A DNA stretch of 64,000 bases, taken from NCBI RefSeq assembly GCF_011057715.1, contig NZ_LNGH01000054.1, forward strand, positions 1-64,000, in the 5' to 3' direction. Shown one piece after another: positions 1-64,000 of the stretch (within the stretch, counting starts at the first letter, position 1; every line of letters begins with the position of its first letter). The translations under genes and the position numbers were made by a program. The notes under the pieces were generated by a model. The model was not told where the DNA came from. It searched no databases and was given only the letters and a program-made list of their open reading frames with translations. This DNA comes from Marinitoga sp. 38H-ov (GTDB lineage: Bacteria > Thermotogota > Thermotogae > Petrotogales > Petrotogaceae).

Positions 1-89
1 ATATATGAAAAAATAAGATGAATTTAACAAAAACTTAATATTGTTTAAAACACGGATGTTTTCAACATTTTATTTTTTTGGCCCATTTT

Positions 90-500
90 TCAATTATAAT
101 TTGGCTTACTTTTGAGTTGCAAAATACATCTGGTATAATTTTCATAAATAGTTGTAGAACGAGTATTTTTTACTGGATATTGTAAAAGAGATAAAATGGC
201 TCTAATTCTTCTGTTATATTCTTCTTCAGCAGCTTTCTTGGCAAGATAAGCTTCATAATCTTTTTTAACAATTCTAATGATTTCATGATAAGCTTTTTCC
301 ATTTGATCCTCTATAACTACATAAGCAAATTCTCTTACTAATGTATATATAACTTTTCCATATGAATTAATATTTGATTTTATAACTAATTGTTCTTCTG
401 GGAGTATCGTTTTTTGATTTTCATAATACTTTACACCATTTGAAAAAATTGTTAAACTTACAAAAATTACCAAAAATACTATAAAAATACGTTTATTCAT
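90..500 (-). CDS. Small exported or membrane-anchored protein of unknown function
   Basis: Encodes 136 residues. The N-terminus (MNKRIFIVFLVIFVSLTIFS) is a basic-hydrophobic signal peptide or anchor. The rest is charged and probably helical, with an EEEYNRRIRAIL stretch near residue 92 that could form a coiled coil. The ATG is preceded by an AGGAGGG ribosome site about 5 nt upstream. A TGGCGCCA-core palindrome lies 29-40 bp upstream of the start, and the next gene upstream has a similar one. I recognise no family. It belongs to the same accessory, surface-type class as the genes at 49-60 kb, and nothing in it points to an enzyme. Confidence 0.6.
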   Translation of the reverse strand: MNKRIFIVFLVIFVSLTIFSNGVKYYENQKTILPEEQLVIKSNINSYGKVIYTLVREFAYVVIEDQMEKAYHEIIRIVKKDYEAYLAKKAAEEEYNRRIRAILSLLQYPVKNTRSTTIYENYTRCILQLKSKPNYN

Positions 501-528
501 ACAATCCCTCCTGATTTTTAGATTTTTA

Positions 529-540
529 TCTGGCGCCAGA
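529..540. promoter_or_regulatory. Perfect 12-bp palindrome TCTGGCGCCAGA
   Basis: A GC-rich self-complementary site in very AT-rich DNA, in the short leader of the 136-aa gene. The same core TGGCGCCA occurs as perfect 12-bp palindromes at 1318-1329 and 57580-57591, each also in an accessory gene leader. It could be a protein operator or a short RNA hairpin; the sequence alone does not decide. Confidence 0.4.
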
Positions 541-580
541 AATTAATTATTATTAATTATAAAGATCTTTTACAAAATTA

Positions 581-1153
581 TTAAAAAAATGAATTATTGA
601 GAAAATGATAAAGCATAGGTGAATATATTGTTTTAGATTTTTTAAATGAATAATAATTAATTATTGCAAATATAAAGATAAATAATTTTCCATCTAACAA
701 TGTATATTGTTGATGAACAATAGCAAAAATAAATGCTGAAATAAAACAAACTATCTTATTACTTTTAAATATAATTTCCAAAAAACCTATCACTATTAAT
801 CTATATAATATTTCTTCGTATATAGGTGCCCAGGTTATAGCCATTAAATCTATTGAAGAAAAAGCATTAAAATCAAAATTTTTAATCTTTATATATATTC
901 CAAAAAGATAAAAAATCAATATAAATAAAAGCAATTTATTTTTAAATATAATAGTGAAATTATTAAATTTAAAATAGAATTTTAATGATTTATCGCCTTT
1001 TATTTCAATATAAACTGCTATAAGATATAAAAGAAACATTATAGCCCAAAAATATGAAATACTGGAAGTAATTTCTACATAGGTTATTGCAATAATATGA
1101 AAAAATATTATTATTTTTGTTTTAAATGAGTAACTTTCTATATCATTTACCAT
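581..1153 (-). CDS. CPBP-family intramembrane metalloprotease (Abi/CAAX-like)
   Basis: Encodes 190 residues with about five to six hydrophobic segments. The CPBP motifs are visible in order: EEILYR (E113, E114, R118), FxxxH ending in H147, and H183xxN186 near the C-terminus. These residues form the zinc or glutamate active site in this family of membrane proteases. The family is often linked to bacteriocin self-immunity or peptide maturation, which would suit the bacteriocin-like cassette at 5.4-7.1 kb; that link is inference. The gene has a long leader of about 240 nt containing a TGGCGCCA palindrome and is driven from a T-tract promoter at 1400-1429. The C-terminus is short but complete in motifs. 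Confidence 0.75.
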   Translation of the reverse strand: MVNDIESYSFKTKIIIFFHIIAITYVEITSSISYFWAIMFLLYLIAVYIEIKGDKSLKFYFKFNNFTIIFKNKLLLFILIFYLFGIYIKIKNFDFNAFSSIDLMAITWAPIYEEILYRLIVIGFLEIIFKSNKIVCFISAFIFAIVHQQYTLLDGKLFIFIFAIINYYSFKKSKTIYSPMLYHFLNNSFF

Positions 1154-1317
1154 AAACTTTCACCCTTTTTGACAATCTTTTATTTAATATTATTTTTTAT
1201 ATTTTATTTATAAATAATTCAATAATATTTTGTAAAAAGAAATAAAAAAAATTAAAAAATGCTATTATAGAATTTTTTTATTTTTTCATCATAATCTTTG
1301 AAGACACTATTTTTATT

Positions 1318-1329
1318 TATGGCGCCATA
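1318..1329. promoter_or_regulatory. Perfect 12-bp palindrome TATGGCGCCATA
   Basis: The second of three TGGCGCCA-core palindromes. It lies in the leader of the CPBP gene, between its T-tract promoter and its start codon. The flanking bases differ from the other two copies, so only the core and the symmetry are conserved, which suits a binding site better than a copied repeat. Confidence 0.4.
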
Positions 1330-1399
1330 GATATTTTTATAAAGAGTAACAAAAAGATTATTAAAAAAATGTTATTATAGTATTTTTATATTCTTTTCG

Positions 1400-1429
1400 A
1401 TTATATCAAAAAAAAAAAAAAGAAGTCAA
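1400..1429 (-). promoter_or_regulatory. T-tract-spacer promoter of the CPBP gene
   Basis: Read on the minus strand: TTGACT, an 18-nt spacer holding a run of 14 T, then TATAAT. Spacer length sets promoter strength, so changes in the T-run could switch expression. Upstream, at about 1477-1493, is a TTAATATATCA element also found beside other promoters here. The 444-bp gap 1154-1597 holds this promoter, the palindrome at 1318-1329 and the divergent TetR-gene promoter; I see no gene in it. Confidence 0.6.
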
Positions 1430-1524
1430 CACAAATAAAAAAATTTACCTTATATTTCCAATATTTAAATTTATAATTAATATATCAAGTGATCAAATAA
1501 TAATATAAAAAAAGTGAGTTATGG

Positions 1525-1551
1525 TATAATTGATAAGGAATACAGTGTATT
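1525..1551 (+). promoter_or_regulatory. Promoter -10 and AATACAGTGTATT operator of the TetR-type gene
   Basis: TATAAT at 1525-1530 is followed by a perfect 6-1-6 inverted repeat AATACA-G-TGTATT at 1539-1551, just downstream of the expected transcription start. A dimeric repressor bound there would block elongation or open-complex formation. Autoregulation by the adjacent TetR-like gene is the simplest inference. Confidence 0.45.
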
Positions 1552-1597
1552 ATATAACTGAAAACAAAATTGCTGAAATAAAAGAGAGGTTTCCATT

Positions 1598-2298
1598 ATG
1601 TCTGAAATAACAAAAAAAGCACTTTCAAATTCATTGAAAAAATTGATGAAAGAAAAACCTTTATCAAAAATCACAGTAAATGATGTTGTAAAAGACTGTG
1701 GTTTAAATAGAAGAACATTATACTATTACTTTCATGATATTTATGAATTACTTGAATGGACATTTATTACAGAAATAAAAGAGGTAATTGGCGAGAATAA
1801 AACATATAAAACATGGCAAAAAGGTTATTATTTTCTATTATTAAATAAAATCAAAAAGTAGTATTAAATGCATATAATTCAATAGATAGGAATCGACTTG
1901 AAGACCATCTTTATGATTATGTGTCAAAGCTTATATATAACGTGGTTGAAGAACTTTCAAAAAATATAGAAGTTCCGGATAAAACAAAAAATGATATTGT
2001 GAAGTTTTATGAAATAGCGCTTACTGGAGTTATTATAGATTGGATAAAAAATAAAATGATAGAAAATCCAAAAACTTTAACAGATAAACTGAGCAGGATT
2101 ATAGAAGGAGATATATATAGATCGCTAAAAAAATTTGAAAAAAAAGGGCTCATGAATGAGCCCTTTAATTATAGTAATCCATCTAATGAAGTATCTTTAA
2201 GTAATTTTTTTACGAAAAATTCTCCTGGTAATGGTTTATTTCCATATAATGTTTTGGTTGCATTTACAATATGTCTAATATCATATTTACTTGGATAA
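1598..2298 (+). pseudogene. Frameshifted TetR/AcrR-family regulator (DhaS-like)
   Basis: Codons 1-87 (1598-1861) give a TetR DNA-binding domain: ITVNDVVKDCGLNRRTLYYY is the helix-turn-helix with its YYYF end. The reading then hits TAG. The ligand-binding half continues in another frame from about 1840 (NQKVVLNAYNSIDRNRLEDH), as in DhaS-like TetR proteins. Adding one A in the run near 1847-1857 would restore a single reading frame. The downstream frame has no stop at its expected end: it runs through the terminator hairpin and about 130 bp into the antisense of the oleate hydratase gene before stopping at 2298. So both the frame and the natural stop look damaged. A programmed slip is possible but the slip site is weak. 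Confidence 0.65.
2139..2169. terminator. Bidirectional terminator between the TetR gene and ohyA
   Basis: The hairpin GGGCTCATGAATGAGCCC (2146-2163) has an A-run on its left and TTTAATT on its right, so it can end transcription of both converging genes. Confidence 0.65.
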
Positions 2299-3872
2299 AT
2301 TTCTGGTACCTCTTTGTCGAGGTTCAATAATTTATATACAGCCATCATTGCTGAACGAACAGAATATTCTACTGTAAATACACAGTCTCCTTCTATTTCA
2401 ACAAATTGTCCAAGGAATGCTAAATTTACACTACCCTCTGGAACAACTTCTGGCCTATCTCCTTTAACACGTGGCATAAATTGACTTGTAATATGTGGCA
2501 TCATTGCTGGAATAACTATTGCATCACTAACAATTTCTTCCATTAATTTTTCTTCTACACCCATATGGTACAATAATTCTCTTAATAATTCTTCTCCAGT
2601 ACATTCACTCATCTTTTTCTTAATGTAGTCGCCTTCATTATCTGCAAATAAACCATATGCCCATAATACCAGTACATCTTTTGGTTGATTTGCAAAGTGT
2701 GGTTGTCTGCTTAATGTAAAGCTCATTCCCCAATTTGAATCTTTTATTGTAATTATCCCTCCAGTAACAACTCTTCCTGAGTATGGATCTCTATTTGTTA
2801 GCTTTCTAATAATATCTGCAATTTTTGGATCTTTAAAGGTTACAGTAAATGATTCCCATTTTGTTTTATCTATATTTTCATAAAATACTTCAGGTCTTCC
2901 AAATGATGGATCTTTTGCAGCAATGTTTTTCCATAATCTCCATACTGGACCAAGTTCTGTGTTTAATTCTGGAGCTTTATCATTGCTTCCTAATGTTGAA
3001 TTTTCTGTCATTGAACCATTAATTACAAATACCAAATCGTTTCTTGTAGTTTTTATATGTTTTTCTTCACCATTTTGAACTAAGTGAATTCCAGTTACAA
3101 CTTTTTCTTTACCAGAAATTTCGATATCTAAATCAGTAACTAATGTATTATTTTCGATTTTTACCCCATGATCCTCTAACCATTTTACTAAAGGCAAAAC
3201 AAATGAATCATATTGATTGTATCTTGAGAATAATATATTTCTTAATTCTGTCATTCCAGGTAATAAATGTATAAATCTTTCCATATATCTTTTCATTTCG
3301 ACAACACTATGCCATGGTTGGAAAGCAAACATTGAACGCCATAATAACCACATATTTGTTTCAAGATAATCTGGTGTGAAGAATTGTTCAACAGTTAAAT
3401 CTCCTAAATCTTCTTCTTTTGCTAAAAATAATTTTGTTAATTGCTTTATGTGATGCTCTTTTAAACCTAATGTTGAGGCATCTACTCTTTCACCTCTATT
3501 TTGAATAACTCTATTAGCTGAAACATTAGGGTCCCAATCATTAATTTCTTTCATATCATCTAAAATGGTTCTTTCTGGATCTTCTAATGTTGGGATATCA
3601 CCAAATAAGTCCCATGTACATTCATAATGTTCTTCCATTTCTCTACCGCCACGAATTATATAACCATCTTCAAGGTTCCCTGCACCATCTAATGCTCCAC
3701 CATTTACGTTTTTTCTTTCAAATATAGTGATATTTTTTCCATCCATATGTCCATCTCTTATTAAGAAAAAAGCTGCTGCTAATGTTGCAATACCTGAACC
3801 AACGAGATATGCTTTTTTGTTTTCTATTCCTTCAGGTTTTTTTGCATGATATTTTAATTGATAGCTGCCCAT
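2169..3872 (-). CDS. ohyA: Oleate hydratase (myosin-cross-reactive antigen family)
   Basis: Encodes 567 residues, the usual length for FAD-dependent fatty-acid double-bond hydratases, which add water to oleate to give 10-hydroxystearate. The N-terminal FAD fold is visible as AYLVGSGIATLAAAFFLIRD, followed by IFERKNVNGGALDGAG and GGREMEEHYECTWDLF, hallmarks of the MCRA family. The enzyme is soluble and membrane-associated and is linked to detoxifying unsaturated fatty acids. A TTTACA-17-TATACT promoter lies at 3910-3938. The convergent TetR-type regulator could be its controller, as MCRA genes are often next to TetR genes, but that regulator is frameshifted. The assignment is firm. Confidence 0.93.
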   Translation of the reverse strand: MGSYQLKYHAKKPEGIENKKAYLVGSGIATLAAAFFLIRDGHMDGKNITIFERKNVNGGALDGAGNLEDGYIIRGGREMEEHYECTWDLFGDIPTLEDPERTILDDMKEINDWDPNVSANRVIQNRGERVDASTLGLKEHHIKQLTKLFLAKEEDLGDLTVEQFFTPDYLETNMWLLWRSMFAFQPWHSVVEMKRYMERFIHLLPGMTELRNILFSRYNQYDSFVLPLVKWLEDHGVKIENNTLVTDLDIEISGKEKVVTGIHLVQNGEEKHIKTTRNDLVFVINGSMTENSTLGSNDKAPELNTELGPVWRLWKNIAAKDPSFGRPEVFYENIDKTKWESFTVTFKDPKIADIIRKLTNRDPYSGRVVTGGIITIKDSNWGMSFTLSRQPHFANQPKDVLVLWAYGLFADNEGDYIKKKMSECTGEELLRELLYHMGVEEKLMEEIVSDAIVIPAMMPHITSQFMPRVKGDRPEVVPEGSVNLAFLGQFVEIEGDCVFTVEYSVRSAMMAVYKLLNLDKEVPEIYPSKYDIRHIVNATKTLYGNKPLPGEFFVKKLLKDTSLDGLL

Positions 3873-3909
3873 GTTATCACTCCTTTATTTAAAATCTTCA
3901 AGTAATTTT

Positions 3910-3970
3910 AGTATACTCTTATTTTTTGTGGTTGTAAATTATCAAAACCCTTTATTTGTGCAAATTTGCA
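3910..3970. promoter_or_regulatory. Divergent ohyA/patB promoter region with a 12-bp palindrome
   Basis: On the minus strand TTTACA (3933-3938) and TATACT (3910-3915) are 17 bp apart and face ohyA. TGCAAATTTGCA at 3959-3970 is a perfect palindrome placed between the two divergent genes, a likely operator. The forward promoter for the PLP enzyme is probably TATTAT around 4000-4012, which is less clear. Confidence 0.45.
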
Positions 3971-4041
3971 ACATATTTGATTATTTGTGTAAAAATATGT
4001 TATTATATAACCAAATAGAATGAATTCAGGGAGGGATAGTG

Positions 4042-5199
4042 ATGAAATATGTGGACAGAAGAGGGACATATTCCGTGAAATGGGATTGGTATGAGTGGAA
4101 TAAAAATTTATTTTTAGATAAAGATGTATTACCTATGTGGGTTGCAGACATGGATTTTGAAGCTCCAGAAAAAGTTATAAAGGTTTTAAAGGAAAGAATA
4201 GAACATGGGGCATATGGTTATACATTTAGACCTAGGAAATTAAAAGAAAACATTGTTAGTTGGCTTGAATATAAGCATAATTGGAAAGTTGATAAAAACT
4301 GGATATTGTCCACACATGGTGTAATACCAGCATTAAACTTTTCCATTCAATTATATACAAATCCAGGTGATAAAATATTAATCCAGACACCTGTTTATCC
4401 CCCTTTCATGAGTTCTGTTAAAAATAATAATAGGGAATTGGTTATAAACGAATTAGTATTAAAAGATAATAGATATGAAATTGACTTTGATGATTTTGAG
4501 GAAAAATTGAAAGAATCAAAGATGTTTATCCTTTGTAGCCCACATAATCCAATTGGGCGAGTTTGGAGTAAAGAAGAATTGGAAAGAATAGGTAAATTAT
4601 GTTTGAAACATGATGTATTAATAATATCAGATGAAATACATGCAGATTTAACATTTGAAAATGTGAATCACACACCAATAGCTTCTATTTCAGATGATAT
4701 AGCACAAAACACTATTACATTAATGGCTCCAAGTAAAACATTTAATATTGCTGGACTTCATTATTCATACACCATTATTAAAAATACAGAATTGCGAAAA
4801 ATATTTAAAAAATGGATTATTCAAAGCGGTTTATATGGGCACAATTTAACTTCAATTATAGCTGCAAACGCAGCATATAAATATGGTAAAAATTGGTTAA
4901 ATAAAACAATGGAATATATTGAAGAGAATTATTATTATGTAAAAGAATACTTTGAAAAAAATATTCCAGAAGTAAAAGTAATAAAATCTGAAGGGACTTT
5001 TTTAGTATGGCTTGATTTTAGACAACTAAATTTAAGTCAAAATGAGTTAAGAGAATTATTAGAAAAAAAGGCTAAGGTTGGTTTAAATTCTGGTGATACC
5101 TTTGGACCAGGCGGCAAAGGTTTTATGAGAATGAATATTGCAACATCAAGAGAAAATATAGAAGAAACGTGTAAGAGAATTAAAAATGCACTTAGATAA
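4042..5199 (+). CDS. PatB/MalY-type PLP-dependent C-S lyase (cystathionine beta-lyase-like aminotransferase)
   Basis: The 385-residue protein is a fold-type I PLP enzyme. It opens with DRRGTYSVKWD and VLPMWVADMDFEAP, typical of the MalY/PatB group. The PLP lysine is in APSKTFNIAGL, the ring-stacking region is DEIHADL, and the phosphate-binding part is around the STHGVIPALNF segment. Known members cleave cystathionine or cysteine to pyruvate, ammonia and a thiol. A GTG lies two codons earlier at 4039, but the GGAGGG site is only 3 nt from it, so ATG at 4042 is preferred. No neighbouring sulfur gene fixes the substrate. Confidence 0.88.
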   Translation: MKYVDRRGTYSVKWDWYEWNKNLFLDKDVLPMWVADMDFEAPEKVIKVLKERIEHGAYGYTFRPRKLKENIVSWLEYKHNWKVDKNWILSTHGVIPALNFSIQLYTNPGDKILIQTPVYPPFMSSVKNNNRELVINELVLKDNRYEIDFDDFEEKLKESKMFILCSPHNPIGRVWSKEELERIGKLCLKHDVLIISDEIHADLTFENVNHTPIASISDDIAQNTITLMAPSKTFNIAGLHYSYTIIKNTELRKIFKKWIIQSGLYGHNLTSIIAANAAYKYGKNWLNKTMEYIEENYYYVKEYFEKNIPEVKVIKSEGTFLVWLDFRQLNLSQNELRELLEKKAKVGLNSGDTFGPGGKGFMRMNIATSRENIEETCKRIKNALR

Positions 5200-5220
5200 G
5201 AGTGCATTTTATTTTCATTT
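5183..5220 (+). terminator. Terminator overlapping the end of the PLP enzyme gene
   Basis: AAAATGCACT and AGTGCATTTT (5183-5192 and 5201-5210) form a stem whose loop contains the stop codon, followed by a T-rich tail. Confidence 0.75.
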
Positions 5221-5430
5221 TTTAACACTCTGGCGTTGAATTTTATAATAATAGTAAAATCCTTAAAACAATAAGCTCTCTTTTGAGATATCCAGATTGA
5301 AAAATTAGATATTTTCCATATTATATAAAAATTTTATTTTTTTAATTTTGTTACTTTAAATAATTATAATTTGATATATTAATCCAATATTTGATTATTT
5401 AAAATAATAGAGTAAATATTTGATTTTTTG

Positions 5431-5458
5431 TTGACTTTTTTTTTTTTTGATTTATAAT
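5431..5458 (+). promoter_or_regulatory. T-tract-spacer promoter of cassette locus 1
   Basis: TTGACT (5431-5436), a 16-nt spacer that begins with 12 T, then TATAAT (5453-5458). It is identical to the promoter of cassette locus 2. Both boxes are close to the consensus, so it should be active at this spacer length. Confidence 0.7.
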
Positions 5459-5512
5459 AATTATGTTTAATATTAAGCAAGTTTTATTTAAAATTTAAAA
5501 GGGGTATTTTTT

Positions 5513-6096
5513 ATGTATTTGATTGAGATTCCATATATTTCCAAATTTATATTTGTACAAAAAGATAAAAATTTAAATACGTTAAAAGAGATTCCAATTT
5601 CAAATATTTCAAAAAAAGATTTGAAAAATGTTAATTTTTATAAAATAAAAACACCTAATAATCTTGAAATCCCATTACCAATAATAAACAATAAGATTAT
5701 CAAAACAAATAATAAATTAATGTGTTCAAATGAATTAATAAAGCAAATTCCGCGTTTAAAATATATTTATGTGTCGAATTCATTTAACGGAAAAGAAAAA
5801 TGCGTATTTTAGGAGTCAATAATACAATATTTATTAATTTTTCTTTTAATAAAATATATGATTTTAATACATATTATAATGTATTTGCTATATTAAAAAA
5901 TGAGCAAAATATAATTCTTATGTCTTATTTTAATATATTTGAATTCACCACAAATGTTTCAGATGGTTATGTTATTTTTAAACTAAATTCACTTCATCTT
6001 ATTCCAGAAATTTACTATATTGATTTTTATATAAATGGAGTCAGATATTTTTCAAAAAATATTGAATTTAAAAAACTACTATATAATATAAAATGA
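5513..6096 (+). pseudogene. Frameshifted copy of the 195-aa cassette partner protein
   Basis: The first 99 codons (5513-5812) and the last roughly 96 codons (to 6096) match the intact 195-aa gene at 26813-27400 nearly residue for residue. The intact copy reads GTATTTTATTTAGGAG where this copy reads GTATTTTAGGAG, so 4 nt of an ATTT/TTTA direct repeat are missing and the frame breaks after KEKCVF. A second start with its own ribosome site for the C-terminal half is not evident. The gene is either dead or reversibly switched off by repeat slippage. See the intact copy for what the protein looks like. Confidence 0.85.
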
Positions 6097-6115
6097 TTTA
6101 CAAGGAGGGTTTCTT

Positions 6116-6445
6116 GTGAATATTAGAATGGATGCTATTTATGAAGGAAATGTTAGTGGTTATGGGCAAGTTAATCAAGGAAGATATGTTACAGGATCAG
6201 AATCGTGGGAAAAACTTCAACAAAGAAATGCACAAAAAATTGAAGAATTTAATCAAAAAGGTATTGAAGCATGGAAAGAAACAAAAAAATCTTCAATAGT
6301 TGGAGGTATTATGGGCGGAGCAGGATACCTTGCTACAGCTGCATTTAGTTCAAATCCTATAACTTTAACAAATTTAGCTTTAGGTATTGCAGGAGGAGCA
6401 ATTTCAGGCGCAATATCAACAGATGTAGCATCGTGGGTGAAATGA
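6116..6445 (+). CDS. Glycine-zipper cassette protein, variant A (putative toxin/bacteriocin-like)
   Basis: Encodes 109 residues from GTG at 6116, with AAGGAGGG six bases upstream. Residues 1-56 are hydrophilic and almost identical to variant B at 26482-26793; they start MNIRMDAIYEGNVSGYGQVN and end near WKET. Residues 57-109 differ completely from B but have the same character: small, hydrophobic and rich in glycine repeats (GGIMGGAG, GIAGGAISGAIS), ending in DVASWVK. Such GxxxG zippers occur in pore-forming peptides and membrane-inserting domains. No double-glycine leader or Sec signal is clear. The gene is followed after 1 nt by a small membrane protein gene. A toxin role is inference from the module layout; no family is recognised. 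Confidence 0.6.
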   Translation: MNIRMDAIYEGNVSGYGQVNQGRYVTGSESWEKLQQRNAQKIEEFNQKGIEAWKETKKSSIVGGIMGGAGYLATAAFSSNPITLTNLALGIAGGAISGAISTDVASWVK

Positions 6446-6446
6446 A

Positions 6447-6770
6447 ATGAACAAAAGAAATCAATATGGATTATTAAAATCTATTCTTGTTGTAACCTCA
6501 TGGGTAACACTTATAAAATTTTTAGATTCAAAATTTTTAAAAAATTTAATATCTATAAGGGAGCTTATAGGAGCTACTATATTATTTATTGCTACATTAA
6601 TTATAATGTTTGATTTGAAAGAAAAATATTCTATAGATGATAAATTACTGGGAAAACGTTTAACTATATTATTTATTATATATAACATTTATATACTATG
6701 GGGATCATTTAATTTACTAATTCCCTTTGTAACGGTATCTATTTTAACATTTTTTGAAAAGAACAAATAA
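6447..6770 (+). CDS. Small membrane protein, putative immunity partner of variant A
   Basis: Encodes 107 residues with about three transmembrane segments (around residues 10-25, 40-56 and 73-98) and a basic N-terminus. The ATG sits one base after the TGA of the glycine-zipper gene, so translation is probably coupled. Its sequence is unlike the equivalent protein of cassette B, just as the zipper C-termini differ, which is what cognate toxin-immunity pairs show. There is no enzyme motif. The immunity role is inferred from position, size and co-variation only. Confidence 0.55.
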   Translation: MNKRNQYGLLKSILVVTSWVTLIKFLDSKFLKNLISIRELIGATILFIATLIIMFDLKEKYSIDDKLLGKRLTILFIIYNIYILWGSFNLLIPFVTVSILTFFEKNK

Positions 6771-6800
6771 TATATTATTCTTAAAAAAATGAGTAATTAA

Positions 6801-7102
6801 AGTTGATGTTGTAGAATGGTTAAAAAAATAATTATTGCATTAGCTATAGGAACTTATTCTTACATATTTTTGTTATTATCCTTCACAAAATTTTATTATT
6901 GAAGAAAATATTCAAAATTCTTAATATCTTCTATATATTTTATATTCTTTAATATAGAAATACTCAACAAAATAATAGGTTTTTCTTATTTCATTATTTG
7001 TTCAGTATTACATATTTTCTTATATGGGGACATTTTATAGTAGTGCTCATTTTTATTACTGAACTAATAAGGTTATTTATAAAACAAAAAAATTATCATT
7101 AG
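6801..7102 (+). pseudogene. Leftover of a variant-B type C-terminus and its membrane partner
   Basis: At 6801-6831 the bases encode VDVVEWLKK, the last residues of zipper variant B. The overlapping ATG at 6816 opens MVKKIIIALAIG, matching the start of the variant-B membrane protein (MVKKIIITLAMG). The reading then hits stops and frameshifts, while scattered matches continue to ELIRLFIKQK near 7090. So an older B-type module lies behind the A module, missing its own promoter and N-terminal part. The 6771-7166 stretch holds nothing else apart from the terminator. Confidence 0.75.
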
Positions 7103-7130
7103 GAAATTATAGAGAATAAATTATAAACAT

Positions 7131-7174
7131 TAATCTAAAAAACGGCCGCTAATGGGCAGCCGTTTTTTAGATTA
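7131..7174. terminator. Strong bidirectional terminator
   Basis: TAATCTAAAAAACGGC and GCCGTTTTTTAGATTA form a 16-bp perfect stem with A/T runs on both sides. It separates cassette locus 1 from the convergent purine-type operon and overlaps the stop codon of preA. Confidence 0.85.
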
Positions 7175-8258
7175 CTCCACTAATAGCTTTAACGGGACAT
7201 CTACTCTGACATAAGCTACAACCAAAACATTTAGTTTCATCTACTATTACCTGTTTATTTTCTTTATCAACAGTAATAGCCCAATATGGACATACCATTT
7301 CACAAAGCTTACAGAAAGTACATTTGTTTAAATCAACTTGTGGATATTTAGGTTTAAATACTACCTCTTTTTTCTTAAGACCTGTCTTTTTAACCTCATC
7401 TATACTACTAAAATCATATTTTTCAAGTGCTTTAGGAAGTTGATCAACAATAGTTTTATACAATTGTTTACCTTTTATTAATGCAGCAGACAACATTTGT
7501 ACAGCATCGGCACCAGCTAATAAATATTCTATTACATCATCTGCAGAAGAAATTCCTCCAACTCCAATCACTGGAATTTCAGGGACAGCTGATTTAATAG
7601 TATTTACCAGTGCAAGACCCAGATTTTTTATAACAGGACCTGAAATCCATACTTGTCCTTTATCGTTACCAATTAAATTTGTTCTATTTTGAATATCTAT
7701 TAACATAGTTGGTCCTAAAGAATTAATGGCCACAACGCCTGTTCCGCCATTTTCAAGCACCATTTGGGCAAATTCTACCGGATCAGGAATATGAGGACTC
7801 ATTTTCATAAATATAGGCTTATCTGTATTTGCTCTTATAGTTCTTACCGTTTCTGCAATATTATCTAAATTTTTTCCAACATAATGTGTGGAAATTTCAA
7901 ATGCATCTGCAAATTTATCCAGCTGAGGAATTAAAATTTCCATATCTTCTTTTGTATATCCTGCACTAACAATTAATGGAATATCTAGTTCATTTTTTAA
8001 TCTTGGTAATATTTCATTTATCCATTTTTCTGGAGGTAATTCAGACCACAATTCTGCATTAACTATATAATTATTTGTGCCATATATACAAGGTCTTGGT
8101 ACCTCGGCAGCTTTTGTAGAAATAGTTTTTGTAACCATTCCGCCAACTCCAAGTCTGGAAATATATAACATTTTTTCATCATCGCCAACAAGAGGACCAG
8201 ATGCTGGCATCAAAGGATTTTTTAATTTAATTCCTGCAAATTCTGTACTTAAATCCAT
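7167..8258 (-). CDS. preA: PreA-like dihydropyrimidine dehydrogenase/dihydroorotate dehydrogenase-family flavoprotein with two [4Fe-4S] clusters
   Basis: Encodes 363 residues. Residues 1-300 form the FMN TIM barrel of the DHODH/PreA group, with PLMPASGPLVGDDEKM, KMSPHIPDP, GTGVVAINS and PVIGVGGISSADDVIEYLLAGA all visible. Residues 310-363 carry two ferredoxin motifs, CTFCKLCEMVCPY and CFGCSLCQSRCPV. The enzyme probably reduces or oxidises a pyrimidine-like ring with electrons passed through the clusters; the exact substrate is not shown. It is the last gene of the ygeY-ygeW-hyuA-ssnA-preA operon. A fragment matching its last 22 codons lies far away at 27788-27852. Confidence 0.82.
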   Translation of the reverse strand: MDLSTEFAGIKLKNPLMPASGPLVGDDEKMLYISRLGVGGMVTKTISTKAAEVPRPCIYGTNNYIVNAELWSELPPEKWINEILPRLKNELDIPLIVSAGYTKEDMEILIPQLDKFADAFEISTHYVGKNLDNIAETVRTIRANTDKPIFMKMSPHIPDPVEFAQMVLENGGTGVVAINSLGPTMLIDIQNRTNLIGNDKGQVWISGPVIKNLGLALVNTIKSAVPEIPVIGVGGISSADDVIEYLLAGADAVQMLSAALIKGKQLYKTIVDQLPKALEKYDFSSIDEVKKTGLKKKEVVFKPKYPQVDLNKCTFCKLCEMVCPYWAITVDKENKQVIVDETKCFGCSLCQSRCPVKAISGVI

Positions 8259-8269
8259 ACTTTCCCCCC

Positions 8270-9559
8270 TTAAAGTCTATCCCACATTTTATCAGCAATT
8301 TTTTTTGCTTCACTATAAATTTTTTCAACTTCAAATTTTACCTCTCTATCTTTCATTAAAAACTCCCCATTAACAATAGTGTCCATTACATCTAATTTGT
8401 CCCATATTCCAAAAAATACATGCCCAAAAATATTATTTTCATTTAAAGATGTGAAAGGTATATAATCATATGAAATAATATCTGCTTTATATCCTTCTTT
8501 TATTCTTCCTATTTTTATGTTTAACATATCACCTACAAGATTATATACATTATCGATATTATTTTTTAAATCATTAAAACTAAAAAATGTTGGATCTTCA
8601 TATCTATATTTTTGGGTAAAATATAGATTTAAATATTCTCTTGTGAGATTAAAACCAAGCCCATCATTCCCGATAATTGTTTTTATTCCTTTTACTTTTA
8701 ATAGCTTATAATTCGGTAATCCAACTGAATTATTCATATTTGAAGTTGGGTTTAATGCAACATATACATCATGTCTAGAAACAATATCAGCTTCTTTTTC
8801 ATCAATATGAACACAATGGGATAATATTGAGTTTTTTGTTAGTAAATCAAATTCTTCTAATCTTTCAACTACTCTTTTGCCATATTTATTTATTGAGTCT
8901 TTTTCATCTTCCAAGCTCTCTGCAACATGTATATGTATTGGTGCTTCATTTAAAAATTCCGATACTTTTTTCAATGTTTCATTTGATAATGAGAGTGATG
9001 CATGAAGACCAAACATTCCAGCATATTTCTCTGACTGTTTTTTTAAAAATTCAATATTTTCTTCTATACAGCTATCAACATCAAATCTGTCACTTGTTTC
9101 AAAGCAAAAAATTCCTCTTAAACCAATTTCATCACATGTTCCTTTTTTTAATTCATTTAATGTTCCTCTTATATCCATTCCACTGGCATGATGATCAATA
9201 AAAGTTGTAATACCATTTTTTATAAACTCAATGCCACTAACTAGTCCACTATAGTATGTAGTTTCTAAATCTATTTTAGAATCCATTCTCCACCATAGCT
9301 GTTTTAGTATATCAGAAAAGGATTTAGGATTAAATTTAACGCTCATCCCTCTTGCAAAAGTGGAGTATATATGTGTATGCCCATTAACAAAGCCAGGCAT
9401 AACTAATTTTCCTTTAAAATCTATAATTTCTTCATTATCTTTTTTTTCGAAATCGTCCATATTTCCTACTTCAAGAATAATATCATTAAATCTAATATAT
9501 TGATTTTCTTTGTAAGTATCATAATCAAAAATATTACAATTTATTATGGTTTTTACCAT
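8270..9559 (-). CDS. ssnA: SsnA-like amidohydrolase (aminohydrolase of the purine/urate cluster)
   Basis: Encodes 429 residues of the amidohydrolase superfamily. The metal site starts with GFVNGHTHIYSTF (HxH). It continues with HVAES and SHCVH histidines and the GNDGLGFN aspartate, as in chlorohydrolase/guanine-deaminase relatives. SsnA genes sit in anaerobic purine and urate degradation clusters, where a ring-opening or deaminating step is likely. The start overlaps the stop of hyuA by 7 bases (ATGGTAA), so the two are translationally coupled. The name rests on the family plus its neighbours. Confidence 0.78.
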   Translation of the reverse strand: MVKTIINCNIFDYDTYKENQYIRFNDIILEVGNMDDFEKKDNEEIIDFKGKLVMPGFVNGHTHIYSTFARGMSVKFNPKSFSDILKQLWWRMDSKIDLETTYYSGLVSGIEFIKNGITTFIDHHASGMDIRGTLNELKKGTCDEIGLRGIFCFETSDRFDVDSCIEENIEFLKKQSEKYAGMFGLHASLSLSNETLKKVSEFLNEAPIHIHVAESLEDEKDSINKYGKRVVERLEEFDLLTKNSILSHCVHIDEKEADIVSRHDVYVALNPTSNMNNSVGLPNYKLLKVKGIKTIIGNDGLGFNLTREYLNLYFTQKYRYEDPTFFSFNDLKNNIDNVYNLVGDMLNIKIGRIKEGYKADIISYDYIPFTSLNENNIFGHVFFGIWDKLDVMDTIVNGEFLMKDREVKFEVEKIYSEAKKIADKMWDRL

Positions 9560-10872
9560 ATAATTTCTCCCCTTTTAATATATGAGCCTTTAATTTTTTT
9601 GTTTAAAACTCCATCCTTTATTACAAATTTGCCTTTAGATATTGTTGAAACAATCTTTCCTTTTACTTTAAATCCCTTATAAGGTATATAATCAGATTTA
9701 GAATGATGTTCTTTTATTACCCACTCTTTATTGGGATCAAACACTACTAAGTCTGCATCGTATGAAGGTAATATCTCTCCTTTATTTTTAAGTCCATAAT
9801 AGTCTGCAACATTTTTTGTAAATTTGTCTATAATTTTATTTCTGAATAAAGAATACATTAATACAAAAGAAAATTCTACTCCACCTATACCCATCGGCAT
9901 GCCATTCACTATATCTTTTTTCTTTTCTTCAATATTGAAAGGGCAATGGTCTGTACCTATTGTGTGTATATAATCAATATTTTCTATTAGCATTTTTTGT
10001 TCTTTTTTACTCCTAAGAGGTGGAGTCATTGTATATAGGTACCCTTTTTCTGTATTATATATATCATCAGTAAAATAAAAATAATGTGGGCAGCTTTCAA
10101 TAATAAGGTTTTTACCCAATATATGTTTAAATTTTTTCTTTAATTCATTAAGTGTTTTTCCACTAGTAAGATGAACAATATATAATTGTGCATTATAATA
10201 CTCTGCCATTTCAGCTAATTTTATTACTTCTGATAATTCAATAATTGTTGGTCTATATTTTGAATGATCTTTTACTTTAATTTCATTCTTTTCATATTTT
10301 TTTATTATCTCATCATTTTCTGCATGAATAGAAATTACTACTCCATACTGTTTTGTTTTTTCTAATAATTCAGCAATATACCCATCATATGTTCTTCTAC
10401 TAGAAGAAGAGTATGTGGTAAATAATTTAATACTTGATAATCCCAATTTTTTTGCTTTTCTTAAAATTTTTTCTGGTTCATCTATAGGATTAGCTATTGT
10501 AGCATGAAAAGCATAATCTGTTAAACTATTTTTTGCAAGATTTAATCTATATTCAAAAGCTTTTTCTAATTCTTCAGCTGTTCTTACTGGATCTAAGAAA
10601 TCTATATATGTTGTAATTCCACCATATGCACCTGAGATGGACCCAGAATAAAAATCATCAGCAGAAATATATTTTCCTAAATCAAGATGAAAATGCACAT
10701 GTGGATCAATAAAACCGGGAAGTAAATACTTCCCGGAAATATCATAATATTTTTTAGCCTCTAATTGAGATTTGCTAATGTCAGAAATTTTTCCATTTTT
10801 TATATAAACATTGGCTTTTAAAAATTTACCTGATATATATAAAGTACCATTTATTATTCCAAGATCAAACAT
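9553..10872 (-). CDS. hyuA: Dihydropyrimidinase/hydantoinase-type cyclic amidohydrolase
   Basis: Encodes 439 residues. The binuclear metal site is visible: GFIDPHVHFHLDL (HxH), the likely carbamylated lysine in SSIKLFTTYSS, histidines in SIHAEND and YIVHLTSG, and the aspartate in IGTDHCPFN. Members open cyclic amides such as dihydropyrimidines, hydantoins or allantoin. In the urate cluster of E. coli and gut anaerobes the equivalent HyuA opens a ring intermediate. The protein is cytosolic and, by family, probably tetrameric. It lies 14 bp downstream of ygeW. Substrate specificity cannot be read from the sequence. Confidence 0.85.
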   Translation of the reverse strand: MFDLGIINGTLYISGKFLKANVYIKNGKISDISKSQLEAKKYYDISGKYLLPGFIDPHVHFHLDLGKYISADDFYSGSISGAYGGITTYIDFLDPVRTAEELEKAFEYRLNLAKNSLTDYAFHATIANPIDEPEKILRKAKKLGLSSIKLFTTYSSSSRRTYDGYIAELLEKTKQYGVVISIHAENDEIIKKYEKNEIKVKDHSKYRPTIIELSEVIKLAEMAEYYNAQLYIVHLTSGKTLNELKKKFKHILGKNLIIESCPHYFYFTDDIYNTEKGYLYTMTPPLRSKKEQKMLIENIDYIHTIGTDHCPFNIEEKKKDIVNGMPMGIGGVEFSFVLMYSLFRNKIIDKFTKNVADYYGLKNKGEILPSYDADLVVFDPNKEWVIKEHHSKSDYIPYKGFKVKGKIVSTISKGKFVIKDGVLNKKIKGSYIKRGEIIW

Positions 10873-10886
10873 AAAATCACACCTTA

Positions 10887-11882
10887 TTATCTTCCACCCA
10901 TTAATAATGTCATAACAGCTTTAGCAGTATGTAACCTATTTTCTGCTTCATCGAAAATTACAGAATGTGGTCCATCAATAACAGAATCTACAACTTCTTT
11001 TCCTCTATCTGCAGGCAATGCATGCATATATATTGAATCTGGTCTTGTTAATTTCATCTTATCTTCATCGCAAATCCAATCTTTATGTTTTGCAGTTTCT
11101 GCTTTAATTTCTTCTGGATCATCAGAAACAAAGAAACCTCCCCAGTTTTTAGGAATTACAACATGTGCATCAACAAAAGCATCTTCCATATTATGTGAGA
11201 TATTTAATTTTCCACCATATTTTTCTGCATTTTCTTGTGCTTGTTTAACAATATCTGGCATTAAATCAAATTTTTCTGGATATGCTAATGTAACATCCAT
11301 TCCCAACCTTGTAAATAATAATATTTGTGATTGTGGAACAGATAGTGGCTTTAAATGACTTTCTGCATATGCCCAACTAATACCAACTTTTAATCCTCTT
11401 AGATTTTTTCCAAATCTTTCTTGCATAGTCATAACATCTGCTAATACTTGGAATGGGTGATAGACATCATCTTGTAAATTCATAACAGGCACTTGAGAAA
11501 CAGATGCCATACCTCTCAAATATTTATTACCTTTTCCAAATTCACAAGCTCTAACTGCAATTCCGTGACCCATTCTTGCTAATACTCTTGCAGTATCTTC
11601 AGGTGTTTCTCCATGAGATAATTGCATCATATTAGGAGCTAAGAAGTTTGCATGTCCACCAAGTTGTGCAATACCTGCTTCCATAGAGTTTCTTGTTCTT
11701 GTTGATTGATCAAAGAATATTAAAAATAATGTTTTATACAATAAATATGGTGTTGGAATGTTAGAAGCCATTTTGATTTTTAAGTCTCTTGCTAAATCTA
11801 ACATTATCTCTATTTCTTCATTTGTAAAATCTTGAGTTGTTATAAAATGTCTACTTTTTTCTGTTTTAAAAAATGCTGACAT
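10887..11882 (-). CDS. ygeW: YgeW-type carbamoyltransferase
   Basis: Encodes 331 residues of the aspartate/ornithine carbamoyltransferase fold. The carbamoyl-phosphate loop is DQSTRTRNSM. The C-terminal loop is MHALPADRG rather than the HCLP of ornithine enzymes, and this is typical of YgeW. Long insertions such as HANFLAPNMMQLSHGET also match that group. In purine-degradation clusters YgeW is thought to release carbamoyl phosphate from a ureido intermediate, allowing ATP formation; that is family knowledge, not shown here. Its place between a hydantoinase and a YgeY peptidase supports the assignment. Confidence 0.87.
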   Translation of the reverse strand: MSAFFKTEKSRHFITTQDFTNEEIEIMLDLARDLKIKMASNIPTPYLLYKTLFLIFFDQSTRTRNSMEAGIAQLGGHANFLAPNMMQLSHGETPEDTARVLARMGHGIAVRACEFGKGNKYLRGMASVSQVPVMNLQDDVYHPFQVLADVMTMQERFGKNLRGLKVGISWAYAESHLKPLSVPQSQILLFTRLGMDVTLAYPEKFDLMPDIVKQAQENAEKYGGKLNISHNMEDAFVDAHVVIPKNWGGFFVSDDPEEIKAETAKHKDWICDEDKMKLTRPDSIYMHALPADRGKEVVDSVIDGPHSVIFDEAENRLHTAKAVMTLLMGGR

Positions 11883-11914
11883 ACCTATCTTCCCCCTTTT
11901 TTATAATGATTTTA

Positions 11915-13108
11915 TTATTTTGATTTTTCTACTAATGTCTTTGGAAAATTAGCATAAAATGCAGCTGCCTTTACTAAATGCTCAATTTTTACTTTTTCAT
12001 TTGGAGCATGAGCATACTTTTCATCTCCAGGTCCGAAACCTACTGTAGGAATACCGTAGACCCCAGCTGTTGCTATACCATTAGTGCTAAAAGTCCATTT
12101 ATCAATTAAAGGTTCAGAACCAAATGTTCTAATATATGTTTCTTTAGCAGCTTGAACAATATCTGCATCTTCAGGAAATACCCATGTTGGAAAATATTTT
12201 TCTACAGGGTATTCAATTCCTGTATATGATGGTTTTGAATAAGTCAATTCTACAATTTCTGCATCTATACCTGTCTTTTTAAATATTTCTCTTATTTCTT
12301 CAAAAGCACTTTCTTTTGTTTCTCCAGCTGTTAATCTTCTATCTATATGAATTACACATTCATCTGGAACTGCATTATGTGAAGGTGATTTAAAGAATAT
12401 TTGTGAAACAACTATTGTTCCTTTTCCTAAAAATGGATCATAATGAAGATTTTCATTTAACTTTTCTATTTCATTTATGATTTTTGCCATTTTATATATA
12501 GCATTGTCTCCTCTTTCAGGAGCGCTTGCATGAGCGGAAAGACCAACAGTTTTTATTCTAAATTCTATTCTTCCCCTATGACCTCTATATACGTTTAAAC
12601 TTGTTGGTTCAGATATAACTACAAAATCAGGTTTTATTTTTTCTTCTTCAATAATATATCTCCAACACAATCCATCACAATCTTCTTCCATAACGGTTCC
12701 TGTTACATAAACTGTAAAATCATCAAGAAGATTTAGATCTTTTAGTATTTTCATTCCATATACCATTGAACACATACCAGCTTTTTGATCTGATGCTCCT
12801 CTACCATAAACCCATTCATCATCCCAGTCACCACTAAAAGGATCTTTATCCCATAAGTCTGGATTTCCAACTTCAACAGTATCAATATGTGCATCCATTG
12901 CAATAACATGTTTTCCGTTACCTATTCTACCTAGAATATTTCCTAGACCATCAATAATAACCTCATCAAAACCAACTTTTTCCATCTCTTCTTTAATTAC
13001 TTGTATAACTTCTTTTTCTTCACCTGAATAACTTCGAGCTTTTATTAATTTGCTCATAAACTTTACAATGTCTTCTCGATATTTTTCTGCTAATTCTAAT
13101 GTTGTCAA
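11915..13108 (-). CDS. ygeY: YgeY-family M20 metallohydrolase
   Basis: Encodes 397 residues of the M20 zinc aminoacylase/peptidase family. It has the metal motif AMDAHIDTVEVG, the catalytic VMEEDCDGLCW glutamates and SEPTSLNVYRGHRGRIEF at the dimerisation domain. The YgeY group is found almost only with YgeW, SsnA and the selenium-dependent hydroxylases. It is the first gene of the five-gene minus-strand operon. Unlike full clusters, no xanthine-dehydrogenase, YgfK or YgeX gene is in the window. The 198-bp gap upstream (13109-13306) holds its promoter region, which I could not resolve to good boxes, and the nth terminator. Confidence 0.85.
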   Translation of the reverse strand: MTTLELAEKYREDIVKFMSKLIKARSYSGEEKEVIQVIKEEMEKVGFDEVIIDGLGNILGRIGNGKHVIAMDAHIDTVEVGNPDLWDKDPFSGDWDDEWVYGRGASDQKAGMCSMVYGMKILKDLNLLDDFTVYVTGTVMEEDCDGLCWRYIIEEEKIKPDFVVISEPTSLNVYRGHRGRIEFRIKTVGLSAHASAPERGDNAIYKMAKIINEIEKLNENLHYDPFLGKGTIVVSQIFFKSPSHNAVPDECVIHIDRRLTAGETKESAFEEIREIFKKTGIDAEIVELTYSKPSYTGIEYPVEKYFPTWVFPEDADIVQAAKETYIRTFGSEPLIDKWTFSTNGIATAGVYGIPTVGFGPGDEKYAHAPNEKVKIEHLVKAAAFYANFPKTLVEKSK

Positions 13109-13273
13109 ACATATCCCTCCCTAAAATAGCTTTATAAAATTATATAACTTTTAGTTTAAAATTAAAAATTAAGTCAAAATTCATTAACAGTATTTTAGTA
13201 TTTTGAGTTTTAAATAAACTCAATTATCTCTTTTATTTATAATATTTCTAATTATTATTATATTTAATATAAA

Positions 13274-13302
13274 AAAAGAGTGCAAAGGCACTCTTTTGCT
13301 TT
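13274..13302 (-). terminator. Terminator after nth
   Basis: AAAAGAGTGC and GCACTCTTTT (13274-13283, 13288-13297) pair with an AAAG loop. The A-run on the left is the U-tract when read from the minus strand. Confidence 0.8.
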
Positions 13303-13306
13303 AATA

Positions 13307-13945
13307 TTACTTTTTATAATAATCACAGTAATCTTTTATAGGACATTCCCCACATTTAGGATTTCTTGCTTTACAAGTATTTCTTCCGTGAAATATTAAC
13401 CAATGATGAGCTTTTCCCCATAGTTCTTTAGGAATAACCTTCATTAAATCTTCTTCAGTACCTCTTACATCTTTACTATTAGCAAGGCCTATTCTATTTG
13501 CTACCCTAAAGACATGTGTATCAACAGCTATAGCATCTTTGCCCAAAGCCACGCTTAAAATAACATTTGCAGTTTTTCTTCCAACACCAGGTAATTTAAT
13601 TAATTCTTCTCTTGTTTCAGGTATTTTTCCATTATATTTTTCTACAAGAATTTTAGCAGTCTTTATAATATTTTTACTTTTTGTCTTATATAAACCCACT
13701 CCTTTTATGTATTTTTCTAATTCTTCTGGTTCTAATTTTGCAAAATCTTCTGGTGTTTTAAACTTTTCAAATAATTTAGGAGTTACTTTATTTACCTGAT
13801 TATCAGTGGTTTGAGCAGAAAGCATAACAGCTATTAATAGTTCGAAATTATTGTTGTATTTTAAAACTGTTTGAGGATTTGTATAAGTTTTTGATAAAAT
13901 ATCTAAGATTTTTTTTACTTCTTTTTTTGATTTCAATATGTTCAT
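13307..13945 (-). CDS. nth: Endonuclease III (DNA glycosylase/AP lyase)
   Basis: Encodes 212 residues, normal length. The helix-hairpin-helix LPGVGRKTANVIL carries the catalytic lysine, VDTHVFRVANRIG has the catalytic aspartate, and the [4Fe-4S] cluster ligands follow the C-x6-C-x2-C-x5-C spacing in CKARNPKCGECPIKDYC. It removes oxidised pyrimidines from DNA. Its start overlaps the end of rfbB by 4 bases, so it is probably the last gene of the sugar operon, although its function is unrelated. Confidence 0.96.
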   Translation of the reverse strand: MNILKSKKEVKKILDILSKTYTNPQTVLKYNNNFELLIAVMLSAQTTDNQVNKVTPKLFEKFKTPEDFAKLEPEELEKYIKGVGLYKTKSKNIIKTAKILVEKYNGKIPETREELIKLPGVGRKTANVILSVALGKDAIAVDTHVFRVANRIGLANSKDVRGTEEDLMKVIPKELWGKAHHWLIFHGRNTCKARNPKCGECPIKDYCDYYKK

Positions 13946-15009
13946 TTAGTCCCTCCATAATTTTTATCATAAAACTCCAAATACTCACCAGAAATTACTC
14001 TTTTCATCCAGTCTTGATTTTCTAAATACCATTCTATTGTTTTTTCTATTCCTTCATCAAACATTATTTCTGGTTCCCATCCTAATTCTTCTTTTATTTT
14101 TGTTGGATCTATTCCATATCTTCTATCATGTCCTAGTCTATCTTTTACATGTTTAATTAAACATTCATTTATTTCTTTATCTCCTGTTTTTTCTCTGAGT
14201 ATTTCTATTATCTTTTTTACTATGTATATGTTTTCTTTTTCGTTATGTCCTCCTATGTTATATACTTCCCCTGTTTTTCCATTTTCAAATACTAAGTCTA
14301 TTGCTCTACAATGATCTGTTACATATAACCAATCTCTTATTTGTTTTCCATCTCCATATACTGGTAACTCTTTGTGGTTTAATGCGTTATTTATCATTAA
14401 TGGTATTAATTTTTCTGGAAATTGATATGGTCCATAATTGTTTGAACATCTTGTTATGTTTGTTGGCATTTTATATGTATCATGATATGCTTTTACTATT
14501 AAGTCTGCTGATGCTTTACTTGCTGAATATGGACTATGTGGATCTAGTGGTGTTTTTTCTGTGAAGTATCCTGTTGGTCCTAATGATCCATATACTTCAT
14601 CTGTTGATACTTGTAAGAATTTTACTCCATCTTTATATTTTTGTGTGTCTATTTCCCAATATTTTTTTGCTACATTTAATAATGTTTGTGTTCCTATTAT
14701 ATTTGTTTTTAAGAATATTTGTGGATCATGTATTGATCTATCTACATGACTTTCTGCTGCAAAGTTTATTATTCCTTCTATTTTATATGTTTCAAATATG
14801 TATTCTATTAATTCTTGGTTGTTTATATCGCCTTTTATGAATATAAACCTTTCTTTTTGTTCTGGAGTTAAATTTTCTAAATTTTCTAAATTTCCTGCAT
14901 AAGTTAGTTTATCTAGTCCTATTATTTTTCTATCTTTGTATTTTTCTAAGTAATAATATACAAAATTACTTCCTATAAATCCTGCTACTCCTGTTACTAG
15001 TATATTCAT
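13942..15009 (-). CDS. rfbB: dTDP-glucose 4,6-dehydratase
   Basis: An extended short-chain dehydrogenase. NAD binds at NILVTGVAGFIGSNF and the catalytic YxxxK lies in SPYSASKASADL, with DKLTYAGN and QVSTDEVYG typical of RmlB. It makes dTDP-4-keto-6-deoxyglucose. A longer reading from 15024 exists, but the GGAG site lies 6 nt before ATG 15009 and the protein then starts MNILVTG as in the family, so 15009 is preferred. It is in an operon with rmlA, an aminotransferase and an acyltransferase. Confidence 0.95.
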   Translation of the reverse strand: MNILVTGVAGFIGSNFVYYYLEKYKDRKIIGLDKLTYAGNLENLENLTPEQKERFIFIKGDINNQELIEYIFETYKIEGIINFAAESHVDRSIHDPQIFLKTNIIGTQTLLNVAKKYWEIDTQKYKDGVKFLQVSTDEVYGSLGPTGYFTEKTPLDPHSPYSASKASADLIVKAYHDTYKMPTNITRCSNNYGPYQFPEKLIPLMINNALNHKELPVYGDGKQIRDWLYVTDHCRAIDLVFENGKTGEVYNIGGHNEKENIYIVKKIIEILREKTGDKEINECLIKHVKDRLGHDRRYGIDPTKIKEELGWEPEIMFDEGIEKTIEWYLENQDWMKRVISGEYLEFYDKNYGGTK

Positions 15010-15013
15010 TTTA

Positions 15014-15586
15014 TCACTCCACATTTAGTTCTTCACGAAGTTTTTTTTCTAATTCTAGAATACTTTTTTTTCTTTCCTTAAGAGGTTTAGCTGGTATCCC
15101 TACAACAATAGTCCATTCAGGCACATCTTTAGTAACTAATGACATACTACCAACAGCTGAACCGACACCAATTATTACACCTGGTAATACTATACTACCA
15201 GCTCCAACCAGAGCATGTTTTTCTATTTTCACGGATTTATTTATTACATTTCGATACTTTAATGGAATTGTTGAATTTGTCATGTATTCTCCAGAATAGT
15301 CATCTGTAATAGCATAAACGCTTACTTTTCCAGATGTGCAAGTGAAATCTTCCATTATTATTCCAGCTTCGCCAGCAAATAAGTGACAACCTGCTGCTAT
15401 ATGAATAAAATTACTAAGTCTTATTTTTCCTGAAAGAATACAGAAATCATCTATCCTAACATTATCTCCTATTTCAATTAATTCAGGTTTATATATTGAT
15501 GCTTTTCTGCTAATTAAAACATTTTTTCCTACAGATTTGAACCCAAATTCTTTTAACTCTTCAGGTGTATAAAAACTTGTTTTCAT
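15014..15586 (-). CDS. Left-handed beta-helix (hexapeptide) acyltransferase
   Basis: Encodes 190 residues with repeated hexapeptide turns (IEIGDNVRIDDFCIL, VKIEKHALVGAGSIVLPG, VIIGVGSAVGSMSLVT), ending in GIPAKPLKERK as in WbbJ/galactoside O-acetyltransferase relatives. The likely donor is acetyl-CoA. It lies between a DegT aminotransferase and rfbB, so N-acetylation of the 4-amino-dideoxyhexose made by the operon is the simplest role. The 4-nt overlap with the aminotransferase stop suggests coupled translation. Confidence 0.78.
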   Translation of the reverse strand: MKTSFYTPEELKEFGFKSVGKNVLISRKASIYKPELIEIGDNVRIDDFCILSGKIRLSNFIHIAAGCHLFAGEAGIIMEDFTCTSGKVSVYAITDDYSGEYMTNSTIPLKYRNVINKSVKIEKHALVGAGSIVLPGVIIGVGSAVGSMSLVTKDVPEWTIVVGIPAKPLKERKKSILELEKKLREELNVE

Positions 15587-16668
15587 TTATTCACCCCCGC
15601 TACATTTTCTATTATTGAACACACTCTTTCAATATTTTCATTTTCTAAATCACCATATAATGGCAAATGTAATATTCTTTTAGAAATATTATGTGAAACC
15701 CTGCATTGATTTTCCGAATTGTATACTTCATCTAAAGAAGGAAAAAAATATTTCCTAGTATTGTAACCTTCTTTTTTAAGTTGCAAATATACTAAATCTC
15801 TCATATCCTGATTTTCGAATAATACAGGCATATATATATAATTATATTTAGTTATATAATTTGATAATTTTTGAAATTTAATTAAACCTTTCAATTTTTC
15901 TTTATAAAGTTCAAATCTTTTTTTCCGTTTTTCAATTTCTTCGTCTACAATTTCCAAATTTAGTAATCCCATAGCTGCTTGGAACTCATTCATTTTTGCA
16001 TTAATTCCTTTATCTACTATTTCAATTTTTTCATTAAAACCAAAGTTTCTTAATCTTTTAGCACGGTTTATTAATTCTTTATTATCAGAAAATAAGGCTC
16101 CGCCTTCTATAGTATGAAAGACTTTTGTTGCGTGAAAACTTGCAATCGAAATTTCTCCTAATTTGTAAATTGATTTTTTTTTATAATAAACATCAAAACA
16201 ATGAGCAGCGTCATAGATAATTTTTAACTCATACTTTTTAGCAATTTCATCTATTTTTTCTATATCACAGGGATTTCCAAAAACATGAACTGCTAAAATT
16301 GCTTTTGTTTTATCCGTTATTTTTTCTTCGATTTTTGATGTATCTATATTAAATGTCATTGGGTCAATATCTACAAATATAGGTTTATATTTTTGCCATA
16401 TTATCGATCCAGATGTAGCTACAAATGTAAATGGTGTTGTGATAATCTCAGCTTTTTCTGGAAAATCAAATAATTCTAATGCTATTAACAAAGCTAATGT
16501 TCCATTTGAAACAACAGCACAATTAGTTTCAAATCTTTTTTCAAGTGAGTTTTCAAGTTCTACTAAATATTTACCATTATTCGATAACCATCTATTTTCC
16601 CAAAGTTTTTCTATCTTTTTTATATATTTATCATAATCTGGCATTATACTTCTAGTTACATTTATCAC
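15583..16668 (-). CDS. DegT/DnrJ/EryC1-family sugar aminotransferase
   Basis: PLP-dependent sugar-nucleotide aminotransferase. It has SNGTLALLIALELF near the N-terminus, the PLP lysine in SFHATKVFHTIEGG, and GINAKMNEFQAAMG. The chosen GTG start at 16668 gives MINVTRSIMPDY and sits 8 nt after GGCGGG; an in-frame ATG at 16689 lies inside rmlA and is less likely. With rmlA and rfbB in the operon and no visible 3,4-ketoisomerase, it most likely aminates C4 of dTDP-4-keto-6-deoxyglucose (VioA/WecE-type). That specificity is inference. Confidence 0.83.
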   Translation of the reverse strand: MINVTRSIMPDYDKYIKKIEKLWENRWLSNNGKYLVELENSLEKRFETNCAVVSNGTLALLIALELFDFPEKAEIITTPFTFVATSGSIIWQKYKPIFVDIDPMTFNIDTSKIEEKITDKTKAILAVHVFGNPCDIEKIDEIAKKYELKIIYDAAHCFDVYYKKKSIYKLGEISIASFHATKVFHTIEGGALFSDNKELINRAKRLRNFGFNEKIEIVDKGINAKMNEFQAAMGLLNLEIVDEEIEKRKKRFELYKEKLKGLIKFQKLSNYITKYNYIYMPVLFENQDMRDLVYLQLKKEGYNTRKYFFPSLDEVYNSENQCRVSHNISKRILHLPLYGDLENENIERVCSIIENVAGVNK

Positions 16669-16669
16669 T

Positions 16670-17536
16670 CTATTCACCCGCCAATTCAATTAAATATTTC
16701 CCATATTCAGTTTTTTCCTGTTTCTTCCCTAATTCAAACAATTGTTCTTTTGTTATATACCCCATTCTATATGCAATTTCCTCTATACATGAAATATAAA
16801 AACCTTGTCTTTTTTGAATTGCTGCTACAAAGTTTGAAGCTTCTAATAATCCTTCTGGTGTTCCTGTATCAAGCCATGCAACTCCCCTACCAAGCGGAAT
16901 AACATTTAATCTTCCCATTTTAAGATATTCTTTATTTACATCTGTTATTTCTAATTCCCCACGTAAAGACGGTTTTAATTTTTTAACTACATCAACTACT
17001 TGATTGTCGTAAAAATAAAGTCCTGGTATTGCCCAATTTGACTTTGGTTTCTCAGGTTTTTCTTCTATTGATATTGCTTTTCCAGTTTTATCAAATTCAA
17101 CTACCCCAAAAGCTTTAGGATTTCGAACTGGATAAGCAAATACTACCGCTCCTTCTTTGATTTGTGCTGCTTTTCGAACCGTTGCGCCAAAATTCTGACC
17201 AAAAACTAAATTATCTCCTAAAATAAGACTTATATTTGAATTACCTATAAATTCTTCACCAACCAAGAAAGCATCAGCAATCCCTCTTGGTTGAGTTTGT
17301 TCTTTATAGGTTATAGTTATTCCTAAATGAGAACCATCCATAAGTAGTCTTTTATATAATGGCAAAAATTCCGGATTGGTTATAACAAGAATATCTCTAA
17401 TTTCAGCTAACATTAAAATAGAAAGTGGATAATATATCATTGGTTTATCGTATACTGGTAGAAGTTGTTTACTAACTGATATTGTTGCAGGAAAAAGTCT
17501 TGTTGCTCGACCCCCTGAAAGAATTATCCCTTTCAT
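16670..17536 (-). CDS. rmlA: Glucose-1-phosphate thymidylyltransferase
   Basis: Encodes 288 residues. The nucleotide loop is [20 protein letters not shown]; most homologs have GTGTRL or GSGTRL, so the A before TRL is a mild variation. [27 protein letters not shown] and [14 protein letters not shown] are typical of RmlA. It makes dTDP-glucose from dTTP and glucose-1-phosphate and starts the operon rmlA-aminotransferase-acyltransferase-rfbB-nth. The 151-bp gap upstream (17537-17687) shows no clear terminator for the glycosyltransferase gene. Confidence 0.95.
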
Positions 17537-17687
17537 ATTATCCCTCTTTTAATTTAGATTAGATAGAAAATTTATAAAAAACATTATTTATTAATATTAA
17601 ATCTAAAAAACTTAAATACTTCTTAAAAAGCAAAATTATATTAAAATGTATTAATAAATTTACTTTACAACAAATTAGTTGTTTATT

Positions 17688-20510
17688 TTAGGAATTTTCA
17701 AAATTATTTTCTGATTTTTTTAGTAAATTTATAACATATTTCTCAAATGATTTGACAAATGTTTTGTATTCTAACTCATTGTTTTCTATTTTTCTTTTAG
17801 ATTGAACAAAATTTTTAAACTCTTCATCAAGGATAATTTTTTTTGCAAATTTATATAGTTCGTCATAATTCCCTAATCTTGGGAAAATGTTTAAAGCATC
17901 ATTATAAAACATCATTGGAAATGTATTCATTCTATTTTCTATACCCTTTAAGGAATAATCATATTCTTTAACAAAAGTTATTATAGGTAAATTAGCATAA
18001 TAAGCTTCAATAAAAGAAAATCCTCCGGCATTTGGATCGGAATTAATAAAATAATCACAACTTTTTAAATATGCTCGTGCATTTAAATCTGCACCCAATA
18101 AAAGTATTTTTTTATTATTTATATATTTTGGAGGGATATGTTCTTTAAAAAATCCCTCATATGTAGGTCCAAAAAATACAAAAGTAATGTTTTCTATATC
18201 ATCTGACAATTTTTTCACTACATTCCAATAATTTTTGCTATAATATTTTATAGCTCGTCCTATAGAGATAATAACTTTATTTTTTTGAGGTATATCATAA
18301 TCTTTTTTTATATTCTTATTTTTATTAATCAACTCTGAATTTACTGGTGGTACTTTAAGAAATACATTTTTAGCAATATTTTTATCTTCTAATACAGTAA
18401 AAATAAAATCTAATTTATTGTCAAAATAAGGTTCTATATCTTGAGTTATTTGCCTTCCTATTAGTTTTGAAATTTTTCTTAATAAAGGATATATTAATAT
18501 ACCATATGGAGCAAAATATAGTGATTGGTAAAATGAAATATCAGGATTTACTTTTGAAATATATTCATAGTATTGAATTATTATGTCTTCTATGTTATTT
18601 GAAGGTTTTGGAATAAAAAAATCTATATTATGTTTTTTTAATATGTTTTTTGCATATTCTGCGTTTCTAAAACTATTTTCATCCAATAAACTTAAAATAT
18701 GATATTCAATATTTTCGTTATTACTATTAATTATCATTTCAAAAACGAATCTAAATAATACTTGAAAATAATCTAAGCCATTTAAAACAAATAAAAAATG
18801 TATTTTTTCATCTTTTTTATGTTTTTGATTGAAGTATTTGTCATAATATTTATATAAAAATCTTTCTCCTTCTTTTTCTAAATATATAAAAGGATTATCT
18901 GATAAATATTCAAATCTATCATATTTATCAAATTTAAAATATAAATTTCTCAAAAAATAATTGATTTTTTGCTTTAATTCAAGTTTTCCGTTTATCAATA
19001 AATATTCTATAAATTCTATAAATTTTTTTATTTCCCCTTTTTCTAAATAATAATTTAAAATGTAGTCATTATTTTTGAAATTATCAGGATTTTTATATGA
19101 TAATTCTAACATATGCTTTATATCATTTTTTTTATCGATTAAAGAAGCTATTACCTTTTTTACTTTATTAATCATTACTTGAAAAGAGTAATTATTTTCA
19201 ATAAATTCTCTATATTTAATTGAATCATAATTGTTATCCAATATCAAATTAATAGCTTCATCTATTGTGTTGAATATTAACTCATTAGGCCATTGATTTT
19301 TACTTCCATAATAATTATGTATAATTGGTTTTAAACCTCTTGCCATACCTTCCATAATATTATAAGGGTGTCCTTCGTGAATGCTGGTAGAAAGAAGATA
19401 ATTTTTATCTTTCCACCATTCATCCATATTTTCTACCCAACCATAAAAAATTACATTATTTTCTAAATTCATTTCTTTAACAATATGTTTTAAATAAATT
19501 TGGTATCTTAACTCTTGGAAATCTCCAGCAATATGAAGTTTATATCTTTTGTCTTTTTCAACAAGTTTTTTTATTATTTGAAGCATCACTGGAGGATTCT
19601 TTTTATGAGAAATATTAGCAACCCAGGCAATATTATATCCTTTTTCTCTTTTAGTAAATTGAATGTTATCAATTTTTACACCATTAGGAATTATTTCAAT
19701 ATCTACTAAATTTTCTATATTATGAATATATGATTTTATTATATCTTTAATATGTTCAGCAACTAATATTAATTTATCTATATTATTCCAATTTATTTTT
19801 GTTGGATAATAAGCTAATGACTCATAACTATGTAATCTTATAATTGCAGGTTTTCCTGATAATTTATTATAATTACTTGCAACAATAGCAACTTCATTTG
19901 CCCATTCTAACCAAACAATATCAGCCCAATCTATTGCTTGATATATTTCTTCATTTTTAGTTACAACAAATTTTCTTACCCAATATTCATTAGATAATCC
20001 CTCGATTATATCATTTATAAAATTATCAAGTCCTTTGGCACAAATAAAAGATAATTTTGGTAATTTTTTTGCATTTTCAAACTTGTTTTTAAAATTATTT
20101 ATTTTATTTTTAAAGTAAGATTCTGAACCTTGAGGAGCATTATTAAAAGCTTTCTCTAAAAAGGATATAGCTTGATCAAAATGTCCTTCGAATAACCATA
20201 AATCTGCCAGCATATCATTAATAGCCCAGTCTGTAGAATCTTTTTCATAATATTTTAAAGCAATTTCTTTTAATTTATTCCAATTTTTGAGTTCATAATA
20301 AATACTGGATAAATTAAATAATGCGTCAAGGTTATTTGGATTAATAGACAACAATTTTTTTAAAACATTTATAGCTTTATTTTTTTTACCTAAATTATAA
20401 TAAGCTATGGAGGCATAAATATAATCTTTTTCTGTTTTATCCTTTGTATTATTAAAAAAATCAATAATTTCATTATATTTTTTTTCATTGATTAAATTTT
20501 CTAAATTCAT
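17688..20510 (-). CDS. TPR-glycosyltransferase, probable two-domain
   Basis: Encodes 940 residues. Residues 1-150 are tetratricopeptide repeats (INPNNLDALFNLSSIYYELK, WLFEGHFDQAISFLEKAFNN). Residues about 150-470 are a GT-B, GT4-like domain with IPNGVKID, IAWVANISHKKNPP, FYGWVENMDEWW and the donor-binding STSIHEGHPYNIMEGMARG. A second GT-B-like half runs through residues 570-930 (IISIGRAIKYYSKNYWN, NSDPNAGGFSFIEAYYANLP). No signal or membrane segment is seen. It probably builds a surface glycan using the dTDP-sugar made next door, or modifies a protein such as flagellin or an S-layer protein. The acceptor is unknown. Confidence 0.8.
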   Translation of the reverse strand: MNLENLINEKKYNEIIDFFNNTKDKTEKDYIYASIAYYNLGKKNKAINVLKKLLSINPNNLDALFNLSSIYYELKNWNKLKEIALKYYEKDSTDWAINDMLADLWLFEGHFDQAISFLEKAFNNAPQGSESYFKNKINNFKNKFENAKKLPKLSFICAKGLDNFINDIIEGLSNEYWVRKFVVTKNEEIYQAIDWADIVWLEWANEVAIVASNYNKLSGKPAIIRLHSYESLAYYPTKINWNNIDKLILVAEHIKDIIKSYIHNIENLVDIEIIPNGVKIDNIQFTKREKGYNIAWVANISHKKNPPVMLQIIKKLVEKDKRYKLHIAGDFQELRYQIYLKHIVKEMNLENNVIFYGWVENMDEWWKDKNYLLSTSIHEGHPYNIMEGMARGLKPIIHNYYGSKNQWPNELIFNTIDEAINLILDNNYDSIKYREFIENNYSFQVMINKVKKVIASLIDKKNDIKHMLELSYKNPDNFKNNDYILNYYLEKGEIKKFIEFIEYLLINGKLELKQKINYFLRNLYFKFDKYDRFEYLSDNPFIYLEKEGERFLYKYYDKYFNQKHKKDEKIHFLFVLNGLDYFQVLFRFVFEMIINSNNENIEYHILSLLDENSFRNAEYAKNILKKHNIDFFIPKPSNNIEDIIIQYYEYISKVNPDISFYQSLYFAPYGILIYPLLRKISKLIGRQITQDIEPYFDNKLDFIFTVLEDKNIAKNVFLKVPPVNSELINKNKNIKKDYDIPQKNKVIISIGRAIKYYSKNYWNVVKKLSDDIENITFVFFGPTYEGFFKEHIPPKYINNKKILLLGADLNARAYLKSCDYFINSDPNAGGFSFIEAYYANLPIITFVKEYDYSLKGIENRMNTFPMMFYNDALNIFPRLGNYDELYKFAKKIILDEEFKNFVQSKRKIENNELEYKTFVKSFEKYVINLLKKSENNFENS

Positions 20511-20562
20511 AAAATCCCTCCAATCTATTATATATTTCGACTTAAATAATCAAAATCCTTAA

Positions 20563-20604
20563 TTCATTAATTCGCTTTACGAATTAATGAAAATGTGTTA
20601 TAAT
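20563..20604 (+). promoter_or_regulatory. tldD promoter with 12-bp inverted repeat
   Basis: TTCATTAATTCG and CGAATTAATGAA (20563-20574 and 20580-20591) form a perfect inverted repeat around CTTTA, and TATAAT follows at 20599-20604. The repeat covers the -35 position, so a repressor bound there would block the promoter; it could instead serve the divergent glycosyltransferase gene. It lacks a T-run, so it is not a terminator. Confidence 0.5.
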
Positions 20605-20633
20605 TAAAATATATAAAAAATGGAGGTGAAATA

Positions 20634-22022
20634 GTGTTAAGTAAAGAATTAGTACATGAGATTATAGCCACTGTTTTAAAATATGGTGGAGATTTTGCAG
20701 AAGTATTTGTTGAAAAAAGATATACAAACACTTTTGAAATGAAAAATGGAGATTTAGAAAACGCTAGTTCAGGTAATTCCTTTGGAGTAGGTATAAGGGG
20801 ATTTTTAAATACACAAGCAGTATATGCATATACTAATGATTTAAGTAGAGAAAGTTTATTAAATGTTGCAAAGAGAGTTGGAGAAGCTTTAGGTGAGATA
20901 AAAATAAAAGATTTAACTTTAAACTTAACTAAAGAAGAATTTGAAAATAAGCATATTGTATTATTATATCCTGAAGATATATCAAAGAAGAAAAAAGTAG
21001 ATATAATGAAAAGAGCATATCATTCAGCGAAAAATTATTCTGATTTAATTAAACAAGTATTAGTGAGATATTGGGAATATAATCAAAAAATATTAGTTGC
21101 AAATTCTGAGGGTGTTTTTGCAGAAGATAATAGAGTTAGAACAAGATTGATGATATCTGCAGTAGCTGAACATAATGGCGTTATGGAAACAGGGTTCTAT
21201 GGACCTGGTGCAGGAATGGGATTTGAATTTTTTGATAGAATTGATGTAGAAGAAGCTGGTAAATTAGCAGCAAGAACAGCAACAAAAATGGTTAAAGCTG
21301 ATCCAGCTCCAGCAGGTAAATTACCAGTAGTTATAGCAAATGAATTTGGTGGAGTTATATTCCACGAAGCGGTTGGTCATGCATTAGAAGCAACATCTGT
21401 AGCAAAAGGTGCTTCAGTGTTTGCAGGAAAATTAGGTCAAAAAGTTGCTGCAGAATGTGTATCTGCAGTAGATGATGGTACAATACCAAATGCTTGGGGT
21501 TCAACAAATATAGATGATGAAGGTACTCCAACAAGAAGAAACCTATTAATAGAAAAAGGTGTTCTTAAAGGATATATGATAGATAAACTTGGTGGAAGAA
21601 GAATGAATATGGAACCAACAGGTAGTGCAAGAAGACAAGATTATACATTTGCTCCAACATCAAGAATGACAAATACATTTATTTTACCTGGTGATAGTTA
21701 TCCAGAAGAAATAATTGCAAATACAGAATACGGATTATATGCAAAAAGAATGGGTGGAGGTTCTGTAAATCCAGCAACAGGTGAATTTAATTTTGCTGTA
21801 AATGAAGGATATTTAATAGAAAATGGAAAAATCACAAAGCCTGTTAGAGGTGCAACATTAATAGGAAAAGGTTATGAAATAATACAAAAAATAGATATGG
21901 TAGGAAATGATATTGCAAGAGGTCAAGGTATGTGTGGATCAATTTCTGGATCCATTCCAGCAGATGTAGGACAACCAACAATAAGGGTATCTGAAATAAT
22001 AGTTGGGGGGCGAAACAAATGA
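20634..22022 (+). CDS. tldD: TldD metalloprotease subunit
   Basis: Encodes 462 residues from GTG, with TGGAGGTGA 7 nt upstream. The zinc motif is in GGVIFHEAVGHALEATS (HExxxH), and GSARRQDYTFAPTSRMTNTF and GGGSVNPATGEFNFAVNEGY are typical of TldD. With PmbA/TldE it forms a heterodimeric protease that trims unfolded peptides, such as microcin leaders, and degrades CcdA in E. coli. pmbA overlaps it by 4 bases. A role in processing the glycine-zipper cassette products is possible but unsupported. Confidence 0.95.
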   Translation: MLSKELVHEIIATVLKYGGDFAEVFVEKRYTNTFEMKNGDLENASSGNSFGVGIRGFLNTQAVYAYTNDLSRESLLNVAKRVGEALGEIKIKDLTLNLTKEEFENKHIVLLYPEDISKKKKVDIMKRAYHSAKNYSDLIKQVLVRYWEYNQKILVANSEGVFAEDNRVRTRLMISAVAEHNGVMETGFYGPGAGMGFEFFDRIDVEEAGKLAARTATKMVKADPAPAGKLPVVIANEFGGVIFHEAVGHALEATSVAKGASVFAGKLGQKVAAECVSAVDDGTIPNAWGSTNIDDEGTPTRRNLLIEKGVLKGYMIDKLGGRRMNMEPTGSARRQDYTFAPTSRMTNTFILPGDSYPEEIIANTEYGLYAKRMGGGSVNPATGEFNFAVNEGYLIENGKITKPVRGATLIGKGYEIIQKIDMVGNDIARGQGMCGSISGSIPADVGQPTIRVSEIIVGGRNK

Positions 22023-23335
22023 CATATGATGAATTTAAAGATAAAATATTTAAATTAGCTAAAGAAAAAGGATTTGAAGCACAAATCTCATACTCTAAAA
22101 ATTATGAATTTTCATTAAGATTAGCAAATGGTCAAATGGATGAATATAAGGATGCTAACAATAGTTCTATATCATTAAAGGTATTAAAAGATGGAAAAAT
22201 AGGTTCAGCATCAACTTCAATTTTTGATAATCCTGAGAGATTATTAGAAGAAGCAATAACAAATTATGAAATAATAGATTCTAATGAAGAAAATTTATTC
22301 TATGATGGTTCAGGGGAATATCTAAATATACAATCATATTATGGTGAATATGAAAAACTCAGTGTAAAAGAAAAAATGGAAAAATTAAATAAAATGTTTG
22401 AAGTAGCTTCAAAGGATGAAAATATAATGATGGTTCCTATGACAGTATATGGACATCAAACAACAGAAGTTTCAATGGCTAATACATTAGGATTAGATAA
22501 AACATATAAAGGGGATGGAGGATATGCTTATCTCTCAGTAGTTGCAAAAGATCAATCACCAAGATCAGGATTTTGGTATGGTTTAGCTCCAAAACCCGAA
22601 AATTTAGATATAGAAAAAATTAGTGAAATGGCTGTAAAAGAAGCTGTATCAAAAATAGGTTCTAAATCTGTAAAAAGTGGTAAATATAGGGTTATTTTAA
22701 GAAGCGATGAATTTGCATCATTATTATCAACAATGTTAATTCCAATGATCTCTGCAGAAAATGCCCAAAAAAATATGTCACCATTAAAAAATAAACTTGG
22801 AGAAAAGATAGCAAGTGAAGTATTAAAAATAAAAGATGTACCTTATTATGAAGGATCATTATCTAATGCGTCTTTTGATAGTGAAGGAGTGCCAACTAAA
22901 GAAAAAACAATAATAGAAAACGGTGAATTTAAAACATTTTTATACAATTTAAAAACAGCTAAAAAAGAAGGAAAAGCCTCAACTGGTAATGCTTCTGGTA
23001 GAGGTATAGCGCCAATAAACCTATTGGTAGAACCAGGAGAAAAATCATTTGATGAATTGTTAAAAGAATTAAATAATGGTATAATTATAACTTCTTTAGA
23101 AGGATTACATTCTGGTGCTAATCCGATATCAGGAGAATTTTCATTAGGAGCACAAGGTTTAAAAATAGAAAATGGAGAAATTGTTTGTGGGGTAGAACAA
23201 ATTACAATTTCTGGAAATTTCTTAGAAATGATGAAAAAAGTTGAACAAGTTGGTAATGATATGTGGATATCATTTGGAGGTACTATAACACCATCAGTTA
23301 TTATTTCAGAAATAGATATTGCCGGTAATGAGTAG
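22019..23335 (+). CDS. pmbA: PmbA/TldE subunit
   Basis: Encodes 438 residues of the same fold as TldD but lacking the HExxxH zinc site, as expected for the partner subunit. SLEGLHSGANPISGEFSLGA and QVGNDMWISFGGTITPSVII are diagnostic. It completes the TldD/TldE protease. Its start is inside the tldD stop region (ATGA overlap), which implies coupled translation at equal dose. The next gene begins 9 nt after its stop, so the HepT/MntA pair is probably on the same transcript. Confidence 0.94.
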   Translation: MTYDEFKDKIFKLAKEKGFEAQISYSKNYEFSLRLANGQMDEYKDANNSSISLKVLKDGKIGSASTSIFDNPERLLEEAITNYEIIDSNEENLFYDGSGEYLNIQSYYGEYEKLSVKEKMEKLNKMFEVASKDENIMMVPMTVYGHQTTEVSMANTLGLDKTYKGDGGYAYLSVVAKDQSPRSGFWYGLAPKPENLDIEKISEMAVKEAVSKIGSKSVKSGKYRVILRSDEFASLLSTMLIPMISAENAQKNMSPLKNKLGEKIASEVLKIKDVPYYEGSLSNASFDSEGVPTKEKTIIENGEFKTFLYNLKTAKKEGKASTGNASGRGIAPINLLVEPGEKSFDELLKELNNGIIITSLEGLHSGANPISGEFSLGAQGLKIENGEIVCGVEQITISGNFLEMMKKVEQVGNDMWISFGGTITPSVIISEIDIAGNE

Positions 23336-23344
23336 GTGAAAATA

Positions 23345-23767
23345 ATGCCTTTAGATCTTTCAAGCTTAGAAAAAGCAATTAATTCCCTTGATGAATTAAT
23401 AAAAAAAACAAATGATAAAGAGTTTATGGACTCTTTGGATGTTATATTTAGATATGGAATTAAAGCTGGTGTAATACAAAATTTTGAATTCACATATGAA
23501 TTGTGTTGGAAATTTATGAAAAGATGGTTGGAAGAAAATATAGGGCGAGCATATGTTGACGGAATAACCAGAAAAGAATTATTTAGATTAAGTTATGAAA
23601 ATAAATTAATTGAAAATATAGAAAATTGGTTTGAATATCACAAATATAGAAATTTAACATCACATACATATGATTTAGAAATAGCTGAAGAAGTATATAA
23701 TATATCAAAAGATTTCATTAAAGATGCTAAAATATTATTAGAAAGGCTAAAAGAGAGAAATGATTGA
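23345..23767 (+). CDS. HEPN-family HepT-like protein (nucleotidyltransferase substrate-binding, HI0074 type)
   Basis: Encodes 140 residues of all-helical character. The HEPN RNase motif Rx4HxY is visible as RNLTSHTY, and FEFTYELCWKFMKRWL is typical of the HI0074 group. The ATG at 23345 follows TAGGTGA and gives the usual MPLDLSSLEKA start; a GTG three codons earlier is less likely. It is followed by a minimal nucleotidyltransferase with an 8-nt overlap, the arrangement of type VII toxin-antitoxin systems in which MntA AMPylates the HepT tyrosine. Toxicity is not shown. Confidence 0.82.
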   Translation: MPLDLSSLEKAINSLDELIKKTNDKEFMDSLDVIFRYGIKAGVIQNFEFTYELCWKFMKRWLEENIGRAYVDGITRKELFRLSYENKLIENIENWFEYHKYRNLTSHTYDLEIAEEVYNISKDFIKDAKILLERLKERND

Positions 23768-24056
23768 AATTAAATCCGAGCATTTTGGAATTGTCTTAAA
23801 TATTCTAAAAAAATACTTAAAAGATTGTCAAATAATCATATTTGGTTCAAGAGTTACTGGTAACTCTAATAAATTTTCTGATTTAGACATTGCTATAGAT
23901 TGTAATGAAAAAATTAAAATGTCTGTTTTATTTAAATTAGAAGAGGAATTTCAGGAGTCAGATTTACCTTTTAGAGTTGATATTATTGATTGGAATAGAA
24001 CTTCTGAAAGTTTTAAAAAGGTTATAAATAAAAAATGTATAAAAATAAAACTATAG
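23760..24056 (+). CDS. Minimal nucleotidyltransferase, MntA-like
   Basis: Encodes 98 residues with the polymerase-beta signature GSRVTGNSNKFSDLDIAI (GS...DxD) and the third acidic residue in PFRVDIIDWN. It is the usual partner of the preceding HEPN protein, and both carry the motifs needed for the antitoxin AMPylation reaction. It ends immediately before a terminator. It could alternatively be part of a stress or repair module, but the pairing is well known. Confidence 0.85.
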   Translation: MIEIKSEHFGIVLNILKKYLKDCQIIIFGSRVTGNSNKFSDLDIAIDCNEKIKMSVLFKLEEEFQESDLPFRVDIIDWNRTSESFKKVINKKCIKIKL

Positions 24057-24085
24057 CAGCCTTTAGGCTGCTATAGTTATTATAT
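24051..24085. terminator. Terminator between mntA and the chemoreceptor gene
   Basis: CTATAGCAGCC and GGCTGCTATAG (24051-24061 and 24066-24076) with a TTTA loop, between two converging genes. Confidence 0.75.
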
Positions 24086-25789
24086 TTTCAATCTTTTTAG
24101 TGAATTATCTAAACTCTCAAAAGATTTTGTTACCTCATCATATTTATTTGATAAGTATGATAAATTGTCTTCTATTTTTTTAGCAATATTTAATAATTCT
24201 TCTCCCTGAATTGATATATTTGAAATACTTTGAGATATCTCATTTGCACCAAAACTCATCTCTTCGGATGAAATATGCTGTTTTTCACTAAATGAATTTA
24301 GTGAAGTTATAGAATTTAAAATATCAGAAATAGAAGATTTGAAATATTCAAAAGTATTTGATAGTGAATTATATCCATTATTAGTGTCGTTTATATTATT
24401 TTTTAAAATATCAATTTTATTTTTTAATTTATCTGAAGAACTTCTAATATTTTGAATAGTGTCAGTAATTATTTCTGTTGATTTTTTAGTCTCTTCAGCC
24501 AACTTTCTAATTTCATCTGCAACAACAGCAAATCCTTTACCTGCATCTCCTGCTCTTGCGGCTTCAATTGCAGCATTTAATGCCAAAAGATTAGTTTGTT
24601 CTGTTATATTTTGAATGCTAAGTAATATTTCTTCTATATCTTGAGTTTGCTTTGTTAAATTTAAAATATCTTCTTCAATATTATTGTATTCAATAATAAG
24701 ATTATCAGTAATATTTTTTAACTTTTTTAATTCTACAACACTTAAATCAGATTTCTTTTGTAAATCAACAGAATTGTTTTTTATATCTGAAGACATTTGA
24801 GAAAGTATTTGAGACTGATTAGATAATTCTTCAATATTAGCTGTAATCTCTTCGACTGAACTAGTAATTCTTTCAATGTTTTCTTGTTGTTTTTCTACTG
24901 AATTAATCATGTTATAAGTTTTTTCTTTGAATGAAGAGAAAGTATTTTGTGATTCGTTAAATATCATCTTGGAAGAATCAGATGTATTAATAACATTCTT
25001 AATTATATTAGAAAGTCCAAATAATGAATTATCTAAATTTTTTGAAATTATTTTAAATTCATCTAAACTATTTAATTCTGTTTTCATTGAAAAATCTCCA
25101 TTAGATAATTTATTTAATACATCTGTGATTTTAGGTAATCCGAAAAGTATTTTTTTAGAGAAATAAATCAAAGAAAAAGCTAATAATATATTTAAAAATA
25201 TACCTGTCATTACAAAACTTTTTTGAATATCAAGATTCAATTCTAATTTTAAGTTCATATATTTTAATAATATGGGAGCTATCCACATTGAAATTGAGAG
25301 AACACTAATAGTTAATTTTAAAGATATAGGTATTATAAGATTATTAATTGCATCACCTTCATATTTTTTTAAGAAGTTTGATTTTGAATATATAATTAAA
25401 TAAATAGCAATAATATTAATATTAATTGCTAAAGCTCCTATTAATCTAATAATTAAAGTTTCTTCAGGTAATGGTTGAATAGAATTAGCAAATAGACCTA
25501 CAAATGTTGCAGCAATAAAGTTTACAAAAAATAGAGAAATTGAACTGAATATAGGGAAATTAATTCTTGAATCATTTATAGCCTTTTTTGCTAGATATTT
25601 ATTGAAAAATGCAAAACCTAAACCTAAAGTTAGAATTGCAATTAAATATCCTAATAAAAATATCCAAACAGGATAATTCTTAATACCTGCAAATATGTAA
25701 TAACTAAACAATAGTGCTGGTGTATCAATAATAATAAGAGTATAAATAGTTTTTTTAAATATTTCCCATTCAAATGATTTGTGATTCAT
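24080..25789 (-). CDS. Methyl-accepting chemotaxis protein with a multi-pass membrane N-terminus
   Basis: Encodes 569 residues. The N-terminal 210 residues contain about six hydrophobic segments and no long extracytoplasmic domain, so sensing is likely within the membrane or cytoplasm. A HAMP-like region follows ([20 protein letters not shown]), then the signalling domain with the invariant tip [20 protein letters not shown] and [14 protein letters not shown]-type heptads. No C-terminal CheR/CheB pentapeptide is visible. It controls CheA in the chemotaxis array; the ligand is unknown. Confidence 0.9.
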
Positions 25790-25950
25790 ATTATCCCTCC
25801 AAATTAATTAATCTATCATTTGATATATTATTATATCATAAAAATTTCAATTAAATACATATTCAAAAAAATCTAACTTAAAATAATGACTAAAGATATA
25901 ATAGGGGATATTTTGACAAATAAAATATATATTTGTATTAACTTAAAAAT

Positions 25951-25982
25951 AAAATGCACTCTTATCCGAGTGCATTTTTTGT
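25951..25982 (-). terminator. Terminator at the end of cassette locus 2
   Basis: AAAATGCACTC and GAGTGCATTTT pair (25951-25961 and 25968-25978), just after the last small gene of the cassette on the minus strand. Confidence 0.75.
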
Positions 25983-25985
25983 TAA

Positions 25986-26183
25986 CTATAATGATTTTTT
26001 TAGAATCTTCATGATTTTTATTATATTCAAGACTTTTATATAAATAAAAATAGAACTATATTCACAGTCATTATAACAGTAAGTGCTTTTAATAAAAAAT
26101 AGATATAATAAAATAATTAGAATTTCTATTATTTTTTTAGGACTATTTCTAAAAACATTTATATTTAAAAAGTAGTTTCTCAA
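25986..26183 (-). CDS. Small hydrophobic ORF at the end of cassette 2
   Basis: Encodes 65 residues with two hydrophobic stretches, rich in isoleucine and lysine. Its start overlaps the stop of the preceding membrane protein by 4 bases. The C-terminal half (SIFIYIKVLNIIKIMKIL) resembles in pattern the end of cassette immunity-type proteins (IVVIIFITELIRLL). It may be the tail of an older membrane partner or a real small protein; I cannot tell. Confidence 0.35.
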   Translation of the reverse strand: MRNYFLNINVFRNSPKKIIEILIILLYLFFIKSTYCYNDCEYSSIFIYIKVLNIIKIMKILKKSL

Positions 26184-26497
26184 TACTTATAAATTTTTGT
26201 TTTTGTTAATAACCTTATTAATTCAGTAATGAAAATAATAACTACTATAAAATGTTTCCAAATAAGAAAATACGTGATACTGAAAAAAACAACACAATAA
26301 GAAATATCTATTATTTTATTTTGTTGTATTCTTTTTAATATTGAATATAAAATATAAGAAAAAATCAATAATATAGAAGATATCAAATAATTGTGCATAT
26401 TTTGTCTTGTAATAAAGTTATTTGATATGTTTGATAATATTAAAAATATATAAGGAAAAAATCCCATTGCTAATGTAATAATTATTTTTTTAACCAT
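26180..26497 (-). CDS. Small membrane protein, putative immunity partner of variant B
   Basis: Encodes 105 residues with about three to four transmembrane segments. The ATG lies inside the last codons of the glycine-zipper gene (GAATGGTTAAAAAA), so it overlaps it by 16 bases and is probably translated by coupling. Its sequence differs from the variant-A partner but matches the decayed copy at 6816-7102. It thus follows the variant-B C-terminus wherever that occurs, the expected behaviour of a cognate immunity protein. The function is inferred from this linkage. Confidence 0.55.
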   Translation of the reverse strand: MVKKIIITLAMGFFPYIFLILSNISNNFITRQNMHNYLISSILLIFSYILYSILKRIQQNKIIDISYCVVFFSITYFLIWKHFIVVIIFITELIRLLTKTKIYKY

Positions 26498-26793
26498 TCT
26501 ACAACATCAACTCCAATCGCACCTTGTATTCCTCCCACAACAATACCCGGTATTACACCAGGACCTCCACTAGCAGCTGCTCCCCATAAACTACCAACTA
26601 TCGCACCAGATACCGTACCATATACCGTTTCTTTCCATGCTTCAATACCTTTTTGATTAAATTCTTCAATTTTTTGTGCATTTCTTTGTTGAAGTTTTTC
26701 CCACGATTCTGATCCTGTAATATATCTTCCTTGATTAACTTGCCCATAACCACTAACATTTCCTTCATAAATAGCATCCATTCTAATATTCAC
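26482..26793 (-). CDS. Glycine-zipper cassette protein, variant B (putative toxin/bacteriocin-like)
   Basis: Encodes 103 residues from a GTG start with AAGGAGGG. Residues 1-56 equal variant A except one residue (V29 to I). Residues 57-103 are unrelated to A in sequence but again glycine-rich and hydrophobic (GTVSGAIVGSLWGAAASGG, GIVVGGIQGAIG) and end in DVVEWLKK. The shared DVxxW(V/L)K tail suggests a functional C-terminal motif. The DNA identity with locus 1 stops at the same codon as the protein identity, so recombination within the conserved N-terminal half is likely. No known family is recognised. Confidence 0.6.
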   Translation of the reverse strand: MNIRMDAIYEGNVSGYGQVNQGRYITGSESWEKLQQRNAQKIEEFNQKGIEAWKETVYGTVSGAIVGSLWGAAASGGPGVIPGIVVGGIQGAIGVDVVEWLKK

Positions 26794-26812
26794 AAGAAAC
26801 CCTCCTTGTAAA

Positions 26813-27400
26813 TCATTTTATATTATATAGTAGTTTTTTAAATTCAATATTTTTTGAAAAATATCTGACTCCATTTATATAAAAATCAATAGAATAAATT
26901 CCTGGAATAAGATGAAGTGAATTAAGTTTAAAAATAACATAACCATCTGAAACATTTGTGGTGAATTCAAATATATTAAAATAAGACATAAGAATTATAT
27001 TTTGCTCATTTTTTAATATAGCAAATACATTATAATATGTATTAAAATCATATATTTTATTAAAAGAAAAATTAATAAATATTGTATTATTGGCTCCTAA
27101 ATAAAATACGCATTTTTCTTTTCCGTTAAATGAATTCGACACATAAATATATTTTAAACGCGGAATTTGCTTTATTAATTCATTTGAACACATTAATTTA
27201 TTATTTGTTTTGATAATCTTATTGTTTATTATTGGTAATGGGATTTCAAGATTATTAGGTGTTTTTATTTTATAAAAATTAACATTTTTCAAATCTTTTT
27301 TTGAAATATTTGAAATTGGAATCTCTTTTAATGTATTTAAATTTTTATCTTTTTGTACAAATATAAATTTGGAAATATATGGAATCTCAATCAAATACAT
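26813..27400 (-). CDS. 195-aa cassette partner protein, intact copy
   Basis: Encodes 195 residues and is the first gene of the cassette. There is no signal peptide or membrane segment. The N-terminal half is basic with LEIPLPIINNKIIKTN. The C-terminal third alternates hydrophobic and polar residues (LHLIPGIYSIDFYINGVRYF), which reads as a beta-sandwich with the common PGxYxxxxxxNG pattern of small extracellular or capsid-like beta domains. It ends 19 bp before the GTG of the zipper protein. It may be an adaptor, chaperone or delivery partner for the zipper protein. The locus-1 copy is frameshifted, so it may be dispensable or shared in trans. I do not recognise the family. Confidence 0.65.
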   Translation of the reverse strand: MYLIEIPYISKFIFVQKDKNLNTLKEIPISNISKKDLKNVNFYKIKTPNNLEIPLPIINNKIIKTNNKLMCSNELIKQIPRLKYIYVSNSFNGKEKCVFYLGANNTIFINFSFNKIYDFNTYYNVFAILKNEQNIILMSYFNIFEFTTNVSDGYVIFKLNSLHLIPGIYSIDFYINGVRYFSKNIEFKKLLYNIK

Positions 27401-27454
27401 AAAAAATACCCCTTTTAAATTTTAAATAAAACTTGCTTAATATTAAACATAATT

Positions 27455-27482
27455 ATTATAAATCAAAAAAAAAAAAAGTCAA
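27455..27482 (-). promoter_or_regulatory. T-tract-spacer promoter of cassette locus 2
   Basis: On the minus strand TTGACT, a 16-nt spacer starting with 12 T, and TATAAT, identical to the locus-1 promoter. Upstream, at 27535-27548, is ATATCATGTGATAT, a near-palindrome that resembles the elements at 52630 and 1480. The 27401-27987 gap also contains an orphan zipper tail, a preA fragment and a PerR-like box. Confidence 0.7.
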
Positions 27483-27604
27483 CAAAAAATCAAATATTTA
27501 CTCTATTTTTTCAAAAATTAAATTAATAATTAATATATCATGTGATATAAAAAAGCAGTTGTTCCATTATTTGATAGGCTTGATAACAACAAAAATATAT
27601 AGGA

Positions 27605-27715
27605 CTAAAATCTTATTATTAATATAATAACAATTTTTCTAAAAAATTTTTTTAGCAACTCCACGACATCAATTCCAATTGATTCTTGAATGCTTCCAAT
27701 TAAATTTTTATTCAT
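27605..27715 (-). pseudogene. Orphan glycine-zipper C-terminal fragment
   Basis: A 36-codon reading that contains GSIQESIGIDVVELLKK, closely matching the end of variant B (GGIQGAIGVDVVEWLKK). It has lost the conserved N-terminal half, the promoter and a recognisable membrane partner. It is displaced upstream of the intact cassette 2. This is a third C-terminal module, distinct in sequence from A and B. Confidence 0.65.
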
Positions 27716-27760
27716 AATTATTATGATAAAAAATTCAACATAAATTATAAAATATTAAAA

Positions 27761-27852
27761 CGGTTATACTATATTAAGCTGATTAAAAAATGTTTTGGTT
27801 GTAGTTTATGTCAAAGTAGGTGTCCAGTTAATGCTATTAGTAATGTTATTTA
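27761..27852 (+). pseudogene. 3' fragment of a preA-like gene
   Basis: The stretch 27788-27852 encodes KCFGCSLCQSRCPVNAIS followed by NVI and a stop. It matches the C-terminus of PreA (7167-8258) with only a few substitutions. Upstream codons do not match. It has no start or ribosome site. It shows that a second preA end once lay here, on the side of cassette 2 away from its 3' end. Confidence 0.8.
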
Positions 27853-27895
27853 ATATTTTTTGTGATATTTTTATCTTTTTGTAATTTTTTCTTAA

Positions 27896-27923
27896 TTGTA
27901 ATCATTACAAATTATGGTATAAT
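27896..27923 (+). promoter_or_regulatory. Promoter with 7-1-7 PerR/Fur-type box
   Basis: TTGTAAT-C-ATTACAA (27896-27910) is a perfect 7-1-7 palindrome like Fur-family boxes. It covers the -35 hexamer (TTGTAA), 16 nt from TATAAT at 27918-27923. A peroxide- or metal-sensing Fur-family repressor would control the NADH oxidase-like gene from here. Confidence 0.6.
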
Positions 27924-27987
27924 AAAACCGATAAAATAAATCCTATTTAAATTAACAAAGTTAAAAATATCACAAGGAGGAATTGTT

Positions 27988-29331
27988 ATGAAAATCGTTA
28001 TCATTGGATGTACACATGCAGGAACAGCTGCTGCTATAAATTCGTCAAAGTTATATAAAGATGCTGAAATTACAGTATATGAAAGAAATGATAATATATC
28101 CTTTTTATCATGTGGTATTGCATTACATGTTGAAGGAGTTGTAAAAGATCCAAATGGATTATTTTATTCTTCTCCTGAACAATTAAGAAGTTTAGGAATT
28201 AATACAAAAATGAGACATAATGTAAAAGATGTTGACTTTTTAAATAAAAAATTACTTGTAGAAAATTTAGAGACAAATGAAACATTTGAAGACTCATATG
28301 ATAAACTAATTATAACTACTGGATCATGGCCAGTAATTCCAAAAATTGAAGGAATTCATATGGATAATATATTATTGTCAAAAAATTTTTATCATGCAGA
28401 GGAAATAATAAAGAAAATGGATGAAGTAAAAAATGTTGTTGTTGTTGGTGCGGGATACATCGGGGTAGAATTAGTTGAAGCATTTAGAGAACAGGGAAAA
28501 AATGTTACTTTAATAGATATTGAAGATAGAATATTAAGCAGATATTTAGATAAAGAATTTACAGATATTGCAGAAAGTGCATTAAAAGAACATGGCATCA
28601 AATTAGCTTTAGGTGAAAAGGTTATTAAATTTGAAGGTGAAAATAACAAGGTTAAAAAGATTATTACATCAAAAAGAGAACATAAAGCTGATTTGGTAAT
28701 TCTATCTATGGGATTTAAACCAAATACTGATTTATTTAAAAATAAATTAAAAATGTTAGAGAATGGTGCAATTATTGTAGATGAATATATGAGAACAAGC
28801 GAAAAAGATGTTTTTGCTGCAGGTGATTCATGTGCTGTATATTATAATCCATTAAAAGAATACGAGTATATTCCATTAGCTACAAACGCTGTCAGAATGG
28901 GAACAATTGCTGCACATAACTTAAAAGAAAAAAGATTAAAACACTTAGGAACACAAGGTACATCTGGAATTAAAATATACGAAAATAATATTGCTGCTAC
29001 AGGATTAACTGAAACAATGGCAAAATCTCAAGGTTTAGACGTTGAGTCAATAATAATAACAGAAAATAATAGACCTGAATTCATGCCAACATATGAAAAA
29101 TTAATTTTTAAAGTTGTGTATAAAAAGAAAAATGGCAAAATTTTAGGTGCTCAAATATGTTCAAAAGCTGATTTAACTCAATCAATAAATACTATGTCTG
29201 TGGTAATACAAAATAAAATGAAAATGGAAGAATTAGCATTTATTGATTTCTTTTTCCAACCACATTTTAATAAACCATGGAATTTCTTAAATACTGCTGG
29301 ATTAGAATATATAAACAAGAAGATGGCTTGA
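27988..29331 (+). CDS. CoA-disulfide reductase/NADH oxidase-family flavoprotein
   Basis: Encodes 447 residues of the pyridine nucleotide-disulfide oxidoreductase class III. The FAD site is KIVIIGCTHAGTAAAI, with the redox-active single cysteine C42 in SFLSCGIAL. The NADH site is VVVVGAGYIGVELVEAF, the second FAD site is VFAAGDSCAVY, and a dimerisation domain lies near the C-terminus. Members reduce oxygen to water or peroxide, or reduce CoA disulfide or polysulfide. The PerR-like box upstream favours an oxygen-defence role. The AAGGAGG site gives a clear start. No rhodanese domain is fused. Confidence 0.86.
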   Translation: MKIVIIGCTHAGTAAAINSSKLYKDAEITVYERNDNISFLSCGIALHVEGVVKDPNGLFYSSPEQLRSLGINTKMRHNVKDVDFLNKKLLVENLETNETFEDSYDKLIITTGSWPVIPKIEGIHMDNILLSKNFYHAEEIIKKMDEVKNVVVVGAGYIGVELVEAFREQGKNVTLIDIEDRILSRYLDKEFTDIAESALKEHGIKLALGEKVIKFEGENNKVKKIITSKREHKADLVILSMGFKPNTDLFKNKLKMLENGAIIVDEYMRTSEKDVFAAGDSCAVYYNPLKEYEYIPLATNAVRMGTIAAHNLKEKRLKHLGTQGTSGIKIYENNIAATGLTETMAKSQGLDVESIIITENNRPEFMPTYEKLIFKVVYKKKNGKILGAQICSKADLTQSINTMSVVIQNKMKMEELAFIDFFFQPHFNKPWNFLNTAGLEYINKKMA

Positions 29332-29348
29332 TGCCATCTTCTTTATTG
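29317..29348. terminator. Terminator after the NADH oxidase-like gene
   Basis: AAGAAGATGGC and GCCATCTTCTT (29317-29327 and 29333-29343) with a TTGAT loop overlapping the stop codon. It also ends the convergent thioredoxin-like gene. Confidence 0.75.
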
Positions 29349-29576
29349 TTCTAACAGTTGTTTTGCTTCTTCTAATGTAGGTATTTTTCCAGAAACTACT
29401 ATTTTTCCATCTATTGCTACTGCTGGAGTAGACATTACGCCTTTAGAAATAATTTCATTTATATCTGTAACATAAATTAGCTCAGCGTTTGTTCCTGTTT
29501 CATCCATAGCCATTTCCATAATCTTATATGTTTGTTTACATCTTGGACAACCTGAACCTAAAACTTCTATTTTCAT
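29343..29576 (-). CDS. Small thioredoxin-like protein (redox-active disulfide protein 2 type)
   Basis: Encodes 77 residues. It has the CxxC motif in GSGCPRCKQTYK at the N-terminus and the cis-proline STPAVAIDGK. This compact family is commonly encoded with DUF318/ArsP permeases and ArsR repressors, as here, where it is the last gene. It may reduce or bind a metalloid or a thiol on the permease. Confidence 0.85.
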   Translation of the reverse strand: MKIEVLGSGCPRCKQTYKIMEMAMDETGTNAELIYVTDINEIISKGVMSTPAVAIDGKIVVSGKIPTLEEAKQLLEQ

Positions 29577-29603
29577 ATAATGCCCTCCTCATTCAAAAAA
29601 TTT

Positions 29604-30704
29604 TTAAAATAAATTTCCATAAATTAATCCCCATGTTGTTGAAAAAATAACAACTAATGCAAAATAAGTAAATGCTTTCTTTTTACCTAATAATTTTGTT
29701 AATACAATCATATTTGGAAGACTTAATGTATAACCAGCCATAAACAATGCTAATGCAGGACCTTTTCCCATACCCAAAGACATTAATGATTGTATTATTG
29801 GAACCTCTGTTAATGTAGCAAAATACATTAATGCTCCAAATACTGATGCAAATAAGTTAGAAAACAATCTATTTCCACCTAATAATGTATGAACAACATT
29901 TTCTGGCAATGATACTGAAATAACTCCTGCGACAAAAACTCCTACAAATAAATATGGCAATATTTTTTTTGTAAAATCCCATGTTTCACTAATATACTCT
30001 TTTTGATGCTGTTTATCAAAGGTTAAAGCTATACCTACTGATATAATCGCAAAAATTGTCATTAATATACTTTTTAATGTTATATTTATTTTTAAGCTTC
30101 CTGTTATTAAAAAAGCCATTTGAAAGCCTAAAAATAATAATGTTTTTTGCCATGGTATTTCACTATCTTGACCAAATACAAATCCACCTTCACCTGTTTC
30201 TTTAAATATAGTTTGCATTATTAATCCAATAAATACAGCAGAAACTATAGTAGCAAATAATCTAACAAATGATAATTCCCAACCTAATACATTTCCTGTC
30301 AAAAATATAGCTGCTACATTAATTGCAGGACCCGTAAATAAAAATGCCATAGCTGGTCCAATTCCTGCACCACGTTTATATATTCCTCCAAATAAAGGCA
30401 AAATAGTACAGGAACAAACTGCTAATATTCCTCCAGAAACTGCCGCCACTGGATATGCTATTATTTTTTTAGCTTTAGGACCTAATAATTTTAATATTGC
30501 ATTTTTACTTACAAAAACAGATATTGTTCCTGCTATAAAAAATGCTGGAACAAGACATAATAAAACATGTTGCCTTGCATAATCATGAAGCATTTCAAAA
30601 CCGCCAATAATCGCTTTGTGAACCTCTTCACTTGTAAAAGGGATAAAATAGAAAGCTAAAAATGCTAAAAGAATTAAAAAGAATAATCTTAACTCTTTTT
30701 TCAT
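29604..30704 (-). CDS. Permease of the DUF318/ArsP family
   Basis: Encodes 366 residues with about eight to ten transmembrane helices. The conserved cysteine site is AVCSCTILPLFGGIYKRGAG, then FLFTGPAINVAAIF in the first half and a repeated LPNMIVLTKLLG region in the second. ArsP members export trivalent organoarsenicals, and others move thiolated metals. The gene lies between an ArsR repressor and a small thioredoxin, the standard trio. The metal or metalloid is not determined by sequence. Confidence 0.82.
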   Translation of the reverse strand: MKKELRLFFLILLAFLAFYFIPFTSEEVHKAIIGGFEMLHDYARQHVLLCLVPAFFIAGTISVFVSKNAILKLLGPKAKKIIAYPVAAVSGGILAVCSCTILPLFGGIYKRGAGIGPAMAFLFTGPAINVAAIFLTGNVLGWELSFVRLFATIVSAVFIGLIMQTIFKETGEGGFVFGQDSEIPWQKTLLFLGFQMAFLITGSLKINITLKSILMTIFAIISVGIALTFDKQHQKEYISETWDFTKKILPYLFVGVFVAGVISVSLPENVVHTLLGGNRLFSNLFASVFGALMYFATLTEVPIIQSLMSLGMGKGPALALFMAGYTLSLPNMIVLTKLLGKKKAFTYFALVVIFSTTWGLIYGNLF

Positions 30705-30716
30705 AAAACACCTCCA

Positions 30717-31049
30717 TTATTTTATAACACAAACTCCATCTTTTATAATTACTTTTTCTGATTTAATTAAATCCTCTTTGAATTCATTTTTTAAATCATC
30801 TAAAAGATAATTTAAAAATGAATATTTTTCCAAAAATTCATTATTTAATTTGTATTTTATAAAAACACCATCTTTTTCTGTTAAAACTAATTTAAACAAT
30901 TTCATTTTTGATAAATGTCTGGATATTGTTGATTGTGGTAAATCCAAAATTTCTGTCAATTCACATACACATCTTGGTTTTAAACTTAAAATATTAATTA
31001 TTCTTAATCTTGTTTTATCTGATAATATCTTCATTAATTCATCTATCAA
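30717..31049 (-). CDS. arsR: ArsR-family metalloid-responsive repressor
   Basis: Encodes 110 residues from TTG at 31049. AAAGGAGGG lies 6 nt upstream; the ATG at 31067 overlaps that site and is rejected. The winged-helix recognition helix is LPQSTISRHLSKMK. The CVCEL motif just before it matches the As(III)/Sb(III)-binding CxC of classic ArsR (ELCVCDL). It probably represses this operon and is released by trivalent arsenic or antimony. The operator candidate is the palindrome at 31076-31087. Confidence 0.88.
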   Translation of the reverse strand: MIDELMKILSDKTRLRIINILSLKPRCVCELTEILDLPQSTISRHLSKMKLFKLVLTEKDGVFIKYKLNNEFLEKYSFLNYLLDDLKNEFKEDLIKSEKVIIKDGVCVIK

Positions 31050-31075
31050 AATAATCCCTCCTTTCATATATTCGC

Positions 31076-31087
31076 ATATCCGGATAT
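31076..31087. promoter_or_regulatory. Candidate ArsR operator
   Basis: ATATCCGGATAT is a perfect 12-bp palindrome 27 bp upstream of the arsR start. It is flanked by ATATTCGCATAT, so two symmetric half sites overlap, typical of ArsR-family operators. Confidence 0.5.
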
Positions 31088-31221
31088 ATAATAATATATT
31101 TATATTAAATAATTGTTATTCTAAAAATACAAATTTATTAATTATTTCTTAGAATATATAGAAAGAAAGTGATTAACATCCATTAATAACAATTATCAAA
31201 CATTTGATATATTAATCTTTT

Positions 31222-31251
31222 TTGACATATTTTGCGGTTTTATGATATAAT
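31222..31251 (+). promoter_or_regulatory. Promoter of the lysine-riboswitch transcript
   Basis: TTGACA (31222-31227), an 18-nt spacer and TATAAT (31246-31251). A TTGATATATTAATC element lies just upstream at 31204-31217. Confidence 0.65.
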
Positions 31252-31302
31252 AATTTAAATTTTGTATTTTAAGTTAATATCTTTTCTGGGAGGTTAAGTA
31301 TT

Positions 31303-31434
31303 TTGCTTTTATATAAACTCATTTTATTTTTTACCATATATATTTTTATATTACAGAAATATAATAGAAATATTTTTCTGATAAACTCTACCCAAAATTT
31401 AATAATCTTTAATAACAAACGGAGGCGCAACTAA
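31303..31434 (+). CDS. Possible 43-aa small ORF ahead of the riboswitch
   Basis: GGGAGG at 31288-31293 precedes TTG at 31303. The reading is 43 codons, with a hydrophobic N-terminus (MLLYKLILFFTIYIFILQ) and a basic end, and it overlaps the 5' edge of the lysine riboswitch. It could be a small membrane protein or a chance ORF in A/T-rich DNA. Evidence is only the ribosome site and its position on the transcript. Confidence 0.25.
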   Translation: MLLYKLILFFTIYIFILQKYNRNIFLINSTQNLIIFNNKRRRN

Positions 31435-31575
31435 GATGAGTAATCTATCCATCGCTTGGGTAGGTTTGGGATAGATGAAAGGCGAAGTTGCCGAAGGGTA
31501 TAAGGCTTACCCACCTTATACGCCTGGTTATATAAGGAATACTTATATAACTGTCGCTTAATGCGGAGAGCCGTT
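31418..31575 (+). ncRNA. Lysine riboswitch (L box)
   Basis: The conserved blocks appear in order: GGAGGCGCAACTAAGATGAG at 31421, GGGATAGATGAAAGGCGAAG, then TTGCCGAAGGGTATAAGG, and finally TGTCGCTTAATGCGGAGAG at 31552-31570. These are the hallmark L-box elements with the five-helix junction. Lysine binding should promote the downstream terminator and shut off the NhaC transporter, so import is on when lysine is scarce. Confidence 0.92.
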
Positions 31576-31628
31576 TGGAATAAAATTACTTTATTTCAAA
31601 CGGCCTTCTAATGAAGGCTTTTTTTATT
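31569..31628 (+). terminator. Riboswitch expression platform
   Basis: A long stem CCGTTTG...CAAACGG (31571-31603) is followed by GCCTT-CTAATG-AAGGC and seven T (31603-31625). The two stems share bases near 31603, so they can compete, giving terminator or antiterminator states. Confidence 0.75.
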
Positions 31629-31666
31629 ATAATTTTCATTATATAACTTATTTAAGGAGGGGTTCT

Positions 31667-33349
31667 ATGAAAAAACGTATTTGGGTAATTTTTATCCTGG
31701 CGACATTTTTACTAATGTCTGCTTTAGCATTTGCAAACGGGGGGGATACTGAAACAATAAATTATGGTTTTTGGTCAATTATTCCTCCACTACTAGCTAT
31801 TGTTTTAGCTTTTGTTACTAAAGAAGTTATTCTTTCATTGTTATTAGGTATTTTTTCTGGAGCAGTAATTAATGTATTTGCCACATCCAGTTCTGGATTT
31901 TTCATGAAACTTATTGAAAGTTATACAAAAACTTTTGAATATCCAGTAAACGCTCTTGCTGATGGATGGCATGCTGGTATCATTATTTTTACATTAACAA
32001 TTGGTGGTATGGTTGGAGTTATTGCAAAAATGGGAGGTACAAGAGCTATCGCTAATGCACTTGCTAAAAAAGCTAAAACTGCTAGAAGTGCTCAATTAGC
32101 TACAGCTTTAATGGGTGTTGTTGTATTCTTCGATGACTATGCCAATACTCTTATCGTTGGTCCTACTATGAGACCTTTAACAGACAAATTAAATGTTTCT
32201 AGGGAAAAATTATCATATATTGTTGACTCAACAGCTGCTCCTGTTGCTACAATGGCAGCAATATCTACATGGATTGGTTATGAATTAGGATTAATTGGTG
32301 ATGCATTCAACGCATTGGGAACAGATGTAAACCCATACGGTGTATTCTTCCAATCAATCCCATATAGAATGTATGGATTATTTGCATTATTTATGGTATT
32401 TATGGTTGGTTTCTTAATGAGAGATTTTGGTCCTATGTATGAAGCAGAAAAAAGAGCTAGATTAACTGGAAAGGTTTTAGCTGATGGCGCTGAACCTATG
32501 TTATCTACAGATTTTGAAAAAGAATTAGATAATAGTGATATTCCTTTAAGAGTATCAAACGCTTTAGTACCTATTTTAACATTAATTATTTTTGCATTTG
32601 TTGGATTATGGTATTCTGGTGGTGGATTAGAAGAGCCATTTAATTTAGAAGGAATTAGAAATGCATTTGGTAACGCCGATGCTTCAGCTGCTTTAATTTG
32701 GGCATCTGCTTTAGCAAGTATAGTTGCTGTTATAATGGCTGTTTCTCAAGGTATTATGACATTAAGAAAAGCTTTAGAAGCATGGGTAGAAGGTGCAAAA
32801 TCATTAGTTATTACCACAATTATATTAATTTTAGCATGGTCAATTGGTTCTATTGCCTCTGATTTAGGAACAGCTGAATATTTAGTACAAGTCGTATCTT
32901 CATCTTTACCTGGTTGGGCAGTTCCTGTATTAGTATTTATTATGTCATCTATAGTTGCATTTGCTACTGGTACATCTTGGGGTACAATGGCTATTATGTT
33001 ACCTTTAGCTATTCCTTTAGCAGCAGCTTATACTGGAAACGCCCCATCAACATTAGTATTTGCTACATTAGGTGCTGTATTAACAGGATCAACATTCGGA
33101 GATCATTGTTCTCCTATTTCAGATACAACAATTATGTCTTCAATGGCATCATCATCTGATCATATTGATCACGTTAAAACTCAATTACCATATGCCGTAA
33201 CAGTTGCTTCAGTTGCAGCAGTTGGATATATTTTAGTAGGTATTGGATTACCTATTTGGATTACATTAATATTAGGATTTGCTTCAGTATGGGCTATTTT
33301 AAGATTCTTTGGTAAATCAACTGATCCAAAAGATTTAAAAGCCATTTAA
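31667..33349 (+). CDS. NhaC-family transporter, probable lysine uptake (LysW type)
   Basis: Encodes 560 residues with about twelve membrane segments. The N-terminus (IWVIFILATFLLMSALAFAN) looks like a cleavable signal or first helix. NhaC motifs are FFDDYANTLIVGPTMRP, STAAPVATMAAISTWIGYEL and GTSWGTMAIMLPLAIP. Most NhaC proteins are sodium/proton antiporters, but members preceded by a lysine riboswitch have been proposed as lysine transporters. The riboswitch directly upstream makes that the better call. It ends at a clean terminator. Confidence 0.85.
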   Translation: MKKRIWVIFILATFLLMSALAFANGGDTETINYGFWSIIPPLLAIVLAFVTKEVILSLLLGIFSGAVINVFATSSSGFFMKLIESYTKTFEYPVNALADGWHAGIIIFTLTIGGMVGVIAKMGGTRAIANALAKKAKTARSAQLATALMGVVVFFDDYANTLIVGPTMRPLTDKLNVSREKLSYIVDSTAAPVATMAAISTWIGYELGLIGDAFNALGTDVNPYGVFFQSIPYRMYGLFALFMVFMVGFLMRDFGPMYEAEKRARLTGKVLADGAEPMLSTDFEKELDNSDIPLRVSNALVPILTLIIFAFVGLWYSGGGLEEPFNLEGIRNAFGNADASAALIWASALASIVAVIMAVSQGIMTLRKALEAWVEGAKSLVITTIILILAWSIGSIASDLGTAEYLVQVVSSSLPGWAVPVLVFIMSSIVAFATGTSWGTMAIMLPLAIPLAAAYTGNAPSTLVFATLGAVLTGSTFGDHCSPISDTTIMSSMASSSDHIDHVKTQLPYAVTVASVAAVGYILVGIGLPIWITLILGFASVWAILRFFGKSTDPKDLKAI

Positions 33350-33360
33350 AAACCAATTAA

Positions 33361-33390
33361 AAAAGGAATGGCCTAGCCATTCCTTTTTAA
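33361..33390. terminator. Terminator after the NhaC gene
   Basis: AAAAGGAATGGC-CTA-GCCATTCCTTTT, a 12-bp perfect stem with A and T runs, serving both converging genes. Confidence 0.85.
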
Positions 33391-33887
33391 TTAAATATAC
33401 TTAATCTAAAACTTTGAATATCTTCATCTGAGCTATTATATTCTTCTTCATCTACTCTATTATACTCCCAATCAAACAAAGTTAAGTATATTTCTCCTTC
33501 TTTACATTCAGTAAATATTGAAGGTACTGTATCCTCTTCATCATCTATACTCATAGCTTCAACAATAAAAGAATATGCTTTTGCTTCTGTAATATCAGAT
33601 ACGTCTTTTAATAATTTTTCAGCCATTTCAAATTCTTCTTCACTTTCAAATGAAAATGGAAAAGGTATTGCTACATCTTCTACTTCAACATTATATTCTT
33701 TTAACATATCTTCCAAATCTTTTGCATAATCAGCATCAAATTCAGATACTTTTTCTACTAATTTTTTTATTTTTTCTTCATCTAATGATGTCCATAACAT
33801 TACTGTTGGATGTATATGATCGCCATGAAAAATACCGTCATTTGCTCCTTCAATTGCTGCTTCATGATAATTTTTGCATTTTGCCAT
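33387..33887 (-). CDS. Acidic hypothetical protein
   Basis: Encodes 166 residues starting MAKCKNYHEAAIEGANDG. ATG 33887 follows AGAGGTGA, and a GTG three codons earlier is less likely. It contains two clustered histidines (FHGDHIHPT) and is strongly acidic, with many Glu/Asp clusters, especially in the C-terminal half. There is no signal, membrane segment or known catalytic motif. The N-terminal Cys and HGDHIH could bind a metal, which is speculative. I do not recognise it. Confidence 0.6.
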   Translation of the reverse strand: MAKCKNYHEAAIEGANDGIFHGDHIHPTVMLWTSLDEEKIKKLVEKVSEFDADYAKDLEDMLKEYNVEVEDVAIPFPFSFESEEEFEMAEKLLKDVSDITEAKAYSFIVEAMSIDDEEDTVPSIFTECKEGEIYLTLFDWEYNRVDEEEYNSSDEDIQSFRLSIFN

Positions 33888-33987
33888 TTTTCTCACCTCT
33901 ATATTTAAATGTCAATATTAGTATACCATTAAATAATTAAAATAATTCAATTTTTATATGAACACTATTTAATTATGAACATTTTAA

Positions 33988-36900
33988 TTATGAACATTTT
34001 GACCATCCACATGTTTTACAAGACATACATCCTTCTGTCATTAGTAATGAATTTTTACTTAAACACGTTGGACAATATACATTTCCTTCTGTGTCAACAT
34101 AATATCCTTTTGTATATTCAAGCTTATTAGCATGAACAAATTTTTCAACTTCTTCTTTGCTCAAAGGTTTTCCAACATGAAATACCTCAACTTCATTTTC
34201 TTGCCATAATGCTTCAAAATCATCTAATGCACTTTTTATTTCTTTGGATATACCTTTACAATATGTTCCTTTTACTTTAGATAATTGTTCTAATATTTCA
34301 TCAACAGAAACACCAGATCTTAAAGCAATAGAAGATAATCTACCAATAATTTCAGCTGTTTCTGTTCCATCGGATAGGAATATTTCTATAGCCTCACCAT
34401 TATCATCAAAAGATACTGTAATATACACAGTTCCAGACTCTGTTTTGAATTTTCTAGTTACACTTTTTAACGTCTCTTTTCTTGGCCTTGCACGTAATTT
34501 ATGTTTTTCATCCAATACAAAAAATGTAACTTTCTTTTCATCTTGTTTTTTAGCCTTAGTAAGAACCTGTGTTTCTAATGAACCATCCCTGTATATTGTT
34601 ATACCTTTTAGATTTAATTCCATTGCTTTTTTATATATTTCTTTTATATCTTCAACAGTTGCCTCTTTTGGTAAATTAATTGTTTTAGAACATGATGCAT
34701 CTAAATAACTTTGAATAACATTTTGAGCTAATAAATGATCCATCCCAGAAATGTCCATAGCTGTTACAAATACTCTCTTTATTTCTTCAGGTATTCCATC
34801 TATATTTTGCAAAGATCCTTTTTCAATAATTTCTGCTTCTAATTCGCTGTTTAAGTCACCATCTAATTTATCTCTCAATATTTTATTCATATATGGAAGC
34901 GGTACTCTATTACCCTCTTTATCTGTCATATATCTAATATATGCAAGCATAAAATTAGGTTCTATTCCACTTGAAGTATCTGCAATATTAGATATGGATC
35001 CTGTTGGCGCTACTGTATTTACTTGAACATTTCTCTTATACTTTTTTGCATCTTTAAAAAAGTGCTCTTTTATTAATTTATTCCATTTTCTTATATTCTC
35101 TGAAAATTCATCATCTAACATAGGAAAAGGTATAAACCCATCTTTATATTTTGACTTTTCAAATAATGGGAAATTACCTCTTTCCTTTGCTAATTCAGTG
35201 CTCGCCAAATGCGAATAATATGCAAATTGAGCCAATGTTTCTGCCATAAACCTTCTGCCTTCTTCAGAATTATATGGTAAATCTTTTTTATACATAGCAT
35301 CGGCAAGTCCCATAATACCTAAACCTATAAATCTTTGCTCTTTTGAGACTTTATCTATTTTTTCAAGTGGATATACATTTATATCTATTACGTTATCTAA
35401 AAACCTTGCTGTCCAATATATTAATTCCTTATACAATTCATTATTTTCGCCTTCTGGGTTCCCTAATTCAACAAAATCTACTACTTTTGCAATATCAATA
35501 GAACCTAAATTACAACTCCCATATGGAGGTAAAGGTTCTTCCCCACAATCATATGATAAAATCCCATTTGTAACCCATACATAATCAGGTCCTGCTGTAA
35601 TATCATATACTCTTTCTTCACCTGCATCAATAATTTCAGCAATTTCAATAAAATTATTATTATGCCTTTTAGAAATTAACATATTTAATTGTTTTTCATC
35701 AACAAAACCTATTTCATCATAAAATTTATAAGAATCCTCACCAGAAATAAGTAATTTATATTCTTTATTATAATCATTTTCAAGTGTTAATGTAGAATTA
35801 ATTCCAAAAACCAATAACAACAATTGAACATTTTGAAGAACTTTTTTTGAACTACTAGATAGGCTAATAGAACCTTCTGAATTATCTACAGAACCATTTG
35901 CAGAAAACAATAATGTTAAAAAATTCTTTTGAATTTCTTTTTCAGATTCAAAAATTATTTCAAAAATTTCTTTTTCCAATGTAGAAATTTCTTTTTTCAT
36001 TATTTCTTTAAATGATGAAAAATTCTTAGACATAATTAAAGATATATATTGATTTTCTTCTATTATTGATTTTTCAAGTATTGATTTTTTAAACTTTGAT
36101 TTTTCAAATTCTATTTGATCATTAACTACATTAACCTTATCTCCTACATTAAGATTTTTTATCTCAACCCAACCATTTTCTGTATAAACCTTATGATCAT
36201 ATGTTGCTACTAATTCTATACCATTTTTTAATATTATTTTTTTCACAGGTTTAATGCCTTGGTCAATCACTTTTTCTATATTTAAAAATTGTTTTGAAAT
36301 TGGGCTCCACACTTTCATATCAGTTGTTAGATCTTTAGCATTTATTAATCCTCTATCTGTTAATATTTTTGTATCTCCTATAACACAAGGATTTGTTGCA
36401 CTAACTGGAGTTACATCTCCCAATGCATAATATTTATTATGTCTTCCTAAAAACAACATCCCTGGATCTCCAGACTTCCATGCATTATTAGCAATTAAAT
36501 CAAAAAACTCTCTTGCTTTAATTGTTCTTTTTATGTTTGAATTTGGATGTGTTAGTTCAATTTCTTCATCATTTTCTAATTTTTTTAAAAACTCTTCAGG
36601 ATTATCGAAATTCACAGATATATTAAAATAATTGAGAACTGATTTACCATCATTATCTTTTTTCGAGTTAATAAAATCTATAACATCTGGATGATCATAT
36701 CTCATTACTGCCATTTGAGCTCCGCGCCTTGCACCACCTTGTTCTATAGTTGATGCGGTTGTATTAAACACATGCATAAAACTTATAGGACCCGATGATT
36801 TACCACCTGTTCCTGCTATAGAACTTTCTTTTGGTCTTAATACTGAAAAATCATATCCAACACCGCCACCATATTTTTGAATTAATGCAGCATCTTTTAC

Positions 36901-37344
36901 TGCATTAAAAATACCTTCCATTGAATCTTCAAGTGGCACAACAAAACATGCAGATAACATATTATGTCTATTTCTCGAATTAAAAATAAAATTATAATCT
37001 TCTAAAGTCATATCTTCTAACTTTTTTTCAAAAACATCTCTGGAAAGTGTTTTTCCAGCATTAAATAATGTTGGACTATTTGGCAAAAAAACCCTACTTT
37101 TTATTAGTTTAAAATATATTTTTTCAACATTTCTTATTTTTTCAATATCTTCTGTATATAATATTTCTGCACTTGCTATATATCTAGAAACCCTTCTTGA
37201 AATATCATCCCAAGAATGTTCAAGATATTTACCATTTCCATCTTTTAAAAAATACCTATCCCTTAAAATTCTTTCTGCATTTTCAGATGGATTTATATCA
37301 GAGAAAAAATCCAAAAAACTTTCTAAATTATATAATTGTTCCAC
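33988..37344 (-). CDS. nrdJ: Adenosylcobalamin-dependent (class II) ribonucleotide reductase with intein
   Basis: Encodes 1118 residues; removing the 280-residue intein leaves about 838, normal for NrdJ. Extein landmarks are NMLSACFVVPLED, GGGVGYDFS, GPISFMHVFNTTASTIEQGG, the active-site NPC/GEEPLPPYGSCNLG loop split by the intein, APTGSISNIADTSSGIEP, and a C-terminal CPTCLSKNS...CMSCKTCGW cysteine set for the reductant. It makes all deoxyribonucleotides without oxygen or an iron subunit. The protein needs splicing to work, as the intein lies next to the catalytic cysteine. The 195-bp upstream gap holds the trxB terminator and no clear strong promoter. A thioredoxin reductase lies directly upstream, a likely reductant link. 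Confidence 0.97.
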   Translation of the reverse strand: MEQLYNLESFLDFFSDINPSENAERILRDRYFLKDGNGKYLEHSWDDISRRVSRYIASAEILYTEDIEKIRNVEKIYFKLIKSRVFLPNSPTLFNAGKTLSRDVFEKKLEDMTLEDYNFIFNSRNRHNMLSACFVVPLEDSMEGIFNAVKDAALIQKYGGGVGYDFSVLRPKESSIAGTGGKSSGPISFMHVFNTTASTIEQGGARRGAQMAVMRYDHPDVIDFINSKKDNDGKSVLNYFNISVNFDNPEEFLKKLENDEEIELTHPNSNIKRTIKAREFFDLIANNAWKSGDPGMLFLGRHNKYYALGDVTPVSATNPCVIGDTKILTDRGLINAKDLTTDMKVWSPISKQFLNIEKVIDQGIKPVKKIILKNGIELVATYDHKVYTENGWVEIKNLNVGDKVNVVNDQIEFEKSKFKKSILEKSIIEENQYISLIMSKNFSSFKEIMKKEISTLEKEIFEIIFESEKEIQKNFLTLLFSANGSVDNSEGSISLSSSSKKVLQNVQLLLLVFGINSTLTLENDYNKEYKLLISGEDSYKFYDEIGFVDEKQLNMLISKRHNNNFIEIAEIIDAGEERVYDITAGPDYVWVTNGILSYDCGEEPLPPYGSCNLGSIDIAKVVDFVELGNPEGENNELYKELIYWTARFLDNVIDINVYPLEKIDKVSKEQRFIGLGIMGLADAMYKKDLPYNSEEGRRFMAETLAQFAYYSHLASTELAKERGNFPLFEKSKYKDGFIPFPMLDDEFSENIRKWNKLIKEHFFKDAKKYKRNVQVNTVAPTGSISNIADTSSGIEPNFMLAYIRYMTDKEGNRVPLPYMNKILRDKLDGDLNSELEAEIIEKGSLQNIDGIPEEIKRVFVTAMDISGMDHLLAQNVIQSYLDASCSKTINLPKEATVEDIKEIYKKAMELNLKGITIYRDGSLETQVLTKAKKQDEKKVTFFVLDEKHKLRARPRKETLKSVTRKFKTESGTVYITVSFDDNGEAIEIFLSDGTETAEIIGRLSSIALRSGVSVDEILEQLSKVKGTYCKGISKEIKSALDDFEALWQENEVEVFHVGKPLSKEEVEKFVHANKLEYTKGYYVDTEGNVYCPTCLSKNSLLMTEGCMSCKTCGWSKCS
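35548..36387 (-). other. Intein within NrdJ (residues 320-599)
   Basis: Starts at Cys320 (CVIGDTKILTDRGLINAKDL, block A) and contains the TYDHKVYTENGWVEIKNLN block B (TxxH). It ends with VYDITAGPDYVWVTNGILSYD before Cys600. A shrunken middle has one LAGLIDADG-like stretch (LLFSANGSVDN) in which acidic residues are replaced, so the homing endonuclease is probably dead. The last residue before the +1 Cys is Asp, not the usual Asn, and the preceding His is Tyr. Splicing chemistry is therefore non-standard. The +1 Cys is the NPCGE catalytic cysteine of the enzyme. Confidence 0.9.
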
Positions 37345-37492
37345 AAAAATACCCCCTTATAATTTTCATCATTTATCATTATACCACAATATATTGTGTC
37401 TTAACTTTTTCTTTACACAATACTTTGTGAAATATCTATATTTTTTACAACATCATTTATTTAAAGTATTTTTAGAAAAAAAATGATTTAAT

Positions 37493-37536
37493 ATAAAAAA
37501 ATAACCTCAGAGAAAATCTCCGAGGTTATTTTTTAT
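37493..37536 (-). terminator. Terminator after trxB
   Basis: AATAACCTCAGAGA and TCTCCGAGGTTATT pair around an AAAA loop, with a T-run on the minus strand just after trxB. Confidence 0.8.
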
Positions 37537-37539
37537 TAA

Positions 37540-38496
37540 TTAATTAAAATATTCTCTTACTGCAAAGGATGCCGCAATAGCTCCATCTGCTGCTGCAGTG
37601 ATTATTTGCCTTAAATCTTTTTGAACCACATCTCCTGCAGCAAATACGCCTTTTACATTTGTTTCCATATGTTTGTCTGTGATAATGTATCCAAATTCAT
37701 CTAATTCTATTTTATCTTTGAATAATTGAGTTACTGGTAATACTCCTACAAATACAAATACACCATCAACTTCAAAATCTGTAACTTCTCCTGTTTCACG
37801 ATTTTCTAAAACTAATTTATTTACCTTTTTATCGCCTTTAATTTCTTTAACTACTGTATTCCATATAAAATTAATATTTTCTGTATTAAATGCTTTTTCT
37901 TGATATATTTTATCAGCTCTAAGAGCATCTCTTCTGTGAATAATATATACTTCTTTTGCTATTTTTGAAAGATATAATGCTTCTTCAACTGCTGTATTAC
38001 CTCCACCTATAACGGCAACTTTTTGATTTTTAAAGAAGTGTCCATCACATGTTGCACAGTATGAAACACCTCTACCAGCAAATTCTTTTTCACCAGGAAC
38101 ACCTAATTTTCTTGGAGTAGCACCTGTAGCTATAACAACTACTTTTGCTTTAACAATATTACCATCATCTAAAGATATAATTTTTTCTTCTTTAGAAAAA
38201 TCTACGTTTATAACTTCACCGTAGTGAAATTCAACTCCAAATTCTTTTGCATGTTCACCAAATTTTTCTGCTAATTCTTCACCGGTTATAGATGTAAAAC
38301 CTGGGTAATTTTCAACGTATTCCGTTAAATTTACCTGACCACCATCTAAATCTTTTTCAATAATTAAAGGTTTAATTCCACCTTGAACAGCATATATCCC
38401 TGCTGCTACACCTGCAGGTCCTCCACCAATAATAACCATATCATAGTATTCCTTTAAATTGCTTTTACTTTTAGAGGAACCCAAATCAAAAAACAT
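37540..38496 (-). CDS. trxB: Thioredoxin reductase
   Basis: Encodes 318 residues. The FAD motif is VIIGGGPAGVAAGIYAV, the redox disulfide CATC is in GRGVSYCATCDGHFF, NAD(P)H binds around VAVIGGGNTAVEEALYLS, and VFAAGDVVQKDLRQIITAA closes the FAD site. It reduces thioredoxin or the adjacent glutaredoxin-like protein with NAD(P)H. It begins 4 nt after the upstream protein's stop, so both are in one operon with the PadR regulator. Confidence 0.96.
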   Translation of the reverse strand: MFFDLGSSKSKSNLKEYYDMVIIGGGPAGVAAGIYAVQGGIKPLIIEKDLDGGQVNLTEYVENYPGFTSITGEELAEKFGEHAKEFGVEFHYGEVINVDFSKEEKIISLDDGNIVKAKVVVIATGATPRKLGVPGEKEFAGRGVSYCATCDGHFFKNQKVAVIGGGNTAVEEALYLSKIAKEVYIIHRRDALRADKIYQEKAFNTENINFIWNTVVKEIKGDKKVNKLVLENRETGEVTDFEVDGVFVFVGVLPVTQLFKDKIELDEFGYIITDKHMETNVKGVFAAGDVVQKDLRQIITAAADGAIAASFAVREYFN

Positions 38497-38499
38497 TTA

Positions 38500-39177
38500 T
38501 TATCCCTCCACAGCTTTTAATACTTCTTCTACAAAGTTTGGTTCAGGATAAGCCCCTATAAATTCACCTTTTACTTCCCATTCACCATTATTAAATACTT
38601 CAATAACTGTATGAGGAACAGAACTTACATTGTGTTTGCTAGATAGATCAAAAAATTCGTTTGCTTCAATCATTTCACCGTTTATATTTTCATTAATCAT
38701 TGCTGCTTGATGAGCTGATAAAACTGCTCTTGGACAGTATGGACATGTTGGTGTTACAAATACTCTTAATCTCATTTTCTTGTCAATTGCTTTTAATTTA
38801 TTAACTGTATCTTCAGAAAATTCAACTTCACCATTTTTTGATAATAATATTAAATCTTGCAATAATGTACTAAATTCATGTCCTGATGGGATTCCATAAA
38901 ATCTTACTCCTAAATCACTTCCATTTGATGCTAAAATTATTGTTGCAGGAGCTAATGTTTTATCAATATTATATTCTTCAGAAATTGGAGAATCTATATG
39001 ATGAACTTCTAAATCAATATTATCCACTCCATCTTTTAATTCAGTAAATAATTGTTTTGTTACATCACAATATTCGCAATTTTCTTTTTCAAATAATAAT
39101 ACTTTTACTCTACCTTTCATTTCTGACAATAAATCCTTTACTTGTTCTAATGTTTTATCATCTAATAATCTTTCCAT
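38500..39177 (-). CDS. Protein disulfide oxidoreductase (double thioredoxin-fold, PDO/glutaredoxin-like)
   Basis: Encodes 225 residues with two thioredoxin folds, each with a CxxC: ENCEYCDVTKQL and TPTCPYCPRAVLSA. A cis-proline in SSVPHTVIEVF lies in the second domain. Such PDO proteins in thermophiles act with thioredoxin reductase in thiol-disulfide exchange, and its trxB is adjacent. The start at ATG 39177 follows GGAGGTG; a TTG at 39192 overlaps that site and is rejected. Confidence 0.9.
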   Translation of the reverse strand: MERLLDDKTLEQVKDLLSEMKGRVKVLLFEKENCEYCDVTKQLFTELKDGVDNIDLEVHHIDSPISEEYNIDKTLAPATIILASNGSDLGVRFYGIPSGHEFSTLLQDLILLSKNGEVEFSEDTVNKLKAIDKKMRLRVFVTPTCPYCPRAVLSAHQAAMINENINGEMIEANEFFDLSSKHNVSSVPHTVIEVFNNGEWEVKGEFIGAYPEPNFVEEVLKAVEG

Positions 39178-39196
39178 TAAAAACACCTCCAATAAT

Positions 39197-39559
39197 TTAT
39201 ATATTTTCTTTCGCTATTTTTACAAAATTTTTCAAAACCTCTATTTGCTCTTCCATCTCAATAATAAACCCTTTTATTCTTTCTTTACCTTTTTTAGTAA
39301 TTTTATATATTTTTCTGGGAGGACTTGAAGTCATATCCCAATCAAACTCTATCTCATTGTTTTTTTCAAGATCTGATAATGCTCTATACACTCTTCCTTT
39401 TTGACCTACTCCTTCAGGAATTGTAATTCCCATTTCACACAGCCTATTTGATAATTCATATCCATAACTTGGATTTTCAGCTATCAATATTAGAAGTAAA
39501 TCACATATTAATTTCCCACTTTTATTAAATACCTTACATTTATTATTTACTTGATCCAT
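39197..39559 (-). CDS. PadR-family transcriptional regulator
   Basis: Encodes 120 residues with a winged helix of the PadR type (LLLILIAENPSYGYELSNRL, GRVYRALSDLEKNNEIEFDW, PPRKIYKITKKGKERI). It has a short C-terminal dimerisation helix. The ATG at 39559 follows GGAGGTAAAT; the TTG at 39577 is upstream of it and less likely. Cysteines near the N-terminus (KCKVF, KLICDL) could sense redox, which would suit the trxB operon it heads. An operator sits in its own promoter. Confidence 0.85.
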   Translation of the reverse strand: MDQVNNKCKVFNKSGKLICDLLLILIAENPSYGYELSNRLCEMGITIPEGVGQKGRVYRALSDLEKNNEIEFDWDMTSSPPRKIYKITKKGKERIKGFIIEMEEQIEVLKNFVKIAKENI

Positions 39560-39605
39560 ATTTACCTCCAATTTCAACTAAATAAGTCATATTACCTTCA
39601 AAGGA

Positions 39606-39634
39606 ATTATATACAAAATGTATATATTTGTCAA
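39606..39634 (-). promoter_or_regulatory. Consensus promoter with a 7-3-7 palindrome in its spacer
   Basis: Minus-strand TTGACA, a 17-nt spacer and TATAAT. The spacer and part of the -10 form ATATACA-AAA-TGTATAT (39609-39625), a perfect palindrome of the PadR operator style. The regulator would autorepress. Confidence 0.7.
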
Positions 39635-39667
39635 TACAATAATATAACAATTTTGTTTTTTTAATAT

Positions 39668-39695
39668 TAAAAAAATCAAAGCCACAATTGTGGCT
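39668..39695 (-). terminator. Terminator after the HD-GYP gene
   Basis: AAGCCACAATTGTGGCTT (39678-39695) is a perfect 18-bp palindrome followed on the minus strand by TGATTTTTTT. Confidence 0.65.
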
Positions 39696-42100
39696 TAATC
39701 TAAAAACGTATCATATATTATTTTTATTTCATTAGAATATTTTTTTAATATATCTAATATTTTTGGATTGAAATCAGCAGGAGATGTTCTATCATCGCCA
39801 TTTAATATAATGTCAAGAGTTTTTTCGTGAGAATAAGCTTTTTTATATGGTCTTTCTGAACGCAATGCATCATATACATCTACTAAAGATACTATTTGAG
39901 CTTCTATTGGAATTTCATCTCCCTTTAAACCAAACGGGTAACCTTTTCCATTATATTTTTCATGATGATATAATGCGATTTTCAAAGCTGTTTCAAAATA
40001 TGCATCCTCTCCTAATAATTTAGTAGCATATATTGTGTGCTTTTTCATTATTTCATATTCTTTTTCTGTGAGTCTTGATTTTTTATTCAATATTTCTAAA
40101 GGTATAAAAATTTTTCCTATATCATGCAATGGCGAAAACTCTTTAATCTCAATAATATTATCTTCGGGCAAATTTAATTTAATTGCTATATATTGAGCCA
40201 ATTCACCAACTCTATATATATGAGATCCAGTAACATCATCATGTGCTTCAGCAATAACTGCTAATTTTCTTGCAAAATTTAAATAAGCATTTTTTACTTG
40301 ATCTATATTTAATTTTAATTTTAATGTATTTTTTGCAATATTTATTAATGCATAAAATATTCTTTTATCATTTTCATTGAAATGTTTTTCGCTTCCCTTT
40401 AATATATCTAAAGCAAATGATAACGTTTTATTGTTATCAATTTTAGTTGTTGCAATCATTACCTCTTTTATTGGTTTTATAGAACTAAAAAATAATTCCT
40501 TTTCTTTCTTATTTTTAAACATTTTTTCATTAAATTTTTCCAATTCTTCTCCATTAAAAATCTTTAAATCCTCATCTGTTTGTATCATATAATCTTTTTT
40601 TAATTCTAAATTTTTTAAAGTTTTTATATCATGACCTACTGCTGAGATATACTTCCAGCTCTCTCCTTCTATAATAGATAAACTTCCTCCTTCTGCATTT
40701 TCTGATAAATCAATAGCTAAATTAAGTAATTCTTCAAAATATTCATGTATTTCTATATTTTTATTTCCTAATTTTTGAACAACATTTATCATTTTAAATA
40801 ATTTCTCATTTAACTTTTCTAAATAATTTTGATATTTTACATTTTCTGTAATATTTACCCATAATATTAATAACCCTATATTCTCACCATTTATTTGTAT
40901 AGGACTTCTATATTCATTAAAATAACATTGTTTATTATTAATTTTCAAATTAATTTTATTATATTTATATTCTTTTTCATTAATAATATTTTCTAAATCA
41001 TTAATTAATGACATTTCAATATAATTATTATTAAGTTCATCAAATAAATTTTTACCTATTAAATCTTCCTTATTCTTATTTAATAATTTAGCAAAAGCAT
41101 TATTACAAAATATTATATTTTGTTCTAAATCTTTTATAAATATAGGATTAGGGGAAAGATTAACTATCTTTTCAATGAGTTCTTTTGAACTATTCAATTC
41201 CTTTATTTTTTCCTCTAAATCAAATAATGTTTCATTTAATTCTTTAGTTCTTTCATATACTTTTCTTTTTAATATTTTAGAATTTATATAAAACAATATA
41301 ATAACTATTCCAAAAATAATAAGAGATATTATTAAAGTTAGTTTTAACCATTCTGGAATTTTATCCTTAACAACAGAACCAAAATATTTTTCAAATGTTG
41401 TGTAATAAAATGATGACTTATCTTCTTTTATTTTTTTTAATTCATTATCAAAATTATCAAAAATTAATTTCAAATTTTCATCTTTTCTATACATAATATA
41501 ACCTGTTATGGGTTTAAATATAATAGATGTCTTTAATATATTATTATATTTTTTACCTTCTACTAAACCAAAAAATCTCGGTATAACTCCGGCATCAATA
41601 TTACCCTTATTAAGTTCATTTAATATATCATTATAATTATCAAATTCAACATATTCTACATTTAATTTAAAATTCGTAATTATTTCCTTTATCCCATCTT
41701 TTCCTTCATAAAAGATATCTGTTTTCATAACCCCAATCTTTTTATTAGACAAATCTAAAATACTATCTAAATTTAATCCTTTTCTAATATAAACAACTGC
41801 CCATTCAAAAAATAAAGGTTCCTTATTAAAGTAGTATTTTTTTGCTCTTTCATCAGTATAACCCAAAGGAGCTACTGCATCTATTTCATTTCTTGATAAT
41901 TTTTCTAATAAGTTTTTCTGAGAATCCAATATTATATTATATTTAACTCCACTTTTATCCATTATATTTTTAATAATATCATTTAAAAATCCTTCATCTT
42001 CATTTATCACTATAGGATTTGATAAGTATAAACCTATAGTTATTGAAAAAGATATATTAACAAAAAATATAACAAGCATAATTAAAATTATTTTTTTCAT
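39695..42100 (-). CDS. HD-GYP phosphodiesterase with periplasmic solute-binding and PAS domains
   Basis: Encodes 801 residues. A signal peptide (about 1-20) leads to a type-3 solute-binding fold (about 21-245), then a transmembrane helix near 252-275 and a coiled coil. A PAS domain (about 305-430, LSPNPIFIKDLEQNIIFCN) and a GAF-like region follow. The C-terminal HD-GYP has SPLHDIGKIFIP and HHEKYNGKGYPFGLKGDEIP. It should bind an amino-acid-like ligand outside and hydrolyse c-di-GMP inside. The GGDEF gene downstream on the same strand suggests balanced c-di-GMP control. All HD-GYP key residues are present. Confidence 0.9.
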   Translation of the reverse strand: MKKIILIMLVIFFVNISFSITIGLYLSNPIVINEDEGFLNDIIKNIMDKSGVKYNIILDSQKNLLEKLSRNEIDAVAPLGYTDERAKKYYFNKEPLFFEWAVVYIRKGLNLDSILDLSNKKIGVMKTDIFYEGKDGIKEIITNFKLNVEYVEFDNYNDILNELNKGNIDAGVIPRFFGLVEGKKYNNILKTSIIFKPITGYIMYRKDENLKLIFDNFDNELKKIKEDKSSFYYTTFEKYFGSVVKDKIPEWLKLTLIISLIIFGIVIILFYINSKILKRKVYERTKELNETLFDLEEKIKELNSSKELIEKIVNLSPNPIFIKDLEQNIIFCNNAFAKLLNKNKEDLIGKNLFDELNNNYIEMSLINDLENIINEKEYKYNKINLKINNKQCYFNEYRSPIQINGENIGLLILWVNITENVKYQNYLEKLNEKLFKMINVVQKLGNKNIEIHEYFEELLNLAIDLSENAEGGSLSIIEGESWKYISAVGHDIKTLKNLELKKDYMIQTDEDLKIFNGEELEKFNEKMFKNKKEKELFFSSIKPIKEVMIATTKIDNNKTLSFALDILKGSEKHFNENDKRIFYALINIAKNTLKLKLNIDQVKNAYLNFARKLAVIAEAHDDVTGSHIYRVGELAQYIAIKLNLPEDNIIEIKEFSPLHDIGKIFIPLEILNKKSRLTEKEYEIMKKHTIYATKLLGEDAYFETALKIALYHHEKYNGKGYPFGLKGDEIPIEAQIVSLVDVYDALRSERPYKKAYSHEKTLDIILNGDDRTSPADFNPKILDILKKYSNEIKIIYDTFLD

Positions 42101-42168
42101 TTTATCACTTCGCTTTTATAATAAATATAATTTTATATATATTATAATATTTAACCTTTAATATTTCT

Positions 42169-43812
42169 TTAACATACTATTTTGTTTTTACCAGTTTTTT
42201 TTGCAATATACGCTTTTTCATCTGCTTTTTTTATTAAATCTTTAATAGAAATATTACTATCATCTACTATACCTACACTAAATGTTATATTTTTTTCCAC
42301 TAAATTATTTTTAATTCTTTCCATTATAATTTTTGCTTTTTGCTTATCAATATTTTCAAAAATTATTATAAATTCATCTCCTCCATATCTATAAGCCTTA
42401 TCTGTTTCTCTAATTGAATTTTTTATAATATTTGAAACCTCTTTTAATATTTCATCACCTTTTAAATGACCATATGTATCATTAATTTTTTTAAAATCAT
42501 CTAAATCAATAAAAGCTAAAGAAATTATTTTTTTATTATTTTCATAATATTCTAAATCAGCATTTAACTTTGATGGATTGTATAATTTTGTCATAGGATC
42601 TAATTCACTTAATTTCTTCATCTCAATATAATGCTCTTTATGAGATACAATCATTGATACAATCCTTCCTAAAACAGATAAAATCAACATTTCTTCTTTT
42701 GTTGGTCTTAAACCACTTTTAGGTGAATCGCAGGAAATATATGCAAATATGTTATCATCTTTATCTCTAAGAGTAATTAACAATAGATCTTTCGAATCCC
42801 ATCTATAATCTTCGTCAGAATATGTATCAATATTAACATTATTTTCAATAATAAAATAATTATCACTATTAACCTTATTTATTACATTTGGTATAAAATA
42901 TACTTCTCCATATTTATATTTAACATTGCTAAATATATTATTTATAATTTCAGATGCTTTTACTTCTTTGCTCTTTAATTCTTCAAATTCCTTTTCTGTA
43001 AAACCAGAATATGCAACTCTCTCAATTAAATTTTCATTATAATTTATTTTCGATATTAAAATATAGTTAAACTCAAACTTTTCATTAAGAAATTTTGCAA
43101 CATCAAAAAATAATTTTTTATCAGAAAAATGGAGCGTTTTTGAATATAATAAATTTGAAAATTCAAACATTATCTCATTAAATTTATTTAACCTTTGATT
43201 TTTTATGGTTTCCTCTTCCTTTTCATATATATATTTAGTAATAAAATAATATATTTCTAAAAATATTAAATTTTGAAATAAGAAATAATATTTAATAATT
43301 TCATTATTACTCATCAAATAAAAATATATACTTGGTGTAGCAGTCAAAAAGAATAACAATTCAACACTAAATACTTCTAATTTAAATTTATATATATCCG
43401 TAATTAAAGTATTAATTAATTTTGCAATAATAGCAAATAAGAGAACTTTCCCATAAATGTTTATATTTATCATATTTACTAGTAAATATGATCCATAATA
43501 CATTGAAAAGTATACTAAAAACTTTTTTATTCTTTTTATTATATTTATATTATCTAATCTAAGAAGCGTAATAATGGATGCTAATAAAATATATTGGCTA
43601 CCAAATAAATATGCAACAATAAATCCAGGCAAATTAGAAACTAACCTGTCTTTATTCTTCCATTTAACTACAATATTATCTGAAATAAATGTTAATAAAA
43701 ATATTATAATAATATTTTTTAATTGGAATTCAAATGTTATTGGGAAAAATATAAGCAGCAAAATACTCAATATAATTGAAACTGTCATTTGATAATCAAA
43801 TATTTTTTTCAT
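42169..43812 (-). CDS. Membrane diguanylate cyclase with a GAF-like domain
   Basis: Encodes 547 residues with about six membrane helices in the first 200 residues, a GAF-like domain at 210-380, then GGDEF. The active site is YRYGGDEFIIIFENID. RETD lies five residues before it, matching the RxxD product-inhibition I-site. It makes c-di-GMP. The gene lies downstream of the convergent-function alpha/beta hydrolase on the same strand. The ligand of the GAF or membrane part is unknown. Confidence 0.92.
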   Translation of the reverse strand: MKKIFDYQMTVSIILSILLLIFFPITFEFQLKNIIIIFLLTFISDNIVVKWKNKDRLVSNLPGFIVAYLFGSQYILLASIITLLRLDNINIIKRIKKFLVYFSMYYGSYLLVNMININIYGKVLLFAIIAKLINTLITDIYKFKLEVFSVELLFFLTATPSIYFYLMSNNEIIKYYFLFQNLIFLEIYYFITKYIYEKEEETIKNQRLNKFNEIMFEFSNLLYSKTLHFSDKKLFFDVAKFLNEKFEFNYILISKINYNENLIERVAYSGFTEKEFEELKSKEVKASEIINNIFSNVKYKYGEVYFIPNVINKVNSDNYFIIENNVNIDTYSDEDYRWDSKDLLLITLRDKDDNIFAYISCDSPKSGLRPTKEEMLILSVLGRIVSMIVSHKEHYIEMKKLSELDPMTKLYNPSKLNADLEYYENNKKIISLAFIDLDDFKKINDTYGHLKGDEILKEVSNIIKNSIRETDKAYRYGGDEFIIIFENIDKQKAKIIMERIKNNLVEKNITFSVGIVDDSNISIKDLIKKADEKAYIAKKTGKNKIVC

Positions 43813-43822
43813 TTCGTCCTCC

Positions 43823-44845
43823 TTATTTTTTATCTACCCCTTCATCCAAAGCCTCATCAATCTCATCAAAGCCATATAATCTAGACTTTAACCTAAGATC
43901 TTCTATATTTAGTTTTGAAATAATTTTTTTAGCTAGCAGAAATTCAAAAGGCAACCATGTAACATGTCCACTTGGAATTATATAATGTTTGGCACCTTTA
44001 AATTCTTTAGCTAACATCTTTCTGCTTTGTCTAGATAATGTTTTATCAAATAATGCTTCTACAAACATAACCTTAGATGAGTCAATTAAATGAGCATATG
44101 ATAATGGATCCACCCTAAACAATGGATGAATATTATCAGAATTTAGTATTTCATCTATAGTCATGTTCTTTACTTTTGGAAATTGCTCATTATATATGTT
44201 GTATATTTTTTTAGAATCATGTAATCCAAATTCATCTTTAAATCCTTTTTTTATTAAATTTCTAACAAATTTTGTAGCTGGTGAATTATACAATATTTCT
44301 GGTAAATTACCCCCTGTTGTCATTAATAAAAAGTGTTTTAATTGAGGATTTAATGCTTCAACAATAGTCCCTATCATTCCACCCAAACAATAACCTATTA
44401 ATATATTTTCTTTTTTCCAATAGCCTTCTTGTTTTAATAAGTCCAAAGTAGATAACGCATCAATTACACCATTTTCCCAAAATTTATACATAACATTTAA
44501 ATCAGGCCACAAGTAACTTCTTCCGCTTACTGAATTTTTATCAACTCTTGTGTAATTACCTGGCAATATTAATATAGTGGTGTTTATTCCTACACTTGAT
44601 AATCTACGTGCAAGCCATATCATATATTTAATATTAGCACTACCTAAACCGTGAAGAATCAAAGCAGATGCCAATATTTTATCTTTAGGTTCAAAATTAT
44701 ACAATTCTACTGTTTCTGTACCTTCAGCTGGATTTCTATATAATGTTTTAAATCTAACATAATTACATCTATAATGTTTTCCTTTAAAAATAAATCCCGA
44801 AATATAATCTATTTTTTTCTTTTCATATGAAAAATCAATTTTCAT
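43823..44845 (-). CDS. Alpha/beta hydrolase with a cysteine nucleophile motif (GYCLGG)
   Basis: Encodes 340 residues. The nucleophile elbow is ENILIGYCLGGMIGTIVEAL, so a cysteine replaces the usual serine. This occurs in PHA synthases and dienelactone hydrolases. ILHGLGSANIKYMIWLARRL forms the oxyanion region, LFDKTLSR may supply the aspartate and IPSGHVTWLP the histidine. There is no signal peptide. It overlaps the next hydrolase start by 11 bases, so both are translated from one transcript. The substrate is not predictable; PHA synthase activity is unlikely because the family's other blocks are missing. Confidence 0.72.
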   Translation of the reverse strand: MKIDFSYEKKKIDYISGFIFKGKHYRCNYVRFKTLYRNPAEGTETVELYNFEPKDKILASALILHGLGSANIKYMIWLARRLSSVGINTTILILPGNYTRVDKNSVSGRSYLWPDLNVMYKFWENGVIDALSTLDLLKQEGYWKKENILIGYCLGGMIGTIVEALNPQLKHFLLMTTGGNLPEILYNSPATKFVRNLIKKGFKDEFGLHDSKKIYNIYNEQFPKVKNMTIDEILNSDNIHPLFRVDPLSYAHLIDSSKVMFVEALFDKTLSRQSRKMLAKEFKGAKHYIIPSGHVTWLPFEFLLAKKIISKLNIEDLRLKSRLYGFDEIDEALDEGVDKK

Positions 44846-45800
44846 ATTTTATCAAACCCCTTATAAATTTAATTGTTTCATCTAAAATTTTAATAGTTTG
44901 TATATCATTATTTTCAAATTCAAAAGCATGATCACCATTTTTATGAATAAGTATCTTTGTTTCTATTCCTTTTTCTTTTAATTTTTTAAATAATTCTATA
45001 GTTGATAACACAGGAACTGTTCTATCTTTTTGACCATGAACCAATAAAATTGGTTTCATATTTTCATTTATCCAAAATACTGGGGAATAATATATATATT
45101 CACCCTCTTTTGTTTTATTTGGTAATCCTTTTAAAGTTGTAGCAGTCGCAACTTTTGCAAATATTGATTTAACATTTTTATCAAACATTTGCATTAAATT
45201 ACCTGGTGCATAATATAATACTAAACCTCTTATTCCTTCTATCTTTTCAGTATTATTTAAAAATGTATTAAAAGCATAGTATAATAATGTTAGATGACCT
45301 CCAGCAGATAATCCCATTAAAACAATATTGTTTTTATCAAGATATAGTTTATCTGCACTTTTTTTGATATAATTTAATGCATCAGTATAATCAGAAAGTA
45401 TCTCGTTCATTGTATAGGATATTCCAAGCCTATAATCTATAGAAACAACTGCAAATCCTTTTGAAGCTAAAAACCTACACCAAGAAATGTTGTTCCTTTG
45501 ATTTCTAAAACCTGATACCCATCCACCACCATGTGTAAAAAAAACAACTGGATATTTTTCTTTTTTTTCTTTGGGATAATATATGTCTAACTTTAATTCA
45601 TTTTTCCCAAATATTTTATATGTATATGTATATGGTCCTTTAAAATCCTTGGATTCAATTGGTAATTTTCTGAATAATAGATTTAATATATATATAATAC
45701 CATATAAAATTAACCCATATAATAATACAATTCCACCCCATATAAAAGTTAGGATTATTATTAATATAGTATATATTTTTTTAAGATTTTCTTTATCCAT
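44835..45800 (-). CDS. Membrane-anchored alpha/beta hydrolase (esterase/carboxylesterase, BD-FAE type)
   Basis: About 321 residues. One N-terminal transmembrane helix (TILIIILTFIWGGIVLLYGL) precedes the esterase fold. It has the oxyanion motif FFTHGGGWVSG, nucleophile serine GLSAGGHLTLLYY, aspartate in HGQKDRTVP and histidine in KNGDHAFEF. An upstream ATG at 45815 is possible, but 45800 fits the ribosome site better; confidence in the start is low. The substrate may be a short acyl ester or a feruloyl-like ester; this is inference from the family. Confidence 0.82.
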   Translation of the reverse strand: MDKENLKKIYTILIIILTFIWGGIVLLYGLILYGIIYILNLLFRKLPIESKDFKGPYTYTYKIFGKNELKLDIYYPKEKKEKYPVVFFTHGGGWVSGFRNQRNNISWCRFLASKGFAVVSIDYRLGISYTMNEILSDYTDALNYIKKSADKLYLDKNNIVLMGLSAGGHLTLLYYAFNTFLNNTEKIEGIRGLVLYYAPGNLMQMFDKNVKSIFAKVATATTLKGLPNKTKEGEYIYYSPVFWINENMKPILLVHGQKDRTVPVLSTIELFKKLKEKGIETKILIHKNGDHAFEFENNDIQTIKILDETIKFIRGLIKYEN

Positions 45801-45860
45801 TATATTCACCATCAATTCTTTTTATATTATATTATACACCAAAATAAAGGAGTAAATAAA

Positions 45861-46853
45861 ATGGGTTTTGGCCAAATTTTAAAAATTATAGAAGAAAAAG
45901 ATTTTATTGATCATCAAAATAAAATAAGAAAAGAAGTAATTAATGTAAATAAATGGTTATTAAAACCAAGAAAATTAAACACTAGAAAATTACTATCTAT
46001 TTTTAGATTTCTAAGTAAAAACGCTGAAAGAAAAATCCTAAGAAAACATTTAAATGATTTACAGTTTCTTTTAATACATATAGTAGAAAAACCAAAAGAA
46101 AATAGAATTAGAGATTTAAAAAAATATTATAATTTATTTGACCAAGATATTGATATGATCAAATTTTTAATGTTTCCAGATAAATTTCCACCTGGTGGAT
46201 ATGAAGAAAAATTAAAAAAATATGGAATAGAATTATACAAACCAGATGTAATATTTAAAAAATTACCATTTAAAGATTATATAGATCTATATGCTTTAAT
46301 GACATATGTACCTTTGGATGAAAAAAATCCGTTTATTCAAAATTTATTAGATGAAATATTGAAAATTGACCCTTTAGAAGACAAAAAAAGCTATTTAAAA
46401 AAAGTCTTAGACATTTATAATAGTTTAAATGAATTTGAACAACATCTTTTAAATATACAATTAAAAAATTTTTCGTATTATCATTATAAACTATTTAATA
46501 CTGATTCTATTAAAGGTTTAGTAATAGATGGAAGTAACATAGTACGATATGAAAATAAAAATTCATTAAATCTATTATTAGATATACTAGAAAATCTATT
46601 TTTAGGTAAGATTGTATTCTTTCCTGTTCATATTGTTTTTGATAATAATATAGAGTTTTTTTTAGAAGATAAAAATTCTCTTAAATTATTATCTGAAAAG
46701 AAAAGAGTATACTTTAATTCACCTGCTGATGATATGATTGTGTATATTTCAAATAAATATAATTATTATATTTTATCAAACGATAACTTCAAAGAATACG
46801 ATGTAAATGAAGATAGATTACTAAAAATAAAGGATTTTCAATTTGACAATTAA
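45861..46853 (+). CDS. NYN/PIN-like ribonuclease domain protein
   Basis: Encodes 330 residues. The N-terminal 210 residues are helical and basic with no family match. The C-terminal 115 residues have KGLVIDGSNIVRYENKN and HIVFDNNIEFF. SPADDMIVYISNKYNYYILS follows, with acidic residues at positions typical of NYN/Zc3h12a-type RNases. It probably cleaves RNA using a metal ion. The gene is divergent from the esterase and just upstream of pepT. Confidence 0.7.
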   Translation: MGFGQILKIIEEKDFIDHQNKIRKEVINVNKWLLKPRKLNTRKLLSIFRFLSKNAERKILRKHLNDLQFLLIHIVEKPKENRIRDLKKYYNLFDQDIDMIKFLMFPDKFPPGGYEEKLKKYGIELYKPDVIFKKLPFKDYIDLYALMTYVPLDEKNPFIQNLLDEILKIDPLEDKKSYLKKVLDIYNSLNEFEQHLLNIQLKNFSYYHYKLFNTDSIKGLVIDGSNIVRYENKNSLNLLLDILENLFLGKIVFFPVHIVFDNNIEFFLEDKNSLKLLSEKKRVYFNSPADDMIVYISNKYNYYILSNDNFKEYDVNEDRLLKIKDFQFDN

Positions 46854-46905
46854 TCATAAATTTGTTATATTTAATTAAATAAATTATATTGAAAGGAGTA
46901 TAAAT

Positions 46906-48123
46906 ATGAAAAAAGTACAAGATAGATTTATTGAATATACAAAATTTTTTACCACTTCAAATGAAGAGTCAAATACATGTCCATCTACACCAGAACAATT
47001 AATACTTGCAAAATACTTAAAAGAAGAATTAGAAAACATTGGAATGAAAGATGTAGAATTAGATGAAAACGGATACGTTTATGCTACTCTTCCTTCAAAT
47101 ATAGATAAAGATATTCCTACAATTGGATTTATTGCACACATGGATACCGCACCAGCTTTAACAGGTAAGGATGTTAAAGCAAGAATCGTTAAATACGAAG
47201 GTGGAGATATTATTTTAAATAAAGAAAAAAATATAGTGCTCTCTCCTAAAGATTTTCCATCATTAAATAATTATATAGGGCAAGAAATTATTGTTACTGA
47301 TGGAAACACATTATTAGGTGCTGATGATAAGGCTGGTATAGCTGAAATTATTACTGCTATGGAATATTTAATTGAACACCCTGAAATAAAACATGGTACT
47401 ATCAAAGTTGGATTTACTCCAGATGAAGAAATAGGTAGAGGTGCTGATAAATTTAATGTAGAAAAATTTGGTGCAGATTTTGCATATACAATTGACGGTG
47501 GAGAAATTGGAGAGTTAGAAGCTGAAAACTTTAATGCCGCTACTGCTACATATACAATTCACGGAAAAAGTATACATCCAGGAACTGCTAAAGATAAGAT
47601 GATTAATGCTGCTTTAATTGCAGCTGAATTAGCAATGATGTTTCCTGAAGCTCAAACTCCACAACACACAGAAAAATATGAAGGATTCTTCCATGTAGTT
47701 CATATTTCTGGAGATTGTGATAGCGCTAAATTAACATTGATTGTAAGAGATCATGATAAGACATTATTTGAAAATAAAAAATGGCTATGCGAAAAAAATG
47801 CAGAATTATTAAATCGAAAATATGGTGAGGGCACAATTGAATTAGATTTAAAAGATAGCTATTATAATATGAAAGAAAAAATAGATCCGGAAATTGTTGA
47901 AATAGCCAAAAAAGCTATGGAAAATGTAGGAGTAAAACCTATAATAAAACCTATAAGAGGGGGAACAGACGGAGCAAGATTATCATATATGGGCCTACCA
48001 TGTCCAAATATTTTTACAGGTGGTCACAACTTCCATGGAAGATATGAATATATTCCAATTCCTTCAATGGAAAAAGCAGTTGAAACAATATTAGAAATAA
48101 TAAAAATTGTTGCTGAAAAATAA
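46906..48123 (+). CDS. pepT: Peptidase T (tripeptide aminopeptidase)
   Basis: Encodes 405 residues of M20B type. Zinc ligands and catalytic residues are visible in IAHMDTAPALTG, LLGADDKAGIAE and TPDEEIGRGADKF, with IDGGEIGELEAENFNAATA and RGGTDGARLSYMGLPCPNIF typical of PepT. It removes the N-terminal residue of tripeptides in the cytosol. The gene has its own AAAGGAGT site and ends at a strong terminator. Confidence 0.96.
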   Translation: MKKVQDRFIEYTKFFTTSNEESNTCPSTPEQLILAKYLKEELENIGMKDVELDENGYVYATLPSNIDKDIPTIGFIAHMDTAPALTGKDVKARIVKYEGGDIILNKEKNIVLSPKDFPSLNNYIGQEIIVTDGNTLLGADDKAGIAEIITAMEYLIEHPEIKHGTIKVGFTPDEEIGRGADKFNVEKFGADFAYTIDGGEIGELEAENFNAATATYTIHGKSIHPGTAKDKMINAALIAAELAMMFPEAQTPQHTEKYEGFFHVVHISGDCDSAKLTLIVRDHDKTLFENKKWLCEKNAELLNRKYGEGTIELDLKDSYYNMKEKIDPEIVEIAKKAMENVGVKPIIKPIRGGTDGARLSYMGLPCPNIFTGGHNFHGRYEYIPIPSMEKAVETILEIIKIVAEK

Positions 48124-48157
48124 TGAGAATGGTAAACCCATTCTCATTATTTTTTTA
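48117..48157. terminator. Terminator after pepT
   Basis: AATAATGAGAATGG and CCATTCTCATTATT pair, followed by seven T; it also serves the convergent 79-aa gene. Confidence 0.85.
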
Positions 48158-48386
48158 ATAACCCCCATATTATTAAAATTATACCTAAAATTAAAAAAGC
48201 AATTACAAAAATATTTTCTGATAAATTTGGCATATCTGGATATGAGCTGTACGATCCTCCAGAAGGGCTTAATTTAACCGCAGAAATTTCTAAAGCCCAT
48301 ATGAATTTTGCTACAATCCTTTCTAACGTATAAAAAATACCACTAACAATTAGGAAAATAACACCAAGTTTCGCATATACATTCAT
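48147..48386 (-). CDS. Small two-helix membrane protein of unknown function
   Basis: Encodes 79 residues with two membrane segments (residues 5-25 and 55-76) separated by a polar Ser/Gly/Pro-rich loop (LSPSGGSYSSYPDMPNLSEN). It begins with a GGAGGG ribosome site. It sits 10 nt downstream of the HAD phosphatase gene and is probably co-transcribed with it. No family is recognised. Confidence 0.6.
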   Translation of the reverse strand: MNVYAKLGVIFLIVSGIFYTLERIVAKFIWALEISAVKLSPSGGSYSSYPDMPNLSENIFVIAFLILGIILIIWGLLKK

Positions 48387-48396
48387 ATTCTCCCTC

Positions 48397-49053
48397 CTAT
48401 CTTTCTATAATCCTCCAATTTCTTTTTTTCGCAATTCTTTTTAGTCTAAAGTCCGGAGAAACACAGATAGGATTTCCTACTGATTCTAAAAGAGGTAAAT
48501 CTGATATTGAATCGCTATAAAAATATGCATCTTTTAAATTGAAATTCTTTGATTGACATAATTTCTTAGCTTCAATAACTTTATTTTCTTCATACATATA
48601 TACATCTAACTCTCCTGTTATTATTCCATCTTTTATTATAGTTCTAGTGCATAAAGCATCATCAAATTTTAAATATTCAGCTACTGGATTTACTATTGAA
48701 TCTGGCGAAGCAGAAATTATAACAAGATATGCATTATTATTTCTATGATATTCAATTTCTTTTTTTATACTTTCCCTTATATGATATTTCCCATCTTCTT
48801 CAAACCATTTTTTTGCAAACCCAAAAGCATCATCTACCTTTTGCCCTTTATATCTTAAAGCCATTTCTCTTGTCATCTTTTCCATATCCTTTATTTCAAA
48901 ACCAAGTTTATAAAACACAGTAAATAATCCCATTCTATAATATTCCCAAATAGAAAATTTACCATGTTTTATCTCATATTTATAATACAATTGAGGGCTA
49001 TATTTATCTAAAATAGTTCTATCTAAATCAAAAAAAGCTACATAATCTTTCAT
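48397..49053 (-). CDS. HAD-superfamily phosphatase, subfamily IB (SerB-like)
   Basis: Encodes 218 residues. The catalytic DxDxT motif is VAFFDLDRTILDKYS, motif II is the LVIISASPDS serine, and the late acidic motif is AYFYSDSISDLPLLESVGNP. An alpha-helical cap of type 1 lies between. Members dephosphorylate small metabolites such as phosphoserine. The lysine of motif III is probably in NKVIEAKKLCQ. The substrate is not determined. The protein is soluble. Confidence 0.85.
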   Translation of the reverse strand: MKDYVAFFDLDRTILDKYSPQLYYKYEIKHGKFSIWEYYRMGLFTVFYKLGFEIKDMEKMTREMALRYKGQKVDDAFGFAKKWFEEDGKYHIRESIKKEIEYHRNNNAYLVIISASPDSIVNPVAEYLKFDDALCTRTIIKDGIITGELDVYMYEENKVIEAKKLCQSKNFNLKDAYFYSDSISDLPLLESVGNPICVSPDFRLKRIAKKRNWRIIER

Positions 49054-49275
49054 ATTTACCTCCTAATAAAAATATATGGAAATTATACCATATTTTTGTA
49101 TTTAATAACAATCTAATGATACACAGATTAATTGAATCAAATGTTAATATTTACTTTTATTTAATATTTTAGTTACTAATATTGAAATAATTTTTATTAT
49201 AATAACATTAATTTAATAAAAAATATTTATAAAATTAAATACTTGTAAGGTAAAAATCAAAATAGGAGGTGTAAT

Positions 49276-50172
49276 ATGAAAAAGATAGTTTTAGTGGTAT
49301 TTATTATGATTGTATCTTTTATTTTAACTTTTGGAGACTATAATGTCTTAATTCCTAGTTCTAAAAATTTTATTGAAACAGTAGAGATTGAAAACTACAA
49401 AATTAAATATTTATACTTAAAAGAAATGGAGAAATATATTAACACTGATAAAATATCGTTTGGTAAAAAGGGTAATATCGTATTGTTTAAGGAAATGGGA
49501 AGAAATAATTTATATATTTCCAATTTAGAGAATTTAGTTAAATGGAATGTTATTACATTAGATAATTTCCCAATACCTTCATATGATTCTACTTTTCGAT
49601 TTGTAACAAATGATAATTCCGTAGTATTTTTTTATAATAATAATAAAAACTTGGAAATTTATCAATACTCATTACCAGATAAAAAATGGGAGTTAATAAA
49701 AACTTATTCAGATTCAGTATATTTTGATATTGATCCATCAAAAATAAACAATAATTTTTTATCTTTTGTTATACAAAATAGCGAAGAGAAATTAGAACTT
49801 CATCTTTTAAATATAACCAATAGCGATGATACTCTGGTAAAAAAGAATTTTATTGGTTCAACCAAATTAGACGTAAATACAAAAGGAGATGTAATTCTTA
49901 TAAACAATATAAAAATTGAATACTATAATAATGAATCTAAAATAATAAAAGAAATAGATTTAAAAGATGCTTATCCAGAAATAATAATGGATGAACCATA
50001 TTTTGTAACCTTTATAAATGACAATGATGTTGCTATATATAGCAGTAATAAATTAATAATACTTAATACTAAAAACTGGAAAATAAAAGATGTTATATAT
50101 GAAATACCTGATAATATAGTTGGTTTGACAGGTTTAAATGATGGTAGTATTTTAATAAATATTTATGAATGA
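49276..50172 (+). CDS. Exported beta-propeller-like protein, paralog 1
   Basis: Encodes 298 residues with a signal peptide (MKKIVLVVFIMIVSFILTFG). The mature part is a string of short beta motifs (IVLFKEMGRNNLYISNLENL, VVFFYNNNKNLEIYQYSL, DVAIYSSNKLIILNTKNWK), suggesting a WD40-like propeller. It is almost identical to the gene at 58665-59570, with the differences concentrated in the signal peptide and a few residues. It starts the exported-protein island. The function is unknown; secreted or periplasmic binding is a guess. Confidence 0.65.
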   Translation: MKKIVLVVFIMIVSFILTFGDYNVLIPSSKNFIETVEIENYKIKYLYLKEMEKYINTDKISFGKKGNIVLFKEMGRNNLYISNLENLVKWNVITLDNFPIPSYDSTFRFVTNDNSVVFFYNNNKNLEIYQYSLPDKKWELIKTYSDSVYFDIDPSKINNNFLSFVIQNSEEKLELHLLNITNSDDTLVKKNFIGSTKLDVNTKGDVILINNIKIEYYNNESKIIKEIDLKDAYPEIIMDEPYFVTFINDNDVAIYSSNKLIILNTKNWKIKDVIYEIPDNIVGLTGLNDGSILINIYE

Positions 50173-50193
50173 GTATGCTATAAAAAATTTATA

Positions 50194-50288
50194 AATTACA
50201 ATAGTATTTCTAAGTTATAATAACAAAAGATAATTATTTTACACATTTAAATAACGGGAAATACAATATATGCTATGAAACTCCATAA
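50194..50288 (+). pseudogene. Remnant of a lipoprotein C-terminus
   Basis: The bases align with the last part of the lipoprotein gene at 54002-54100, including the AGCAAAAGATAATTATTT stretch and the GGGGAAATTATTATGTATG end in degraded form. Stops interrupt the reading. It shows that a lipoprotein gene once stood before the membrane-protein copy here, as at 53-55 kb. Confidence 0.6.
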
Positions 50289-50954
50289 TTTGATAAATAT
50301 ATATTTTAGGAGGTCTTATGAATTATTTAATTATTGGTATTATTGGAAGAATTCAAATTTTAGATTTAAATTAATAATTTTTATAATCTCAATAATAATT
50401 TTGTATTTCCAGCTAAAAATATTATATAACTTATACTTTAATCCTTTATATATAATTGAAAAATATTATAATACAATGGAAGTAGCAACAAGACAATATG
50501 AAACTTATCTTAAATATACTATTGATTATGAAAAAGAAAGATTAAATGAACTTTTAAATGAAATTATTGAAGAAAGAGGAAAAATAGTATTAAATCCAGA
50601 AAAAGCTAAAAGTTTAATGAAAAAATATTATATTGATTTAGAAAAAGAGGAAGTAATGATTTATATTGAAAGTGCACTTTCTTCAGATTCAGATTATTAC
50701 TATAAAAACATAAAAATAACACAATATGGATATGAAAATATATATTAAATCCAGAAATAGCCTCGATTACTCTGGACTCTAATGGTAAAATTATAGAAAG
50801 AACAATTGTTACAGACGGATTAAAAAAAATAAAATATCCAGAAAATGCTGAAATAACCTTTTATATAGTAAGAACATGGAAAGGATTAAAAATTGATTGG
50901 ATTAAATCTGTTTATAATTATAACAGTATTGAACCTAAAAAAATCGGATATTAA
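50275..50954 (+). pseudogene. Frameshifted copy of the single-TM cassette protein
   Basis: Codons to 50748 encode a cytosolic basic start, one membrane helix (FKLIIFIISIIILYF) and a helical domain. The reading then hits TAA in an ATATATATTA run and continues one frame over from 50745, through NPEIASITLDSNGKII to a stop at 50954. The second half matches the 217-aa gene at 54312-54965 (EITFYIVRTWKGLKIDWIKS). One base change in the TA-rich run would restore it. Confidence 0.75.
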
Positions 50955-50992
50955 TAAAAACCAAAGAATTATTATATAAAGGGTGTAAAAAT

Positions 50993-51677
50993 ATGAAAAA
51001 ACTATCTATCTTATTCATTTTGTGTATTACTATTAATATTTTTTTCAATAACCTCTATAAACCCATTACCTTTTATTGATGATGATATTTTAAATTTGGA
51101 TTTTATTAATAAATCAAAATTTTCATTGAATTATGGAATTCTAAATTTCATTGAAATTAGTGGTGGAATATCAACAGAAGGAATAGCAAAAATTAAGATT
51201 AATACAAATTTTATTGAGCAAATTCCATTAACAAGCGCAATTAGTTTAGGATATTTTCCAGGTTTTTATTTATCAGATAACTATTTCCTTTTATTATATT
51301 GGATAATTGGGTATAAAAATAAAAGAATTATATTATCAAATGGTACAAGATTAACAGTGAATTTTTCCAGCTTGGTAACAATCTGTGATATTTCAAATTA
51401 TAATACTGCAATATGGAATATAAACGATTTTTCTTCGATAAGTGTAGAAAATCTATTTACCTGGTCAGATAAAGGATTTTCATATTCAACAATATATTTA
51501 TATTTAAATGGATTATTAAAAAACATATCCTTTATCAAAAATATAAATATAAGCGGTGGAATAAAAGAGGATTTACTAAATAATAATTTTGGTTTTATTT
51601 TTGGAGCATCTATTGAAATAGATATACCAGAAAATATCAATAAATTAGAAAAATTATTAAATAAACTTAAAGATTAA
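50993..51677 (+). pseudogene. Exported beta-barrel-like protein with a T7 frameshift in its signal peptide
   Basis: ATG at 50993 opens a signal peptide (MKKLSILFILCITINIFF) that runs into a stop in frame 2. The mature part starts in another frame from 51039 with ITSINPLPFIDDDILNLDF. The break is in a run of seven T at 51039-51045; six T would join them. The mature 210 residues are rich in alternating hydrophobic/polar strands with many Gly, Asn and Ser and could be a small outer-membrane barrel. The gene is followed by a thi-leader fragment and a terminator. Confidence 0.65.
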
Positions 51678-51703
51678 AAAATACAGCCAAACTCCCTTGA
51701 AAT
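51670..51703 (+). repeat. Copy of the 5' thi-leader region
   Basis: TAAAGATTAAAAAATACAGC and CCCTTGAAATAAAA match 60721-60760, which contains the -35 box of the thi promoter (TTGAAA). The TATAAT part is not present here. It lies directly behind a cassette gene, as the real leader does at 60722. Confidence 0.65.
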
Positions 51704-51739
51704 AAAATTCTTCTACTGCTTAAACAGTAGAAGAATTTT
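51704..51739. terminator. Bidirectional terminator before the SGNH gene
   Basis: AAAATTCTTCTACTG and CAGTAGAAGAATTTT form a 15-bp perfect stem with a 6-nt loop. Confidence 0.8.
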
Positions 51740-51747
51740 AATATGAA

Positions 51748-52410
51748 TTATGTATTTGATATTATCATTTTTGCTAAATTATATGCACCATAATCATTTA
51801 AATGAACACCATCTATTGTAGTAACTAAATTCCTCATTTTACTGGTAATTTTTGATATTAAAGGAGTTCTAACAAAAATAGAATCTAGTACCATACCAAA
51901 AGGATTTTTTGATATAAAAGTGTTTGAATTTTTTACAACTTCTTTTTGCCAACTATTAAAATCAATATATTTAACATTATATCTTTTGCACATTTTTATT
52001 ATTATTTCATTGTATTCATGTACTTTCTTATTTAAATCACTATTTAAAATTTCTCCAATCATCGGAATGCTAACAACATAAACCTTCTTATGTTTTACCT
52101 TATTTATCATTTTTTCATAATTATTTTCAAATTCATCTTTTGTTTCTGAAGGAACCCTTCCAGATTTAATAATGCTTTCTATTGATCTTTCCCACATTTT
52201 TGAATAAGATCTTAAGAATGGCAATAATATATCATTTGTACCAATTTCTATTACTAATTCATCATATTTTTCAAAATTTAAAACCTCTAATCTTTTGGTA
52301 AGATTTAAAACAGTATCTCCACCTAAACCAAAATTTATACCCTCTAAATATTTTACATAAGATACTCCAGGCTTACCTTCTGTTATACTATCTCCAAAAC
52401 ATGCTAACAT
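51748..52410 (-). CDS. SGNH/GDSL-family hydrolase
   Basis: Encodes 220 residues with block I LACFGDSITEG, block III IEIGTNDILLPF and block V TIDGVHLNDYG, giving the Ser-Asp-His catalytic set and the Gly/Asn oxyanion residues. There is no signal peptide, so it is cytosolic. These enzymes act as esterases or thioesterases. It is on the opposite strand to its neighbours, between a thi-promoter fragment and a thi-terminator remnant, so it may be a mobile or inserted gene within the island. Confidence 0.85.
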   Translation of the reverse strand: MLACFGDSITEGKPGVSYVKYLEGINFGLGGDTVLNLTKRLEVLNFEKYDELVIEIGTNDILLPFLRSYSKMWERSIESIIKSGRVPSETKDEFENNYEKMINKVKHKKVYVVSIPMIGEILNSDLNKKVHEYNEIIIKMCKRYNVKYIDFNSWQKEVVKNSNTFISKNPFGMVLDSIFVRTPLISKITSKMRNLVTTIDGVHLNDYGAYNLAKMIISNT

Positions 52411-52560
52411 ATTATCCCCTCCATACCAACGATTATAACAGAATTCTTTTAAGTTGACAATAATTTAAAATATATATTAATACACACAGCAAATTAATTT
52501 AAATTAAGTTTTTCTTTTCACTTGATTTAGTTAATAATACCAAAAAAAGTGTAGAATAAT

Positions 52561-52745
52561 AATCAATCTCCTGCTTCGTGCAGGGGATTTTTTGTTATTT
52601 ATATATAATAATTTTTTAACTCAATTAATATATCATATGATATGATAATTTAGTAAATTTATTGAATTTTATAAATATAAAATTAATAGCAAAGTTACCA
52701 TGATTTTGTTTATTTTTTTTTTTTTTTTGATAAAATTATAGCGAA
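52561..52745 (+). repeat. Direct repeat with thi-terminator remnant and T-tract promoter, copy 1
   Basis: The bases 52561-52592 repeat the thi riboswitch terminator (AATCTCCTGC...GCAGGGGATT). About 150 bp of AT-rich DNA with ATATCATATGATAT at 52630-52643 follow. The whole stretch matches 57384-57562. The 365-bp gap 52411-52775 otherwise holds the upstream side of the SGNH gene and nothing else that I can see. Confidence 0.75.
52709..52736 (+). promoter_or_regulatory. T-tract-spacer promoter with 16-T run
   Basis: TTTATT (52709-52714) and TAAAAT (52731-52736) lie 16 nt apart, with a run of 16 T starting at 52713. The sister copy at 57531 has 13 T and its boxes are 14 nt apart. Boxes are weaker than in the cassette promoters. 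Confidence 0.5.
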
Positions 52746-52775
52746 TTATCAAGATATAAAACTTAAGGTGAAAAT

Positions 52776-52997
52776 ATGAGAAAAATTTTTATTATGTCTG
52801 TGATTTTATTAACAATGTTGCTGTTGAATACTTTAACTACTTTTTATATTTCGAATTTAAATAATAATAACGTTCCTAATCCTGATATATTTTATAAAAA
52901 TACCAAAAATTTAAATATTGAAAAAGAGTTCTTACAGAGTAAAGAATACACATTAAGCAAAATTTTTTATTCTATATATAGAAAACAGGTATTATAA
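52776..52997 (+). CDS. Small exported or membrane-anchored protein
   Basis: Encodes 73 residues with a signal-like N-terminus (MRKIFIMSVILLTMLLLNTL) and an Asn-rich stretch. It ends after a basic C-terminus (KIFYSIYRKQVL) without any domain. It is the first gene after the T-tract promoter of this unit. It could be a truncated remnant of a longer gene. No family is recognised. Confidence 0.4.
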   Translation: MRKIFIMSVILLTMLLLNTLTTFYISNLNNNNVPNPDIFYKNTKNLNIEKEFLQSKEYTLSKIFYSIYRKQVL

Positions 52998-53076
52998 TTA
53001 TATTTACAATAATATTTTAATCAACAATAGCACACTATTTATTGTAAAAAATAAAAAATGATAGTAGGAATTGTGA

Positions 53077-54100
53077 ATGAAAAAAGAAATAGTATATGTT
53101 TTAATTCTTTTTATTAGTATATTTTTTATATCATGTACTAATGTAAAAAAATAGAAAAAATGTTGAATATAATAATGGTTTAGAAAGTTCTGTGTATGAT
53201 AATAATGTTATTAAAACATCTGAGTATTATACTAAAGATGGTTTTTTGGTATTCAAAAATTATTTTGAAGATGGAAATTTAGTAAAACAAGAGATATTTG
53301 ATAAAGAAGGTAATATAGAGTATACATTTGAAATAAAAAATGAAAAGATTTCTTCTATAAAAAATTCAAAGGGTCAAAAAATACCTGCTAATAAAATATA
53401 TTATTATAATAATATTAGTCATACAAAAGAATTATTTTTGCCGAATAAAATATTTACTTTTGAAGATTATCTTAATAATATAAAAGATAAAGGTGTTTAT
53501 GAATCATTGTATGATGAATTAGATACAGGACAATATACTTTTGGATATAGACTGGATACTACAAAAACTGGATATACTTATGGAGAAATGTCAAGAAGAA
53601 TATTTAATGCAACATTAAATACTATATTAGATATAGCTACAACTAACATTATTAATTCTATTGCTTCAGAATTAAAAAACTTCATTGAATATATACAATA
53701 TACAGGAGATTTTATTTCATATCTTAAAAACAATTTTAGAATAACAAAAACAACAACCAAAGAAGCAAGACATTATACATTAAGAAAAGTATATGTTATA
53801 CATTACATTTCAGAAAATGGAAATTGGAAAAAAGGATGGGAAAAAGTTTTTGCTATAGCTGAACGTAATTATAGCAGTTTATTAGTAAAAGTAGAAGGAA
53901 TAACAAAGTATAAATATAATGATAATGGCATAATAGAAACTCGAGAAAAACTTGATGAAACGACTATAACCAGAGGAAATCTTGATGTAAAGGATTCTCC
54001 AAATTACAATAATATTTCCCAGTTATGTTTAATAGCAAAAGATAATTATTTAAATTATATAAATGGGGGAAATTATTATGTATGGTACGAAAAACCCTAA
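53077..54100 (+). pseudogene. Putative lipoprotein frameshifted in an A7 run
   Basis: ATG at 53077 opens MKKEIVYVLILFISIFFISC, a lipoprotein signal with the Cys near residue 20, then TNVKK and a stop. The mature 302-plus residues continue in another frame from about 53147, passing NNGLESSVYDNN and reaching WYEKP at 54100. Seven A at 53145-53151 are the break; six would join both parts. The protein has repeated YxxDG and KxGN motifs at its N-terminus (MORN-like, antitoxin-type) and a helical C-terminus. An isolated GTG at 53192 is a possible but poorly supported separate start. Confidence 0.65.
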
Positions 54101-54315
54101 AAATTTATTTATCCAATATTAGGAATATTATCAGTATATTTACAACATTTATATATAACAACTATTTTAATCCATTACATGTATTAGAAAAATATTATGA
54201 TGCAATGTATTATGCTAATATATATTATAAAAATATTCTTGAAGATAATACATTATCTTCTAATACTATAAATGATTCCCTTAAATCTTATTTAAATAAA
54301 ATGATAGAAGTTTGA
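54082..54315 (+). pseudogene. Truncated single-TM cassette protein
   Basis: Encodes 77 codons, of which residues 22-76 match the 217-aa protein just downstream (NYFNPLHVLEKYYDAMYYAN, LEDNTLSSNTINDSLKSYLN). It is cut at MIEV, where the next copy begins. Its own start is not supported by a ribosome site. It is a tandem-duplication remnant and shows that the unit was copied and truncated in place. Confidence 0.6.
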
Positions 54316-54965
54316 TAAATATATATTTTAGGAGGTCTTATGAATTGTTTAATTATTGGCATTATTGGAAGAATATAGATTTTAGATTTAAATTAATAAT
54401 ATTTGTAATTTTAATAATAATTTTGTATTTCCCATTAAAATTAGTATATAACTTATACTTTAATCCTTTATATATAATTAAAAAATATTATGATGCAATG
54501 TATTATGCTAATATATACTATGAAAGTATTCTTGAAGATAATACATTATCTTCTAATGTTATAAATAATTCCCTTAAAGCTTATTTAAATAAAATGATAG
54601 AAGAAAGAAAAAAGTATGTTTTAAATCCAGAAAAATCAGAAAAACTTATGAAAAAATATTATACTTTTCTTGAAAATGATGCTTCATTAGTAATGGATAC
54701 AAATACAAGCAAAAGAAATATAAATATAAAAAAAAGAAAGAATGGATATATAGTTCATATTATAAATGGAGATTTAGTATCCTATGAATTGGATTCAAAT
54801 GGAAAGATTATAAAAAAAGTAATAGATAATAATAAGATGAAAAAAATAAAATATCCAGAAAATGCTGAAATAACCTTTTATATAGTAAGAACATGGAAAG
54901 GATTAAAAATCGATTGGATTAAATCTGTTTATAATTATAAACATCAGGATATTGATCAAAAATAG
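54312..54965 (+). CDS. Single-TM protein, intact paralog of the island
   Basis: About 217 codons. The first 30 residues are basic and aromatic (FRRSYELFNYWHYWKNIDFR), then comes one membrane helix (FKLIIFVILIIILYFPL), then an extracytoplasmic helical region with LKAYLNKMIEERKKYVLNPE. A small beta C-terminal domain (AEITFYIVRTWKGLKIDWIK) ends it. The ribosome site AGGAGGTCTT is followed by an ATG in the wrong frame; TTG at 54345 is the first plausible in-frame start and gives about 206 residues. Orientation looks like N-in, C-out. Function unknown. Confidence 0.55.
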   Translation: MINIYFRRSYELFNYWHYWKNIDFRFKLIIFVILIIILYFPLKLVYNLYFNPLYIIKKYYDAMYYANIYYESILEDNTLSSNVINNSLKAYLNKMIEERKKYVLNPEKSEKLMKKYYTFLENDASLVMDTNTSKRNINIKKRKNGYIVHIINGDLVSYELDSNGKIIKKVIDNNKMKKIKYPENAEITFYIVRTWKGLKIDWIKSVYNYKHQDIDQK

Positions 54966-55100
54966 TGAGCTATTTGTTAAAAAACAAAAAATGATAGAAG
55001 GGGAATGAAAAAGATAGTAGCATATGCTATTGTATCAAGACTGATTTGGATTTTTACCAAACTCTAAAGTGTTTGTTGAAAAAATATTAAGGGGGTAAAG
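54966..55100 (+). other. Remnant of another lipoprotein start
   Basis: The bases around 54985-55040 resemble 53041-53095, the start of the lipoprotein gene (AAAAATGATAG, then GGAATGAAAAAGATAGTAGC). The reading ends quickly. It is a third partial unit. Confidence 0.4.
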
Positions 55101-56204
55101 ATGAAAGTTATAAGTAATTTATCAGCAAAAAGAATAATTATTCTCTCTTTTTTATTGATTATCTATATCTCTATAGCTTTTTCAAGTGAATTAAAACAAC
55201 TTAATTTTGATCATATTTTTACAATATCCTTCAATAAAGAATATAAATATAAAAACAACTATATAGTTTTATTCTCACCAAAAGATTCATGGGGAAACGA
55301 TTTTGATTTTCAATGGACAATAAATGAGAAAGGTAACATTTATATATTTAAGAATTTGAATAAATTTAACAATACAGAAATAACTGCATATAAAATTGAC
55401 ATATTAGAAAATACAGTAAAAATGATAAAATTAAACACTTTGATTCCAGCTCCATTTCCTCCATGGATAGATATTTTAGATGTCTATGCAAAAAATGATA
55501 AGATATATTTTTTGACATTTGGGGGTATAATAGTATTTAATCAAAATTTTAGATTTATCGATTTTTATATATTTGAAGATGTTGCTAATTCAATTACTGA
55601 AAAAACAAAAAATGAATATGAAAATGGTGTGTATTTTATTCCATATAATCACGGGAATCAGATAATTATTGATAATAATGAAAATATAATTATTAGAGAT
55701 ATATGTAGTGTTAAAATATATTCTTATTCTGGAAGAAATGAAAAAATTTTTGGTGGAAAAATATATTCATTATCAAATAAATATAGTCTAAATGCAAAGG
55801 ATAATGAATATCCTTTATTGTTGGAAAATGATAATGGTGAGATATTTATTGCTCTTTTCAAAGAACCAAATTTAAAAGAAGATTATATTTTTAATAAAAT
55901 AGAGATTTTTAATTTGAATGATGAAAAGTCATTTGAATTAAAAATGAAAAATAGAAAATTTTATCCTACAGCAGCTCTATTAAAAAATTATCTTTATGTA
56001 CTTACAATGGCGTCAAATAGTTCAAATTCATATTTACAAAGTTTAAAAATAAATATGAACGATGATAAAACATTATTTAAAATAAATGAAGAGAAAAATA
56101 ATATATATTACCGTTTTAACGATATTAAAGTAAAAAAAGTATTTAATAATAAATATATTTTTATAAGATCATATGATAAGTTGGAAGTTTTTAAAGAATT
56201 TTAG
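55101..56204 (+). CDS. Exported beta-propeller-like protein
   Basis: Encodes 367 residues. A signal anchor (RIIILSFLLIIYISIAFSSE) is followed by many short beta repeats such as IYFLTFGGIIVFNQNF, ENIIIRDICSVKIYSYSG and FPPWIDILDVYAKN. The repeats suggest a propeller like the 298-aa paralogs but with low sequence similarity. The start has GGGGG 7 nt upstream. It lies between two pseudogene units. The ligand is unknown. Confidence 0.6.
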   Translation: MKVISNLSAKRIIILSFLLIIYISIAFSSELKQLNFDHIFTISFNKEYKYKNNYIVLFSPKDSWGNDFDFQWTINEKGNIYIFKNLNKFNNTEITAYKIDILENTVKMIKLNTLIPAPFPPWIDILDVYAKNDKIYFLTFGGIIVFNQNFRFIDFYIFEDVANSITEKTKNEYENGVYFIPYNHGNQIIIDNNENIIIRDICSVKIYSYSGRNEKIFGGKIYSLSNKYSLNAKDNEYPLLLENDNGEIFIALFKEPNLKEDYIFNKIEIFNLNDEKSFELKMKNRKFYPTAALLKNYLYVLTMASNSSNSYLQSLKINMNDDKTLFKINEEKNNIYYRFNDIKVKKVFNNKYIFIRSYDKLEVFKEF

Positions 56205-56238
56205 CAAAGCGGGAAATTATAAGTGAGAGGATGCGAAT

Positions 56239-57242
56239 ATGAAAAAGTACATTACAGGTATTTTAATAGTATTTTTAACTATTACATTATATAGCCAGTG
56301 ATTATTTTTATTTAAAACTATCAACATTAATGATCTTGACATAAATAAATATGCAAATAAAAAATATTTATTTGATAAAAAGCTGGTGTTGATAAATAGT
56401 ATAGTTGATGAATCTGGGAATATTTAGGTTATAGCTGAAGATCAAAATCCATCGCTAAATTACAAAAAAGCGTATTTTTTAAAAACAAATATATTTTCTA
56501 AAAAATTAGAAACCTTTTCGGAAATTGAAGAGAAAATAGATACGAGTGATCTTGAAATGATAGTTGAAAAAGAAAATATATATTTAAAAACTCCAGATGG
56601 AATATATAAGTATGACAAAAATGGGAAACTAATAGAAAAAATGATGTATGAATCTAATAAAAAAATACACCAAATGGGAAATTTATAAAAATCAATAAAA
56701 ATGAACATATAAGTATGGATTTCCCTGTTTATAATAGACCAGAGTATTATATATACAGATTAAATTATAATAGAGAAAAATTAGAGAACAATATATTAGT
56801 AAAAACTCATGAAATAATACGCAATTTATTTAAGGATAAAGATGGAATATATGTTTTCACACATAATATCGAAAATGATATTTACAATATATATCTTTTA
56901 AAATATAGAGAACTTAAAAAATTATACTCATTACCGGGATATAAATTTAAAACAATCGGGAAATTTAAACCAAATGATAGCGATCATGAAGTTTTATTTC
57001 ATAGTATAAAATCAATAGGAATAATCGATAAAAAAATATATTTTATAGTTCAGTTAAAAAACTCAAAAAACAAAAATTTATTGTTATTTGATATAAGAAA
57101 TAAAAAAGAAGAATATATAAAATATAAATATAATGAAGAAAATTATCCAGAAAGATTGGTGGAAATTAATAATGAGGAATATCTTATTTATAATGGGAAA
57201 CCATATGAGAATTATGATTTTAAAATATATAAACTAAAATAG
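56239..57242 (+). pseudogene. Decayed exported beta-propeller-type gene
   Basis: ATG 56239 opens a signal peptide (MKKYITGILIVFLTITLYSQ) followed at once by TGA. A second stop (TAG after SGNI) follows, and the frame is then lost in an A7 run near 56659-56665, after which the reading continues to 57242 as PEYYIYRLNYNREKLENNIL and ENDIYNIYLLKYRELKKLYS. Three separate lesions make it a pseudogene; only the last 175 codons are open. It is related in style to the propeller genes around it. Confidence 0.7.
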
Positions 57243-57294
57243 ATTGTTGATACAGAGTTTTCATCCACTTAAGATATATAAAAATTCACCTCCT

Positions 57295-57411
57295 GTAACT
57301 GAGAGTGAGTTGGAAGCCTATGACCCTTACAACTTGATCTGGTTAATACCAGCGAAAGGAGCGGAGCAGAGATGAAAATCCAAATCAATCTCCTGCTTCA
57401 TGCGGGAGATT
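57295..57411 (+). ncRNA. Truncated TPP riboswitch aptamer with its terminator
   Basis: From GTAACTGAGAGTGAG the sequence follows the thi leader: GACCCTTACAACTTGATCTG, GTTAATACCAGCGAAAGGAG, CGGAGCAGAG and the terminator. The 5' part with the GGGG and the P1/P2 strand is missing and replaced by unrelated sequence. The aptamer should not fold fully, but the terminator can form. It precedes the 57620 gene and its T-tract promoter, not a thiamine gene. Confidence 0.8.
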
Positions 57412-57562
57412 TTTTGTTATTTATATATAATAATTTTTTAACTCAATTAATATATCATATTATATTATAATTAAGTAAATTTATCGAATTTTAGAAATAT
57501 AAAATTAACAGCAAATTTACTGCGATTTTGTTTACTTTTTTTTTTTTTGATAAAATTATCAG
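57384..57562 (+). repeat. Direct repeat with thi terminator and T-tract promoter, copy 2
   Basis: Near-identical to 52561-52745, including the AATTTTTTAACTCAATTAAT block and the TTAATATATCAT element. The T-run is shorter, 13 instead of 16. Confidence 0.75.
57531..57556 (+). promoter_or_regulatory. T-tract-spacer promoter with 13-T run
   Basis: TTTACT (57531-57536), 12 T plus GA as spacer, then TAAAAT (57551-57556). The spacing is only 14, so this copy may be weak or off; AATTAT at spacing 17 is an alternative -10. Confidence 0.45.
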
Positions 57563-57579
57563 CGAATAATTGAAAGTTT

Positions 57580-57591
57580 ACTGGCGCCAGT
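57580..57591. promoter_or_regulatory. Perfect 12-bp palindrome ACTGGCGCCAGT
   Basis: Third TGGCGCCA-core palindrome, between the T-tract promoter and the start codon of the 57620 gene, as for the two genes at the left end of the window. Confidence 0.45.
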
Positions 57592-57619
57592 TCATAGAAA
57601 ATACATTGGAGGGATGGTA

Positions 57620-58114
57620 ATGAAAAAGTGGTATATTTTTATTGTGTTAATAGTATTATTTGTAACAAGCTTAAATGCAGCAAATATCTTAAAGACAGTT
57701 ACTGAATATCATTATTCTTATTTAAATAGTTCAAAATTAGGTGAAACAGCATGGGAATATGTAACTGGTGAGGAAAATAGAAGTTCGATATCTGAAAATT
57801 TTAATTATTCAATTAAGTTAACGAATTCCTGGAGTTGGTCGCTAAGTATAGATATTTTGGGTAAATTAGGATTAGGTTCAAAAAAGGAGGATTCAACAGA
57901 AATTACAAGAACATATAATGTATCAATTCCCCCATATTATGGTTGGTACTTATATAAAAAAACTTCTCATACTAGATACTATTATAAATACTGGGTAGAA
58001 GAGAAAGAAATTTATGATGATGGCACTATGAAAACTGTTGATAGGAGTATTGATCAATTATTTTATAAAACGGTAACTAGTGAAACCACAAAAACAGAAT
58101 TAAAAGGTCTGTAA
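57620..58114 (+). CDS. Exported protein with an aromatic, beta-rich mature domain
   Basis: Encodes 164 residues. The ATG at 57620 is 6 nt after GGAGGG; one at 57614 abuts the site and is rejected. The signal peptide is MKKWYIFIVLIVLFVTSLNA. The mature part alternates Ser/Thr/Asn with aromatics (ENFNYSIKLTNSWSWSLSID, RTYNVSIPPYYGWYLYKKTS), followed by charged strands. This pattern resembles secreted beta-pore or adhesin-like proteins in which an amphipathic hairpin lies next to an IPPxxxGxY strand. That is a resemblance only. It sits under the T-tract promoter and palindrome. Confidence 0.6.
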   Translation: MKKWYIFIVLIVLFVTSLNAANILKTVTEYHYSYLNSSKLGETAWEYVTGEENRSSISENFNYSIKLTNSWSWSLSIDILGKLGLGSKKEDSTEITRTYNVSIPPYYGWYLYKKTSHTRYYYKYWVEEKEIYDDGTMKTVDRSIDQLFYKTVTSETTKTELKGL

Positions 58115-58122
58115 ACAAATAT

Positions 58123-58155
58123 TCCCCATAACATTATTTGTTATGGGGAATTAAA
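58123..58155 (+). terminator. Hairpin after the 57620 gene
   Basis: TTCCCCATAAC and GTTATGGGGAA pair (58123-58133 and 58141-58151); the following T-run is poor, so termination may be weak. Confidence 0.5.
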
Positions 58156-58335
58156 ATAGTCTCTGGAATAAATCTAGGAGAAAATAAAAAAACAATGAAA
58201 ATTACAAATATGTAAGATTAAAAGAATTCAGAATAATACAGATAGAAAAAAGGGTAAAAACAAGTATTGTACAAGGGCGCAAAAATAGAAATATTTAGTT
58301 AATAATTATTAATTAATTATTATTGATTATTACTA

Positions 58336-58560
58336 TTATCCTTTAAAAACACCATTTTTTAGAAGTTTGAGATAATTCAATAAGATTGTAAGGTGTATTT
58401 TAAGCATATAATAAATACTTCTAACTAATTTTCTAGTAGTAAAAATAACAGTATCTTTCTGAGATTTACCTTGATCTTTTTTCTTTTTGTAATAAGAAGT
58501 GGATCATATATACCAAATTAGTCAGACTATTCAAAGCACCTTTTATACATGATGGATAGA
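58336..58560 (-). pseudogene. Remnant of an IS110-type transposase C-terminus
   Basis: On the minus strand the reading YKKKKDQGKSQKDTVIFTTR, then KLVRSIYYMLK, resembles the end of IS110/IS116 transposases (the KGKxxKxALxxxARKLV part). Upstream the frame shifts (YDPLL). It ends with stop codons at 58336. No ends, inverted repeats or catalytic part remain. The 550-bp gap 58115-58664 holds only the hairpin and this remnant. Confidence 0.5.
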
Positions 58561-58664
58561 ATTACTTTAGTTATATAATAATGCAGATTTAGAATTCTTT
58601 TTTTAAAAATAAATATCAGATTTATTAATTATATGAAAACATTATACACGAGAGGGGTGAAAAT

Positions 58665-59570
58665 ATGAAAAAGATAGCTTTAGTGATATTTATTTTAAGT
58701 GTATCTTTTATTTTAATTTTTGGAGATTTTAATGTCTTAATTCCAGGTGCTAAAAATTTTATTGAAACAGTAGAGATTGAAAATTACAAAATTAAATATT
58801 TATACTTAAAAGAAATGGAGAAATATATTAACACTGATAAAATATCGTTTGGTAAAAAGGGTAATATAGTATTGTTTAAGGAAATGGGAAAAAATAATTT
58901 ATATATTTCCAATTTAGAGAATTTAGTTAAATGGAATGTTATTACATTAGATAATTTCCCAATACCTTCATATGATTCTACTTTTCGATTTGTAACAAAT
59001 GATAATTCCGTAGTATTTTTTTATAATAATAATAAAAACTTGGAAATTTATCAATACTCATTATCAGATAAAAAATGGGAGTTAATAAAATCTTATTCAG
59101 ATTCAGTATATTTTGATATGAATCCATCAAAAATAAACAATAATTTTTTATCTTTTGTTATACAAAATAGTGAAGATAAATTAGAACTTCATCTTTTAAA
59201 TATAACCAATAGCGATGATACTCTGGTAAAAAAGAATTTTATTGGTTCACCCAAATTAGACGTAAATACAAAAGGAGATGTAATTCTTATAAACAATATA
59301 AAATTTGAATACTATAATAATGAAACTAAAACAATAAAAGAAATAGAATTAATGGATGCTTATCCAGAAATAATAATGGATGAACCATATTTTGTAACCT
59401 TTATAAATGACAATGATGTTGCTATATATAGCAGTAATAAATTAATAATACTTAATACTAAAAACTGGAAAATAAAAGATGTTATATATGAAATACCTGA
59501 TAATATAGTTGGTTTAACAGGTTTAGATGATGGTAGTATTTTAATAAATATTTATGGTTATAAAGGATAA
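58665..59570 (+). CDS. Exported beta-propeller-like protein, paralog 2
   Basis: Encodes 301 residues. It is a near-duplicate of the gene at 49276-50172, with 9.4 kb between them. Its signal peptide differs (MKKIALVIFILSVSFILIFG) and it ends in YGYKG rather than at YE. Similarity extends from the ribosome site to near the stop at the DNA level. It is followed after 5 nt by a TolC-like gene, probably in one transcript. The lower divergence compared with the decayed neighbours suggests recent copying or gene conversion. Confidence 0.65.
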   Translation: MKKIALVIFILSVSFILIFGDFNVLIPGAKNFIETVEIENYKIKYLYLKEMEKYINTDKISFGKKGNIVLFKEMGKNNLYISNLENLVKWNVITLDNFPIPSYDSTFRFVTNDNSVVFFYNNNKNLEIYQYSLSDKKWELIKSYSDSVYFDMNPSKINNNFLSFVIQNSEDKLELHLLNITNSDDTLVKKNFIGSPKLDVNTKGDVILINNIKFEYYNNETKTIKEIELMDAYPEIIMDEPYFVTFINDNDVAIYSSNKLIILNTKNWKIKDVIYEIPDNIVGLTGLDDGSILINIYGYKG

Positions 59571-59575
59571 TAAAA

Positions 59576-60718
59576 ATGTTGAAAAAATTGTCATTTTTAA
59601 TAATAATTTTTATATCTATTTTTGTGTTTGGGAATGAAAAAGAATATTCTTTTGAAAAACTTATTTTATCCGGGACAAATAGCTCATACGAAATAAAAGT
59701 TATAGACAGCAAATTGCATAATTTAAATACAATTAATTTATTGAAAGATATTATTCAACCTAACTTATCTTTAACTCTTAATAATAATTTTATTAATTTA
59801 TCAACATCTATTTCCATTTCTTCGATTATTATGGCAAATTCAAAAGTATTTAGATATAATCTTGAAAAAGAATATAATTCTTTGAGTAAAAAACAAAAAA
59901 AGAATGAGGTTATATACCGTATTTTAAATTTGTATTCCATGATTTATAACGAGAAAGAATTACTTGAACTATATTTAAAAATTAATGATATTCTAAAAAA
60001 GAAAGAAAATTCTGAGGAATATATTCAAATAATAAATGAATTAGAAAATAGAATATATTTTAAAAAAATTACAATAGAAGAAATGGAATTAGATTTAAAA
60101 AATATTATAGGAATGGATACTTCTATAAAATATTTAAATTTATGTGAAAGTCCAAGTTTTTTAGAGATTTTAAAAAGGATAAAAATAAATATAAGTGATG
60201 GACCTCTTAATTTTGAAATATCTAAATTAGGAAATAAATTAAATGATAAAAATTCATACATTAATAATTTTTCAAATATTGCAGATTTTTATTTAGACAC
60301 AAACTTTGAAACCCATGATTATGGTGTTCGTTTGAATTTATTTAAATTTTCAGGAGTAAATTTATCTTTAAACTACTCACTCAAAAGTAATTATTTTAAT
60401 ATTTCGATTTATGTCAATTTTGGAAATATAGGGAAAATAAATAATTTAAATTCTCCAGAATTTAATGAAAAGAAAGAAGAATTCTATTATAGAGGAAACA
60501 TAGATATTATGTATAAAAATTATCTGTTTTATCAAAAAAAGTATAATGATATAAAAAAAATATTAGTAAACTTTAATTTTAAAACGTCAACAGTGGAAAA
60601 TTTGATAAAATATCTACAAATATATGAAAATTTTATACAAACTATAGGAATATATGTTCAAAACACATTGAAATTAGCAAAGGAAATTGGAATTTTAGAT
60701 GAAATCTATCAAAAATAA
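59576..60718 (+). CDS. Exported coiled-coil/beta-strand protein, TolC-like candidate
   Basis: Encodes 380 residues with a signal peptide (LKKLSFLIIIFISIFVFGNE). A long helical region around 105-200 (KVFRYNLEKEYNSLSKKQKK, LLELYLKINDILKKKEN) is followed by beta-rich segments (YGVRLNLFKFSGVNLSLNY, YFNISIYVNFGNIGK) and a final helix. This helix-strand-helix order is like outer-membrane efflux proteins of the TolC group, but no diagnostic motif is clear. It is the last gene before the thi leader. The organism's sheath-like outer envelope would suit such a protein; that is inference. Confidence 0.5.
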   Translation: MLKKLSFLIIIFISIFVFGNEKEYSFEKLILSGTNSSYEIKVIDSKLHNLNTINLLKDIIQPNLSLTLNNNFINLSTSISISSIIMANSKVFRYNLEKEYNSLSKKQKKNEVIYRILNLYSMIYNEKELLELYLKINDILKKKENSEEYIQIINELENRIYFKKITIEEMELDLKNIIGMDTSIKYLNLCESPSFLEILKRIKINISDGPLNFEISKLGNKLNDKNSYINNFSNIADFYLDTNFETHDYGVRLNLFKFSGVNLSLNYSLKSNYFNISIYVNFGNIGKINNLNSPEFNEKKEEFYYRGNIDIMYKNYLFYQKKYNDIKKILVNFNFKTSTVENLIKYLQIYENFIQTIGIYVQNTLKLAKEIGILDEIYQK

Positions 60719-60748
60719 ATTAAAGATTAAAAAACACAAATAACTCTC

Positions 60749-60777
60749 TTGAAATAAAAGTAAAATAATGGTATAAT
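60749..60777 (+). promoter_or_regulatory. Promoter of the thi operon
   Basis: TTGAAA (60749-60754), a 17-nt spacer and TATAAT (60772-60777), about 35 bp before the riboswitch. Confidence 0.75.
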
Positions 60778-60810
60778 CAAAATTGAGATTATAAAAAGTA
60801 AATAAAAAAG

Positions 60811-60955
60811 AGCCGCAGGGGAGCTACTAATCCGTAGCTGAGAGTGAGGCGGAAGCCTCTGACCCTTACAACTTGATCTGGTTAATACCAGCGAAAGGAG
60901 CGGAGCAGAGATAAAAATAAAAATCAATCTCCTGCTTCGTGCAGGAGATTTTTCT
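60811..60955 (+). ncRNA. TPP riboswitch (THI element) with terminator
   Basis: Conserved parts in order: CAGGGGAGC, GTAGCTGAGAGTGAG, GACCCTTACAACTTGATCTG, GTTAATACCAGCGAAAGGAG. The terminator AATCTCCTGC-TTCGT-GCAGGAGATT (60926-60950) with five T follows. AGGAGCGGAGCAGAGA can pair with its left arm as antiterminator. Thiamine pyrophosphate binding should stop transcription of thiSGH-thiC. Confidence 0.96.
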
Positions 60956-60973
60956 ATATCAGGAGGTGATATC

Positions 60974-61171
60974 TTGAGATTATATATAAACGGTAAAGTA
61001 AAAGAGTGTAAAAGCAGTACATTAAAAGAATTACTCGAAGAACTTTCTTTCAGTAACAAATCTGTTGTTGTAGTAAAAAATGGCGAAATTATTCCCATAA
61101 AAAATTATTCTGAACATCATTTATCTGAAAATGATAAAATTGAAATCATTACCGTAGTAGGAGGTGGTTAA
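60974..61171 (+). CDS. thiS: Sulfur-carrier protein ThiS
   Basis: Encodes 65 residues of the ubiquitin-like ThiS fold. TTG start follows AGGAGGTGAT. RLYINGKVKECKSSTLKELL opens it and VVGGG ends it; the diglycine-type tail is thiocarboxylated to donate sulfur for thiazole. Typical ThiS ends in GG, and here one extra G precedes. It is the first gene of the TPP-controlled operon. Confidence 0.93.
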   Translation: MRLYINGKVKECKSSTLKELLEELSFSNKSVVVVKNGEIIPIKNYSEHHLSENDKIEIITVVGGG

Positions 61172-61931
61172 TATCAATTTTTACAGTGAAGAAATTAACA
61201 ATCTATTTTTTATGGGTACTGGAAAATTTCGAGATTATAATATCATGAAAAAAGCTATAGAAGAAGCAAATATTGAAGTTGTTACCGTTGCAATGAGAAG
61301 AGCATCATATAGTAATACAAATGAAAGTATCCTGGATTATATTAATGTAAAAAAAATAATGATAAACACATCTGGAGCAAGAAATGCAGAAGAAGCATTA
61401 TTAATTGCAAAAGCTGGAAAAGAATTAATGAATACAGATTGGGTAAAAATAGAAATCATAAACGATTCAAAGTATTTAATGCCGGATAATCAAGAAACTA
61501 TAAAAGCATGTAAATTATTAACTGAAAATGGTTTTAAAGTATTTCCTTATATGCATCCTGATTTATATGATGCACGAAAAATGATAGAAAATGGTGCAGA
61601 AGTCTTAATGCCACTTGGCTCACCAATAGGTACAAACAAAGGATTCACAACAAAGGAGCTTGTAAAGATTCTTTTAAACGAATTTAATGTGAAGATAATA
61701 ATAGATGCAGGAATAGGAAAACCATCACATGTAGCAGAGGCTATGGAATCAGGATGTCATGCAGTTCTTGCAAACACAGCAGTTTCAATAGCAGATGATC
61801 CTGTCAAGATGGTAAAGGCTTTTTCTCTTGCTGCTGAAGCTGGAAGACTTGCATATTTATCAGGAATGCCCGAAGAAAAAGAGGTGGCAGAAGCATCTTC
61901 GCCATTGTTCGATTATATAGGAAGAGATTGA
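61164..61931 (+). CDS. thiG: Thiazole synthase ThiG
   Basis: Encodes 255 residues, TIM-barrel type. It has the substrate-binding FFMGTGKFRDYN, the catalytic-lysine region in VKIIIDAGIGKPSHVAEAM, and the C-terminal PLFDYIGR. It condenses deoxyxylulose phosphate, dehydroglycine and ThiS-bound sulfur to the thiazole. The GTG at 61164 overlaps its own ribosome site and the end of thiS by 8 bases. No better start is visible nearby, so the exact start is uncertain. Confidence 0.94.
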   Translation: MVNINFYSEEINNLFFMGTGKFRDYNIMKKAIEEANIEVVTVAMRRASYSNTNESILDYINVKKIMINTSGARNAEEALLIAKAGKELMNTDWVKIEIINDSKYLMPDNQETIKACKLLTENGFKVFPYMHPDLYDARKMIENGAEVLMPLGSPIGTNKGFTTKELVKILLNEFNVKIIIDAGIGKPSHVAEAMESGCHAVLANTAVSIADDPVKMVKAFSLAAEAGRLAYLSGMPEEKEVAEASSPLFDYIGRD

Positions 61932-61932
61932 C

Positions 61933-63000
61933 ATGTTTTCTGAGAATGTTGAAAAAATTATCAAATATATAGAAAAAGAAAGAAAAAAAGAACACCATAT
62001 CAACTTAAAAAAAGATTTTTTTGCTGTAAATGAAATATTCGGTTTGCTTGAAAACACAAATCTTCGAACAATGGCGAAGAAAGTAATGAAAAATAACAGA
62101 AAGTTCTTTGGTGATGTTATATTTTTATACGCCCCATTATATATATCAAATTATTGTATAAATGGTTGTACATATTGTGGATTTAAAGCAACAAACAAGA
62201 TTCAGAGAAAAAAATTAATCTATAATGAAATAGAAAAAGAAGCTATATATTTAAAAGATGCAGGTATAGACCATGTTCTCATATTAACAGGTGAAGATCC
62301 TATAAACACAGATTTAGATTATCTATATAATACAATAAAATTATTGAAAAGATTTTTCAAAGAAGTTTCTATAGAAACCTATTCTTTAAAAGAAGACGAA
62401 TATAAAAAGCTAATATCAGCAGGATTAATAGGTGTTACAATGTATCAGGAGACATATTGTATAAAGAAATATAAAGAAGTTCATCTTTTTGGTCCAAAAA
62501 GCGATTATAAAAAACGATTAGATACAATCGAATATGCAATAAAATCTGGTGTTAGGGAAATAAATATTGGAGCATTGCTTGGATTATATGAACCAGAATT
62601 TGAAATAATAATGCTTGCGTATCATATGGATTATCTGTTAAAAAATTATCCTGAGATAGAATATGCAATATCCTTTCCAAGGATAAAATCTGCATATAAT
62701 GTAAAAGAGAAATTTTTTAATATTTCAGATAAAACCCTTATACATTATATTTTAGCTTTAAAATTAATTTTTCCAAGAGTTCATATAAATATTTCAACTC
62801 GTGAAAATGCGGATTTTAGAAATGCCCTCATAGGAATTGCAACAAAGATGTCAGCAGGTTCAACAACAAATGTTGGTGGCTATACTATATATAAAAAATC
62901 AATAAAGCAATTTGAAACAGAAGATAAACGAAACTTTCAGGAGTTTATTAACTATATAAAAAGTAGAGGATATAATCCTACAACAGTAAACTGGTTTTAA
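61933..63000 (+). CDS. thiH: 2-iminoacetate synthase ThiH
   Basis: Encodes 355 residues, a radical-SAM enzyme with the cluster motif CINGCTYCGFK (CxxxCxxC). It makes dehydroglycine from tyrosine for ThiG. Such a tyrosine lyase, rather than the oxygen-needing ThiO, is expected in an anaerobe. RENADFRNALIGIATKMSAG and GGYTIYKKS are typical of ThiH. It starts 1 nt after the thiG stop. Confidence 0.94.
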   Translation: MFSENVEKIIKYIEKERKKEHHINLKKDFFAVNEIFGLLENTNLRTMAKKVMKNNRKFFGDVIFLYAPLYISNYCINGCTYCGFKATNKIQRKKLIYNEIEKEAIYLKDAGIDHVLILTGEDPINTDLDYLYNTIKLLKRFFKEVSIETYSLKEDEYKKLISAGLIGVTMYQETYCIKKYKEVHLFGPKSDYKKRLDTIEYAIKSGVREINIGALLGLYEPEFEIIMLAYHMDYLLKNYPEIEYAISFPRIKSAYNVKEKFFNISDKTLIHYILALKLIFPRVHINISTRENADFRNALIGIATKMSAGSTTNVGGYTIYKKSIKQFETEDKRNFQEFINYIKSRGYNPTTVNWF

Positions 63001-63012
63001 GGAGGAAAGAAA

Positions 63013-64000
63013 ATGACACAATTGGAATTCGCAAAAATGGGAGTTATTACGGAAGAGATGATAATTGCAGCAAAGCATGAAAATATATCACCAGAAATAT
63101 TAAGAGAAAAAATAGCTGTTGGAAAGGCGGTATTACCAAAAAATAAAAATCATCATTTTAAAAATATCAGAGCTATCGGTGAAGGATTAAAAACAAAGGT
63201 AAATATTAATATTGGTACTTCTCAGGGATATACAGATTTGAATGAAGAGTTGAAAAAACTTGAAATTTCAGAAAAATATGGTGCAGATTCAATAATGGAC
63301 CTTTCAACATGGGGAGATTTAAGTTATATAAGAAATGAAATAATCAAAAATTCAAATATCATGGTTGGGACGGTACCTGTATATGATGCTGCAACAAAAG
63401 CCATACAACAGAAAAAAAGGGTAATTGATTTTGAAGCTGAGGAGTTCATTCAAATGGTAAAAGACCATGCCGAAGATGGTGTTGATTTTATGACAATACA
63501 TGCAGGTATCACTAGAACAACCATTGAAAAATTGAGAAACTCAAAAAGAATAACAAAAATAGTCTCACGTGGTGGTTCAATAATCGTTGGATGGATGATA
63601 AAAAATCACAAGGAAAATCCATTTTACGAATTTTATGACGAAATACTGAAAATATGTAAAGAATACGATATAACAATAAGCCTTGGTGATGGTATGAGAC
63701 CCGGATCCCTCTACGATGCAACCGATGACCTTCAATTTGAAGAATTATTGAGATTAGGTGAACTGGTAAAAAGGGCTCGTAATGCTGGTGTTCAGGTAAT
63801 GGTTGAAGGGCCGGGCCATATGCCAATCGATGAAATTGAGGCCAATGTGATATTACAAAAGAAAATCTGTGATGGAGCACCTTTCTATGTACTTGGTCCA
63901 ATTACAACGGATATTGCCCCAGGATACGACCATATAACCTCTGCAATAGGTGGAGCTATTGCCGCATCCAAAGGAGCAGATTTTCTTTGTGCAGTAACAC
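63013..64000 (+). CDS. thiC: Phosphomethylpyrimidine synthase ThiC (partial, runs off the window)
   Basis: About 329 codons are present from ATG 63013 with GGAGGAAAG upstream. The reading opens MTQLEFAKMGVITEEMIIAA and includes AVLPKNKNHHF, NINIGTSQGYTDLNEELKKL, ADSIMDLSTWGDL, SRGGSIIGWM-like SRGGSIIVGWMIKNHKENP and VEGPGHMPIDEIEANV. It is a radical-SAM enzyme that makes the pyrimidine half of thiamine from AIR. The C-terminal cluster motif lies beyond the window end. Confidence 0.95.
   Translation, partial: MTQLEFAKMGVITEEMIIAAKHENISPEILREKIAVGKAVLPKNKNHHFKNIRAIGEGLKTKVNINIGTSQGYTDLNEELKKLEISEKYGADSIMDLSTWGDLSYIRNEIIKNSNIMVGTVPVYDAATKAIQQKKRVIDFEAEEFIQMVKDHAEDGVDFMTIHAGITRTTIEKLRNSKRITKIVSRGGSIIVGWMIKNHKENPFYEFYDEILKICKEYDITISLGDGMRPGSLYDATDDLQFEELLRLGELVKRARNAGVQVMVEGPGHMPIDEIEANVILQKKICDGAPFYVLGPITTDIAPGYDHITSAIGGAIAASKGADFLCAVT

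What the first reader, a model, noticed from the sequence alone, without database searches (positions are those of the whole stretch)
51670..60955. Thiamine-operon leader pieces mark the borders of exported-protein units
Promoter-side leader DNA recurs at 51670-51703; the terminator recurs at 52561-52592; the aptamer plus terminator recur at 57295-57411; the full leader is at 60749-60955. Exported-protein units lie between the copies. The simplest reading is that cassettes were inserted or amplified repeatedly at the thi leader, leaving a partial leader each time. Using a riboswitch as a recombination landmark seems unreported to me.
Basis: partly seen in the sequence, partly recalled or inferred. 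Interest (0 to 1): 0.75.

Follow-up and report, generated by a model that had tools for sequence, protein, structure and literature searches.

The report
Thiamine riboswitch leaders between exported-protein operons
In Marinitoga, a genus of heat-loving marine bacteria, the RNA switch that controls the vitamin B1 operon was copied, with its stop signal, between neighbouring operons for exported proteins; most copies have decayed but the stop signal survives, so they record repeated recombination next to the vitamin operon.

Summary
Pieces of the TPP-riboswitch leader of the thi operon (60713-60953) recur at 51659-51707, 52555-52592 and 57295-57414, far above shuffled controls.

The genus is Marinitoga. 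In M. lauensis the same order of units is separated by two COMPLETE leaders, with no thiG found in that assembly. Other species show partial, aptamer-less or terminator-plus-promoter remnants at the same borders. M. piezophila-like G002 and a sister genus have the leader with no unit upstream. A standalone copy of unit 3 in another species has no leader. So exported units really were joined to, and moved with, the thi leader.

"Each insertion leaves a partial leader" is only partly right. Partials are mostly old, truncated full copies, shared between species. Some joints lie at another promoter or inside genes. The terminator hairpin alone also ends unrelated genes.

Best reading: units upstream of thi rely on the leader's terminator. 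Leader-bearing units were rearranged by ordinary homologous and microhomology recombination. Without thi downstream the aptamer decayed while the terminator was mostly kept. No integrase or mobile carrier was found. Whether TPP still gates the units in M. lauensis is open.

The parts
49276..51677 (+). Exported unit 1: beta-propeller-like exported protein A' (49276-50172), membrane protein of a paralogous family (50275-50748), end of a presumed outer-membrane barrel protein (ORF 51096-51677)
   Evidence: ORFs; A' is 97% identical in DNA to 58665-59570 over the coding region only. Fold and barrel assignments are low-confidence or by inspection
51659..51707 (+). Leader piece U: end of the unit's last gene plus the thi promoter up to just past the -35 (TTGAAATAAAA)
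   Evidence: 86% to 60713-60759; same piece in relative G001 and, followed by a complete leader, in M. lauensis
51703..51740 (.). Bidirectional terminator-like hairpin between unit 1 and the GDSL gene; the G001 orthologue has the leader's stem core CTCCTGC/GCAGGAG, the window copy CTACTGC/..AGTAG
   Evidence: (self-palindrome)
51748..52410 (-). GDSL-type lipase/acylhydrolase gene
   Evidence: Pfam PF13472, E 7.6e-18
52454..52510 (+). Decayed copy of the promoter of the flanking gene 'c6'; the intact single copy lies here in near-identical genome G001
   Evidence: G001 homology ends at 52475; sequences printed
52520..52592 (+). Leader remnant: eroded 3' aptamer end plus intact terminator hairpin (stem 52565-52589)
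52593..52749 (+). Promoter module M (16-T tract between -35-like and -10-like boxes) of exported unit 2
   Evidence: 91% to 57415-57570; family of copies in all seven genomes
52776..57242 (+). Exported unit 2: small exported/membrane proteins and paralogues; last gene (to 57242) is broken here, intact (356 aa) in G004
57295..57414 (+). Partial leader: 3' two-thirds of the TPP aptamer plus terminator (stem 57387-57411)
   Evidence: 92.5% to 60834-60953; Rfam 35.7 bits, below cut-off; same 5' breakpoint in G004
57415..57572 (+). Promoter module M (13-T tract) of exported unit 3
57614..60718 (+). Exported unit 3: c19 (57614-58114), A (58665-59570), c9 (59576-60718)
   Evidence: ORFs; the same three genes after M but without leader in G006 contig C23
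60713..60953 (+). Complete thi leader: promoter (-35 60749, -10 60772-60777), TPP aptamer 60807-60916, terminator stem 60926-60950
60974..61171 (+). thiS (TTG start, ends ..VGGG)
   Evidence: read from the sequence
61164..64000 (+). thiG, thiH, thiC (continues past the window; then ThiD-like and ThiF-like genes in G004)
   Evidence: NCBIfam for thiH, thiC, ThiD-like, ThiF-like; thiG named from operon context and size, not from a family hit

Best explanation
In an ancestor within Marinitoga, an exported-protein operon (promoter module M plus genes X) came to lie directly upstream of the thi operon without a terminator of its own. Its transcript then had to run into the thi leader, whose TPP-gated terminator became its only terminator. 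The stretch M-X-leader thereafter behaved as one block. Blocks were duplicated, moved and exchanged by ordinary homologous recombination between the shared sequences (leader, M, paralogous genes), giving X-leader-X-leader-thi arrays at several chromosomal sites. Where thi is no longer directly downstream, the aptamer decayed or was deleted between short repeats (AAATAAAA), while the terminator hairpin was mostly kept because it still ends the upstream unit. Shown: the shared copies, their positions, complete copies in M. lauensis, the conserved order, leader-free standalone units, absence of another + strand terminator in the window units. Inferred: the order of events, the terminator dependence, and homologous recombination as the agent.
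For: Complete leaders (70 and 80 bits) separate the same units in M. lauensis (G003), each followed by M, and thiG was not found in that genome. G004 has the same order with thi inserted at the second leader and a further 3'-aptamer+terminator+M after thi. Unit 3 standing alone in G006 has M but no leader. Zero-unit leaders: G002 and sister-genus G007, which keeps the terminator stem core. Aptamer deletion joints read TTGAAATAAAA|ATCAATCTCC in three places (one with a single base change). The only + strand terminators in 49000-61200 are leader copies; the stem keeps 9-10 pairs in six non-thi copies with G-U and one two-sided change (CTCCCGC/GCGGGAG). Within-genome homogenisation: L1/L2 of M. 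lauensis 98.1% against 90-95% to other species; A copies 96% within, 82-86% to G000/G004/G001. A second thi operon in G000 (contig C53) also has a degenerate leader, M, exported genes and a complete leader upstream, at a site that is empty in G005.
Against: Only seven genomes, several draft; contig breaks fall at these repeats in G000 and G006, so the join from C54 to C40 is inferred from G004. Two non-thi copies have lost the hairpin (G001 U-T-M, G000 C53 partial). Terminator function is not measured. The leader trees rest on about 110 sites with modest support. One joint in G000 is inside genes (50915-50923), so rearrangement is not confined to the leader.
Confidence: 0.68

Rival explanations
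1. One reading: cassettes were inserted again and again at the thi leader, each insertion leaving a partial leader; the riboswitch is a recombination landmark.
For: Copies sit at unit borders; units are absent upstream of the leader in G002 and G007; same leader-unit-leader-thi layout at a second site in G000.
Against: Complete copies exist, so insertion does not leave partial ones; partials share breakpoints across species; joints also at the c6 promoter and inside genes; no integrase, terminal repeats or plasmid/phage carrier of A found.
Confidence: 0.3
2. The leaders were kept as regulators: the exported units are (or were) TPP-controlled, each with its own riboswitch, like a thiamine-uptake regulon.
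For: Both M. lauensis leaders exceed the Rfam cut-off, one with the best score of all 32 matches listed (80 bits), although thiG was not found there; promoter and terminator are intact, and aptamer plus terminator fold as expected.
Against: Each unit has its own promoter module M after the leader terminator; most species have lost the aptamer; the exported proteins have no link to thiamine by Pfam.
Confidence: 0.15
3. The pieces are independent sequences: a common terminator hairpin, a common -35 region and chance.
For: The terminator hairpin alone also ends unrelated genes in G005 and G006.
Against: The aptamer piece (128 bits) and the order promoter-aptamer-terminator-M cannot be chance; complete copies in M. 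lauensis.
Confidence: 0.03
4. M. lauensis shows the state before thi arrived: leader copies spread first and thi was inserted later between them.
For: G003 has units and leaders with no thiG found; in G004 thi lies exactly between two leader copies.
Against: A thi leader must come from a thi operon; the leader with the same stem core precedes thi in another genus, so loss by recombination between flanking copies is simpler.
Confidence: 0.1

Closest known systems
Repeat-mediated duplication, deletion and gene conversion in tandem arrays of bacterial surface-protein genes
   Same: Paralogous exported genes, shared flanking repeats, within-genome homogenisation, deletion joints at short repeats
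   Different: Here one shared repeat is a metabolite riboswitch leader taken from a neighbouring biosynthetic operon
Genomic islands that leave partial tRNA genes at their borders (general knowledge; tRNA gene fragments are the subject of PMC9897764, seen here by title and abstract only)
   Same: Partial copies of a functional RNA mark borders of inserted DNA
   Different: No integrase or attachment core found; copies can be complete and include promoter and terminator; decay comes later
TPP riboswitch (Rfam RF00059) with terminator-type expression platform
   Same: The thi leader is an ordinary member with promoter, aptamer and terminator
   Different: Copies serve as spacers between operons that have no known link to thiamine
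Integron cassette arrays
   Same: Units separated by a recurring element
   Different: No integrase seen, no attC-like hairpin site, units have their own promoters, junctions fit homologous or microhomology recombination

Membership tests
TPP riboswitch RF00059 (60807-60916) | Score above Rfam gathering cut-off | tested here: met
   75.6 bits against 54.3
TPP riboswitch RF00059 (57295 copy) | Score above cut-off, closed P1 stem | tested here: not met
   35.7 bits; 5' part replaced by unrelated sequence
TPP riboswitch RF00059 (M. lauensis L1, L2) | Score above cut-off | tested here: met
   70 and 80 bits
TPP riboswitch RF00059 | TPP binding and gene control | not testable with these tools
   needs bench work
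Integrase-mediated cassette or island | Integrase or transposase and fixed core site | tested here: inconclusive
   no recombinase noted among ORFs of the loci read, but no dedicated family scan was run; joints differ between copies
Homologous-recombination repeat array | Direct repeats flank units; homogenisation within genomes | tested here: met
Homologous-recombination repeat array | Observed rearrangement between strains at the repeats | tested here: inconclusive
   G000 against G001: one insertion is bordered by leader pieces, another joint is inside genes

The most novel reading that the evidence does not exclude
In M. lauensis, which appears to lack the thi biosynthesis operon, the two complete leaders act as TPP-gated switches between exported-protein operons, so that vitamin level sets how far transcription runs along a surface-protein array, in combination with phase-variable poly-T promoters.
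Probability: 0.13. Interest if true: 0.78.

Novelty: new variant of a known kind. Interest (0 to 1): 0.5.

Why it matters
It shows how a regulatory RNA can be captured with its terminator by unrelated operons and then serve as repeat and border marker, leaving a readable record of rearrangement. Complete riboswitches left without their biosynthetic operon are a natural test of how riboswitches get new targets or die. Genome annotators should not read every TPP-like leader here as marking a thiamine gene.

Tried and rejected
Plasmid and phage records searched for protein A: none. ThiG in named genomes by single protein: no hit; protein A found only M. lauensis by name and no Petrotogaceae outside the genus in the genome search. 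Structure of c9 (pLDDT 37) and A (pLDDT 51) too poor for fold search. Literature searches for riboswitch leaders as duplication or integration landmarks found nothing on point; the closest word match, Renibacterium msa, concerns a terminator-like palindrome near duplicated genes and is not the same thing. Considered that the last codons of c29 were transplanted behind c9; a shared 19-nt block exists, but a standalone c9 has a weakly similar flank (14 of 19), so direction is left open. Dating of copies by divergence was attempted but homogenisation makes it unreliable.

Full report
Observation. The window is contig C54 (1-64000 of 65253) of a 2.26-Mb genome. Shuffled windows never came near these scores. 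Rfam finds the aptamer at 60807-60916 and, below its cut-off, the copy at 57244-57379. Two facts were missed. The 52555 and 57383 copies go on into a shared 155-bp promoter module M. And the 52555 copy is preceded by a worn 3' aptamer end, with the same junction as in relative G004.

Genus and gene content. The thi operon is thiS-thiG-thiH-thiC plus ThiD-like and ThiF-like genes (thiS and thiG from context). thiG is present twice in the window's genome (C54 and C53) and once in G002, G004 and G006; it was not found in G001, G003 and G005, which keep a TPP riboswitch before a thiamine transporter gene, ThiB. Protein A of the exported units occurs in 6 of 7 Marinitoga genomes and in none of 14 other Petrotogaceae.

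Comparative map. Gene labels c0, c3 and so on are clusters of similar ORFs made. Call the leader U-Ap-T (promoter side, aptamer, terminator). M. lauensis: M-X0-[U Ap T]-M-c19-A-c9-[U Ap T]-M-c21-c8-c27-c3-c7-U. G004: A'-c0-c3-c10-[Ap T]-M-c19-A-c9-[U Ap T]-thi-[Ap' T]-M-c21/c8-c27-c3-c7-[U T]-c6. Window: A'-c0-c29-[U]-GDSL-[Ap' T]-M-unit 2-[Ap T]-M-c19-A-c9-[U Ap T]-thi, with c8-c27-c3-c7-[U T]-c6 on contig C40. G001, with no thiG found: A'-c0-c3-c7-[U T]-M-others-c29-[U]-GDSL-c6. G006: c3 and an internally deleted c7 directly before U Ap T-thi, while c19-A-c9 stands alone elsewhere with M and no leader. G002 has no exported unit upstream of the leader, nor does G007 of another genus, whose thi terminator has the same stem core. 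The C53 copy of thi also has degenerate leader-M-exported genes-complete leader before it, at a site between two conserved genes that is empty in G005 and holds other genes in G001 and G004. The array thus sits at different chromosomal sites with the same inner order.

Joints. In three places the aptamer is missing with the joint TTGAAATAAAA|ATCAATCTCC (one with a single base change); AAATAAAA occurs on both sides of the aptamer, so a deletion between short repeats explains it. The truncated 57295 copy has the same 5' breakpoint in G004, so it is older than that split. Against G001, whose flanking genes are 98-99% identical, the window genome carries extra DNA between the GDSL gene and c6; its left edge is a worn c6 promoter followed by Ap'-T-M and its right edge is T followed by the intact c6 promoter. 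But another joint (50915-50923) is a 9-bp microhomology joint inside genes. So leader pieces are frequent borders, not the only ones.

Homogenisation. The two M. lauensis leaders are 98.1% alike and 90-95% like those of other species; its two A genes, on different contigs, are 96% alike and 82-86% like those of G000, G004 and G001. A and A' of the window are alike only over the coding region. This fits recombination among copies and spoils dating by divergence.

Why the pieces persist. Between c9's stop codon and the thi promoter there is no room for a terminator, and the scan of 49000-61200 finds on the + strand only the three leader terminators. The stem is kept in six non-thi copies, once by changes on both sides, while the aptamers decay; in two copies (G001, C53) it is broken. 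I infer that the leader's terminator became the terminator of the unit upstream. This is not shown by any RNA data.

Limits. Seven genomes, some in many contigs that break at these repeats; the M. lauensis assembly has many split genes and 87% completeness, so absence of thi there is likely but not certain. The terminator hairpin alone ends unrelated genes in G005 and G006, so terminator-only matches are weak evidence by themselves.

Verdict. A real and unusual arrangement: a riboswitch leader captured as spacer and probably terminator of exported-protein operons, moved by ordinary recombination. The searches of the held literature found no earlier report, which is weak evidence of novelty.

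Noticed in passing
window 1408-1421, 5436-5448, 27465-27477, 52713-52728, 57536-57548: All five A/T homopolymers of 12 or more in the window lie between a -35-like box (TTGTTTA, TTGACT) and a -10-like box (GATAAAAT, GATATAAT, TATAAT) of a dispersed promoter family; tract length differs between copies and between species before the same gene (e.g. about 8 to 17 T before c19). Candidate phase-variable promoters of exported proteins, peptides and transporters.
   Followed up: partly
L110 4649-12750 (G000 contig C53): A second, diverged thi operon (ThiH 72% to the window's) with its own leader and broken exported unit, at a site that is empty in G005.
   Followed up: partly
window 49276-50172 and 58665-59570; L108 and L124: Concerted evolution of gene A: copies on different contigs of M. 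lauensis are 96% alike but 82-86% like those of G000, G004 and G001.
   Followed up: partly
L111 18355-18400, L116 7740-7800, L106 8560-8620: The flanking gene c6 has a strong promoter followed by a palindrome TTCACTCAGTGAA, likely an operator; a copy of this promoter also flanks the c8-c7 unit in G004.
   Followed up: no
window 56240-57242: The last gene of unit 2 is broken by stops here and intact (356 aa) in G004.
   Followed up: no
window 31412-31581: Lysine riboswitch, 106 bits.
   Followed up: no
L152 2627-2664, L153 266-300, L113 2598-2633: The thi-type terminator hairpin (ATCTCCTGCTTCGTGCAGGAGAT) also ends unrelated genes, so it seems a recurrent terminator sequence in the genus.
   Followed up: partly
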